Shown here: positions 1 to 64,000 of the stretch, piece by piece
How positions within the stretch are numbered: position 1 is the stretch's first letter
How the letters are laid out: each line of letters starts with the position of its first letter
Assembly: GCA_014526335.1 (NCBI GenBank)
Contig: JACTAT010000029.1
Coordinates: 1,231,372 to 1,295,371, forward strand
Direction of reading: 5' to 3'
Source: Chrysaora quinquecirrha
Lineage: Eukaryota > Cnidaria > Scyphozoa > Semaeostomeae > Pelagiidae
DNA: 64,000 nt
Notes under the pieces: generated by a model
Database searches by the model: none
The model's input: the letters and a program-made list of their open reading frames with translations, nothing else
What the model was told of the DNA's origin: nothing
Position numbers and translations under genes: made by a program

Positions 1-3000
1 TTGCCTTAGTATAGCCTTGCATTTTTTCCAAAAATAGGTGTTTTTATAGGGCTTTTTTCTTTAATATTATGGCCTCATATGCTTTAGTATAGCCTCTAGA
101 AGCCAAGAAATGGTCTATTTATGCCTTAAAGGTGTTATTTCATGGATTATGAGCATTTTGGAAACCCTCAATTTTGGGCAATTTTTGGTCATTTTGCCTT
201 AGTATAGCGCTGCCTTTTTGCTCAAAGGTAGGCGTTTTTATAGGGCTTTTTTTCTTTAATATTATGACCTCATATGCTTTATTTTAGCCTCAAGAAGCCA
301 ACAAATGGTCCATTTATGCCCTAAAGGTGTTATTTGTCGCATTATGAGCATTTTGGAAACCCTCAATTTTGTGTAATTTTTGGCCATTTTGCCTTAGTAT
401 AGCCTTGCCTTTTTACCCAAAAGTAGGTGTTGTTATAGGGTTTTTTTTCTTTAATATTATGACCTTAGATGCTTTATTATAGCCTCTAGAATCCAAAAAA
501 TGGTCCATTTATGCCCTAAAGGTGTTATTTGTTGGATTATGAGCATTTTGGAAACCCTCAATTTTGTGTAATTCTTCCCCATTTCGCCTTAGAATAGCCT
601 TGGCTTTTGCTCAAAAATAGGTGTTGTTATAGGGCTTTTTTTCTTTAATCTTATGGCCTCATATGCTATATTATACCCTCTAAAAGCCAAAAAATGGTCT
701 ATTTATGCCTTAAAGTGGCCATTTGTGCGTTTAAGAGCATTTCGGAAACCCTCGATTTTTCGGCCATTTTTGGCCATTTGGCCACAGTATAGCCTTTCCT
801 TTGTGCCTAAAAGTAGGCAATTTTGAGTGTTTTTTCTTCCGTTTAAGGGCCTCAGATGCTTTATTAAGACCTGTAGAAGCCACAAAATGGTTTAGTTATG
901 CCTTAAAGGTGCTATTTGTTGGATTATAAGCATTTGGGAAACCCTCAATTTTGGGCAATTTTAGGCTATTTTGCCTTATTATAGCCTTGTCTTTTTGCCC
1001 AAAATGGGTGTTGTTATAGGGCTTTTTTTCTTTAATGTTATGGCCTCAGATGCTTTATTATAGCCTCTAGAATCCAAAAAATGGTCTATGTATGGCTTAA
1101 AGGTGTTATTTGTCGGATTATGAGCATTTGGGAAACCCTCAATATTGGGCAATTTTTGGCTATTTTGCCTTAGTATAGCCTTGCAGTTTTTCCAAAAATA
1201 GGTGTTTTTATAGGGCTTTTTTCTTTAATATTATGGCCTCATATGCTTTAGTATAGCCTCTAGAAGCCAAGAAATGGTCTATTTATGCCTTAAAGGTGTT
1301 ATTTCATGGATTATGAGCATTTTGGAAACCCTCAATTTTGGGCAATTTTTGATCATTTTGCCTTAGTATAGCGCTGCCTTTTTGCTCAAAGGTAGGCGTT
1401 TTTATAGGGCTTTTTTTCTTTAATATTATGGCCTCATATGCTTTAGTATAGCCTCTAGAAGCCAAGAAATGGTCCATTTATGCCCTAAAGGTGTTATTTG
1501 TTGGATTATGAGCATTTTGGAAACCCTCAATTTTGTGTAATTTTTGGCCATTTTGCCTTAGTATAGCCTTGCCTTTTTACCCAAAAGTAGGTGTTGTTAT
1601 AGGGTTTTTTTTCTTTAATATTATGACCTTAGATGCTTTATTATAGCCTCTAGAATCCAAAAAATGGTCTATTTATGCCTTAAATGTGTATTTGTGGAAC
1701 AATGAGCTTTTTGGAAACCCTCGATTTTGGGCAATTTTTGGCCATTTTGCATGAATATGGGTGATTTTGAGGGTTTTTTCTTCAGTTTTATGGCCTCAGA
1801 TGCTTTATTGTAACCTCTAGAAGCCAAAAATGGTCTATTTATGCCTTAAAGATGGTTTTTGTTTGATAATGAGAATTTGGGAGACCCTCGATTTTCGGCA
1901 ATTTTTGGCCCATTTGCACTAGTAAATCCTTGCCTTTATTCCCAAGAATTGGTGTTTATATAGGGCTTTTTTTCTTTAATATTATGGTCTCATATGCTTT
2001 ATTTTAGCCTTTAGAAGATAAAAAATGGTCTATTTATGCCTTAAAGGTGTTATTTGTTGGATTATTAGCATTTGGGAAACCCTCAATTTTGGGCAATTTT
2101 CTCCATTTTGCCTTAGTATAGCCTTGACTTTTTGCCCAAAAATAGGTGCTTTTATAGGGCTTGTTTTCTTTAATAGTATGGCTTCATATGCTTTATTAAA
2201 GCCTCAAGAAGCCAAAAAATGGTTTATTTATGCCTTAAAGGTGTTTTTTGTCGGATTATGAGCATTTGGGAAACCCTCAATTTTGGGCAATTTTCGCCAT
2301 TTTGCCTTAGTATAGCCTTGACTTTTTGCCCAAAAATAGGTGCTTTTATAGGGCTTGTTTTCTTTAATAGTAAGGCTTCATATGCTCTATTATAGCCTCA
2401 AGAAGCCAAAAAATGGTCTATTTATGCCTTAAAGGTTTTATTTGTCGGATTATTAGCATTTGGGAAACCCTCGATTATCGGCAATTTTTGGCCCATTTGC
2501 CCTAGTATATCATTGCCTTTTTTCCCAAAAATAGGTGTTTATATAGGGCTTTTTTTCTTTAATATTATGTTCTCATATGGTTTATTATAGCCTCTAGAAG
2601 ATAGACAATGGTCTATGTATGCCTTAAAGGTGTTATTTGTTGGATTATAAGCATTTAGGAAACCCTCAATTGTGCGCAACTTTTGGCCATTTTGCCTTAG
2701 TATAGCCTTGCTTTTTTGCCCAAAAATTTGGCGTTTTTATAGGGCTTGTTTTCTTTAATAGTTTGGCTTCATAAGCTTTATTATAGCCTCAAGAAGCCAA
2801 AAAATGGTCTATTTATGCCTTAAAGGTGCTATTTGTCGGATTCTAAGCATTTGGGAAACCCTCGATTTTCGGCAAATTTTGGCCCATTTGCCCTAGTATA
2901 TCCTTGCCTTTTTCCCAAAAATAGGTGTTTATATAGGGCTTTTTTTCTTAAATATTATGGTCTCATATGCCTTATTATAGCCTTTAGAAGATAAACAATG

Positions 3001-5325
3001 GTCTATTAATGCCTTAAAGGTGTTATTTGTCGGATTATGAGCATTTGGGAAACCCTCGATATTGGGCAATTTTTGGCCATTTTGCCTTTGTATAGCTATG
3101 ACTTTTTGCTCAAAAGTAGGCGTTTTTATAGGGCTTTTTTTCTTTAATAGTATGGCTTCATATGCTTTATTATAGCCTCAAGAAGCCAAAAAATGGTCTA
3201 TTTATGCCTTAAAGGTGTTTATTATCGGATTATGAGCATTTGGGAATCCCTCGATTTAGGGCAATTTTTGGTCATTTTGCCTGAATATGGGTGATTTTAA
3301 GGGGTTTTTTCTTCAGTTTTATGGCCTCAGATGCTTTATTGTAGCCCGTAGAGGCCAAAAATGGTCTATTTATGCCTTAAAGGTGGCTTTTATGACATTA
3401 TGAGCATTTGGGAAACCCTCGATTTTGGGAAATATTTGGCCATTTTGCCTTAGTATATCCTTGCCTTTTTCCCAAAAATAGGTGTTTATATAGGGCTTTT
3501 TTCTTTAATATTATGGTCTCATATGCTTTATTATAGCCTTTAGAAGATAAACAATGGTCTACTTATGCCTTAAAGGTGTTATTTGTCGCATTATGAGCAT
3601 TTGGGAAACCCCCGATTTTGGGCAATTTTTGGCCATTTTGCCTTAGTATATGCCTTGCCTTTTTGCCTAAAAATAGGTGTTTTTATAGGGCTTTCTTTCT
3701 TCAATATTATGGCGTCAGATACTTTATTATAGCCTTTATAAGCCAAAACATGGTCTATTTGTGGCTTAAAGGTGTTATTTGTCGGATTCGAGCATTTGGG
3801 AAACCCCCGATTTTGGGCAATTTTTGGCCATTTTGCCTTAGTATAGCCTTGCCTTTTTGCCTAAAAATAGGTGTTTTTATAGGGCTTTCTTTCTTCAATA
3901 TTATGGCGTCAGATACTTTATTATAGCCTTTATAAGCCAAAACATGGTCTATTTATGCCTTAAAGGTGTCATTTGCCGGATTATGAGCATTTGGGAAACC
4001 CTCGATTTTAGGTAACCCAAAAATAGGTGTTTTTATAGGGCTTTTTTCTTCAATATTATGGCCTCAGATGTTTTATTTTAGCCTTAAGAAGACAAAAAAT
4101 GGTCTATTTATGCCTTAAAGGAATTATTTGTTGGATTACGAGCATTTTGGAAACCCTCGCTTTTGGGCAATTTTTGGCAATTTTGCCTTAGTATAGCCTT
4201 GCCCTTTTGCTGAAAAGTAGACGTTTTTATAGGGCTTTTTTTCTTTAATATTATGGCCTCATAAGTTTTATTATAGCCTCTGGAAGATAAAAAATGGTCT
4301 ATTTATGCCTTAAAGGTGTTATTTGTCGGAATATTAGCATTTGGGAAACCCTCAATTTTGGGCAATTTTTGGCCATTTTGCCTAAGTATAGCCTTGCCTT
4401 TTTGCCCAAAAATAGGTGTTTTTTATATGGCTTTTTTTCTTTTATATTATGGCCTCATATGCTTTATTATAGCCTCTAGAAGCCAAAAATGGTCTATTAA
4501 TGCCTTAAAGGTGGTTTTTGTGACATTATGAGCATTTGGGAAACTCTCGATTTTGGGAAATATTTGGCCATTTTGCCTTAGTATAGCCTTGCCTTTTTTC
4601 CCAAAAATAGGTGTTTTTATAGGGCTTTTTTTCCAATATTATGGCGTCAGATACTTTATTATAGCCTTTATAAGCCAAAACATGGTCTATTTGTGGCTTA
4701 AAGGTGTTATTTGTCGGATTCGAGCATTTGGGAAACCCTCGATTTTGGGCAATTTTTCGCCATTTTGCCTTAGTAAAGCCTTGCCTTTTTGCCCAAAAAT
4801 AAATGTTTATAGGGCTTTTTTCTTTGATATTATGCCCGCCGATGCTTTATTATAGCCTTTATATGCCAAAACATGGTCTATTTATGCCTTAAAGGTGTCA
4901 TTTGCCGGATTATGAGGATTTAAGAAACCCTCGATTCTAGGTAACCCGAAAATAGGTGTTTTTATAGGGCTTTTTTTCTTCAATAATATGGCCTCAGATG
5001 CTTTATTTTAGCCTTAAGAAGACAAAAAAATGGTCTATTTATGCCTTCAAGGAATTATTTGTTGGATTACGAGCATTTTGGAAACCCTCGATTTTGGGCA
5101 ATTTTTGGCAATTTTGCCTTAGTATAGCCTTGCCCTTTTGCTGAAAAGTAGGCGTTTTTATAGGGCTTTTTTTCTGTAATATTATGGCCTCATATGCTTT
5201 ATTATAGCCTCTAGAAGATAAAAAATGGTCTATTTATGCCTTAAAGGTGTTATTTGTCGGATTACGAGCATTTTGGAAAGCCTCAATTTTTGGCAATTAT
5301 TGGCCATTTTGCCTTAGTATAGCCT
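1..5325. repeat. ~194-bp satellite array, left part
   Basis: Head-to-tail array of about 27 diverged monomers. The landmark gccttagtatagcc recurs at 3, 196 and 391 and so on, giving a period of 193-195 bp. Each monomer carries the same ordered landmarks: tatagggcttttttt, ttatggcctcatatgc, tatttatgccttaaaggtg and gagcatttgggaaaccctc. Short reading frames in it start and stop with monomer drift and are not genes. A shortened monomer (ttttaggtaacccaaaaatagg junction, ~40 bp deleted) is at ~4010 and ~4938. The left edge lies outside the window. Confidence 0.97.
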
Positions 5326-5480
5326 TAACGCTTAGCGGACTCATAGGTAAGACACAATAATACACTTTGGTTGGCAGTATTTGGGATCGTATTCGGCAAA
5401 TTCACTATAATATAACCACAAACAATTATACCTTTCTTCATTTAAACAATATGCCACCAAACCTTTGGTGGCCAACCCGC
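5326..5480 (+). repeat. Helentron 5' terminal module, copy 1
   Basis: About 150 bp nearly identical to 8941-9095. It contains a perfect 9-bp stem (gccaccaaa-cc-tttggtggc) at 5453-5472. A wider inverted pair, ggatcgtattcggc at ~5389 and gctgaatacgatcc at ~5480, could enclose it in a larger fold. Confidence 0.85.
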
Positions 5481-7639
5481 TGAATACGATCCATAAATAA
5501 TTAAAGAATTGCTAGACTAATGTCTTTTACTTAAAGTTCTTCAAGTGGACTCGAGACAGAGCTTCTGACAGGAACGTTATTATTCAACTGATCTTCTGGT
5601 ACACCTGCTGCTTTAAATGTTCTTCATCCGCATGATTTGATTCACATTGATTCTCATGTTTTGTACTTCCTTGGCTTTGATATAATTGTCTTTCATACGT
5701 ACGAGCTGTACCCAATTCTAAGACGGAATCTTCTACTTCGCTGAGGATCTGAATAAATTTTCTTCGTTGGTAACCTACTGATGGGATGACAAGACAAAAT
5801 AATTAAACCAAAAATTGTGCGGTAAAAAAAAATACTCATTAAGTGCTGAACCTGACTCTACTCTAACGACAGGATGTCCTCCGTTCGATGAATGACACTC
5901 GGTGGCTGGAGACAGTCTTTCATTTTGCTGATACCCCTGCTGGAATCCTTTCTTCACCTTGACTTCGATGAATCATTGGGCTGTACTTTTTCATTAACTG
6001 ATCTTTCCACTGATTCCTTTTCTTGAGAAGCACTTCGCCCAATGCACGACTGCAAGGATTGTTCTTCACTCATCCGCTATGTCTTGAATTTTGTTATCAT
6101 AATTGCACACCGATTTTTAAATTCGTCATCTACATTAACCGACATTCTGACAGCATGGCCTCTACCTTCCTTTGCTGACCTCCAAACAACGATTTCTTTA
6201 ACCGGATCGATTCCAACCACTTCCTTGGCAGACGTTGGCACTCTCTGATTTTGACAAGCTATTCTGTCTGATCGATTGGTAAACCGATTTTCTGTCTTCT
6301 TCATTCTGGTGAGCTAAGAACGATTCCAGAGAAACCCTGCGCTGATTGATTTTCGGTTAACGAACTGCACACGGATGAAATCCAAACGAGTCCATGGTAC
6401 TTTCTGTGTTCAAGGATCTTCTAATCACATGTTCTTCATCGTAACAAACTTAATCTATTTCCTAGTGTTTAATGCGTTTCCTGAACTTTAACAAAATGTT
6501 TTTGTTCCGACGAACCCAAACCGTTCTCGGGCACTTACAGCCTTCACTGAGCTTATGACAATATGTTCTTTTATGAGATGAACTTCAGCCTTTTTTTGGC
6601 ATATTCTGCATGTACTGATCTTCTGATAGCATGTTCTTCACTTGGGTGAGCATCAACCTATTTCACGGCACTCTACGCGTTCACGGATTCTTTGACAATA
6701 TGTTATTCATTACGACGAGCCTCAACCGTTTCTCTGGCACTTTCAGCTTTTACTGATCCTATGACAAGATGCTCTTAAATTCAATAAGATGGGTTTTTAT
6801 CGATTTCATGACATACCCTGCGTGCACTGATTTGCTGACATGTTCCTCGCTTGGAAGAGCTTACACGGATTCACATCCATCGATTCCATGGTCTTCTTTG
6901 AGTTCATGAATCTTTTGACAACATGTTCTACATTCTGGGGAGCTTCCAACGTTTCTTGGGCACTTTGAATAGTCACTGATCATCGAGCAATGTTCTTCAT
7001 TCAGATCACTTCAGTCATTTTCATGGCATACCCTGCTTGTTCTGATCTGTTGCGAACATTTTCTTCACTCAGGTGAACTACAACCGATTCCGTAGCACTC
7101 TCACATTTACGGATCTCTGACATGTTCTTCAATTTGACGACGTAATTTCCTGGCAAACCCTGCGTTTCCTTCTCTTTGACACCAAGGTGACCATTCTGCT
7201 AAACTGCAACTGATTCCCTGGCAATGACAGCTTCTGACAATACACGTTCTTTATTTGTATGAGCTTCAACAGACTCCGTGGCATGTCTTGCTCTCAAGAA
7301 TATTCTGGCAACACGTACTTAATTCTGTGGGCTTCAACCGAATCCTTGGCACTCCCTACCATCACTGACCCCAAGGCACCAATTTGTCCTTTTGATTGAA
7401 CGTAAACCGATTTTCCTCTTAGCGCTCACTGATCGTCTGAGGACATGCACTTATTCAGCCCATTTCTGACACTACCTGCATGCCTTGCTCTGCTGTCAAC
7501 AAATGTTGTGAAGTTCAGAGGGAACTATCTTCTTTAAACACTGACTTATAGATAACATTTATCTTTGTCCTGGTAAATTTCTATCAGTACATATGAACCT
7601 CTTTTCTCCAGTTGCCAGTCCTTTGACAGCAAGTTTATC
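5481..7639. repeat. Element interior with degenerate ~70-bp tandem repeats
   Basis: From ~6420 to ~7480 a diverged unit recurs roughly every 69-78 bp, recognisable by ctgatcttctgac, acatgttcttcattc, gagcttcaaccgatt and cctggcactc (for example at 6612, 6681, 6751, 6826 and 6904). Weaker copies extend back to ~5590. No reading frame with homology was recognised. Confidence 0.7.
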
Positions 7640-8470
7640 TTTCATTAATGTTTTATTTTCAATTACATTTTGTTTTGTTTTTCACTTACATTTTGTTTTG
7701 TTTTCACTTACATTTTGTTTTGTTTTTCACTTACACTTTGTTTTGTTTTCACTTACATTTTTTTTTTTTTGTTTTCACTGACATTTTGTTTTGTTTTCAC
7801 TTACATTTTGTTTTGTTTTCACTGACATTTTGTTTTGTTTTTTCACTTACATTTTGTTTTGTTTTTCACTTTTCACTTACATTTTGTTATGTTTTCACTT
7901 ACATTTTGTTTTGTTTTTCACTTTTCACTTACATTTTGTTTTGTTTTTCACTTACATTTTGTTTTGTTTTTCACTTACATTTTGTTTTGTTTTTCACTTA
8001 CATTTTGTTTTGTTTTTCACTTTTCACTTACATTTTGTTTTGTTTTTCACTTTTCACTTACATTTTGTTTTGCTTTTCACTTACATTTTGTTTTGTTTTC
8101 ACTTACATTTTGTTTTGTTTTTCACTTTTCACTTACATTTTGTTTTGTTTTTCACTTACATTTTGTTTTGTTTTTCACTTTTCACTTACATTTTGTTTTG
8201 TTTTTCACTTACATTTTGTTTTGTTTTCACTTTTCACTTACATTTTGTTTTGTTTTTCACTTACATTTTGTTTTGTTTTTCACTTACATTTTGTTTTGTT
8301 TTTCACTTACATTTTGTTTTGTTTTTCACTTTTCACTTACATTTTGTTTTGTTTTTCACTTTTCACTTACATTTTGTTTTGTTTTTCACTTACATTTTGT
8401 TTTGTTTTCACTGACATTTTGTGTTTGTTTTTCACTTAAATTTTGTATTGAATTTACAATTACATTTTGG
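7640..8470. repeat. 23/30-bp minisatellite inside copy 1
   Basis: Roughly 830 bp of the unit ttcacttacattttgttttg in two size classes: ~23 bp, and ~30 bp with an extra ttttcac. Runs of the two classes alternate. All three forward frames are open for ~200 codons only because the repeat lacks stop codons. It is not a gene. Confidence 0.95.
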
Positions 8471-8765
8471 TAATGTACATGAAGTTTGTTTATTCTTTGC
8501 AATCATTTGCTTGTTCCAGTGACATTTGTATCCACTTCCACTTGTCTATATCTTCTTTTCTTGGCTGAGCGAGGGGAGGGGTTATCCTGTAGAAAGAAAT
8601 TGTTAAGCTGTGGAAAGAAATGTTAGCCCTGTGGGGAATAATTTCTGTTATTTTCAATTTGTAAATCATCAAGTTTCTAATAACATGATTACATTGGTGA
8701 GTGTCACTTTCCACTATCATTCTTGCTGCTAATGGATTATTTTTGTAATGGTGAGGGAGGGTGGG
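8471..8765. other. Unique segment of Helentron copy 1
   Basis: AT-rich sequence between the minisatellite and the shared 3' module. No coding homology was recognised and the segment is absent from copy 2. Confidence 0.5.
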
Positions 8766-8940
8766 GAATAAAAACCATGCACAAATATTTGGTAATAGTT
8801 TCCAAGTTGATTCTTTGACAGTCATATTTTGAACGTCTTGACCTGCAGAAGTGTAGAATGCTGAGCACATGGAATGGAGAGGGGGACTAGACACGAGTCC
8901 TTAGCGTTAATCTTCATTTGCGCAGGCGCAAATGGCCCAT
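8766..8940 (+). repeat. Helentron 3' terminal module, copy 1
   Basis: 175 bp matching 10074-10248 almost base for base. It ends with the subterminal inverted repeat (8897-8910), the palindrome atttgcgc-ag-gcgcaaat (8916-8933) and the terminus ggcccat. Confidence 0.88.
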
Positions 8941-10248
8941 TAACGCTTAGCGGACTCATAGGTAAGACACAATAATACACTTTGGTTGGCAGTATTTGGG
9001 ATCGTATTCGGCAAATTCACTATAATATAACCACAAACAATTATACCTTTCTTCATTTAAACAATATGCCACCAAACCTTTGGTGGCAAACCCGCCAAAA
9101 TACGCCCAAATAGCCAACTATGCACAATTAATTCGCTAAGGATCGTGATGATAACCAAAGGGGGTTGTACTCTATTTGGTGGAGAGCATGTGGAGTAAGG
9201 GATTACATGGGAACTGTGAAAGTGGAAAGGCAATGGGATCAAGTTTGAAATCCATCACCAAGTGATACGGGATTTCAACCTCAGTGATTTAGCATTACAG
9301 ATGGTGTTAGGGGTTGCCCTAACCTTCCTAAGGTGCTGAGAGAAAGGAAAGGATTCCAAATACCAGATATGCTAGGCCTGACTAGTAACATATGAGGATG
9401 CACTTGTGCTGATGTTTTTACAGGAACAGAGAGCTTTTGGTTGGTTGTGTGATAATCTGGTCATAGGCTGCTCTGACGAGTAAGTGGCATCTTTTCTTGA
9501 ACATTTACAATTGAGTGGTAATCGATAATACAAATGCTTGGTGACTTTGCTTGAGCAGTATAAAGTCTGAATGCTACCTTCATATTCCTTTATTATACTT
9601 GAAATGAACTATATGCTTATTGGGATCAACAATGTGATATATGGCTGGCACTTCACTCAGGTTATGATAAGATCGCTGCCAGTCTTTACTTGTGCTCTGC
9701 CACGATGGGATTTGCTTGGTAACCTACCCATTGTTCACCAAAATTGCTCGAAGCATTTCCGTATCGCCTATCGGTTTAGTTTATACAGATCAACATGACT
9801 TTCCAATTTCTGACGAAGAGTGTGGATAAAAATGGCCAACTCGGCAGTATTTGTGTATATTTTCTGTTGTCCACCACCTGTAATTAAACTCGTGTGCTGC
9901 TTTACTGCAGTCTGTTCAAACAGTTCGAGAAGAGAATCCATACATGTTTAGGCCAGATGAGGGCGCTCACCGAATTTTCAAGTTGAAAGTTGGGAACACT
10001 GATTGATCTTGACTTGACTAAGCAATAAACAAGACAGTAGATAGTTAAACCAACCATAACATGTGAAGATAACGAATAAAAACCATGCACAAATATTTGG
10101 TAATAGTTTCCAAGTTGATTCTTTGACAGTCATATTTTGAACGTCTTGACCTGCAGAAGTGTAGAATGCTGAGCACATGGAATGGAGAGGGGGACTAGAC
10201 ACGAGTCCTTAGCGTTAATCTTCATTTGCGCAGGCGCAAATGGCCCAT
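8941..10248 (+). mobile_element. Helentron/Helitron-like non-autonomous element, copy 2 (tandem)
   Basis: 1.3-kb element that starts exactly where copy 1 ends (cccat|taacgc), in the same orientation. It shares the ~150-bp 5' module (stem-loop 9068-9087) and the 175-bp 3' module (palindrome 10224-10241). Its ~980-bp interior (9096-10073) is unrelated to copy 1 and lacks the minisatellite. It ends at 10248, where the satellite resumes in register. Confidence 0.75.
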
Positions 10249-11951
10249 TGCCTTTTTGCCCAAAAATAGGTGTTTTTATAGGGCTTTTTTTCTTCAATAT
10301 TATGGCCTCAGATGCTTTATTTTAGCCTTAAGAACACAAAAAGGTCTATTTATTCCTTCAAGGAATTATTTGTTGGATTACGAGCATTTTGGAAACCCTC
10401 GATTTTGGGCAATTTTTGGCAATTTTGCCTTAGTATAGCCTTGCCTTTTTGCTCAAAAGTAGGCGTTTTTATAGGGCTTTTTTTCTTTAATATTATGGCC
10501 TCATAAGCTTTATTATAGCCTCTGGAAGATAAAAAATGGTCTATTTATGCCTTAAAGGTGTTATTTGTCGGAATATTAGCATTTGGGAAACCCTCAATTT
10601 TGGGCAATTTTTGGCCATTTTGCCTTAGTATAGCCTTGCCTTTTTGCCCAAAAATAGGTGTTTTTTATATGGCTTTTTTTCTTTTATATTATGGCCTCAG
10701 ATGCTTTATTATAGCCTTTATAAGTCAAAAAATGGTCTATTTATGCCTTAAAGGTGTTATTTGTCGGATGACGAGCATTTTGGAAGGCCTCAAGTTTTGG
10801 CAATTATTGGCCATTTTGCCTTAGTATAGCCTTGCCTTTTTGCCCAATAATAGGTGTTTTTATAGGGCTTTTTTTCTAATATTATGGCCCCAGATGCTTT
10901 ATTATAGCCTTTATGAGCCAAAAAATGGTCTATTTGTGGCTTAAAGGTGTTATTTGTTGGATTCGAGCATTTGGGAAACCCCTGATTTTCGGCAATTTTT
11001 GGCCATTTTGCCTTGCTTTTTTGCCTAAAAATAGGTGTTGTTATAGGGCTTTCTTTCTTCAATATTATGGCGTCAGATGCTTTATTATAGCCTTTATAAG
11101 CCAAAACATGGTCTATTTGTGGCTTATATGTGCTATTTGCCGGATTATGAGCATTTGGGAAACACTCGATTTTGAACAATTTTTGGCCATTTTGCCTTCG
11201 TTATAGCCTTGCCTTCTTGCTCAAAAATATGTGTTTTTATGGGCTATATTTTCTTTTAATATTATGGCCTCAGATGCTTTATTATAGCCTCAAGAAGCTA
11301 AAAGATGGTCTATTTATGCCTTAAAGTGGCTATTTGTGCGTTTATGAGCATTTTGGAAACCATCCAATCTTCGGCGATTTTCGTGCATTTAGCCAAAATA
11401 TAGCATTGCCTTTTTGCCTAAAATTAGGCCATTTTGAGGATTTTTCCTTCAGTTTAATGGCCTCAAATGCTTTACTATAACCTGAAAAAGCCAAAAAATT
11501 GTTTATTAATGCCTTAAAAGGTGCTATTTGTGCGTTTATGAGCATTTGGTAAACCCTCGAGTTTGGGCTGTTTTTGGCCATTTTGCCTTAGTATAGCCTT
11601 GCCTTTTTGCCTAAAAATATAAGTTTTATAGGGCTATTTTTCTTTAATATTATGACCTCAAATGCTTTATTATAGCCTCAAGAAGCCAGAATAATGGTCT
11701 ATTTATGCCTTAAAGGTGTTATTTGTCGGATTACGAGCATTTGGGAAACCCTCGATTTTGGAAAATTTTTGGCCATTTTGCCTTTGTATAGCCTTGCCTT
11801 TTTGCCCAAAAATATGTGTTTTATATGGCTTTTTTCTTTGATATTATGGTCTCACATGCTTTATTATAGCCTTTATATGCCAAAACATGGTCTATTTATG
11901 CCTTAAAGGTGTCATTTGCCGGATTATGAGCATTTGGGAAACCCTCGATTT

Positions 11952-14045
11952 TAGGTAACCCAAAAATAGGTGTTGTTATAGGGCTATTTTTCTTTAATAT
12001 TATGGCCTCCAATGCTTTATTATAGCCTCAAGAAGCCAGAATAATGGTCTATTTATGCCTTAAATGTGTTATTTATCGGATTACGAGCATTTGGGAAACC
12101 CTCGATTTTGGAAAATTTTTGGCCATTTTGCCTTAGTATAGCCTTGCCTTTTTGCCCAAAAATATGTGTTTTATAGGGCTTTTTTCTTTGATATTATGGC
12201 CTCAGATGCTTTATTATAGCCTTTATATGCCAAAACATGGTCTAATTATGCCTTAAAGGTGTCATTTGCAGGATTATGAGCATTTGGGAAACCCTCGATT
12301 TTAGGTAACCCAAAAATAGGTGTTTTTATAGGGCTTTTTTCTTCAATATTATGGCCCAAGATGCTTTATTTTAGCCTTAAGAAGACAAAAAAATGGTCTA
12401 CTTATGCCTTAAAGGTGTTATTTGTCGGAATAATAGCATTTGGGAAACCCTCAATTTTGGGCAATTTTTGGCCATTTTGCCTTAGTATAGCCTTGCCTTT
12501 TTGCCCAAAATAGGTGTTTTTATAGGGCTTTTTTTCTAATATTATGGCCTCAGATGCTTTATTATAGCCTTTGTAAGCCAAAATATTGTCTATTTATGGC
12601 TTAAAGGTGTTATTTGTCGGATTACGAGCATTTGGGAAACCCCCGATTTTGGTCAATTTTTGGCCATTTTGCCTTTTTTTTCTAATGTTATGGCCTAAGA
12701 TGCTTTATTATAGCCTCAAGAAGCCGCAAAATGGTCTATTTACGCCTTAAAGGTGTCATTTGTGGGATTATGAGCATTTAAGAATCCCTCATTTTTGGGC
12801 AATTTTAGGCCATTTTGCCTTAGTATAGCCTTGCCTTTTTGCCCAAAAGTAGGTGTTTTTAGGGGGCTTTTTTTCTTTAATATTATGGCCTCAGATGCTT
12901 TATTATAGCCTTTATATGCCAAAACATGGTCTATTTATGCTTTAAAGGTGTCATTTGCCGGATTATGAGCATTTGGGAAACCCTCGATTTTAGGTAACCC
13001 AAAAATAGGTGTTGTTATAGGGCTATTTTTCTTTAATATTATGGACTCAAATGCTTTATTATAGCCTCAAGAAGCCAGAATAATGGTCTATTTATGCCTT
13101 AAAGGTGTTATTTGTCGGATTACGAGCATTTGGGAAACCCTCGATTTTGGAAAATTTTTGGCCATTTTGCCTTAGTATAGCCTTGCCTTTTTGCCCAAAA
13201 GTAGGTGTTTTTAGGGGGCTTTTTTTCTTTAATATTATGGCCTCAGATGCTTTATTATAGCCTTTATATGCCAAAACATGGTCTATTTATGCTTTAAAGG
13301 TGTCATTTGCCGGATTATGAGCATTTGGGAAACCCTCGATTTTAGGTAACCCAAAAATAGGTGTTGTTATAGGGCTATTTTTCTTTAATATTATGGACTC
13401 AAATGCTTTATTATAGCCTCAAGAAGCCAGAATAATGGTCTATTTATGCCTTAAAGGTGTTATTTGTCGGATTACGAGCATTTGGGAAACCCTCGATTTT
13501 GGAAAATTTTTGGCCATTTTGCCTTAGTATAGCCTTGCCTTTTTGCCCAAAAATATGTGTTTTATAGGGCTTTTTTCTTTGATATTATGGTCTCAGATGC
13601 TTTATTATAGCCTTTATATGCCAAAACATGGTCTATTTATGCCTTAAAGGTGTCATTTGCCGGATTATGAGCATTTGGGAAACCCTCGATTTTAGGTAAC
13701 CCAAAAATAGGTGTTGTTATAGGGCTATTTTTCTTTAATATTATGGCCTCCAATGCTTTATTATAGCCTCAAGAAGCCAGAATAATGGTCTATTTATGCC
13801 TTAAAGGTGTTATTTGTCGGATTACAAGCATTTGGGAAACCCTCGATTTTGGAAAATTTTTGCCCATTTTGCCTTAGTATAGCCTTGCCTTTTTGCCCAA
13901 AAATAGGTGTTTTATAGGGCTTTTTTCTTTGATATTATGGTCTCAGATGCTTTATTATAGCCTTTATATGCTAAAACATGGTCTATTTATGCCTTAAAGG
14001 TGTCATTTGCCGGATTATGAGCATTTGGGAAACCCTCGATTTTAG
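11952..14045. repeat. ~350-bp higher-order repeat block in the satellite
   Basis: The junction taggtaacccaaaaatagg recurs at ~11952, 12302, 12991, 13342, 13692 and 14042. The spacing is 350-351 bp (one gap of ~690). Each unit is one full ~195-bp monomer plus one ~155-bp monomer lacking the gccttagtatagcc segment. Adjacent units are far more alike than random monomers, indicating recent local amplification. Confidence 0.85.
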
Positions 14046-17000
14046 GTAACCCAAAAATAGGTGTTTTTATAGGGCTTTTTTCTTCAATATTATGGCCTCA
14101 GATGCTTTATTTTAGCCTTAAGAAGACAAAAAAATGGTCTATTTATGCCTTAAAAGAATTATTTGTTGGATTACGAGCATTTTGGAAACCCTCGCTTTTG
14201 GGCAATTTTTGGCAATTTTGCCTTAGTATAACCTTGCCTTCTTGCTCAAAAGTAGGCGTTTTTATAGGGCTTTTTTTCTTTAATATTATGGCCTCATATG
14301 CTTTATTATAGCCTCTAGAAGATAAAAAATGGTCTACTTATGCCTTAAAGGTGTTATTTGTCGCAATAATAGCATTTTGGAAACCCTCGATTTTGGGCAA
14401 TTTTTGGCAATTTTGCCTTAGTATAGCTATGCCTTTTCGCTCAAAAGTAGGCGTTTTTATAGGGCTTTTTTTCTTTAATATTATGGCTTCATATGCTCTA
14501 TTATGGCCTCAAGAAGCCAAAAAATGGTCTTTTTTTGGCTTAAAGGTGTTATTTGTCGCATTATGAGCATTTAGGAAACCCTCAATTGTGGGCAACTTTT
14601 GGCCATTTTGCCTAAGTATAGCCTCGCTTTTGTGCCCAAAAATTGGCGTTTTTATAGGGCTTGTTTTCCTTAATAGTATGGCTTCATAAGGTTTATTATA
14701 GCCTCAAGAAGCCAACAAATGGTCTATTTATGCCTTAAAGGTGTTATTTGTCGGATTATAAGCATTTGGGAAACCCTCGATTTTCGGAAATTTTTGGCCC
14801 ATTTGCCATAGTATATCCTTGCCTTTTTTCCCAAAAATAGGTGTTTATATAGGGCTTTTTTTCATTAATATTATGTTCTCATATGGTTTATTATAGCCTC
14901 TAGAAGATAGACAATGGTCTATTTATCCCTTAAAGGTGTTATTTGTTGGATTTTGAGCATTTAGGAAACCCCCAATTTTGGGCAACTTTTTGCCATTTTG
15001 CCTTAGTATAGCCTTGCTTTTTTGCCCAAAAATTAGCGTTTTTACAGGGCTTGTTTTCTTTAATAGTATGGCTTCATAAGCTTTATTATAGCCTCAAGAA
15101 GCCAACAAATGGTCTATTTATGCCTTAAAGGTGTTATTTGTCGGATTATAAGCATTTGGGAAACCCTCGATTTTCGGCAATTTTTGGCCCATTTGCCTTA
15201 GTATATCCTTGCTTTTTTCCCAAAAATAGGTGTTTATAAAGGGCATTTGTTCTTTAATATTATGGTCTCATATGCATTATTATAGCCTTTAGAAGATAAA
15301 CAATGGTCTATTTATGCCTTAAAGGTGTTATTTGTCGCATTATGAGCATTTGGGAAACCCTCGATATTGGGCAATTTTTGGCCATTTTGCCTTAGTATAG
15401 CTATTCCTTTTTGCTCAAAAGTAGGCGTTTTTAGGGCTATTTTTCTTTAATAGTATGGCTTCATATGCTTTATTATAGCCTCAAGAAGCCAAAAAATGGT
15501 CTATTTATGCCTTAAAGGTGTTTATTATCGCATTATGAGCATTTGGGAATCTCTCGATATTGGGCAATTTTTGGCCATTTTGCCTTAGTATAGCTATGAC
15601 TTTTTGCTCAAAAGTGGGCGTTTTTATAGGGCTTTTTTCTTTAATAGTATGGCTTCATATGCTCTATTATGGCCTCAAGAAGCCAAAAAATGGTCTATTT
15701 ATGCCTTAAAGGTGTTATTTGTCGCAATATTAGCATTTGGGAGACCCTCGATTTTCGGCAATTTTTGGCCCATTTGCCCTAGTATATCCTTGCCTTTATT
15801 CCCAAAAATAGGTGTTTATATAGGGCTTTTTTTCTTTAATATTATGGTCTCATATGCTTTGTTATAGCCTTTAGAAGATAAAAAATGGCCTATTTATGCC
15901 TTAAAGGTGCTATTTGTCGGATTATAAGCATTTGGGAAACCCTCAATATTGCGCAGTTTTTGGCCATTTTGCCTTAGTATAGCCTTGCCTTTTTGCCCAA
16001 TAATAGGTGTTTTATAGGGCTTTTTTCTTTATTATTATGTTCTCATATGTTTTATTATAGCCTTTAGAAGATAAAAAATGTTCTATTTATGCCTTAAAGG
16101 TGCTATTTGTCGGATTATAAGCATTTGGGAAACCCTCAATATTGGGCAGTTTTTGGCCATTTTGCCTTAGTATAGCCTTGCCTTTTTGCCCAAAAATAGG
16201 TGTTTTTATAGGGCTTTTTTTCTTTAATGTTATGGCGTCAGATGCTTTATTATAGCGTCTAGAATCCAACAAATGGTCTATTTATGATTTAAAGATGGTT
16301 TTTGTGTGATTATGAGCATTTGGGAGACCCTCGATTTTCGGCAATTTTTGGCCCATTTGCCCTAGTATATTCTTGCCTTTATTCCCAAAGATAGATGTTT
16401 ATAGGGCTTTTTTTCTTTAATATTATGGTCTCATATGCTTTATTATAGCCTTTAGAAGATAAAAAATGGTCTATTTATGCCTTAAAGGTGTTATTTGTTG
16501 GATTATGAGCATTTGGGAAACCCTCAATATTGTGCAATTTTTGGCCATTTTGCCTTAGTATAGCCTTGCTTTTTTGCCCAAAAACAGGTGTTTTTATAGG
16601 GCTTTTTTTCTTTAATGTTATGGCCTCAGATGCTTTATTATAGCCTCTAGAATCCAACAAATGGTCTACTTATGCCTTAAAGGTGTTATTTGTCGCATTA
16701 TGAGCATTTGGGAAACCCTTTATATTGGGCAATTTTTGGCCATTTTGCCTTAGTATAGCCTTGCCTTTTTGCCCAAAAATAGGTGTTTATATAGGGCTTT
16801 TTTTCTTTAATAGTATGGCTTCATATGCTCTATTATGGCCTCAAGAAGCCAAAAAATGGTCTATTTATGCCTTAAAGGTGTTATTTGTTGGAATATTAGC
16901 ATTTGGGAAACCCTCGATTATCGGCAATTTTTGGCCCATTTGCCTTAGTATATCCTTGCCTTTTTCCCAAAAATAGGTGTTTATATAGGGCTTTTGTTCT

Positions 17001-17957
17001 TTAATATTATGGCCTCATATGCTTTATAATAGCCTTTAGAAGATAAACAATGGTCTATTTATGCCTTAAAGGTGTTATTTGTCGCATTATGAGCATTTGG
17101 GAAACCCTCGATATTGGGCAATTTTTGGTCATTTTGCCTTAGTATAGCTATGCCTTTTTGCTGAAAAGTAGGCGTTTTTATAGGGCTTGTTTTCTTTAAT
17201 AGTATGGCTTCATATGCTTTATTATAGCCTCAAGAAGCCAACAAATGGTCTATTTATGCCTTAAAGGTGTTATTTGTCGGATTATAAGCATTTGGGAAAC
17301 CCTCGATTTTCGGCAATTTTTTGCCCATTTGCCTTAGTATATCCTTGCCTTTTTCCCAAAAATAGATGTTTATATAGGGCTTTTGTTCTTTAATATTATG
17401 GTCTCATATGCTTTATTAAAGCCTCTAGAAGCCAAAAAGGGTTTATTAATGCCATAAAGGTGGTTTTTGTGACATTATGAGCATTTGGGAAACCCTCAAT
17501 TAGGGGCAACTTTTGGCCATTTTGCCTTAGTATAGCCTTGCCTTTTTGTCCAAAAATTGGCGTTTTTATAGGGCTTGTTTTCTTTAATAGTATCGCTTCA
17601 TAAGCTTTATTATAGCCTCAAAAAGCCAAAAAATGGTCTATTTATGCTTTAAAGGTGTTTATTGTCGGATTATGAGCATTTGGGAAACCCTCGATTTTCT
17701 GCAATTTTTGGCCCATTTGCCCTATTATATCCTTGCCTTTTTCCCAAAAATAGGTGTTTATATAGGGCTTTTTTTCTTTAATATTATGGTCTCATATGCT
17801 TTATTATAGCCTTTAGAAGATAAACAATGGTCTACTTATGCCTTAAAGGTGTTATTTGTCGCATTATGAGCATTTGGGAAACCCTCGATATTGGGCAATT
17901 TTTGGCCATTTTGCCTTAGTATAGCCTTGCCTTTTTGCTCAAAAGTAGGCGTTTTTA

Positions 17958-18740
17958 TAGATCTTTTTTTCTTTAATAGTATGGCTTCATATGCTTTATT
18001 ATAGCCTCAAGAATCCAAAAAATGTTCTATTTATGCTTGAAAGGTGTTTATTGTCGGATTATGAGCATTTGTGAAACCCTCGATTTTTGGCAATTTTTGG
18101 CCATTTTGCCTTAGTATAGCTATGCCTTTTCGCTCAAAAGTGGGCGTTTTTATAGGGCTTTTTTTCTTTAATATTATGGCTTCATATGCTCTATTATGGC
18201 CTCAAGAAGCCAAAAATGGTCTTTTTTTGGCTTAAAGGTGTTATTTGTCGCATTATGAGCATTTGGGAAACCCTCGATATTGGGCAATTTTTGGCCATTT
18301 TGCCTTAGTATAGCCTTGCCTTTTTGCTCAAAAGTAGGCGTTTTTATAGATCTTTTTTTCTTTAATATTATGGTCTCATATGCTTTATTACAGCCTCAAG
18401 AATCCAAAAAATGGTCTATTTATGCTTTATAGGTGTTTATTGTCGGATAATGAGCATTTGGGAAACCCTCGATTTTGGGCAATTTTTGGCAATTTTGCCT
18501 TAGTATAGCTATGCCTTTTCGCTCAAAAGTAGGCGTTTTTATAGGGCTTTTTTTCTTTAATATTATGGCTTCATATGCTCTATTATGGCCTCAAGAAGCC
18601 AAAAATGGTCTTTTTTTGGCTTAAAGGTGTTATTTGTCGCATTATGAGCATTTGGGAAACCCTCGATATTGGGCAATTTTTGGCCATTTTGCCTTAGTAT
18701 AGCCTTGCCTTTTTGCTCAAAAGTAGGCGTTTTTATAGAT
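17958..18740. repeat. ~389-bp higher-order repeat block in the satellite
   Basis: The variant tttttatagatctttttttc recurs at ~17958, ~18347 and ~18737, that is every ~389 bp, or two 194-bp monomers. The intervening monomer is of the gctatgccttttcgctc type. This is a dimeric higher-order repeat independent of the 350-bp block. Confidence 0.75.
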
Positions 18741-21608
18741 CTTTTTTTCTTTAATATTATGGTCTCATATGCTTTATTACAGCCTCAAGAATCCAAAAAA
18801 TGGTCTATTTATGCTTGAAAGGTGTTTATTATCGCATTATGAGCATTTGGGAATCTCTCGATATTGGGCAATTTTTGGCCATTTTGCCTTAGTATAGCTA
18901 TGACTTTTTGCTCAAAAGTAGGCGTTTTTATAGGGCTTTTTTTCTTTAATATTATGGCTTCATATGCTCTATTATGGCCTCAAGAAGCCAAAAAATGGTC
19001 TTTTTTTGGCTTAAAGGTGTTATTTGTCGCATTATGAGCATTTAGGAAACCCTCAATTGTGGGCAACTTTTGGCCATTTTGCCTAAGTATAGCCTCGCTT
19101 TTGTGCCCAAAAATTGGCGTTTTTATAGGGCTTGTTTTCCTTAATAGTATGGCTTCATAAGGTTTATTATAGCCTCAAGAAGCCAAAAAAATGGTCTATT
19201 TATGCCTTAAAAGTGTTATTTGTTGGATTATGAGCATTTAGGAAACCCTCAATTGTGGGCAACTTTTGGCCATTTTGCCTTAGTATAGCCTTGCTTTTTT
19301 GCCCAAAAATTGGCGTTTTTGTAGGGCTTGTTTTCTTTAATAGTATGGCTTCATAAGCTTTATTATCGCCTCAAGAAGCCAACAAATGGTCTATTTATGC
19401 CTTAAAGGTGTTATTTGTCGGATTATAAGCATTTGGGAAACCCTCGATTTTCGGCAAATTTTGGCCCATTTGCCTTAGTATATCCTTGCCTTTTTCCCAA
19501 AAATAGGTGTTTATATAGGGCTTTTTTTCTTTAATATTATGGTCTCATGTGCTTTATTATAGCCTTTAGAAGATAAACAATGGTCTATTTATGCCTTAAA
19601 GGTGTTATTTGTCGCATTATGAGCATTTGGGAAACCCTCGATGTTGGGCAATTTTTGGCCATTTTGCCTTAGTATAGCTATGCCTTTTTGCTCAAAAGTA
19701 GGCGTTTTTAAGGCTTTTTTTCTTTAATAGTATGGCTTCATATGCTTTATTATAGCCTCAAGGAGCCAAAAAATGGTCTATTTATGCCTTTAAGGTGCTT
19801 ATTGTCGCATTATGAGCATTTTGGAAACCCTCGATTTTGGGCAATTTTTGGCCATTTTGCCTTAGTATAGCTATGCCTTTTTGCTCAAAAGTGGGCGTTT
19901 TTATAGGGCTTTTTTCTTTAATAGTATGGCTTTATATGCTCTATTATGGCCTAAAGAAGCCAAAAAATGGTCTATTTCTGCCTTAAAGGTGTTATTTGTC
20001 GGAATATTAGCATTTGGGAAACCCTCGATTATCGGCAACTTTTGGCCCATTTGCCCTAGTATATCCTTGCCTTTTTTCCCAAAAATAGGTGTTTATATAG
20101 GGCTTTTTTTCATTAATATAATGTTCTCATATGGTTTATTATAGCCTCTAGAAGATAGACAATGGTCTATTTATGCCTTAAAGGTGTTATTTGTTGGATT
20201 ATGAGCATTTAGGAAACCCTCAATTGTGGGCAACTTTTTGCCATTTTGCCTTAGTATAGCCTTGCTTTTTTGCCCAAAAATTGGCGTTTTTATAGGGCTT
20301 GTTTTCTTTAATAGTATGCCTTCATAAGCTTTATTATAGCCTCAAGAAGCCAACAAATGGTCTATTTATGCCTTAAAGGTGTTATTTGTCGGATTATAAG
20401 CCTTTTGGAAACCCTCGATTTTCGGCAATTTTTGGCCATTTTGCCTGAATATGGGTGATTTTGAGGTTTTCTCTTCAGTTTTATGGCCTCAGATGCTTTA
20501 TTGTAACCTCTAGAAGCCAAAAATGGTCTATTTATGCCTTGAAGATGGTTTTTGTGTGATTATGAGCATTTGGGAGACCCTCATTTTTCGGCAATTTTTA
20601 GCCCATTTGCCCTAGTATATCCTTGCCTTTATTCCCAAAAATAGGTGTTTATTTAGGGCTTTTTTTCTTTAATATTATGGCCTCATATGCTTTATTATAG
20701 CCTCTAAAAGATAAACAATGGTCTATTTATGGCTTAAAGGTGGTTTTTGTGACATTATGAGCATTTGGGAAACCCTCGATTTTGGGAAATATTTGGCCAT
20801 TTTGCCTTAGTATAGCCTTGCCTTTTTGCCCAAAAATAGGTGTTGTTATAGGGCTTTTTTTCTTTAATATTATTGCCTCAGATGCTTTGGTATAGCCTCT
20901 AAAAGCCAAGAAATGGTCTTTTTATGCCTTAAAGGTGTTATTTGTTGGATTATGAGCATTTAGGAAACCCTCAATTGTGGGCAACTTTTGGCCATTTTGC
21001 CTAAGTATAGCCTTGCTTTTGTGCCCCAAAATTGGCGTTTTTATAGGGCTTGTTTTCTTTAATAGTATGGCTTCATAAGCTTTATTATAGCCTCAAGAAG
21101 CCAACAAATGGTCTATTTATGCCTTAAAGGTGTTATTTGTTGCATTATGAGCATTTGGGAAACCCTCAATATTGGGCAATTTTTGTCCATTTTGCCTTAG
21201 TATAGCCTTGCATTTTTTCCCAAAAATAGGTGTTTTATAGGGCTTTTTTCTTTAATATTATGACCTCGTATGCTTTAGTATAGCCTCTAGAAGCCAAAAA
21301 ATGGTCTTTTTATGCCTTGAAGGTGTTATTTCATGGATTATGAGCATTTTGGAAACCCTCAATTTTGGGCAATTTGTGGTCATTTTGCCTTAGTAAAGCG
21401 CTGCCTTTTTGCCCAAAAGAAGGTGTTTTAATAGGTATTTTTTCTTTAATATTTTTTCTCAGATGCTTTATTATAGCCTCTAGAAGCCAAAAAATTTTCT
21501 ATTTGTGCCTTAAAGTTGCTATTTGTGCGTTTATGCGCATTTGGGAAACTTTCGATTTTTGGGCGATATTTGGCCATTTTGCCATAGAATAGCCTTGCCT
21601 TCTTTTCT

Positions 21609-21930
21609 GTGCACCGGATCCAAGATTCTTGTGTCGAAGAAGAAAAAACAGTTACATATTCATGAAATTATTTCGCCCTAGCATTCAGGGCTATAATCGA
21701 CTGATTTTTCTGAAAAGGCAATGCCATACTGAAGGAAAATCTCAAAATTGCCTAAAGTCGAGGGTTTAAAAATGCATCAAGCCTCCTTAATTTACGTAAA
21801 AAGCTATAATAAGGCTTTCTACCCTGTTTGCGGTATTTTCGGTATATTTCCCCCATAATCGTTGGAAGGAATTTGCTATAAATGGACCATTTTTTGTCAA
21901 AATAGGCAAGGCTGGACTAATAGACCAGAG
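21609..21930. other. Satellite border with inverted satellite debris
   Basis: Beyond the array edge, reverse-complement satellite motifs appear in degraded form: aaaaggcaatgccatactg, gtcgagggttt and aaatggaccattttttg with aaaataggcaaggct, between ~21710 and ~21915. This indicates an old inverted satellite fragment at the border. Confidence 0.6.
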
Positions 21931-24217
21931 GGAGAATGAGGTTCGTTGCCACCCACGGAAAGATTTTACGGAATATGGTTTTTCTGGCGTACTTTTGGGC
22001 GTAGATTACGAATCATCCGGATGTTGAACAGGCGTGTGAGGAGGCGTTTATAGATATAGGGGGGAAAAGGTAGAAAATTCTGCAAAGCGGCCGAATGATT
22101 ATGACCTCAATTCAGCTACTGTCGTTTTCACCAAAGTCGGGCGAATGGGGACGTTTTTGTCAAAGATTCTACATATGAGTGCCTAAAGAGTATTAGAGGG
22201 TCGAAGACAAAATTCAGGGGGCCTAGAGTAAAGATATTTCTTGGAAATGTGCACCAATTATATCTCATTTGCTTGAGCTTCCTGACGCTTGGTACTCCAG
22301 AAACGATGTTGCTTTGATTATCTAAACATTTAGTAAATGGGTGCAGGGGATAAATTGAAAGAGAGATCATTGGGGGGGCAACTGGAATTGTGTTACAAAA
22401 TAATAAGTGAACTTAGGGAAGGCGATATTGGATTTGAATATATATTTTATATGTAGGAACGCCTTTAGGTAAAACAAAACGACACTGCGAAACTTGCTAT
22501 GGGAACTGTATGAGTAAAACAATAAATAGCTACAAAAGCCAAAATAGAAATACAGGAGTATTCGTACTCAACATACGGTAATGGGAGCCGCGTAGTGGGT
22601 GTAGTGACTGTAAGGCTTTATGAATGGAATGCGTATAGAAAGTTCCCAGAGTGGAAAGCAAGATTGAAGTGATGCCCGAATTGAAATTATTAGGTACGAC
22701 TCATCAGCTGTCCTGTCCACCTGTACTCAGCGTTTCAAGAGATTTAGGACAGGACGCTTTGCGAGTACAGGCCCTTCAGCGCCGGTTGAATAGGGCACTA
22801 TCGTACTAAGAAATAGTGAAAGAGATTTGGAGATTCTTTAAGAATTGTGTGTGTGATTCATTTATATTTTACTGGTCTTTTGATATTTTGTATTCGCAAC
22901 ATGGGGTGTAGGGGATGTATGGGTGAGGTTATCTCATGATCTTGTTATTATGCCCTATGAAGTGGAACACAAATGAGCTACAGAGTGTCATATTGCTTTT
23001 ACTTCATCATAATAATGCTATATATTTGTTTTACGGATTCCGTTTTCTGGATTCCAGATTCCGTATTCCGGATTCCAAATTCCGTGTTTTAAAGATAGCC
23101 GAACAAAGGGATTTCCTTTATCTCTAAAGTTTTTCTGAGAATAACAGTGATTCGTCATTTGTTCTTTGTTTTGTGAGTATTGTACATCTATTTGAGTAAT
23201 TCATTACCCATTTCGGGTCTAGAAGCTTACAATTTAAATGTAGTTAATTAAAATAAATTTAATTAAATTACGAATTACAAAATTGAGGCTACAAGTTAAA
23301 TATAACAAAACCACAAAGCGAAATAACTACTCAATATTAATTAACTGTCTGTCTCTATTCACTATAGTGAACACAGTTTTTCAAGACATGATAACCTTAA
23401 TATTTGTAAGATTTCGTCACTTTAAGACTGTTCTGAGTTGATATTGTAGAAGATGAATTACATTTCGTTTTGTACTGTCCACTTTTGTCTGTCAAAGGAG
23501 AAGTATTGTTGGATACTATTGATGAAAAATACCCCTCTACGAAACAATTAGACAATAGAAAACTGTTTATCTGGTATTTATGAGTCAAGAAAACCATTGT
23601 TGCTTGCTGGTATTAGCTAATTTCTGCAACCGTTCCATCAAAATAAGAGATGATTTTAATCAAATCATTTTAAAAAGACCCTCTTCAGTTCTCTAAGAAA
23701 AAACTAATACGCTTTTCACATAAATTTTGATATAAATCTATGAACACTATTTTCTTGTGTTGCTATATAAGGCAAAGTAGTTAATTCATTATGTACAATG
23801 TATAACTGTAACTTACTACCTCTAGCTTTTGTTTTCATTTTGTACGGAGGTTAAGGGCCATCTTGGCCTAAACTCGGACTAGATACGTTGATTGAAAAAA
23901 AAAACAAAAGAATAGCTAATCAAAACAGGTGGTCACAAAGACTGTATTCTCAGAAAACACGGGGAATACCCTTAGCATAATGTAAAAACATGAAGTTGTT
24001 TAATCTTAAGCAAAGGGTATTTCCAATTTCTAAGGGTATTTTCAGTTTCGCCGAGAATATTCTGGAAAAAAATTGCGTCATTTCATTCTATTGAAGGAAC
24101 TTGGGACTTTCCCACAAAAGCCACATATCAACCGATACGCATCCAATTTTTTATTCATTGGACTCTGAAAAACAGATAGGGCCTATACTAACTTAATATA
24201 CTCTAAATAAGGATAAG
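21931..24217. other. Non-coding region upstream of the cGAS-like gene
   Basis: No convincing gene. The only recognised element is a half terminus at 23040-23101. The promoter of the downstream gene should lie near its right end, but no specific box is convincing. Confidence 0.5.
23040..23101 (+). repeat. Solitary Foldback-type terminus
   Basis: A run of gattcc/attccg units ending in ttttaaagatagcc. The same terminus closes the Foldback-like element at 38210-38271 and opens it, inverted, at 34566. No partner arm was seen nearby, so this is a truncated relative. Confidence 0.55.
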
Positions 24218-24497
24218 ATGCCAGTTAACTCCGTCCTTGAAAATGAGATTCGTCGCTATTCTGACAGCCAAAAGGTATCAAACGTAGAAGATGCCAAAAG
24301 AAAGGTCGTCCCAGTCGTTGAAGATGTTGTCAGACGTATCTTTGAGAAGGATCGAAGGTTTGCGATGACAGTTGAATTCAGAGGAAGTATATATGAGAAC
24401 CTGAAAATAAAGAGCGCAGATGAATTCGATTTTGATTTGCCAATAACTCAGCTTGCAATTGACGAGATTCCATCAAGATATCCTTCGGGTTCTGAAG
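24218..24497 (+). CDS. cGAS-like gene exon 1 (N-terminus, GS and first catalytic motif)
   Basis: Encodes residues 1-93 from the ATG at 24218. An upstream in-frame stop makes this start likely. An N-terminal helical segment is followed by the nucleotidyltransferase signature: GS at residues 56-57 and ADEFDFDL with E69 and D71, the first two acidic metal ligands of the cGAS/Mab-21 family. The chosen donor is gaag|gtttgc, phase 1, which joins G|AA of exon 2. An alternative donor at 24489 (tcgg|gttctg) is also phase 1 and would drop three residues. With the chosen donor, the distance from the catalytic motif to the next conserved helix (~40 residues) matches Mab-21 proteins, so no exon seems to be missing. 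Confidence 0.8.
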
Positions 24498-25560
24498 GTT
24501 TGCTTTTGTTTTCTATGTTTAAACTGTCACGATATCCTGATCAATTAACCTCTTTATTTTGGAACTAAGTTGGAAATACTTGAAAGTAGCCACTGTTACT
24601 GCACTGAGCTTGATTTATGTTGTGATTCAATGTTAGGAGCAGCTCTTAGAAGAATTATGTCTGAAGTCTAAACGATAAAACTCATACTCTTCAAACTCTA
24701 TACTCAACTAGCTAAGTATTACAACTAACAAGATAATAAATTAAATTTAATTGAAAGAGTCCTTCTGCTCAACAGAACAATGAATATATGCTTAAAACTT
24801 CAAAATACATAAAAGTGAGGGGCTGATTCACGACGATCTCGAGTTGTTAGAAAATTTGCTTAACACATGGGACATCTTTAATGTAGGCTGCTACGTAGCT
24901 ATGTGCCCCAAATGCAGCTGAAAAATTTTGGAACTACGTACGGAAACAGAAGTTGTTTGCCGTCCCTTTAAGAGGCAGTGGAGAGAACAATTATTATTAT
25001 TTTGGCTTTCGCTTTGCAGAAAAATTCTGCTTTCAGTCTGCGGGCACGTACCTAGCAAATTACAAGACAGGAATGCTTTTCTGCATTATAGAATATGCAG
25101 TAGAATAGCAGTAAAATATGCAGTTATACTTGAACGAAATCCTTGGGTAGGAGGCATATCCGCACTGTCTTTTTAATTTTTTGAAAATCTTTATATCAGT
25201 GTTTACACTGAGATATCGGTGGTTCAATTTGAGCGGATTTACAAAACACTTCCCTTCTGAAACGTCAATACTTGAGGTAAGCTGATTTCGACACAATAAC
25301 TCATAACTTTTCATTCGATGAAAATCTCGAATATCAGTCCCCCCCTTTCACAATGCATAATTTAAGCCCACCCCAAGGTAGTGGGTGTAGTGTGCTTCTT
25401 ATTTTCTCGATGTTTTCAAGTTTGAAAAACATGGGACATTTCTAAAAAATCTTTCTTGAGATAATTAACGGTTTGCTCACAGGAGCATTGTTCATCAATC
25501 TTTCCAAGGCATTTGATACGTTAGGCCATGATTGACTTCTTAAAAAGCACAAGTTATATG

Positions 25561-26140
25561 CCTTATCGGCCCTTTTTACGCCGGCCCTAAATGGCGTTAA
25601 TTTTAGCCTAAAGGCGTTATAAGGGCCGGTGTTAAAAGGGCCGGCGTTAAAAGGGCCAAAAATTTGGAATTTTTCTCAAAAAACGGCGTTAATTTCCAAG
25701 CACCTATTTTTGCTACCACGCACTATATTTTAGGAATTTTCATAAACAGCATGAAAACAAAGCCATCTTAGCAGAAATTGAAACTTTCATCAATAATCAA
25801 GTTCAAAAGATGGCAGAGAAATTGATAGCAGGGGAAACTAGGGAAGAATATGAAGATTAAATAGACGAAGATGCAATCGAAGTGAAGTTCGATGATGAAG
25901 AAAACGTAGATAGCAGTGAGACAATTGTAACTGACCAACATGAATTATATTCAAGGTAATAAAAAGTAATAAAAGACGCGACAGTGTGTAAAAATATATT
26001 GTTGTTTTTTCCTTGTTCTTCGAGTGGCGTAAAACACGGCCCTAAATGGCGTTAAAGCACATTTTAAGGCCGGCGGAATTAGGGCCGGCGTAAAAACGGC
26101 CGGCGTTAAATTAGGGCCGGCGTAAAAAGGGCCGATAAGG
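25561..26140. mobile_element. 580-bp TIR DNA transposon nested in the LINE
   Basis: Perfect 30-bp terminal inverted repeats (ccttatcggcc... / ...ggccgataagg), followed inward by further ggcgttaa/ggccggcg motifs in both orientations. It splits the LINE text tatatg|gtatcaaag (codons KLYGIK). TG on both sides (25559-25560, 26141-26142) suggests a 2-bp target duplication. 25741-25959 is the relic of a coding C-terminus with an acidic tail, interrupted by one TAA at 25858, so this is a deletion derivative of a transposase-bearing element. The superfamily was not identified. Confidence 0.85.
25741..25959 (+). pseudogene. Transposase C-terminus relic
   Basis: A frame of ~73 codons inside the 580-bp element, reading KQHENKAILAEIETF... 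then an acidic DDEENVDSSET tail and a stop, with one internal TAA after EEYED. The acidic end just before the terminal repeat is typical of a transposase C-terminus. No catalytic residues remain. Confidence 0.5.
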
Positions 26141-27119
26141 TGGTATCAAAGTTCTGACATTCATCTGGGTTCCTCATTACCCTTTGAAAGGGTTTTAAAA
26201 TGTTCGCAAATCATTTAACAAGGCCAGGAACTGTCAGCCCTGTTTTCATTGGTTTGTTGTGTTCCCTAGGGTTCTATCGCTTGGTATGTCCTCTTAAACT
26301 ATTTAAAAATGAATTATGAATTTTAGGATTGTCTTTGCCATAGCAAAGTGCTTCAGTTTGCTGATGACTCTGTAATTTAATTGTCTTTAAAATGTGGATC
26401 TTTAATCAAAGCTAGACCTCTCTAAACGCTCTATGATTCCTAATTACCTGAAACCAACGATCTTAATAGAGGCAAAACAGAAAATATCCTATTTGGTACC
26501 TGCAAACGAATCTCAACCTCTTACAAACACTATCTGCTGTTGTCCTTGACCACCACCATGGACTGAGCGAAAGTATAAGACCACTTCATCAAGGCTTGGT
26601 GTGTTACATAGCAGCCCTAGGAAGATCAGACCGACCTCTAGAAAGAGCAGCTTTTAGGTTTGATTTAATGTGATATTTAGTATTTAAGATATTGATATTT
26701 GATATAATTATTTCTGTAAATTATTATACGTTTTTATGTTCGAAGAATTTCGAGCATATTGGTGTGGGGTGGCCTGTCACTAACTAACTAACTAACTAAC
26801 TCACTGACTAACCAACGCTTGAACAATGGAAAACGTGTAACAATAGTATAAGCATCTCAAGAATACCCTTAGAGCCATTGTGTCGGCAATTGATGCGCAA
26901 TTAGCGGTTGGTTTTTCACAATGGCGGCCTGCAAACGGCTTTGTCAATCTTAGGTCATGTGACAATTGTTCTGACTCGTAATAGTTCACTTGTATGAGTC
27001 ATTGTTGTTTATTTTATAAACGATGGCAAATTGCCACATTGGTTTCGTTAATGACATTTAAAACATTCTCATCATCGATTATAGAGTCTGGGCAAGAGCG
27101 GCAATTTCAAAACACTTTT

Positions 27120-27340
27120 CAAAGCAAATCGACATCATATTCATCATCATCATCAGCATCATAATCATCATGATTACCATCTTTGATGATGTGGCCGTGG
27201 CAAGATCTAAAGGAACGCCACCACCACCACAAGCACCCCTACAACCATCACCACGACCACCCCTATCACCACCACCACAACCACCCCTACAACCATTACC
27301 ACGACCACCCTTATGTTGTGAGACAGGAAGTTCCCCAGTA
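27120..27340. repeat. CAT/CAC-rich simple-sequence tract
   Basis: Impure (atc)n followed by (cca)n / caaccacccctaccac runs. The His-, Pro- or Gly-rich frames across it are composition artefacts. Confidence 0.85.
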
Positions 27341-27413
27341 GCATTAAACACGCCAATTACGTAATGGATTCTTTAAGTTAATTACATCATCTTATTTTTA
27401 GTAAGATTTCTGC

Positions 27414-27698
27414 TGATGGTGCAATACCCCGCATTGCACCATATGATGTAATATTTTTTGTGTTTTCTTGTGTGTATAAATGTGAGTCCTTTGTAATTTT
27501 AGTTACTGTCTTGTCGTTATTCTTGCTGTATCACTCAAGTTCTGTCGCTATTTTCGCCGTTGAAGTTTTGTCGTTTTGTTAGTCGTTATATTATAAGCCG
27601 TTATATAAGTCGTAAAGTCGAGTCGTATAGCCGAGAATAATTGAAGTCGAATCAGAAGTGTTTGAAATATTTGTGTTTTATTTTGTTGCGAACTCACA
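27414..27698 (+). mobile_element. Possible solo LTR
   Basis: A 285-bp segment beginning TG and ending CA. It has a terminal hairpin ggtgcaat...attgcacc (~27419-27441), a TATA-like tataaatg at ~27475 and near-matching 5-bp flanks (tctgc / tctgt). It lies between two CAC-rich tracts. No internal retroviral-type genes are present. The call rests on form alone. Confidence 0.3.
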
Positions 27699-27719
27699 TC
27701 TGTAAAGGTCCCTTGCAAG

Positions 27720-28280
27720 TACCTTTACACTTATCACCACGACCGGCCCCCCATCACCACCACCACAACCATCACCACAATCACTCCTATCACAACCACC
27801 ACAACCACCCCTACCTTCAGCACCACAACCACCTCTACCACCACCATCACACCCTCCCTTCCACCACAATCACCCCCTATCAACCAGCATCATGGTCATC
27901 GATGTCATCAACATCATCATCATAACCACCACCATTATCATAATAATCATTATCGTCATCGTTGTGCATACCGATAAATATTTTTCATCATTTGAGCGAC
28001 ATAGCTATATTCAACCAGAGTGGTTCTTCGAACATGCCCATAGGTCCCCTATGTTTTTAAAAGGAACACTTCATAAGGGATTCGAGGCTGAAAATTCCCA
28101 AAAAATTAAGGAACTTTAAGGAACACCACAACCACCTCTACCGCCACCATCACACCCACCCTACCACCACAATCACCCCCTATCAACCAGCATCATGGTC
28201 ATCGATGTCATCAACATCATCATCATAACCACCACCATTATCATAATAATCATTATCGTCATCGTTGTGCATACCGATTT
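27720..28280. repeat. CAC/CAT simple sequence with ~300-bp direct duplication
   Basis: The stretch 27824-27976 (aaccacctctaccaccacc ... gttgtgcataccgat) is repeated at 28126-28278, ~302 bp away, with few changes. A linked motif, aaggaacac..ataagggattcgaggc, recurs at ~28060 and ~28325. Confidence 0.85.
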
Positions 28281-28354
28281 TTATAAGGAACACCTTTATA
28301 AGGAACATAGGGCCCCTATGTTTTATAAGGAACACCTTTATAAGGGATTCGAGG

Positions 28355-28487
28355 CGAGGGGCAATTCACTCCTCAAAAAGGTGTACGAGATTTTTATGAA
28401 AACAAAAGGATTTCCAAGGGATTTCTGTGAAAACAATAGGTTTTCTAGCAAAGGTGTACGAGATTTCAAGGAGTGAATCGCCCTCGG
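28355..28487. mobile_element. ~130-bp MITE, copy 1
   Basis: Imperfect inverted ends: cgaggggcaattcactcct at the left, and aggagtgaatcgccctcgg at the right. The interior repeats ggtgtacgagattt. A second copy is at 36855-36972. No coding capacity. Confidence 0.75.
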
Positions 28488-28589
28488 AATAAACAATAAA
28501 TAATATTTACTATGAATAATAAATAAATATTTAGAAAAGGCTTGGCTTTTCAAAATTGTAACGAAAATGAACAAAAAATCGTAAAGACA

Positions 28590-29115
28590 ACGCTCAAGAC
28601 TCTGTGGTCAAACTAGGAGCAAAAAGGGTGTGGTTATCTCATCCATAAACGTCAATATTCTCTTATTACACTTGGATGAGATTAAGTGTCTTGTTAAGGA
28701 AAAAGGAATTCACATCCTTGCACTTAATGAAACAAAAATTGACAAGGATATCTCCGATAGCGTACTAAAAATTGAAGGATATAACTTTGAGAGGCTTGAC
28801 CGTAACTGAAATGAGGGAGTTGTCGCAATTTTTTGCAGGAATACATTTGAGTGCTCTAAGCTTAACGATAATCCAATTTCGACCTTGGAAATGGTTTGTG
28901 TGGAAATAAATCCTCCTAAAGCCAAACCCTACCTTTTACTTTCTTGGTACAGACCACCGTCTGATACTATAGAAACATTCGAAAACCTAGAACGTGTTCT
29001 GAGGTTTCTTGAATCCGAGGACAAAGAAATTATACTCCTTGGGGATACAAACTGTGATTTCGGTAACAAGATACTTGAGCCCTCCAATGATAATAAACCG
29101 AATTATATTAATCGG

Positions 29116-29161
<46 letters not shown>

Positions 29162-29800
29162 ACTTTTTTGGGTTAACGCAGCTGATAAGAGAACCTACCA
29201 GAGAGACTATTGACACATCCACTATAATCAATCACATAGCTGTTAATGATGAATGTAACATCATCGAGTCTGGTGTACTCAAATTGGCACTCAGTGATCA
29301 CTATTTGATTTATGCCATTCGAAAATTCCACGGAAATATACGATGTAATCGTAAAATTATGATGTAAACTCGGGAAAAGAAAAACTTCAAGGAAATGCCC
29401 TTTCTAAATGAGCTAGCAAACATCGATTGGCAGCAGATTCTAACTTGCAGCCAAGACATTAATTCCGTTGTGCAATATTGAACCAACATGATCTCTTTAT
29501 TAATTGAGAAACATGAACCTCTTAGAGAACGTAGGGTATCTGATAAATTTACACCTTGGCTAACCGCAGACATAAAGAATATGTTCAGAACGCATGACAG
29601 GCTGAAAGCAGCAGCCATTAACTCTAAATCCATTTTCCAGAAAAATGTCCCGCCCGACACAGATCTCTTTGAAAAGGTCTATTGTAAATTAACTTTCTTA
29701 AATAGGATATTTCGTCTCACGGATAGTTTGTTAATAAAAAATTATTCTGAAATTGTTATTCCGACGATATTTTCTCACAGAAAGCGCCTTTGAACAAGCT
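28590..29800 (+). mobile_element. Decayed CR1/L2-type LINE fragment (endonuclease part)
   Basis: The endonuclease-exonuclease-phosphatase domain is readable in one frame: LALNETKID, then LLSWYRPPSD, LLGDTNCDF, REPTR and LSDHYLIYA, with one stop near 28807. A linker typical of these ORF2 proteins follows (PLRERRVSDKFTPWLTADIK, 29520-29580), after stops and frameshifts. A (ta)n run at 29119-29158 has expanded inside the domain. Truncated before the reverse transcriptase, so inactive. It is a separate insertion from the RT fragment at 25440. Confidence 0.85.
29119..29158. repeat. (TA)n microsatellite
   Basis: About 20 uninterrupted TA units inside the LINE endonuclease relic, likely length-polymorphic. 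Confidence 0.95.
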
Positions 29801-29866
29801 TAGCATCGGCATTATCTCATATTTTTGCGTATTTTCTACAACGCTATATTTGCATCTTGTCAACAG

Positions 29867-30026
29867 AATACACTGAATACTTTTTGGAATCTAAAGATCG
29901 TGACAGCTGGGGTAACTTAGCGGACGAAAACAACAGACTGTCAGCTGAAAGGGTCGTCCAGACCTTTGCGAATCTGGTCAAAGAAGTTGTTGATGATATG
30001 AATCGGGAAAACCAGCCTTCTTTTAA
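29867..30026 (+). CDS. cGAS-like gene exon 2
   Basis: Acceptor tgcatcttgtcaacag|aata and donor tttaa|gtaagc. Encodes residues 94-147: a strand-like segment EYTEYFLESKDRDSW, then a helix NNRLSAERVVQTFANLVKEV. This corresponds to the spine helix after the catalytic strand in Mab-21/cGAS proteins (the LSARKIRSRFQ position in Mab-21). The phase-1 entry fits exon 1, and the phase-2 exit (AA|G) makes Lys147 with exon 3. It lies just downstream of the LINE endonuclease relic, but the splice sites and fold position assign it to this gene. Confidence 0.82.
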
Positions 30027-31242
30027 GTAAGCACACTTTTTGCCTGCTTTTATTGACCCATTGGTATTGTAAATATTGTTAGAGAATCTTTTCAAATCCT
30101 GTGTTATGTACAGGCGTTAGCTTCAAGCCGGAAAATTACAGATAGAACCGCCTAGTATATGACTTGGTTTACAAGGGACCAGTCCCTAAATGGATCTTAT
30201 TCCGAAGAAGAAAAGATAGGATTCCCGTCTTGCGGGTCTTTGGTTGTTGAAAACAGTAAAAAGTGTTCACATTTGGAAACAATCTCAACACATGGCTGGA
30301 AAACAAACGATCCCATTCTGAGCTGCTCGGCAAGACCCCCCGTAATAGCTAACTAGGATATTACTTTGATAAGACCATTAAGACAGGTTAAAATCAGTAG
30401 CAACGAGACTCGAAAATTTGACACGATATTGATACAAAGATTCAAAACATTTTATGCCAGTGCCGTGAATCATTACTTGGGAGTTGTGGTCATGATATAA
30501 TATAATAATGTTCAAGTATTTTTGGATTGATAAGTTTCGCTTAAAATAATTTTTCAAAAAACTCTAAATGTTCTCCATCCATGCAGTATTTCAAGAAACT
30601 ATAGTGCGCATTGAAGATTAATGTCTATGCTCAACCAAGAAATATTACACATTGTATGTGAATTATGTTGATAAATTTTGTATTTGAATAGAATTCGCCT
30701 TCTTTACCGTGGTTTCAGACATTAAAGCTTTTAATCCTACAGAAAGGGAAAGGATGCTCACAATCTACTATCATTCCGCTACATCTTCTTCCACTTTATT
30801 GAATTGTGTGTGTGTGCCGAATTGTTTTCAAAAGATACCTATAAATTTTCAGTGAACTATTTGTGCTCTTACATGAAATTACATTTTCTTACATGGATCA
30901 AGATCATTTTGTTTGGCTGACTTTTATTCTTTGCATTTTAAGGAATGGTCACATTGATAATTGTTATAATGTTAATATTATGATAAATAAAAATGATAAC
31001 ATTCATAAAGCATTTAGTACAATCAGTTGAAGAAAGTGTTGTCAACTTCCAGTGTTTTTTTATGTCCTCGCCTTAAAGATGAATTTGAATAATGCGAAGC
31101 AACTGGAAAATAAGGTTCCCTACTGATTCTTCAAAAGATTCAAAATCATTATCATTCCCAACCATAAGTCGTATTTACCAAATCGCTGTCATATGTCCAG
31201 TTTTGTTAAGTTTCGAAAGCCACTAATTCGAGCCCCTACTCA

Positions 31243-31500
31243 GGTGTTGTGGCCGAGTGGTTAAGGCGTTCGGCTCACGATCATGAGGTCGTGCGTTCGA
31301 TTATCGTCGGGACCACTTTCCACAAGCCTACAGTCAACTCAGCTGTCCATCCTTCCGAGGTCGGTAAATGAGTACCCAGGGTATCCGTTCTAGAATATCA
31401 GTTTGGGGGCACAAGCTGCAGGTCCACATCAGCTGCATAGCTGCCAGAATCCCCGACCTGCTATAACAAATAAATATTGCTTGCTTGCTTGCTTGCTTGA
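31243..31500 (+). mobile_element. tRNA-derived SINE
   Basis: The head (31243-31314) resembles a Leu/Ser-type tRNA, with box A tggccgagtggttaagg and box B-like gcgttcgattatc. A tRNA-unrelated body follows, containing ccgaggtcggtaaatgag and gtaccc. It ends in a (ttgc)n tail at 31478-31499. It has no proper acceptor stem, so it is not a functional tRNA gene. Confidence 0.8.
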
Positions 31501-31874
31501 GTACCGAATAATCGTTCCCCCTCCCGCTGGTTAATTTTTGAAAAATTTTCCAACCCCCGCTCCTATTCCAACCCCCTTTTATTAGCTGAACAAAATTTGG
31601 TAAATGAATATTCTAAAATTTGATTAAAATAAGTTTTTCTTTGCTGTCCCACGAGTTAACTGAGTATGTAATACGTATTTTTTATCGCTACATTGCAAAA
31701 TAGCTTTCGTTTGCTATCGTACGACACCGTACGAACATTATAGTTTCTGCTATGCCAAAGCAATTAGTTTTATATTTTCAAACCCCCCGTTTATTCCAAC
31801 CCCCCCTGTTTATTAAATTTTAACAATATGTCAAACCCCCACGTTTATTCTCACCCCCCTTGATTACTCGGTAC
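31501..31874. mobile_element. Short TIR element (MITE-like)
   Basis: The ends gtaccgaataatc and gattactcggtac are inverted repeats with one mismatch. The interior near each end has repeated tattccaaccccc motifs (31550-31580, 31780-31860). It abuts the SINE tail. No coding frame. Confidence 0.65.
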
Positions 31875-32043
31875 TTCAGAGTAGTCACAAAATTTTGTTA
31901 CAAGCAGGTCTTTGAGGAAAAATTGTCCTGGAACTTGAAGATCAGCAACGACGCTGAAAGGTAGAACGATGGGAATATATATATAGTATACTGTCAAAAG
32001 AATTTACAATTTATATTCATATAATCAAACAATTTACTCTTAG

Positions 32044-32192
32044 GTTTCGATGTGGCACAAATCATCCAGCAGTCACAATTCAGTTCCAAAAGAATGGCAA
32101 AACAGTTTATGATGTTGACCTTGCACCAGTCATCGAAGTGAGACAATGGCCTGAATCGCGTACAAGTGGCTGGGAGACGCGTAGAAGGCACG
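32044..32192 (+). CDS. cGAS-like gene exon 3 (third catalytic Asp)
   Basis: Acceptor tttactcttag|gttt and donor gcacg|gtaagt. Encodes residues 147-197. HPAVTIQF and VYDVDLAPV align with PAVTLLI and SVDITLAL of vertebrate cGAS, which makes Asp170 the third catalytic acid. The following WPESRTSGWETRR matches the post-catalytic segment of the family (cf. SSWP). Phase 1 at the end, completing Gly197 with exon 4. Confidence 0.88.
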
Positions 32193-33314
32193 GTAAGTAT
32201 TGTGATGAATACTCCCGATGTATTCTTGGAGGTTCTTTTGATAGTCTTAATTTGAAGCAGACTCGATAACACAGAAAACTCGTTTATATCCAGTAGCCGT
32301 ATTTCATGTTCTCAATGACTCTACAGTACTCAATTATGATCACAGCTCTATCATAATTCTAACCGAATTCTGACTCAAAATCACTTTTACAACATAGATA
32401 TGCGTTTAATCCGGAATACAATTTTTATAAAACTAGCCAATAAGAATTAAGAAAAACAAGTATGAACATATATCTACGCACATGTATTTGTTATTCTTTC
32501 CATAGAGAGATTTCCGATCTAGACTTATGCACGGAAAAGTTACTCATAACTTGCGTAAACGAGAAATAGGAATATAATTTTAAGTTCCTTGTAGAGAATA
32601 ATTCTAAGTATTATAAAGCTTAACTTTACGACTTTATAAAAGAGTGAAATAATATAAATGTAATAATGATAATCAAGCAAAAAAGCACCTTCCCCGACAA
32701 GTATAAAAGAGCATGAAAATTAATTGACTTTTGAAACTTTACCGACCTATTTTTGTTCTCTGGCTTATCGAGCGGGACGAAGCTGTGAGTGTTTGAGATG
32801 TGCGCGCTTAATCTCTTGAAGTCTCCGGAAAACTACACTGAAAACAATAAGGCCAAATGCGCATCTATATGCAAGCTCCAATCAAAATCCTCACATACAG
32901 GCCTTCTGCTATATTCTTTTTTGAAAATAGAAAATAATATAGTATAGTAAGTTTAGATTTTAGCTGGACAACCAAAATTTTGTCCCTTTTAATCCTATAT
33001 TTCTAGCAATTGAGAACTCTTTGAATAGCTAAAAGCTTTTTATTAATTATCGTCCCTTACTGTGGCTTTAGCTATAAAACAAATCCACAGCATTATAAAA
33101 ATATGAACATTCGATGAGGCAAACCTGCTTACACAGTTTGCCATTTTTTTAGAGTATGTAATATAAAGTAGAAGATTTCAAAATGTTTTTCAAAAGTCGC
33201 TGCTCTAAGAACTAGTAGGACTCGTTAGAACAGGAAAACATACTTTTGCTGTCTACATCGTCGCAATATTCTCAATTCTTTCTTTAACTTTATATCTTGC
33301 GTTATTTTCGACAG
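32193..33314 (+). other. Intron 3
   Basis: 1.1 kb of AT-rich sequence. No repeat or gene was recognised. Confidence 0.7.
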
Positions 33315-33845
33315 GTTGGCCCAGTGACGCTCTTATTAATGAAATAAAGAAAGGTTCAGTTTATCTCGTTTCAAAGCTACCTAAAGGTGAAAAATATGAT
33401 GGGCGTAACAATTATCTATGGCGTCTTGCATTCAACAAAGCAGAGAAGACTTTGTTCAAGGACCCCGACACGCAAGTCGAAAACTCACGCAAAAGACCAG
33501 TGCTTCGAATTCTGAAAGGGCTTCGAATGGACTTAGATTGGCCAGGTCTCAGATCATATCATATAAAAACCGTTCTTCTGCACGAGTTTGAGTCTCGGAA
33601 ACCAAGTGACTGGGCATTTTCAGAGATGACAGCACGTGTCATTGATGCAGTGAGTCGCTTGGGAGATTACCTCAGCACATCACCACCGTACTGCCAACAC
33701 TATTTCTTGACTGGCATAAATATTTTCAAAGGAATGAATCAAAGTTCTCTTAATACACTAAGGAGAAAGATTGATACTTTTCTTCGCAATCCTCTTGAAG
33801 CTTTGAACAAAATACAACACCCTTCTGGCTATGTACCACCTAAAG
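33315..33845 (+). CDS. cGAS-like gene exon 4 (Mab-21 C-terminal half)
   Basis: Acceptor ttattttcgacag|gttgg and donor cctaaag|gtgagg. Encodes residues 197-374. Family landmarks in order: GWPSDALINEIKKG, VYLVSKLPKG, WRLAFNKAEK, RPVLRILKGLR, SYHIKTVLLHE, SDWAFSEM, then CQHYFLTGINIF and LRRKIDTFLRNPLEAL. These match the helical C-lobe of Mab-21/cGAS proteins (cf. YHMKT, HYFLP, LTNP). Between WRLAFNKAEK and the LRILKGLR helix, where vertebrate cGAS inserts its zinc ribbon, there is no Cys/His cluster. If the donor is not used, the frame runs on ~27 codons to a TAA at 33929-33931, giving a form without the ubiquitin-like domain. Confidence 0.92.
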
Positions 33846-34565
33846 GTGAGGGCATACTTTTTAGTGTTTTCAAGTACTTGCAAAAACATTTAGGTCTACT
33901 GAGGCAAAACTTCACTTCAGTGGTTGATTAAATTGTTGCATAGAGACGATCTTACTGTATGGCCAAGACGGCAAGGCGCGAAGTCACGGTACGGTACCAG
34001 GAGTCATTGTTTGAAAGCTTGCCTTGCCCTTTTTATAGCGTGAAACATTCTATTACTACAGAGTTGAACAAGTGAAAAGCAAAATTTAAAGGAGTGATTA
34101 TTTATTTATGCTAGTACTAATACTGAAATCAACGCGTTCGATTACACTATTGTAATCAATACTCATTCTCATATCGTTCTCAATACTTATACAAAGCTTT
34201 CTATTCATATTTCCTTGTCTCATTGTTCTTGGAAAGCGCAGAGGGTAGTGATCACTTTTTACAAGGATGTGTGCAAATGGTGGGGGCTATTCAGAATATG
34301 GATTCACTTTAAATTTTGCAACCAAAAATGTTGTTGTCATGAGTTATCCTCTATCAAAAACACGAATGGCATTTTCTATTGAAAGATGGAGGAGAAGGAT
34401 GCCAATCTTGTCATATTGACCGGGAGGATGGGCAAAATGGAGTATCTATATGAAGGGCACTCCAAAAATGTAAATCGACCCCTTAGGAGAGAGCAGTTCA
34501 TTTTGAATAAATAGGTCGTGTCGAATTTCATTAATTTAATATACCAAAGGCGACGGAAAAGTGAC

Positions 34566-35190
34566 AGGCTATCTTTAAAACCTGGAATCTGGAATCTGGA
34601 AACTGGAAAATGGAATCTAGAAAACATGGAATCTTTAAAACATGGAATCTAGAAAACATGGAATCTTTCATGGAATAGAAAACATGGAATCTTTAAAACA
34701 TGGAATCTAGAAAACATGGAATCTAGAAAACATGGAATCTTTAAAACATGGAATCTAGAAAACATGGAATCTTTAAAACATGGAATCTAGAAAACATGGA
34801 ATCTTTAATCTCGTAATATGAGATGCTCGTAATCTGATATAGTGTTCGTCTAGATTACGTTAAAGCAAACCTGACCAACTCAAAATAGACCATCATCAGA
34901 CTATCAAAACTCAAAACAGAATTCAGTCGGTTTTTCTATACAAAAGACCTATTAAGAAACATCCAGGCCTTCTGTACTAATTTACCGATATTGAATGTCT
35001 CAAAAATCTATTGAAATCCTTTTGACATCGGATTCTCCAAATCTAGATCAGCAGGTCACACGATTTCGATTTTTAAACAACTATTGAAATTTGATAAGGC
35101 AATTTGAAAATTGAAATAATGATTTTGGTAATTATTGATTACTGTTATTCAAACATGAGGAGGAAGATTATGGTCAGCTATTTGTCTTTG
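34566..35190 (+). repeat. Foldback left arm
   Basis: The minisatellite (34566-34806) plus the unique part (34807-35190) pair in inverted orientation with 37560-38271. The arm stops abruptly at ~35190 (gctatttgtctttg) compared with the longer right arm. Confidence 0.88.
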
Positions 35191-36365
35191 TCTATGACAC
35201 CACCACGAGGCATTCTGAATATTTGTGCACAGAGAAGCCTTTTTATGTTTGAAGAATTCAAACATTATGCAGGGGTTTTCGTCGGAAGAAATAGACCTAG
35301 ATAGATAGGATAGATAGATACCTAGATACCTAGGAATCAGGAATGTAACAATAAGATCGGAATTTCTATTCTCTATGTAGGAATTTCTATTCTCTATGTG
35401 CACAATTCGTTTCATTGAACCACTGAGTTCCCTATTGTTCTGCCTCTGTACTCAGCCTCATAAACGAATTTAATGAATGACTCCCGCCCTGCTGTACCTA
35501 GAAACCCGTTTCTTTTTTGAACGAAGCCTTTTATGCCCAAAATGCAAGCCGTATTATTCTATGTTTTGGTCCTGCAATGTGGTCAAAATTTTGATTTTCT
35601 CTTGATTTTGAAATTGCGGACATATATTGTTTGTTGAACTCAACCAAGTTCTACCAAAGTTGTTTACCACTCAATTACAAGCCACTTGCGTAAAAGCAAT
35701 ATGTCTATGTATCTCTAAAAGCTGGAACAAAGAATGAAGTCAGGAACGATCTGGAACGAACGATCTGGAAACAGTGGTTTTCGGCGGAACGTGCGAGAAC
35801 GGAGGGGAATAAGTGCGAACACGCACAAGGAAACATGTAGATAAAGCGGGAATCAGTGGCAATTATTGCTAACAGGAGAAAACAACGATGGTTAGGCGGC
35901 TAGGGAACAATGTCGGATCTGATAGAAATCAGATTTGTGTGCCGATGGGGTACAGCTGGATTTGGATTCAGTTAGAATCAGGTTAAAAATGCGAGGACAG
36001 GGCCGAAATTTGTTGCAACTCTATTCTGTTCATTGCAATCTCCTAGGCGTGATCTCATTCTTCAAACATGGCTAATGGGTACCTTTAATCTCTGACTTCC
36101 CTTGTGTCACAGAAATGGTGGTGTCAGTTTACAGATGTTTTGCTAGTTGTTAAGGTGTATACAATGTTCATCACGTGTACTTTATCTAAATTTTTGAATT
36201 GAAATGGCTTCACATAGTTCTTAGTTGCTAAGAAAAATTAAATTCAAATTAAAGTTATATAACCGTCCTTGATTGTTCAGTTCTTATTTTAATTGCTGTG
36301 TTGAATAAAAAAAGGGTTCTTTATTCCTTTATTCAGTTGTGTATCTGCTCAGTCCAATTCAACGC
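35191..36365. mobile_element. ~1.2-kb insertion interrupting the Foldback left arm
   Basis: Absent from the right arm. It includes a dispersed repeat at 35250-35405 (gtttgaagaattcaaac, gcaggggttttcg, gata units, ggaatttctattctct) whose inverted relative is at 60370-60545. It also holds a purine-rich degenerate stretch, ggaacga..atctgg, at ~35740-35900. Boundaries are approximate. Confidence 0.5.
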
Positions 36366-36366
36366 A

Positions 36367-36480
36367 ACATGTTATGGGGTGTTCTACATCCACGGCCCCG
36401 GCCCTCAGGGCCCTCATTTTGAGCCCCAGGGCCCTCAGGGCCCCTATATTTTAGTGATATTTCACGTACCCTGGGTACCA
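36367..36480 (+). repeat. Inner Foldback arm segment with GGGCCC palindromes, left
   Basis: ggggtgttc... followed by dense gggccctca / gagggcccc motifs and tttagtgatatttcacgt. Inverted counterpart at 37439-37556. It continues the arm after the 1.2-kb interruption. Confidence 0.85.
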
Positions 36481-36854
36481 GACTTTCAATTTCAAGAAAA
36501 TGATCTACACAAAGATTGCTTTATTTTTGGTTTTATAGAGATGTCTTCGTTTTACAGATTTTGGCCATTTTTCTTTAAAGCGAAGACATTGACTTTAGTC
36601 ATCACCGCGGTTTATTCTATTTTTGATTGTTGTCTTGATCGTTGATCAGTTTCGTAAAAGCGTATTGCATTGTATTCGATTTGGATATTGTCTTCGGTCT
36701 TCGGTCTTCGTTTTGTTGTTCTTCGTTCTTCGGTTTTCGTTTTGTAGACTCCCGGAACCCTACCGTAAATTGTATTGATTTAATGGAAATTCATTAGAAA
36801 TCCTTTTTTCAACAGGAATCTTGTAGCTACGCTTTTTTAAACAGTTAAATTCCC

Positions 36855-36972
36855 CCGAGGGGCATTTCACTCTGCAAAGAGGAAAACAAAAGGACTTTCA
36901 AGGGACTTCCGAGAAAACAATAGGACTTCCAGCAAAGGAGTACGAGACTTTCAAGGAGTGAATTGCTCCTCG
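36855..36972. mobile_element. ~120-bp MITE, copy 2
   Basis: Ends ccgaggggcatttcact and agtgaattgctcctcg. The interior, aacaaaaggactttcaag and caataggacttcc, matches copy 1 at 28355-28487. It lies in the core of the Foldback-like element. Confidence 0.75.
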
Positions 36973-37438
36973 AATTCCCCTCTTTGAATATGTATCACCG
37001 ATTCCTAATTATTTTGATACAGAGATGTTGTTGTTCTAAAAGTTTCTTATAGTATATGAGTGGCTACAATCATCGCTAGCAATATTGGGGACACTACTGT
37101 ATGTTGTAAGTATGTTTTACCTTGAAAATCCGGTCTCATTATAACATATTTAGGTAATTAGAACCCCCCGACTCAATGTTGGGACCACTGGCAACATCAA
37201 TTTCACTAACATTGAATTGGGGGGGGGGATGCGTCTTAGAGCGAGAATTTTGAAAAAATTCGAAGTGTCCCAACATTTTTTGCGAGGATTGTAGACACAT
37301 TGTAGATCAAGGTTTCTTATAAACATTTTCTCATAAAAAAATGAACTTTGATGCGAATTCTAGGAGTATAAAATGGCCTTTCTGCTCGGTTTCACCATAA
37401 AAACGTCTACTTTTCTTTGTTTTAGCGAAATTTGGAGA

Positions 37439-38271
37439 CCTTGACGTGAAATGTCACTAAAAAATATAGGGGGCCCCGAGGGCCCCGGGGGCTCCAAAAT
37501 GAGGGCCCCGAGGGCCGGGCCCGTGGTTATCGAACACCCCATGTTATGTAAGTCAACTCTTACCAAAGACAAATAGTTGACCATAATCTTCCCTACATGT
37601 TTGAATAACAGTAATCAATAATTACCAAAAACATTATTTCAATTTTCAAATTGCCTTATCAAATTTCAATACTTGTTTAAAAGTCGAAATCGTGTGACCT
37701 GCTGATCTAGATTTGGAGAATCCGATGTCAAAAGGATTTCAGCAGATTTTTGAGACATTCAATATCGGTAAATTAGTACAGAAGGCCTGGATGTTTCTTA
37801 ATAGGTCTTTTGTATAGAAAAACCGACTGAATTCTGTTTTGAGTTTTGATAGTCTGATGATGGTCTGTTTTGAGTTGGTCAGGTTTGCTTTAACGTAATC
37901 TAGACGAACACTATATCAGATTACAAGCATCTCATATTACGAGATTATAGATTCCATGTTTTCTAGATTCCATGTTTTAAAGATTCCATGTTTTCTAGAT
38001 TCCATGTTTTAAAGATTCCATGTTTTCTAATTCCATGTTTTAAAGATTCCATGTTTTCTAGATTCCATGTTTTAAAGATTCCATGTTTTCTAGATTCCAT
38101 GTTTTAAAGATTCCATGTTTTCTAGATTCCATGTTTTAAAGATTCCATGTTTTCTAGATTCCATGTTTTAAAGATTCCATGTTTTCTAGATTCCATGTTT
38201 TAAAGATTCCATGTTTTCTAGATTCCATTTTCCAGTTTCCAGATTCCAGATTCCAGGTTTTAAAGATAGCC
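37439..38271 (-). repeat. Foldback right arm (intact)
   Basis: Continuous arm: GGGCCC-rich inner part (37439-37556), unique part (37557-37950), minisatellite (37951-38230) and gattcca end. The reverse complement aligns with the interrupted left arm. Confidence 0.88.
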
Positions 38272-38615
38272 AAAAGTGACATTGACTTGGATGAAGTTGA
38301 TGTTGCATCAAACTTAATTGAAAGTGAAATTGTTTTTTTTAATGAAATTAAATGGAATTATATGTTAAATTATTCTAATGTTAGATGAAAAATGATGTCA
38401 GGTGGCATAAGATTCGAACAAAATGCCACAATATAAAGCGAAGATGCATTTATGTCAAACTTGTGAAATGAGTTAGGCAAATCCTGATGCACTTTATTCA
38501 TGTGCACCACTTAATAAAATTGACACTTCACTCGGGTGATTTAGCGACCAAAGTAAAAGAGAAAAGTTCATTTTATGTATTTTCTGATAAATAACGCTAA
38601 AAAATCAATTTTCAG

Positions 38616-38720
38616 ATTTTCAGATCTTTCTCAAAGATACAGATGGGAGGTCATTTACATTATCCGTAAATAGTGAATTGAAAATTTCGCAGCTGATTAA
38701 TAAAGTAGCTGAAATGAAAG
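38616..38720 (+). CDS. cGAS-like gene exon 5 (ubiquitin-like domain, first half)
   Basis: Acceptor caattttcag|attttc and donor atgaaag|gtatgt. Phase 1 on both sides. With the G of exon 4 it starts Asp374, then FQIFLKDTDGRSFTLSV, aligning without gaps to MQIFVKTLTGKTITLEV of ubiquitin, then a helix ISQLINKVAEMKG. Ubiquitin-equivalent lysines present are K6 (K380) and K29 (K403). K11, K27 and K33 are replaced. An alternative AG eight bases downstream would give the wrong frame. Confidence 0.9.
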
Positions 38721-40615
38721 GTATGTCCTAATTTATTTTGGCTTTTCTTGCTATTGAGCGACATCTTGAATTTACACACACGTAAAAATAGCTATTTCGG
38801 TAAAAACAAACATTTTGCAAAGCAGAACGACAGAATGAAACTAAGCTTAAAATCATGTTTAGAAATTCTAATCAAAGAAAAAACATTTACACGTATTCGT
38901 GACTTATAGATATAAACATGGTACATATATATATATGTGTGTTAGGATTGAAACTTTCTTCATAATGGAAGAAAGAGTGCGAACCATCCATCAACCGTCC
39001 ACCTGTGGTCCACGCTTCGGGTGTTTACAGGAAAGGACGTGTTATGATCACAGGCCACCCAGCACCCAAGCACCCCAAAAGGGGCATCATCGCACATCGT
39101 GTAAATTAGGTGAGTCTCACTGAGGAGTAATAATTTGTATAACATAAGAATCTGGGACAATCTAAATGGTGTAAGGAAAAGTGTAATGATAATAGAGCTA
39201 GTTAGCGATTAGCTATGTAGAAAACATGAAGGGCGTCGGCCCCACTAGTAATGTGAGTGAGGAGAAAGTAAATCTGATAAAGTAAGCGAATAATTAACCG
39301 TGTAATAAGGTTATAAAGCCACAAAATGGCAAAATCCTGTATATTCTCGATGATATCAATTGAGAATGATTTTTGCAAAGGAAAAATGATACTACGGTAA
39401 TTTTGATGGCTTATTCAGCGTTTGTAAGCATACATTACATGCTTAGTCAAACTTTGCTGTATTGCTGATAAGGATAAGTGCAACTTGAAATCGAATCTGA
39501 GCTGGGAAACTGTAATGTAACTGGTGTTAGTAAAAGTGTATTGAGAATAGAGGTAGTTAGCGATTTGCTATGTGGGGAACGCTATGGTAATTTTGATAGT
39601 CTATTCCGGGTTTGCGTGCATACGTACACGGAAGTGTACACGGACGTGTACAAGAATACTGCGTTGTTTTCGAGAGTCAAAATTGAAGAAATGCCAGGAA
39701 ATGTTTGAGAGATTGTACAGTAACTCTTATGTATATGAATGAGGAAGGAACGTCAGCCTCCTATTGTGAGATAGGGTACTGCGTCAGTGTAATGAATTTA
39801 ATTTCTGTATGAAGTGATTTAAAGCTTTTAGGCCACGGTTGTTAGTATTGTGAATGTGAGGCAGAGCTGCTTTATGTTTTATGTCAATTGTTATTTTCGG
39901 TTTTTATTTAAGGTTTTTATTAACAAAATTGGGTTGAGAAGGACTCCAAAACGTGCAGCGAATTATCGTATCAGAGAGATTTTCTCGAAAGACGTTCAAA
40001 TCAATTCTATAAAATTTTGGGAAAAAGATAATTATGACCCGTTGTAAGATATTGACGAGAATAAATGATAAGTAAGAAAACTTGCGGAATCTCGATATCG
40101 ATTTCACTCGAATGAGGGAGTCACTCTTATGAAATTTTCAGAATTCCCTGTCAAAACATTGATGGCAACTGCAAAAATCCATATCTTTGGCTCTGTAAGG
40201 CCCTGGACAAATAAACTGAATATTTTGCTGAACATTGTCCATAATTGAAGTTCATTGAAAAATTCAAATCATTTGGCGACCTTGAACAAATTTTGTCCAG
40301 TGGTATGTTTAATTCTAAAGTGAACTGAAGAAACGCTGAGCAGTTACCCGACACATGCAGGCGCATGTTAATAATTGTATTTTCTCGAATAGCAATTTCT
40401 CTGGCTTTTATTTTTCAATTATATAATTTATAAAGTTTTTTGTCATTTTGGCACAGGATTTGTGCATATGTTCTTTATCAAACGAAAATAGAAGCCCCCC
40501 TAAGATAGAAGCCGCAAACAACGCATTAAGAAATACATTAATCATTGTCTTATTTCTGCCGTTTCAAGGACTCTTAAAAAAGTAACTTTCAAATCTTTGG
40601 AAAATTCATTTTCAG
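38721..40615 (+). other. Intron 5
   Basis: A 1.9-kb intron with degenerate direct repeats: 39140-39240 with 39390-39440, and 39510-39640, share agtgta..aatagagctagttagcgat and ggtaattttgat..ttcagcgtttg. Otherwise nothing recognised. Confidence 0.6.
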
Positions 40616-40699
40616 GAATATCAGCATCCCAGTTTCGACTCGTCTACAATGGCCGAAATCTTGATAGTGGAACCATTGGCTCAAACGGCATAAGAAAAG
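40616..40699 (+). CDS. cGAS-like gene exon 6 (ubiquitin-like domain, second half)
   Basis: Acceptor ttcattttcag|gaatat and donor agaaaag|gtactg. Phase 1-1. Encodes GISASQFRLVYNGRNLDSG... with the ubiquitin pattern GIPPDQQRLIFAGKQLEDG: V418 at the Ile44 position, R422 at Lys48 and K436 at Lys63. One residue shorter than ubiquitin in the 54-60 loop. Confidence 0.92.
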
Positions 40700-41613
40700 G
40701 TACTGACTTGAAAATTTTAAAGATTTATAGCATTTCCATTTTTATATTACAGACGTTACAGATGTTTCAAGTGGGTCCACAAAACTGCATTTTAGCCCAT
40801 ATAAATTCTCTCAACAAAACCGATTGAAAGTCGATAGGGTCTTTAAGGTGGAGGTCGTTGGACATGACGGTTTGCAGTTTCTCGACATTTTTGAGAGCGG
40901 TTATACGGTTTTTACCTTCAAAAAGTACGGCTTTACGGCTTTTCAAGTTGCGATTTCGGTGCGGTTTTACAGTTTTAAAAACATTGTATTCTTGTGCCGT
41001 TTATAGCTAAAAAATTGCGCGGTTTATCGGCCTTTTGACTCCCCCTATGAACCCCATTTAAGGACGGAAGATACAGTGAGAAGATCATGCAAGTCCTCAT
41101 TAATATTTGTTCAATGTCTATGTGTTGCTTCCAGAAGTGCCGGAATCTAAAAAATTGCACCTCATGAGCTAGGCTGGGCAGACTTTCTCATTATAAGACC
41201 ATGGTCAGGGAAAGAATTGGCAAATTACCCTTAGGGCGGGTGATGCAAGTTTTGCGTAAAGTTATTTATATTTTAACGCAACAAGAAAAGGAATTACAGG
41301 TGTTATGCTTTGATTTTAAGGCTGGTTTCCATGTCATCGCAAATGACGGGGACGCTCATCAAGTATATGATCATGTCTTCGCCGTGACGGTGATGTGAAT
41401 ATTCCCATATAATCGTAAGCGACGGGGAACATAGTTGATGATTACAGTGCGCAGCGATGAAATTTGATCAGCCTAAAAAAATTTTAGTTGTTCTATACCT
41501 GTAATCTCGATACCCAAATCACACCCTCTTACAAGCGGGATATCTCTCTTCATCACAGCAATATAAATTTTGTCATATTCAATCTCTTCCGGTGTATTAC
41601 TTTTCTTTTGCAG
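40700..41613 (+). other. Intron 6
   Basis: 0.9 kb with no repeat or gene recognised. Confidence 0.7.
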
Positions 41614-41663
41614 ATGCCATAGTACATTTATTTGGAAGACTGAGAGGTGGTTTTCCTATCTGA
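41614..41663 (+). CDS. cGAS-like gene exon 7 (LRGG tail and stop)
   Basis: Acceptor ttttcttttgcag|atgcc. Phase 1 entry completes Asp437, then AIVHLFGRLRGGFPI and TGA (41661-41663). This matches STLHLVLRLRGG, the end of ubiquitin, with a three-residue extension after the di-glycine, like the pro-peptide of ubiquitin and other modifiers that must be cleaved before conjugation. A 50-nt exon with this content at the right phase is strong support for the model. A possible poly(A) signal, attaaa, is at ~41726. Confidence 0.92.
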
Positions 41664-44600
41664 AGAAAATGTAGGAGCTCAATGGAGTGCTATTTTCAAA
41701 AGCTTGCCTTGATATTTCAAATGACATTAAAAGTGTACCACTTTGATTCTTGATTCTTTTTCCTGAGTGTTTTAATTCAACCACTACAATATCTGTTAAT
41801 TTTGGAAACATTTATTTATTCAGTATGTATGAATTATTTCGCATGTAATGTCGAATGAATATTGATTTTATTGATAACGTTAAAAAGGAGCAATAATAGT
41901 AATAACTAAATTTCAAACAGGATTTCTTTGCATGTGCTAGCGCTTAGACAATTTTTCTGGTTGGAGTTAGTACCTTAAAAAAGAAAAATTTTAACATTCA
42001 ATGCGATCGATATAAAGAATGTTGAACTAATTTCAACTTCAACACTTCAAAAACCTACAGGGCAGATATACTTTGAAAAACCTATATAAAGAGCTAGATT
42101 CAAACAGAACTCCCTAGAAGAACAACATTTAGTATAGTAGGCACCTATTCATTCTTAAAACTTTAATCTTTGTGAATGAATATTATTCATTTTTACAAGC
42201 TGGAGGGTAGTTGGTGTGTAAATGATATTAAATGAAATGAAAAAAATAAAATGATAACTACTTGGGCATCTTATAAAACACAACAACATTCCATAAGTAG
42301 CCAGTTATTATCGAAGGCAATTAGTGGAGAGTATACATTTTTTTATGAGAAACCTGGCTCGGGGCCCAATACTAAAATTTTTTTTGTTCTAAGCTTCTTA
42401 ATTTAATGAAAATAAATTGAAATAAAAATGATAAAAATCTTAAAAAAAGAGCAAGCAAATTATTAGTCTTATTGTATTAAACGGAAATAGCCACGCTGGT
42501 GCGAAAAATCGTACGGAAATACTTGAGAACTAATCACTATCGCCACGACTGTGAAATCAGTATGTTGGAAATTTGACACAAAAATTTCTTAACTCCTTCC
42601 TCTTAGTTCTAAAAGTTTCTTAAATTTTTGGAGTCTAGTACTACTACTAGGTTTCTTATAAAATGGTTTTCTTATAAAAATAAAAAGCACGTGTGGACAG
42701 TGACAGAAAGATATCGGGCCAACCAATTCTTGGTCTACTTCTTGGCCTACTCCAAAATCCTGCTGCTCTAGAGCATCTGAGGGATCATTGATTCAAACGT
42801 TGATATGACAATCGGTACTGACCCTGAAATGTACTGGGATGTGCCGCAAGATTTTACAAACCAACCCACCAGGGAATTTTTGAAGAGAAACCCGCGGGGG
42901 TCGAGACTCAATTCTCAAAAAAGACGCTTTCAGTCATCCTAATAACTACAGGCGGTAGCATCAGAGATATGTACATTGGTGCACATTCAAGATATGCCCA
43001 TCTCGCCTTAATGCCAGTTATATGCAGCATTTGCAGCTATCCATAACATAGTATCTTAAAGCTAAAGCTCGCAGTATTGTGTAAATCCTGTCAGAAAAAA
43101 GCAAACAAATCAGTGTACGTACAGTCAGCATACCGATTATTGGTGAGAGAATTCCACGTTAAAAATAACTTATTTGATATCGATCTGACTAGGCCATGAT
43201 TTTACGGACGGTTAAAGAAGAAATTTTCTCGTCACCTGCTGAAAAGAAAATAACATGCAAGATTCTAGACAAATCATCAATCAGAAGATTTCTAAATAAG
43301 AAAAACCCATTGAAATAAGAAAGTCCAATGAAATTTAAAATACTATTATGTTAAATGTTAAAAAGCATTATGCAAAGAAGAATTTTGTTAGTTAACTGTT
43401 GATTGGTCCCTCAGGATAAGCATGGAATTTCTTATGCAATTTTGACTCGAGGGTTTCTTGCTTTAAAACTCGACCTTACTATGATTATTTTGATTACTAT
43501 GACTTACCATGACTGAGATCTTATAATGACTTATTCAGAAAATTTCAGCGCAATTTGTTATTAGTTACCATTTTTATTACCTGGCAAAGAATCAGTCAAT
43601 CTTGTTTTGGCATGACAACATTCCAATTAAAGCAACGTCACGTGACTCATTAATATTATTTTTGGGGTTCGGACAATTTTTTAGCTCAAGCATACCGGCA
43701 TGGAGACAGTATGTTTTGAAGCTATAACATCCATCAGACAACAGAGCAGCTACAAGAAAACATCGAAAAACACATCCCAGTAGGATTAGGGTGTAATTCA
43801 ATTGATTTACTGCCTTTCATTCACTGCGTAAATGCCAGAGATTCTCTACGTTGCTAGCAAAGTATATATTTCGGCCAATAACTAAAGCTTGATCATATTT
43901 TTATCACAGGTTGCAGCTCTTATTTTTTGCACGCCCATTTTAAGGCCGTCAAGCCTTTTTCTATCAACTGGACTGATATGCTATAAATTGGAGAAAAACA
44001 ATTATAAGTTTTACCATATTTATACCTCAGAGTGCTAGTGATGAGTTTTGGACAATTATTTCAAAAAGTTTTGCGCAAGATAAAGAAAGACGAAAAAACT
44101 TTATTGTTGAAGGTTCCTATAATGTTTATTACGACACCGTTTACTTAGTTACATATGCTACTTATATTGAACATTGTTACTATAGTACCTGATTGGTCGT
44201 TCGATTCTGCAGAGCGAAAGGACGTCATTAATAGAAAAGACTTATGAAATATTTAAGCACAAAAGCAATCAAATTCATATTTTCATAGTTTTCATTCACA
44301 GTTTTCAAATTGACAAAATACAATTCAAAATGTGCTGCTGGGCAATCATCAAATTAATATTTTTCATGCAAAACAGTGGAAAAATTAAGATGAGGAAATC
44401 GTCGTAGCACTTGAAATAATCAGAGTAAAGGATTCTTTTCCAAAGAAGTCCGTTCAAGGATAGTATCTAGTTTCTTTTAACTTCATTTGTAAAATAAAAA
44501 TAAAATCTACCACAGAGAATCAATGCTTCTGTTCAAATTTACTGCACCTGGTACAAAATCTATTGTGATGATTCTATTGAGACAGTTTCCTTGTTATTTT

Positions 44601-44754
44601 TCCTGCTCAAATAAAATTACAGTACAACCTTTAATTTTCATTGTACCGTGTCCAATAATATTTGCTTTCGATATGTAAGCTCCTGAGCGACAGGATATAG
44701 CTATCGTTTTAAGAGATATTTAAGATAAATCGAATTAGTAAAGATGTATATATA
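41664..44754. other. Intergenic region
   Basis: AT-rich, no convincing gene. On the minus strand, 43592-43801 is a 69-codon frame starting with a hydrophobic segment (MNYTLILLGCVFRCFLVAAL) and containing several Cys. It could be a first exon of a secreted protein, but no partner exon was found. Confidence 0.4.
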
Positions 44755-45390
44755 GACCAGGCGGTGAAGGGGGGCTATCGTCCCCCAAAGGCGAAATAAA
44801 CGAATAAACTTGATTTTGGTCAATTTGGGGACGCTGATTCCGAATATGATTATAATATACGGGCAATTTCTGGGAACTTCGGCCTCGTTTTCGTGTCAAA
44901 AGTGCCGTTCTGGCCCTACATAGCTTTGCTAGGTACAGGCGAGTTAGTACAATGTAATGCAAGTTTGTAATAAATTTAGCGTAAAGTGTTATTGCTTGCG
45001 AATTGACCCTTAATAATTCAACAAAAGACCAAATGATATTTTTCCTCACCGCTCACGTTAAGTACGAAAACGAGGTTTTGCTGTCACAATAGCGCTTCAG
45101 TAGCCAAAAATATCTTCTCTCATGTATTTAGGACCCATTTCAACTAAATCAAATTCTGTACCGCGGTAGTCAAGCCTTGTACATTACATTGTACCAAGCT
45201 GCACCTTTGTAGTTTGCTGTGGTAAAACTTCGCAAACGGCACTTCAAACACGAAAACGAGGCCGAAGTTCCCAGAAATCGCCCGTATATTGTAATCATAT
45301 TCGGAATCAGCGTCCCCAAAATTGACCAAAATCAAGTTTATTCGTTTATTTCGCCTTTGGGGGACGATAGCCCCCCTTCACCGCCTGGTC
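44755..45390. mobile_element. 636-bp palindromic TIR element flanked by TA
   Basis: The ends gaccaggcggtgaaggg and cccttcaccgcctggtc are perfect inverted repeats. The arms stay inverted for ~160 bp and more weakly for ~200 bp on each side (left 44755-~44965, right ~45180-45390). TA on both flanks suggests a TA target duplication, as for Tc1/mariner-type MITEs. No transposase frame. Confidence 0.85.
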
Positions 45391-45392
45391 TA

Positions 45393-48300
45393 ATACAGGA
45401 ATTCTAGAGACTCGCATTCAATCTGTCGTTAACACATTATTTAAGAGAAATTTTGAAGCTCCCAAAGAAAGTTTTTGAGCTGACCGAGATTTTCTGCACT
45501 TTAACATATGTTTAATGAGTAAATTGACTTAATGTATAGACAGGACAGCATGTTTGTGAAAAATACTTCTTTTTATAACAATGCCATAACGGTACTAACT
45601 CTACACCCATTTCCGAGAAATTTTCGCAATTAACACCAGGCTGACATCTGGGTAAAATTTTGTCGGAAATCTAAGGAGCTTCTCCAGTTCTCTAGGTACA
45701 GTAGTAGGAGTACAAACAAACTTTTATATAAAAATCTATATACGCGACAAATCTTTGTAAACCATCGATAACTGGAATACATTAAATACCTGTAAAAGAA
45801 AACAAGACTGATAAGTTTTAGCTACGGCTAAGCAGCTTTTAATAATTGGCTAATTTTAAAATAAAATATTTTTTCATTTGATTAAAGGCTCGACAAGCTT
45901 CCTTCCATATCAGATCATATTAGATTTGACTTTGGAAATCATGTATCACCAAATCCTCACGAGCTAAGAGGAAATGTATAATAAGCAAGGATTTTCCCTC
46001 TATGTCTGCTCCCGTCCGTTCTACCTAACAAGCGCTTGGTATGTGTTATTGTGCCTCATTAGCAACATACAAAAACCTTTCAATGCATGTGTTAAGTCAG
46101 GTTTATGTCAAAATTGTCAGAATAAGTTGCCGACTGTTAACGATTGTTTTTGGACTAGTTTATCACAACCGAACTGTCGCATTTTTGTATTTGATCAGTA
46201 AAAGGTACTAAGGGAACCCATATCATCCAGTTTAAGAGTCACAACCTATCCATGCACTACACTGCTTTCTTTTTATTTTAAATATAGAAATTCCCCTAGA
46301 AATTGCCTAGTCGGGCAGTGTAGGGATAGCTTGTAGTTTGGCATGATATGTGTTCTAGGGAATTTTATTAACAAAGTACTTAGTAGATCGTTGCAGAATT
46401 CTCATATTCAGGCTAGAAATGTGTTCCAATAATTTATCAAGTGTCATCATGCTCTTATATAAATGATGTTTGGCTTGAACGATATACCCAAAAGTCCAGA
46501 CAAACAACAAAGAGAGCAAGTTAAATATTAAGGTAATGATACAAGAATTTGCCATTTCAGGAAGAAGATTTGAAGTGATGCCATAATTTTGTGTTGGAGA
46601 GCTTAAGTTGTGTAACGGACACCATGATATTTCGGGACTCTTTGGGATAAAAAAGCATAAAAACTTTGTGCGCAGCATCGGATAAAAGGAAAAACTAATG
46701 ACCACTGGTTCGTAGCATATTTTATAAGGCATTCAATGTGGTGATACATATGAATGGTTATTGTTTTCCAATATAGAGGGATAAGTTCAATAGAGACAAG
46801 AAGCAAAAAGAGCAAAGTTAAGTTTTAAGTCAATGATACAAGAATGTTCCATTTCTTTCAGGGAGAAGATTCGTAGTGCTGCCATAATTTTGTCTTGGAG
46901 CGCATAAGTTGTGTAACGGACCATATGATATTTCGGGACTCTGTTGGATAAAAAAGCATAAAAATTTTGTGTGAAACTTCGGATAAAAGGTAAAACTGAT
47001 TACCACTAGTTCCTAGCATATTTTATAAGGCATTCATTGTGGGGATCCATATGACTGGTTATTGTTTTCCAAAATATAGGGATTAGTTCAATAGAGATAA
47101 GAGCAAAAATGCATCGCGTATGAAATATTAAAACACTAAAACCAAAGCAAACCGTGTCCGTGAAAAGTATATTCATGGTTATTGATGATTGGATGATTTT
47201 ATTGACGGAAGAACCTAATTTGCTACTAGGGAATCTTTAGAATTATATCATTTAATAAGAAAGCCGAGAAACGCAAAACAGTAAAAATTCATTAAGGTGG
47301 AAACAATTAATATTTAGAATTATACCGAATCCAGAAAATGCAATGGCTATATCCATTTTGACAGTTTTCAAACCACTTTTATATTTATAATAATATTGAA
47401 CCGAAATCATTGATTGGGAATATCCATTTGTGGCTAAATGAATTATGATCATTCATAATTGGTGTACTATGGGAAAAATGTCCTACAATGTTTCTGCTGG
47501 ATAATTTTGCACCTGTGATTTATTCTATTGCAACAGTTTCCTTTCGCTGTTTGTTGCTGCTTAACCGACAAAAGTCTAAATTTAGTTTTCGTTGTAACAT
47601 GTCTAACAGAAGCTGTTCAATACAACTGAAAACAAAAGACTAACGGTTTTAGATAGAAAGATAAAAGCCATCGGAAATATGCAAGGACTTTAAATTTGCA
47701 GGTCGTATTCAATCTGTTGTCAAAACATTGTCTTCATTTAAAGATAAGGCACTCATTAAAATTCTTCATTTTCTGGTACCTTTGGCGAAAGGTGGTTCAG
47801 TTTCGCATCTCAATAGAAGCTGCAGAAAGGTTTGAATCTTTATGCATTTAACTATCATGCTTTTGTATTTTCAAAATAGTACCTACTTTTTGCTGTTGTA
47901 TTCAATTATTTCTTGTCTTCAAAGAAACATATTGGATATCAGTGCTTCAATTGCATCCCTCTACGGCATTCAACTGGCGAGAGACATTTTCTTGATTTAT
48001 TTTCACCTCAAGACGAAGGGTACAAATTCTAGGACAATCAGAAATCAACGTTTTACATTTTGAACATAAAATTGCTAAGAACACAGCAATTTTTCGCGCA
48101 ATGCTGAGAAAAACATAAATCTTTCGGTTTTAGGTTCAAATCGAACAGAGGCATTGGCTCTGATCCATTTCAAATTTAAACGAAATACTGTAATCTGTAA
48201 TTCATAAAATTACTCTTCAGCGGTTTATTTTCTGCATAAGAAGCTGAATTTTTTTAAAGGCCTGTTATTTTTTCAGCTAATATCTTGTCTTTCACAAGAT
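45393..48300. other. Intergenic region
   Basis: AT-rich, with no gene recognised. Contains the tandem duplication listed at 46510-47110. Confidence 0.5.
46510..47110. repeat. ~300-bp tandem duplication
   Basis: Two copies (~46510-46805 and ~46806-47110) share gtgtaacgga, gatatttcgggactc, ggataaaaaagcataaaaa and gttattgttttcca at an offset of ~301 bp, with many substitutions. No function seen. Confidence 0.85.
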
Positions 48301-48613
48301 ATGAAAGTCAGATCCTTTGCTTCGACTCCTGCACTTTTCGTGGTCCTTCTTGTCACAAGAAATAGCTGCCAAATAAGCACGTCTGGAAGCTTCTTTGAAA
48401 AGATCCAGGAGAAGAAATTGCCAAATATCCAAATGGACCTATTTTCAAGCCAGCTTTTCTCCATTGCGACCGAGTGTCATGTTCACATGTCGTGCAGTTG
48501 AAAATGGAGAATACCAAACTGTTTCGGGTACTGCAGAGCTGCAAGATATAAAAATTCCAGCTTGTGTCTGGAAGAAACATTCTGCCCTCGCTCTGCACCG
48601 TTGCCAGAAAAAG
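48301..48613 (+). pseudogene. Discoidin gene exon 1: signal peptide and Cys-rich segment, with in-frame TGA
   Basis: ATG at 48301 opens a hydrophobic N-terminus (residues 1-~23, ALFVVLLVTRNSC), then SGSFFEKIQEKKLPNIQMDL, like the linker before PAN-type segments in cnidarian secreted proteins. The donor gaaaaag|gtagta gives 313 nt, phase 1, exactly what the discoidin exon at 50323 needs (G|TG TGT). But codon 67 is TGA (48499-48501), followed in the same frame by a Cys-rich stretch (CFGYC, LCLEETFC). Either the gene is broken, the TGA is an assembly error or polymorphism, or another first exon is used. Confidence 0.55.
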
Positions 48614-50322
48614 GTAGTAACCATTTTGGTTTTTGTTTTACACATACTTTTGCTTTGTATTTACATATCTCTAAGTTCATTGAAATCCTTTTTCCAAATC
48701 TCCGTAGCTTTCATCTTCTGTTTAGCTAAAGCTGAGCGTTAAATCACAGAGCAATTCAGTCGGAAGGGAACGGCATTGATAGATAATGTCACCAATTTTT
48801 TTCTACAACAAGACTGTATGTGCTTAGGTTAAAAAAAATACTTTTTTTTTTTTAAAAGCAAACTTCAAAGCTCGTATCCTTTAATTTGGCGTGATATACC
48901 TAATTCTACATGATATGCCTTTTAGTTCTTCTGTTGATGTAATGAGTTGAAGTTTTAGAATCAGACAGGAGAGTTATAACGATGTTCTTAATATCAAACA
49001 AAAAGGAACCCGATGAGGGCTGCGTAGACTAATGAAATAGAAGAACAAATGCCCTACAGAACAAACGTGTACTGTTGTTCTGTTTGTAGAATAAGTAAAT
49101 AAGTAAATAAAGAGAGAAAATTGAAGCAGATAGAGCTAAGTGCCTTGCCGGGGAGGGGGAAATATGGTACCAACACCGCATGGTGTCTACTCCTTAGCAA
49201 TTTATTTTCAAAACTGCCTAAGAAAGTGATACTGAAATGTCATCGCTTTGGCACAGATATGCTTGCGCTTTGTAATTTTCGCAGACAAACCAAAAGGATT
49301 CCTGGCTTTCTATACAACAGGCTCTGTTGGAGCTAATGTTTAATTATACTTTACTCGCTTCCACAGTACAGTCGTTAAAATTAAAAATATATTGGGATAT
49401 TGCGACACTTTACTCTTGAAGTGCAGTGGAGAAAGAATGACAGACATCAGAATTTTTCAAAACATCAACCGTAAATCAGATGTTTGACAAAATAATATAG
49501 CCAATTTCAAAAGATCTTAGAAAAGAATCATGCCTTGATTTAATCAGCGTCTTTAAATGTCATTTGACCAAATGTTGTTAAGTTTGTGAAAAACTGATTT
49601 CAGTGTGCAACGTTGAGGCTGTCAGGATGGAATCAAAAGAATTCTTGGTGATAATATAACAGCTTCGTCCCAACAAACCATTTCCTCTTCCTCTAAGTTT
49701 CCACTGTCAAGCCCATCGGCCCTCGGCCTTTGCAGCGCTAAGTCGGAGAATTAGTAAAGCGAGACTTCAAGGTTTTCAGCATAATTTCATTTGCATTAGT
49801 CTTCTTAGCTGGTCAAAACAACGCCTATTTCTATTTTTGAAGCATTGATAAATCTCAGAAGATTTATAGCTTGCGTGATTTATGTTCATTAAAACTGAGT
49901 GCTTAAAAGGTTAGGAATGTGCTAAATTTCCATTGTCTCACCATCTGTGCAATTTGTTTTTGCTTTAATTTGGAGGGCTTTGAGGGGACAACCCGGTGTC
50001 GCAAGGCGATGTTTTTGCATCGGGGTAAGTTTTTTCATTTGGAAAAGATCTCTCTTTGCGTGTATGTGTCAATATACATGTACACGATATAATTTTTGAA
50101 TTAATATAATATAATATAATTTTATGACCATATACTGTAATATTTCAGTCTTGCACAGAATGTAAGCAGGAATTCATTTTAATATCTACAAATATAAACC
50201 GTTGATATGATCTGTTTGACATAATAATTATAACTTAATTCAAAATTGTATCATTTAGACTTAATTTTCTTTGCGTCTTTAAATGAAGCTAATATATTGA
50301 AATGTTAATGATATATTTTTAG
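48614..50322 (+). other. Discoidin gene intron 1
   Basis: 1.7 kb. Contains the decayed exon copy at 49604-49690. The remainder is AT-rich with nothing recognised. Confidence 0.5.
49604..49690 (+). pseudogene. Decayed duplicate of the first discoidin exon
   Basis: After an acceptor-like gatttcag it reads CNVEAVRMES, then shifts frame before DNITASSQ. The functional exon at 50323 reads CNTEALGMESGK..NKITASSQ. The intron sequence just upstream (gcgtctttaaatg) is also shared, so the duplication, offset 719 bp, included flanking intron. Not codable now. Confidence 0.8.
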
Positions 50323-50480
50323 TGTGTAACACCGAGGCTCTTGGAATGGAATCAGGAAAGATTCCAAATAATAAAATAACAGCATCGTCACAATTGTCCA
50401 ACAAAGCTGCTTCAAAAGCAAGACTTAATGGTAACTCATATTGGCATCCAAGTGTATCAGATAACTTTCCTTGGTTACAG
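50323..50480 (+). CDS. Discoidin (F5/8 type C) domain exon a
   Basis: Acceptor atatttttag|tgtgta and donor ttacag|gtagta. Phase 1 in, phase 0 out. Encodes the domain start: CNTEALGMESGKIP, ITASSQ, ARLNG, then PWLQ. Family knowledge: F5/8C domains are beta-sandwich modules that bind glycans or phospholipids outside the cell. The first Cys normally pairs with the last Cys of the domain, which is present in exon c. Confidence 0.9.
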
Positions 50481-53095
50481 GTAGTACAGTTCCAAATATT
50501 AATTTTAATGAACTAGCTATTAGCACAGTTAAGAGGGTGCTTCTTAGAGTTAATAGAGGAACGAGAGCAGTGCAGGGCCCCAAAGATATTTTCATGAATA
50601 TTTTGAAAAATCAAAGGTTTTTCATTTGCAGTGTTAAGTTTAACAAGTATTAGCATATATTCATTTATTTGCATATGTTATTACATATACTCATTCTTAC
50701 TTCCAATAATTTCAGGTAACACCCTGAAGCATAATTGCCCTAGGCATCCCTGCATTGCATAATTGCATGCTACCCACGTCGGACATTCCCGCATGTTTCT
50801 AAGTATTTATAATTTGTCTCACGAAGCTAAGCTTCCATTTTCGTGTGGGTATTTCATTCCTATAGTAGCTAATTCCATATAGCTAGTTTTCCATCATCTC
50901 AGCTTAACAATTCCATATATAAACAAACCATTCTAAATCTTCGAATTAGTTAAGTATCAAAATAGGTAGCTTTAGTTAGTATTTATTCAGAAATTTAGAT
51001 ATTCAGATTTGGTTTAAAAACACAGAAAAACAATTTAAAGTTGCCCCCTCGTAATCAAAGTTTCCCTCTCGCAAGATGTGAGACCGTTTTGACTTTTGTA
51101 GTTAGTTTTATTTTATTGTTGATTTGTTAAATCCACAAAACAGGCTTTTCTTTTTAAAAGACGGGCCTGAACAAATTTTGTTGTGTAGCACAAGGAATGC
51201 GAAAGATGAAATTACAGCAAAAAAAATTAACTTTTTGCAATATAACCATACAATGACCGTTAGTCTTAATTTAATCTCATTTTTTCACAAGTGGGTGAAT
51301 ATATCTAGATGGAAGGCATACTCCCTTTGATACAGAAGTGCGAGTATTCGTGAATACACATGAAATGGAGCGTGAACGGGGAAAAAGATTAACTGGGAAA
51401 CTGGAAAACTGGCAAAAGGGTGGGCCTAATGCCCTCGCGTTAAACTTAGTCTTCTGTTTGTTTTTGTGTTTGACAGACGGCTTCTGTAGATCGCCGAAGC
51501 AACAGGCGAATCTAGATTCTCACAAAAGAAAGAAAAGTCCATTGAACAATCACAAGTGGATTTCAATAACGTTTAGCTGGCATATGTTTTCCTTATGGTT
51601 TTGTTTTCCAACAGAGAATATCCACATCGACTGTGAAATAAATATGGCGATCGAGGTTGCCAATACCCAAACGTTGAATTGAATAGCCTTTTGTTTATTT
51701 CAAGACGAGAGGAAACCGACAAACACTGAAACCCGAAACCCGAAGCAGGAATGAAGGAAGGAAAGAAACAAGTAGCACACAAAAATTGAATTTTTTCGAG
51801 ATTATTCTTCGATTTCGCATGCGCTACACACTGCTGCGCAGCAATTATTCGTAATTACCTTTATTTTATTAAGAAGTAATTTTATTCCAAGTAAGAGACA
51901 TGAGGAGCATTGTTACCGCAGCAGTTATTTTCAGTAATACAAGTTATGCACCACTCTGAATAACGACCAAATAGAGGACGTCTCTATTTCATGTTGACCC
52001 CATTTTTCAAGCGGGATTCAGCAAGCTATTAGTACAAGGGAACAGTAGTAAAAACAGCTATATGAGTACTATAAGTTTGTTATCTTTCACTCTACCCTCC
52101 TGTGCACAATACGCTAAGATTTTTACAAAGTTTTTGCACTTTCTACCACCCTATTACACCACATCTCCCTCACTTCCTAAATTCCACACCCTGTATTTAC
52201 CTTTGTACCATTCGATTATGGCTATCACACAATATCGTTAACAGCCCTCATTGTTTATACTCTGCACTCAGTTTTCCATTACCCTTTTACCCCACATCTT
52301 TCTCACCTGCCAAACTCCACACCCTGTGCTTGCCTTTCTACCATACGATCATATCGCACACGAGATCACGCGACATCTTGCACAGACATCACATCCTGCT
52401 TACACTCTCTATGTATTCAGATGTCTACTACCCTATCACAATAAGCCTTTCTCACTTCTCATGCTTTACAACCCACGCCCATCTCTCCTCTGTACTTAGT
52501 ACCAGATCACAGCGCACTTTTCTAGTTCTCATTTTGTACATTCTGTGCCCCGTTTTTCATCATCCAATGACACAACGTCATTCTCAGCGAATTCTTAACA
52601 TAATCACATTTGTCCATTCGCTCACATCACACTCGGCCAAATTCAAATTCATAATCACCATCACTCTTGTATATAGTCAACCGTTCTAAACCTACTAAGA
52701 AATTTACTGTTAATTAAGCTCTGAAGAAGCCCTGAATGCCAAGGTGAAGTATTAGCACCACTTTGTATATTGATCTGTTTCTTTTTCTTATGTCTATGTT
52801 CTTCCTGAAATCTATTACTACAAGCACACCTCGAGCAGTTACCGTAGAAAGAAAAATAAGGTTGCTTACTGTTGCTTTACTCATACTGTAGAATTTCTTG
52901 CGCAGAATTAGACTTGAAATTAAAACTGCTCTTTCCGTGGAGGAAGAAAGCTCAAAAATAGCTATGCTAGAAAGGCTTTCCTCGAGTTGTCCAGATAAAA
53001 TATATTTAGCCTGCTCTCAATTGAACCACTCACGAATTGGTTTCAATATGAAGAATTGCCGGTTGAGAATTTGTTACATCAGTTGTTATTTTTAG
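50481..53095 (+). other. Discoidin gene intron 2
   Basis: 2.6 kb. 52100-52500 is a pyrimidine-rich degenerate tandem repeat. Nothing else recognised. The 195-codon frame at 52102 is a repeat artefact. Confidence 0.55.
52100..52500. repeat. Degenerate ~133-bp pyrimidine-rich tandem repeat
   Basis: ccacaccctg followed by a cctt..taccat.cgat motif recurs ~133 bp apart (~52185 and ~52318), preceded each time by ttacacc/ttacccc and cacat.t..ctcac. A weaker third copy follows. Confidence 0.55.
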
Positions 53096-53224
53096 GTCGA
53101 CTTTGGGAAGCAGTTGAAAGTGACGGCTATTGCGACACAAGGTGCTCGTGGATACTATGCTTGGACAAAATCTTATGAGATTTCCTACAGCAACGACGGA
53201 GGACATTTTGCGAAAATCATGCAG
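53096..53224 (+). CDS. Discoidin domain exon b
   Basis: Acceptor gttatttttag|gtcgac and donor atgcag|gtactt. Phase 0-0, 43 codons. Encodes VDFGKQLKVTAIATQG, then SYEISYSNDGGHF, the core strands of the F5/8C fold (compare VDLG, VTGVATQG, SYKVSYSNDG). Confidence 0.92.
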
Positions 53225-53795
53225 GTACTTTGTTTGTAGTCAATAGAATGTTTACTACACAACACAAAAAAAATTATCTGGCTTGGGCTGCTTAGAAGAT
53301 CTTATAAACTAACAAATTACAGTATTTAACTCTAGGAATACTAATTACGGCACTATGCAGCAGTTATTGAACTATTGCGAGGCCAATGCTGGAAAATATT
53401 CGGACCGAAACATGACGTACGGACGAAACGTAGTGAGCTGAGGTTCGAAAAGGCTTTATTATATGGTATTCGAAAAAAAACATAGAATATTTTCAAACTT
53501 TGATCGAGAATGTTTACCCAAGAAACATCATTGGTCAGTACTTCATCTTCTTATCTCACTTACTTTATCAATGTGAAATAAATTTCAAAATAAAAGCAAC
53601 AGTTATATCACGTTAAAAATTTGAGAGACAACTAAGAAACAATGAAATAAAACAACAAAATTTTTACAAAATTACTTAATTATTTGTTATTGTTCTGATT
53701 GCATATTTGGCTGCAATGCGACTTATTTAATTTGCTCATATGCCTTTACAAACAAAATAATCATCACCTTCTAGGTTTAACCTCTCTTTTTCCCC

Positions 53796-54262
53796 GGGGG
53801 GGGGGTACTTCAATATGTAGACATACTTGACGTGCCGCTCATATGGATGGGTTTTTTCGACTGAAATTCTCTACACATGGGTCTGATATTCTGCTCGATT
53901 CTAGTTGACGGGTTGGTATTTTAGGATTTTCTTACCAATAGGTCCCTTTATGATTTACCGCAAAGTGGCTGACAACCTTCTACTTTGTTTTTTGCTTTCG
54001 AAACGATGAATTAACAGCAACAACAGAGCTCGGTCACATTGATTGCAAAGAATCGCCGTCAGATTCGATTTTGCGAGACTTTTCGTGAATTCTAGCACTG
54101 TAAAAGGGTTTTAAAATCAACCAAATTATACACAAGGGCTTGAAGTTACCCGATTTTCATGCAAATGGGTCAGAAATCCTTGAAAATCCTATCATACAAA
54201 TGGGTCCTTTTGTCAAAGTCCAGACTCACGTCTAATCATGAACACTTTGAAGTATCCCCCCC
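53796..54262. mobile_element. 467-bp TIR element with poly-G/poly-C ends
   Basis: Left end gggggggggtacttcaa, right end ttgaagtatccccccc. The inverted similarity continues weakly through tgacgtg / cacgtcta. The interior repeats catatggatggg / catgcaaatgggtc-type motifs. No coding frame. Poly-C/poly-G-ended TIR elements are frequent in cnidarian genomes (from memory, not checked). Confidence 0.7.
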
Positions 54263-55024
54263 GGGCTGTTTCCAGGTACGGGATCGGGGGCCTCTGCCAT
54301 TCTGATCACTATTCTCCCATTAATCTTTAAAAGTTTGAAATGCATGTACAGAAATGTAGAAAATGCAGGTAAAAAGCAAAACATAGATATACCGACGTGT
54401 AACGGGTAAAGAATCTTACTACTTTTATTTCTAATACAATGAGATACCTTTGACCGTTAATTTTACGTCGTTCAAAAAGCAAAGCAGAATTATCGTTTTT
54501 TACTCTTCTATTCCTGAAAACAAGTTTTGGAAAACGAAAACTTGTTTTTATTGCAATCAAATTTGATAAAAGTAACCCTAGAGAATTTCCAAAGATTTGC
54601 AATTGTTCGACCGGAAAATGACGGCAAGACCATGGGCTGCACATATACAAAATATGAATAACCTTTGGAAGCATTAAACTTGTCTTTCTTTCTTTGATAA
54701 GTTCGAATATATTTACTTATGGCTTTCTTTGTTACCAAGATGAGATGCTATTTCGTTAACTGTTTATCTGCATGGTCCTTGTCAATAGCTATGTTGACGG
54801 ATCAATACCGGATGCACTCATAACACTTTGGATAGTGACAGTGGAGCGGAAGGCAAGTAAAAAGAGCTTGAAATTTATAATATCTAAGAAAGAAAATTTT
54901 CTTCCCATTCTAAGTATTGAGTAGTTAACAGCCAATAGTTAGATTCTCACGAGTTCAACGGAACAGAATTGAGCTGTAAGCTAGAAAACATAAACGTGGT
55001 CAGGTGGTGGATCGAAGTGGCATT

Positions 55025-55210
55025 TTAGTCTCTGCGACTCAATTGACCGTCGTGGACCAGGGTTCTCACGTTGAGTGTTCCTATGGAGTAAGAGTAAGAC
55101 TTCTTCAGCGGTAGTATATTTATCACGTCAGCCCCGCCGTTGACTGAACGCGCGTCGCCTCCCGGGAACGCCGTAGCATTATACGTAACATTTATAGGCA
55201 TAACTTTCAA
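55025..55210 (-). mobile_element. LINE N-terminal endonuclease fragment
   Basis: On the minus strand the frame ends with SIGTLNVRTLVHDGQLSRRD, which resembles the GTLNVRTL start of the endonuclease domain in RTE/BovB-like and related LINEs. No further domain follows, so it is a short relic. Confidence 0.55.
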
Positions 55211-55969
55211 GAAGCCTCGGCAAGAGGTGAGATCTGGTCCCTGGAGGTTGGCACCCTCCTGCGGTATCTAGCTATATTTTCATGAAAGTTATGTCTAAGT
55301 AACTGTGACTACAGTGATATAGACAAAAATTGAATGTCACGGCCTATTTTAGATCTATCGAGCTGACAACGCCTTGAAGGACAATGATACTTTATAGAGA
55401 CTCAACTTACTTTTTTGCGAAAGCTGTTACCGACCCAGTTTTCCAATATTTGTTCAAGATTTAGTTCTGAAATGGTAGTCTACAAAACCGTTGCAGATGA
55501 GGGCCCAGCGTTTCGGTGTGACATTGCAGTGAACAAACCTTGTTTTATGCATATGAACATTTTTGATACAGATAGTCCAACAAAGTTCCCTTATATTATG
55601 ATGAGTTCCACTATCTGAGTTTGGTGTTAGTTTCGTTGTGATGAGCGATACCATGAGCTCATGTAATACTGAAAAACCAGTCTAACAGTATGACCTTACG
55701 ATATCCTGGTATGGCTGCTCTATAGCTTATGCCTACGACCCCGCCAGAAAGATAATGGTTACGCAAGCATGCCTGACATTAGATTTATTTAACAGAATAT
55801 TCTTTATTGTCTTTAGAATATTCTTATTTTCTGAAATTACATGCAACTTTTCCATTCTAATACATAGCAAGTAAAACCTTGTTTTCAGACATTACCGCAA
55901 GTAACACTTTTATCTTTTTTACTTATCGATAAATATGATAGGATCAATAGATAGCTATTTATTTTTCAG

Positions 55970-56122
55970 AAATTTAGTGGAAATATTGATGACAATGGCA
56001 TCGTGAAAAACGACTTACCAGCTCCAATAAAGGCGAGATATCTCCGTATACATCCAAAAGAAGTGGGTGGATACATAGGGGCGCCCGCTTTGATAGTCGA
56101 GATCTATGTCTGTGAAATATAA
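55970..56122 (+). CDS. Discoidin domain exon c and stop
   Basis: Acceptor tttatttttcag|aaattt, phase 0. Encodes KFSGNIDDNGIVKNDL, then PIKARYLRIHP and VEIYVCEI with TAA at 56120-56122. The final Cys completes the conserved domain disulfide. The domain ends two residues before the stop, so nothing follows it. A poly(A) signal aataaa is at 56259-56264. Confidence 0.92.
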   Translation, partial: KFSGNIDDNGIVKNDLPAPIKARYLRIHPKEVGGYIGAPALIVEIYVCEI

Positions 56123-56399
56123 AGTAGACTTTATTTTCAATTTTTGAGTAGTAAAAAACTTCAAAATTGCGATGAACAGCGCAATATTTTCGGGCATACT
56201 TAAAAGCCTTTTACGTGCGACACTCCTTCAAGTATGAACGACAGAAACAGACCGAAACAATAAACCAAGGTGAAATTTATATCCAGGTGCGGCTCAGAAT
56301 GCCATGATCAGAAAAGGTAGCCGCATTGGCAATGTGTTTAAAATTTTTAGTAATGAGAAAACTTTTAGTAATCAGAAAATTTTTGCTAATAATTTGTAA

Positions 56400-56890
56400 A
56401 TATAATGATTTCTAATGTGTCAATAATTTCAGACATATGACAACGAATTCCTGATATACAGCTAATAATTTCAAATATGTGGTACCCAATTTCTGATATA
56501 CATTCCTGATTCCTGATTGTTGAGACGACTTTCTGATGTTTTGACAGTGATGGCGTGCCATAGAACTCTTTCTGTTTACACAGAACCGGCCTTTTGGTTT
56601 TGATGTGGACAGATTCCAAAACGCTGAGATGAAACAAGGATCCAGCCTTGCCAATTATTCAACGTCCTCGTTGTCCTCGGAAAAGGTTGCAATCCGACTC
56701 TTCTTGGAAAACAGCGAAAGTGCCATCGATCGAAATATCTAAAATATACCGGAGGTTTTGATGCTGAGACGAAAAGTTTGCCCTCGAAGAAACAAACAAA
56801 GATGTTAGCTTGCGCTGGTCCCAAAGGACTACCCATTGCCACACGGTCCTTTTGTCAGTACATCAGCACGATAAAATACCTAAAATAGAG
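56400..56890 (-). mobile_element. Penelope-like element fragment: RT motif
   Basis: Minus strand 56660-56842 reads AMGSPLGPAQANIFVCFFEG, then KPPVYFRYFD and, after a frameshift, GTFAVF: the conserved RT core of Penelope-like elements (MGSPLGP..ANIF, YVDDTF). Directly after it, minus-strand 56540-56650 gives FHLSVLESVHIKTKRPVLC, which belongs to the extreme C-terminus, so the GIY-YIG part has been deleted between them. Confidence 0.75.
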
Positions 56891-56904
56891 CGGAAACTTC
56901 AAAA

Positions 56905-57475
56905 ATGACTGAGAAAAAGTATCGTCCGCAAAAGTGCCCTGTTTTCCTAAAAGTGCCGTGGCTTGGCAATGTTTCCTTGCGATTGGAAGATCAACTAAAA
57001 AGACCATTATTAAGTGTTTCGCTGCTGCCAACCCCAGGTTACTTTTCAGCAGTCGAAAATTTCTGCCATCCATTCAAAAGGATTGCTTGCCTACAACACA
57101 GAAAAGTTTGTTTTTTTGCGAATTTTTGTGCCGCCGTGATACCAGGTAGCTGCGTAGGTCGCATTTCCTAGAGATTAGGAGATAGGATCAAACAGCATAT
57201 TCTTACTAACATTCGCCAAAACAACTTTCGGTAAAGGGACCAATCACTCCAAAACACAAGGCAACAACCCGCCCTTATGCATTATTCTGCAATATCATTT
57301 ACTAGACTACCAAGAGCATGCGGAAAATTACAGCCAGGATTTTTTCCGAAAAATCGGCAGAGCTAGATTCTTGTTTCATCTCAGCCTTTTGGGATCTGTC
57401 CACATCAAAACCAAATAGCCGGTTCTGTGTAGACAGAAAGACTTCGTTTTCTCACTTGAACTCTTCGATTAATTT
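56905..57475 (+). mobile_element. Penelope-like element fragment: GIY-YIG endonuclease part, inverted to the RT part
   Basis: Plus strand reads CPVFLKVPWLGNVSLRLEDQ, then CVGRIS*RLGDRIKQHI (the VGRT..RL.DRI.QH segment of the GIY-YIG nuclease) and, at 57365-57440 with stops, FHLSLLGSVHIKTK and VLCRQK, the same C-terminal tail seen on the minus strand at 56540-56650. Frameshifts and stops show decay. Confidence 0.7.
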
Positions 57476-59464
57476 TCTATTGGTCATCCAGCTGAATCCC
57501 CCAAGCTGATCGGTGTTTAAAACACAATGCCAAATTCGGCTTCTCTTTCTGAGTGGTGCATTTTGAGTCGCATCTGGGTACAAATTCTGCCTTAGTTTAT
57601 TGTTTAGGTCTGCTTCTGACGTTCATACTCTGAGGAGTGTCAGATGAAAAAAGCTTTTAAAGTATGCCTGAAAATGTTTCCGCTGTTCATCGCAACTATA
57701 TAAGACTTTATTCAAGGAAGCATATATGTTCAAACGATTCATTGTTTCAAATTTTGAAGCACTGTACTTATTGTAATAGGTATGCACTATAAGCGCTATT
57801 AATATTATATGAATGAAGTTGTAAGCAACAAAACATATATTTGTTATTTATCCTTATCTTGGAGCAACTGATATCTGTAAAACTGTACTACTTTCTAGTC
57901 AGAATTCTTTAGTACCTAGAGACTCCAACCTATTTTATCCGAAAACAAGAATTTCCTCTTTCCAAACTTTCTGGAATAATGAAAACAGTCACTTGGTGCT
58001 TATACCACTGAATGTATCTAAAACTTACTGGAATTCGTATAATAATATTGATGTTGAGAATTGTTTAGTCATGTGACCTCCAGGTTATCATATTTAGAAG
58101 CATGTCAACAAAAATCAACTTCAAACTCTTATAACTCCGGGCGTAAGGTGCTATATAAGCAAAGCAGACATTAATCAATTGTTTATGAGAGCTTTCATTT
58201 GCTATAAAATATTTTCTTTTTGGCTGATGTTAGAGATCGAACCAGAAATCTGTCAGAGTAGTTGCAGAGCAACGTAATACTGTCCGCGTGATTTACTGGC
58301 GAAATTTCTTGCAGATCTTCCGAAATATCGGAATTCCTTTCTCGACAAGTATTCGTCCATGGGTGAAATTTTGTGTCTGCCAGGATGAGCAATAAATAAA
58401 AAACGTGATGGATTAGGTATTTTTAACAGAGAAGGTGAACCTTTGAAGGGTTGTTGAATCTGACTACACTAAAGCAATAACACAAGCCCTGTGTATACAG
58501 AATAAGAATATTTTCTACGAACTCTTCAGCTAATTCTATTGTTTTTCTATAAACAGTTTTGGTTTTAGCCTATTTCTGATGTTAAACAACCTTGATATTG
58601 GAAGTGATGTGGTTTCAAATAGTGCTTCCGCAATTCTTAGCTATGTCAACATTCAATTATTTTAAAGACATCTAGTGAACAAAACACAAGTAAGAAAAGG
58701 AGTGTAAACAAGCGAACAAGAGGAGAAGAGGGAACAAGAGTCGATCACTATAAGCAAGAGTTAACACGCGTCAAGCACAAGTCAATCACAGGTGAACAAG
58801 AGTGAAAACGAGTGAACATGAATCCAAATTTCGGAAAAGGAAAGGAAAAATTGCAAAATTGCAAAATTAGAACAATGCATGATTCTGAACGAAGTGTACA
58901 GTTGGCCAGAGCATGTGTGACAAAATTTGTCTTTTTTCATTAATTTTTCACTTCACCGCTGGAAAAATGTTCCAATATCGGAGCGATTAGCTACATTAAA
59001 CGTTAACTCCAACAACATTTTGTCAAATTGTACATTTTCAGTGAGTTGAGTTGAATTAAAGGGGTCGAAAATAAAAAAGAAAATTATGCTATCACAAGTT
59101 ATCTCGAGAGGCAGCTAAAACCTACAAATTTGATGCATTTCAAAATCCCATAAATCCCATCTTCTTGATACTTGCGATTATTGCATAAGTTTGCATATCT
59201 TAAAAAAACTAAATAAATTTCTTAATAAACCCTTTTAAATCTTAATAAACCTCTAAAATCTTGCCCCAAAAATTAAAATCTTCAAAGGTATTTCTAAATC
59301 CCAAATATCTCATACACTATTTTTCAAGTTATCTCGTCGCTACACAATTGATTGAAAAAAGAACAACAATGACATAACCCATAATCACAGTATAATCAAG
59401 TTTTTCCCAGTCACTGGAAGACATCAAAGTAAAGAGGATGCAAGTAGCGAAATACAAAAATCTC
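57476..59464. other. Intergenic region with purine minisatellite
   Basis: No gene recognised. 58690-58820 is a degenerate minisatellite of gtgaacaagagt-like units. The rest is AT-rich. Confidence 0.5.
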
Positions 59465-59887
59465 ACAATACACCTTTTCAATTAAGGGCCTCGTTTTCAA
59501 AAAAATTTAAAATTGTGCCACAGAAGCATTTCGACCTCAGATTCGAATTCAGCACCTTTGTTTTAGTGTTTGGGCAAATTTCTACGCTTCTAGTCCTTAC
59601 GATGTTGATTTTATAGCGATTGAAAGTTTGAAAAGTTATAAAGGATTTGACCGTGAAAAATGACTGAGGGTGTAAAATTTCACCCCGAGCGATTTTTCAC
59701 GGTCAAATCCTTTATAGATTTTCAAACTTTTCGTCGCTATAAAATCAACATCGTAAGGACTACAAGCGTAAAAATTCTCGTCAACACTAAAATGAAGGTG
59801 CTGAATCTGAATCTGGAGTCAAAATTTTCGTACGGACAAATTTTCGTAAATTTTGAAAACGAGGCTCTTAGTTGAAAAGGTGTATTG
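59465..59887. mobile_element. ~420-bp snap-back palindrome
   Basis: Two ~190-bp arms (59465-~59662 and ~59690-59887) are inverted with scattered mismatches. Shared text includes caatacaccttttcaa, gcctcgttttcaaaa, ccttacgatgttgatttta and aaaggatttgaccgtgaa. The ~30-bp centre is itself self-complementary. No target duplication was recognised and there is no coding frame. Confidence 0.85.
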
Positions 59888-59889
59888 TT

Positions 59890-60220
59890 CCCTGTGATTC
59901 TAGCTGTTTCAGGCTTTGTTCCTGCTTTCCCCCGCAATCGTCATTGATCCCATTAAGTTTCAATTTGCTCTCGCTTGTTTGCGGTAATTTCCTTTTTTCT
60001 GAGTTGTTCCTTCATCTTCTTCAGTGATTCCCTGTTTGTTCTATCTTGTCACCTCTCGTTTTCATTTATTCCCGCCGATTTCTACTTCGTCCCATTTGTT
60101 CCCCCCACCGATTTCAAGTTATTCCCACTTTGTTTCAGCATGTTACAATGGTTCCATTCATTTCCGTTTATTCCCACTCATTCCGCGAGTTCCCAGCTTT
60201 CCTGTTTGTTTCAGATTTTA
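59890..60220. repeat. Pyrimidine-rich degenerate minisatellite
   Basis: Units such as gtttgttcc, cattccc and gatttcaagttattcccact recur irregularly every ~25-30 bp. Open frames across it are composition artefacts. It resembles, in reverse, the purine-rich stretch at ~35740-35900. Confidence 0.55.
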
Positions 60221-60369
60221 GCGCATGTTGGCTAATGGCTTCCTAATGAGTTTGTTGTTCAAACTCATGCCAAATTTCGAAGACTCAGAACAACCTCTTC
60301 GATTGTCTTGATTGTATGCATTTGAATTGCAATTAAAATAATTAATTAACTCAATGATTGTTTAGATTG

Positions 60370-60545
60370 TGTGCACAGAGAATAGAAATTCCTATCTTTT
60401 TTTACACATTCCTGATTCCTATCTATCTATCTATCTGTCTATCTATCTATCCATCCATCTATCTATCTACCTATCTATATGTATTTCTTCCGGTTTGCCG
60501 AAAACCCCTGCAAGATGTTTGAATTCTTCAAACATAAAAAGGAGA
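60370..60545 (-). repeat. Dispersed repeat with (TATC)n, copy 2
   Basis: Reverse complement of 35250-35405: gtgcacagagaatagaaatt, (ctat)n at 60420-60478, cgaaaacccctgcaag and gtttgaattcttcaaac. The tetranucleotide run differs in length between copies. Confidence 0.8.
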
Positions 60546-61199
60546 GGATGCCAATTACAGTATAATAATACATTCGTATATCAAAATTTAAACTGTAGTA
60601 TTGTAAATAACTGTTTTGTAAATAACTATCTTGATTGTAAGTTATACACTTTAGGTAGTCTATAGATTACGTTTAGGTTAACAAGTCTTTGGTTGATAGC
60701 AGCATACCTACTTTTCTGAATAAGTTTACCTGCATAAATATCGTTTTATTATTTTTATTAAACAGATATTTGAAACAGAAAACCATTTGTGGATTCTACC
60801 ATCAAACCTATCCCAATATTTATACTGGTTTAGGTCTGGGAACCATATGCTTTCTTTTGCAACATGAAGATGGAACAAAATTTACAATGATTTACACAAT
60901 TTTTGGTGTGATTCAAATGCGATTAGTACCACACGTTTTCAAAATGTTCAGCATTTATATATATTAAAGATAACTTTGTAGCAACGTATTTTTCCAAGTA
61001 GGCTTCCAAATTGGAATCTGAAATACCCAGGACAGAAACAAACGATAAGAAACGTAGGGCCAAAATTGCAAAAGTATGGAAGGATAATAGGTATTGACAA
61101 TGAAAGAACTATGAGGATACCATAAACAGAAGCAAGTTACGGCCTACTTTTCAATTTTAAACAACATCTCAAGATAAAAGTACGAAAGAAATCACAACA
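60546..61199. other. Non-coding DNA
   Basis: No gene or repeat recognised. Short frames here lack homology that I can identify. Confidence 0.5.
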
Positions 61200-61570
61200 A
61201 TGCATAATAAGGTGAAGCTCTCTTTTCAACTTATCCTTGCAAATCAGAGACGTAATCGAGACTTAAACAGCTTCTTCATACATAAAAATGTCACCGTCTC
61301 TCAAAAAATGTTTGAGATTTGTACAAGTTATTTGAGAAAGAGGAAAACCCTTCTGGCCTTCCAGTCGTTGATGAATGCGAAATCCAGTGTACAAATATTG
61401 CAGTGAATGTTCTCAAACAAACAGGTCAAAAGTATTTCAAGCCAGCTCAAAGTCTTATCTTACCTTTCTTGCAAACGAAGCTTAGAATGTTCAACGTCTT
61501 GATGTAGTATGGGATATTTACCATCAAACAGATCAAAAAGACTAGTTGACAGTAACGATGAGGTTGAGAT
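61200..61570 (+). pseudogene. Decayed multi-copy ORF fragment
   Basis: In shifting frames it reads LANQRRNRDLNSFF, then FEKEENPSGLPVVDE, KPAQSLILPFLQTKL and LDVVWDIYHQ. This order resembles an uncharacterised protein present in many copies in cnidarian and fish genomes (NVNLFSQLYIA.Q.R..DLD.FF ... RLDIVWDVY). Identification is from memory. At least two frameshifts and a stop make it a relic, probably of a transposon-carried gene. Confidence 0.45.
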
Positions 61571-64000
61571 TCCAGAAAATTTGGTGATATCTCACTGATG
61601 TGTAGAATATTGGAGATATTCTCATGTAGAATTGCAGAATGATGTCTAACAAAACAACCTTACTTCGCTCATTCACAATGTGCATACACTCATACATGTT
61701 TCCTCAAGCCGATTCCATATACAATGATTAAACATGTGACTGGTGTATATGTTTAGTCATATGTTTAATCAATTCCAAACAGGTTGCTGAAACAAAAGAT
61801 GATTGTGCATTGGTCTCAGGACATTCGGGTCTTGATAACCTATCCCCTTGAAACCATGATTAGGTGATTTTTGATCCGTAATTTATCGTTTCACATGGAA
61901 AAGCATGGCATGAGAAGAAATTATTACTCTGATTTGTGACAATGATGTCGTTGCCATAACTATTTCCTCTTTTCAGGTATCGACGATAGATGAGCTCTGA
62001 GCAAAGTCCTGTGCTGTGAAATCATATTTACCCTTTCATTAAATAGTTGCATTATTTTCTCTCTGAACAAATAGATGCTTTGCTCTCTTCCAATGTTTAG
62101 CTGGATGTGACGAAGTTTCATTTTAATCAAATGCGGTAAGCATTAGTGAAATGGTGTATTTGGCGCAAGTCGCTAGGGTCTCAGTAGTAGATTCGAGACC
62201 CCGATCCTCGCTGTGACGCCACTGTAGCAGGGTCTCAAACCCCAACCTCGCGGAGCCTCTGACACCATCAGCGAGCTCGATTAGGCCACGACAACACAGC
62301 ACCTTGAAAGGCTCTGGTAACCTAGGTTGACTGTCCTGACCTGACAATCCTTTGCTAGATTTTTGTAACACGCCTACATTAGCTACAAATGGTTGCCTCT
62401 ACAATGGCGTAGCACTGGATATGTTTAGTCACAGGCATATGATCATGTTAGTATTACCCTAGATCCAGAGAACTGGAGGTGGGTTTGAAATGAAGGAATT
62501 CACTGCCCCAAATTTGAAAGCATTACCTAGTATCGCAGGTGTCAAAATATTTAAAATCGTGAATGCAGGCCCCAGATAGGATCCAGAAGTCATTGTTCTT
62601 GCAAGAAAGATGAATTTACTTGTACCTATTTTTCTCATTGCAACGGAAATGAGATTGACAAGATGATTGTTCTTCTTCTCTTGAATCCACTGAAGTACTT
62701 AGGTATTAAAGGCAATAAGGGTGCAAGACTAAAAAATTAGGTATTAGGACAAAACAAGGACATTAGGACTTTAAACAAACATACCATATTCTACAAAGAT
62801 TGTCTTCATATTTTGGACAAAACATGTTCTTGTTAGGCTTCAGATTTCTTAACCTGGTTGATCATTTCCTTTCTAAGCGTCAGAAAGACCACTTTTCAAA
62901 GTATTAAATACCAGTTGAAGCATAAATGTCAATATTTAGGCCTGACCCTGCCATTTTCATCCTCTCAGGATGCAATAGTGTGCATTTCTGGAAATATGCC
63001 CTGTAAAATTGCATACTTCGAAGAAGCATTGTTCCTGATTTCATGATTTTAGTATATTTTGCACAATTCTTAAGTGAACACGCTTGACAAAATCCTGTAT
63101 GTTGAAAAAATTAGGAAAAAATCCTCAACAAACTTTGGCTGGCCTAGAATAAAGCTTAACTGCATTATGATGACTATGAAGTTAAGACCGAATGAAAAAA
63201 AAAACGAATGAAAAGGCTAAAAGACATAGATAATAGATAGCACATAGATTAAAGATAAACTGTTTTTTTTACTCAACACTACTTCTCTGTACATCTATTG
63301 TAAAATTGCACCCTCTTCAAAGAAGTTTGATTGAGAACATTTCAGCCTGGAAATATAGGCTTTCTTTCTTTTCCACGTTCACCATTATCAAATTCGAATC
63401 TAGAATTTTTTTGATTAATAATCTTGATAGACATAAGGTGATTTCAACATGAGCACCTCCTTTATGAAGCACCTCCTTGAAGAATACGCGTCCATTCTTC
63501 TAAAAGTTGAACCATACTAAAATTGCCATGCCGTTAAATCGAAGTAATTCATTGTGCAATTATTTCAGGCAAGCCAGCTTTAGTAAGAATTTCCTGATTC
63601 TTATCAAAAAGTACATACATACATATTTTCTTAAATTCAGCAAAATAAATGATGTAATAACGTGATACTGTTAAATTACAAATATAAAGTGATATGAAAT
63701 TAAAGCACCTATTCAACATATTTCCGTGAAATATTTCTTGATAAGAAGAAGTTATATATTAGACTTACACTAAAATTAGTTAAATAGCAGTAAGATAGCT
63801 ATACAAGTCTTGGAATTACCTTCATTAGAAAACTGTTTCTGTTTCGATGTATATCAATACAAATCTATTCTTAAAAGCTATACCTCTTAAAGGACAAATA
63901 CACAATGATTCAACTAAAATCAACAATTTCTGAATATAAAACTCAAAATAAATTGCAGAATTAAAAAAGCTCGTTGTCTAGGGAAACAAGTGAAGGTAAT
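61571..64000. other. Right-end region without recognised gene
   Basis: AT-rich. The only suggestive piece is a tRNA-like stretch at 62230-62292. Nothing coding was recognised to the window end. Confidence 0.5.
62230..62292 (-). repeat. tRNA-like sequence, possible SINE head
   Basis: On the minus strand gtcgtggcctaatcgag resembles box A and ggggtttgagacc resembles box B, ~35 bp apart. No acceptor stem forms, so it is more likely a SINE relic than a tRNA gene. Confidence 0.4.

Follow-up and report, generated by a model that had tools for sequence, protein, structure and literature searches.

A seven-exon gene in the window, the 64,000-nucleotide stretch of Chrysaora quinquecirrha DNA analyzed here, encodes a Mab-21-type nucleotidyltransferase followed by a C-terminal ubiquitin-like domain that ends in RLRGG. 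On its domains and catalytic residues, the window protein is a member of the cGAS-like receptor (cGLR, Mab-21) family. Two further proteins carry the same fusion, P0005 from the jellyfish Rhopilema esculentum and P0007 from JGI, and conservation of the ubiquitin-type tail suggests that the whole sensor may be attachable to other molecules as ubiquitin is. We put forward as possible, a little short of probable, that this active-looking cGLR is conjugated whole through the C terminus of its own ubiquitin-like domain.

The seven exons, all on the + strand and separated by six GT-AG introns, join in phase over 1359 bases into 452 codons plus a stop, as the first-pass annotation had proposed. Exon 1 (24218..24497; exon joining, alignments with relatives) supplies the start codon and the active-site residues GS (56-57), E69, and D71. 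Exon 2 (29867..30026; exon joining, tblastn by relatives) leads to exon 3 (32044..32192; exon joining, alignment), which holds the third catalytic aspartate, D172, and exon 4 (33315..33845; exon joining, Pfam) provides the remaining Mab-21 domain, the Mab-21_C lobe, a short linker, and a phase-1 donor. The ubiquitin-like domain starts in exon 5 (38616..38720; DFQIFLK...; Pfam, PDB sequence search, tblastn) and continues through exon 6 (40616..40699; tblastn, alignment), where ubiquitin Arg54 is deleted and TIGSNGI is encoded. Exon 7 (41614..41663; exon joining) specifies the domain end with RLRGG (residues 445-449), the FPI tail, and the stop codon. Junction phases are, in order, 1, 2, 1, 1, 1, and 1, every junction from exon 4 to exon 7 being of phase 1; phase 1 on both sides is common for a shuffled module. 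In tblastn searches at E 0.1, P0005 matched exons 1, 3, 4, and 6 and P0007 matched exons 2 to 6. The short exon 7 received no independent match by any relative at this threshold and is accepted because of its frame, its splice site, and the RLRGG common to P0005 and P0007. A hypothetical alternative end (33846..33931, + strand) would arise by reading through the exon 4 donor, which adds 28 residues and a stop and would yield a form without the ubiquitin-like domain. On the 3' side of exon 7, ATTAAA at 41726 is a possible poly(A) signal, and AATAAA does not occur ahead of 42245.

A whole-protein search returned six relatives and an alignment-based search eight, including the same six, with scoring limited to the 7996 candidates sharing most words. 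The ubiquitin domain is present in two of the eight: P0005, deposited as "cyclic GMP-AMP synthase-like receptor 1 isoform X1," and P0007, a fragment. P0008, identical to the start of P0007 over 139 residues, probably represents the N-terminal half of that protein but was kept as a separate entry. The domain is absent from the listings of P0001, P0002, P0003, P0004, and P0006, and rescanning P0001 and P0003 gave the same result. With five of eight relatives showing no such domain in entries that may be incomplete, the fusion appears not to be general in the family. P0003 ends just where the ubiquitin-like domain would begin and groups with P0007/P0008 (support 100/99). A search with the ubiquitin-like part alone gave 23 candidates, none at E 0.001; it missed P0005 and P0007 too and is therefore uninformative on how frequent the fusion is. 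Viral contigs scanned with P0005 contained no relative. The fusion is found in at least one other named species, R. esculentum, which excludes its absence from all related species. As the tree is poorly resolved, this amounts to recurrence of the fusion and at most to possible orthology.

The nucleotidyltransferase part has the domains and catalytic residues expected of the family. Pfam places the Mab-21 nucleotidyltransferase at residues 59-245 (2.6e-28) and Mab-21_C, the C-terminal lobe, at residues 256-350 (2.5e-16), both above the curated cut-offs. The nearest solved sequence in the PDB search is Sp-cGLR1 of the coral Stylophora pistillata (PDB 8gjy; 1.2e-49). The same protein ranked first when Foldseek was run with a structure model of P0005, so that the predicted fold is that of the Rhopilema protein and not of the window protein. 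This model was built from eight sequences (mean pLDDT, 74.5; pTM, 0.68), and the VIA-align rows listed cover its residues 14-360, so the ubiquitin-like part is barely assessed there. The cyclase motif is intact in the window protein (GS 56-57, E69, D71, D172), and the five catalytic columns are invariant in the 6/6 aligned sequences, P0006 being left out as it is without the first part. The first-pass annotation had recognized GS, E69, and D71 correctly but had taken D170 as the last member of the active site. Since D172 is invariant in 7/7 aligned sequences and column 170 is mixed (D in 3/7, N in 4/7), the third catalytic aspartate is D172.

The predicted C-terminal domain was likewise confirmed as ubiquitin-like. 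Pfam ubiquitin (PF00240) matches residues 377-447 at 8.3e-12 (45.1 bits against a cut-off of 25.4), and single-ubiquitin chains in the PDB match the window protein at about 1e-10 to 1e-9. The P0007 domain also scores above the cut-off (38.2 bits) and matches ISG15 too in the PDB sequence search. The P0005 domain falls just below 25.4 with 24.8 bits, although the other two fused domains can be aligned to it from end to end. Ubiquitin-type precursors carry GG followed by an extra tail that is later trimmed to GG. This sequence feature of a type 1 modifier, a C-terminal GG with a short trimmable tail, is present here as RLRGG-FPI-stop, in agreement with the di-glycine and three-residue tail first described, and the RLRGG motif recurs in 3/3 fused proteins.

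Conservation is unevenly distributed along this domain. The three fused domains share 37-42% identity outside the tail, with 18/71 identical columns outside the last five; the last five are RLRGG in all three, and no longer uninterrupted stretch of the domain is invariant. If the 23/76 invariant columns were placed at random, the chance that the last five would all be among them is 0.0018, a value that takes columns as independent and comes from three sequences. The residues after RLRGG are unrelated: FPI in the window protein (three residues), T in P0005 (one), and KQCVDSNLQ in P0007 (nine). The Ile44 face varies (Leu8 is T/P/F, Ile44 V/S/V, His68 H/V/Q, and Val70 F/M/Q), and none of the ubiquitin lysines 6, 11, 27, 29, 33, 48, and 63 is common to the three domains. 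Equivalents of Lys6, Lys29, and Lys63, noted earlier as retained chain lysines, read K/R/S, K/K/E, and K/H/K and are not kept together in P0005 and P0007; chain formation on conserved lysines was thus rejected as the purpose of the domain. Gln40, Arg72, Leu73, Arg74, Gly75, and Gly76 are common to all three. Arg72 is the residue that lets the E1 of ubiquitin distinguish ubiquitin from NEDD8. Against conjugation, ubiquitin Arg42 (R/Y/Q) and Leu71 (G/T/A) are not conserved across the fused domains. The invariance of the tail, set beside a varying Ile44 face and varying lysines, indicates that selection seems to hold the tail and not the usual binding face. As the longest invariant run, RLRGG favors a built-in modifier over a decaying leftover.

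The fused domains also share traits that are informative about their origin. Ubiquitin Arg54 is missing from all three, and the motif TIxSNGI is common to them. Overall identity is 31, 35, and 35 of 76 positions among the fused domains and 28, 25, and 28 of 75 positions to ubiquitin. The joint loss of Arg54 and the shared TIxSNGI were the main reasons to reject a recent ubiquitin capture, the domains being only somewhat closer to one another than to ubiquitin in overall identity. A 10-row tree gave little resolution and did not place the three fused proteins in one supported clade. On this tree the fusion label requires three changes, a count that 500/500 label shuffles matched or bettered (mean, 2.8). 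With such a tree, the question of one versus several origins is left to the shared deletion and motif.

These observations are compatible with a working scheme in which the nucleotidyltransferase would make a cyclic dinucleotide upon binding foreign nucleic acid, the probable ligand being double-stranded RNA or DNA. A deubiquitinase-type protease would cut off the short tail behind RLRGG, and host ubiquitin E1/E2/E3 enzymes would take the exposed GG and place the whole receptor on a target protein or membrane component, with Arg72 of the domain matching ubiquitin at the position on which E1 selection depends. Attachment might concentrate or prime the receptor, which the same kind of protease could later release. 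We advance with some reserve the further proposal that an animal cyclic-dinucleotide synthase acts here as a ubiquitin-like modifier in its own right: once trimming has exposed the GG, the host ubiquitin cascade would charge the entire enzyme and attach it to targets. Besides the changes at Arg42 and Leu71, the conjugation scheme is weakened by the small number of fused proteins (three, one of them a fragment), the P0005 score just under the Pfam cut-off, the basic character of the domain, its absence from the listings of five relatives, and the failure of the fused proteins to group in one supported clade.

Other explanations give the domain a role without covalent attachment. It could be neither cleaved nor conjugated and instead bind partners (e.g., a signaling kinase, a ligase, or another receptor) noncovalently, coupling sensing to recruitment. 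Vertebrate OASL, with a similar plan, is reported to require its ubiquitin-like domains for antiviral activity and RIG-I CARD binding (PMC4446440), and outside the tail the domain has changed with little constraint among the three fused proteins (37-42% identity, as given above). We consider such a scaffold somewhat unlikely, as the usual binding face (Leu8, Ile44, His68, Val70) varies and the GG tail, dispensable for binding of this kind, is fully conserved. Alternatively, the domain could bind nucleic acid and give the sensor extra RNA affinity or specificity. All three domains are basic (pI of 9.98, 10.20, and 9.21 versus 6.56 for ubiquitin, charge being the only property computed), R-x-R-GG is conserved, and the C-terminal ubiquitin-like domain of SF3A1, which ends in RGGRKK, is reported to bind U1 snRNA stem-loop 4 (PMC12203917). 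Nevertheless, the residues beyond GG vary, with a lysine there in P0007 only, and no lysine at the examined ubiquitin positions is common to all three domains, which makes this explanation improbable.

An autoinhibitory or stability module, covering the cyclase or steering turnover without specific conjugation, appears more doubtful still. The isoform X1 label of the Rhopilema entry, the end of P0003 (a close associate of the fused P0007/P0008) at the point where the domain would begin, and the open read-through end of exon 4 indicate that the receptor may exist both with the domain and without it. However, the inter-domain linker of the P0005 model is predicted at low confidence and gives no sign of fixed docking, and P0003 could derive from another gene or have an incomplete record. 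That two adjacent genes were wrongly joined, the first a cGLR with exon 4 as its last exon and the second a small gene for a ubiquitin-like protein, is scarcely credible, and this reading was rejected. A 4.8-kb intron does separate exons 4 and 5, and a stop is reached by read-through after exon 4, but P0005 and P0007 carry the same fusion with the same junction, and two further fused proteins make a chance joining in the window very unlikely. Furthermore, the codon split by exons 4 and 5 specifies Asp, the residue before the domain in all three fused proteins, and ATG-led fragments of intron 4 that could be spliced in phase to exon 5 show no excess (10, versus 20 on the other strand).

Comparison with known systems places a conjugated receptor between several precedents. 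Metazoan cGLRs such as Sp-cGLR1, which is reported to be activated by dsRNA and to produce 3'3'-cUA (PMC9980059), share the Mab-21 fold and catalytic residues with the window protein, and the added ubiquitin-like domain sets the latter apart. In the cGLR survey, 87% of cGLRs are described as being without added domains, TPR, ankyrin, or repeated cGLR units occur in some, and an "Other" category takes in the rare architectures (PMC9980059). Vertebrate OASL resembles the window protein in joining a nucleotidyltransferase of the same superfamily to C-terminal ubiquitin-like domain(s) within an antiviral sensor family. It is nonetheless of the OAS type with two such domains, whereas the window protein belongs to the Mab-21 family with one and is not classed as an OASL. 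The catalytic triad of human OASL is reported as incomplete (PMC4446440), duck and ostrich OASL as active (PMC6307210). The lower-metazoan OAS proteins examined in the latter source are described there as lacking ubiquitin-like domains, so the OASL and cGLR fusions probably arose separately.

In type II CBASS, Cap2 is reported to conjugate cGAS-like cyclases via a C-terminal Gly or Ala and Cap3 to release them, conjugation raising cGAMP output and defense; the bacterial cyclase has neither a beta-grasp fold nor GG, as the authors remark (PMC10097602). A Bacillus cyclase is reported to be conjugated to the phage shock protein PspA (PMC11153139). Conjugation of a cGAS-like cyclase by its own C terminus, reversible and demonstrated in CBASS, is a likeness that is only possible for the window protein. 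Where CBASS employs a dedicated Cap2, the window protein has a ubiquitin-like domain with GG that would call on host enzymes, with no dedicated E1-E2 implied, and its gene, split by six introns, is not a bacterial operon of the type II CBASS kind. Precursors of the ubiquitin/ISG15 type share the beta-grasp domain, RLRGG, and a short variable tail, but the window modifier has a cargo permanently fused at its N terminus and does not conserve the Ile44 face or the lysines. SF3A1 is also an RNA-related protein with a C-terminal ubiquitin-like domain and an RGG tail; it differs in its basic post-GG tail, in place of FPI, and in having no cyclase.

The claim of the first-pass annotation that no animal receptor of this architecture had been described is not supported as worded. 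The Rhopilema protein is in a public database, and the architecture is thus already on record, although no description of a cGLR/Mab-21 protein with a ubiquitin-like domain was found in the titles and abstract openings of the literature matches listed. The word "ubiquitin" has no occurrence in the main text of the cGLR survey PMC9980059 or in that of PMC10732462; "ubiquitin-like" and "UBL" have none in the main text of PMC10855445. In PMC12424679, "ubiquitin" occurs one time, within the reference list.

To conclude, joining through the C terminus can control bacterial cGAS-like enzymes, and in vertebrate OASL an OAS sensor is equipped with ubiquitin-like domains; a cGLR whose conserved tail looks ready for conjugation would link both. 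Should the synthase itself be the modifier, it would represent an independently evolved functional counterpart of CBASS cyclase conjugation, and control by conjugation would be a recurring solution among cGAS-like enzymes. If the tail is not conjugated, the protein would still be a parallel to OASL, probably an independent one, in an early animal lineage.

Exon 5 of the cGAS-like gene, which encodes the first part of the ubiquitin-like domain, is preceded by two tandem splice acceptors placed 8 bases apart (38608-38623, where ATTTTCAG is repeated), and only the upstream acceptor of this pair keeps the reading frame into the exon. Further upstream, intron 4 holds two arrays of one 16-base unit, at 34577-34804 (AAAACATGGAATCTAG) and 37945-38267 (TAGATTCCATGTTTTC), which run in opposite orientations. 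In intron 1, open frames at 28585-29793, judged by eye only, suggest pieces of a LINE-type retrotransposon.

Repeats also occur outside the gene. Long satellite-like arrays with a unit of ~195 bases, alternatively read as 350 and 389 bases, occupy positions 1-5326 and 10248-21601, and their plus strand is strongly T-rich. An array of ~33 copies of the 23-base unit TGTTTTGTTTTTCACTTACATTT lies at 7649-8469, and a 301-base unit is present in two copies with 85% matches at 46508-47109.
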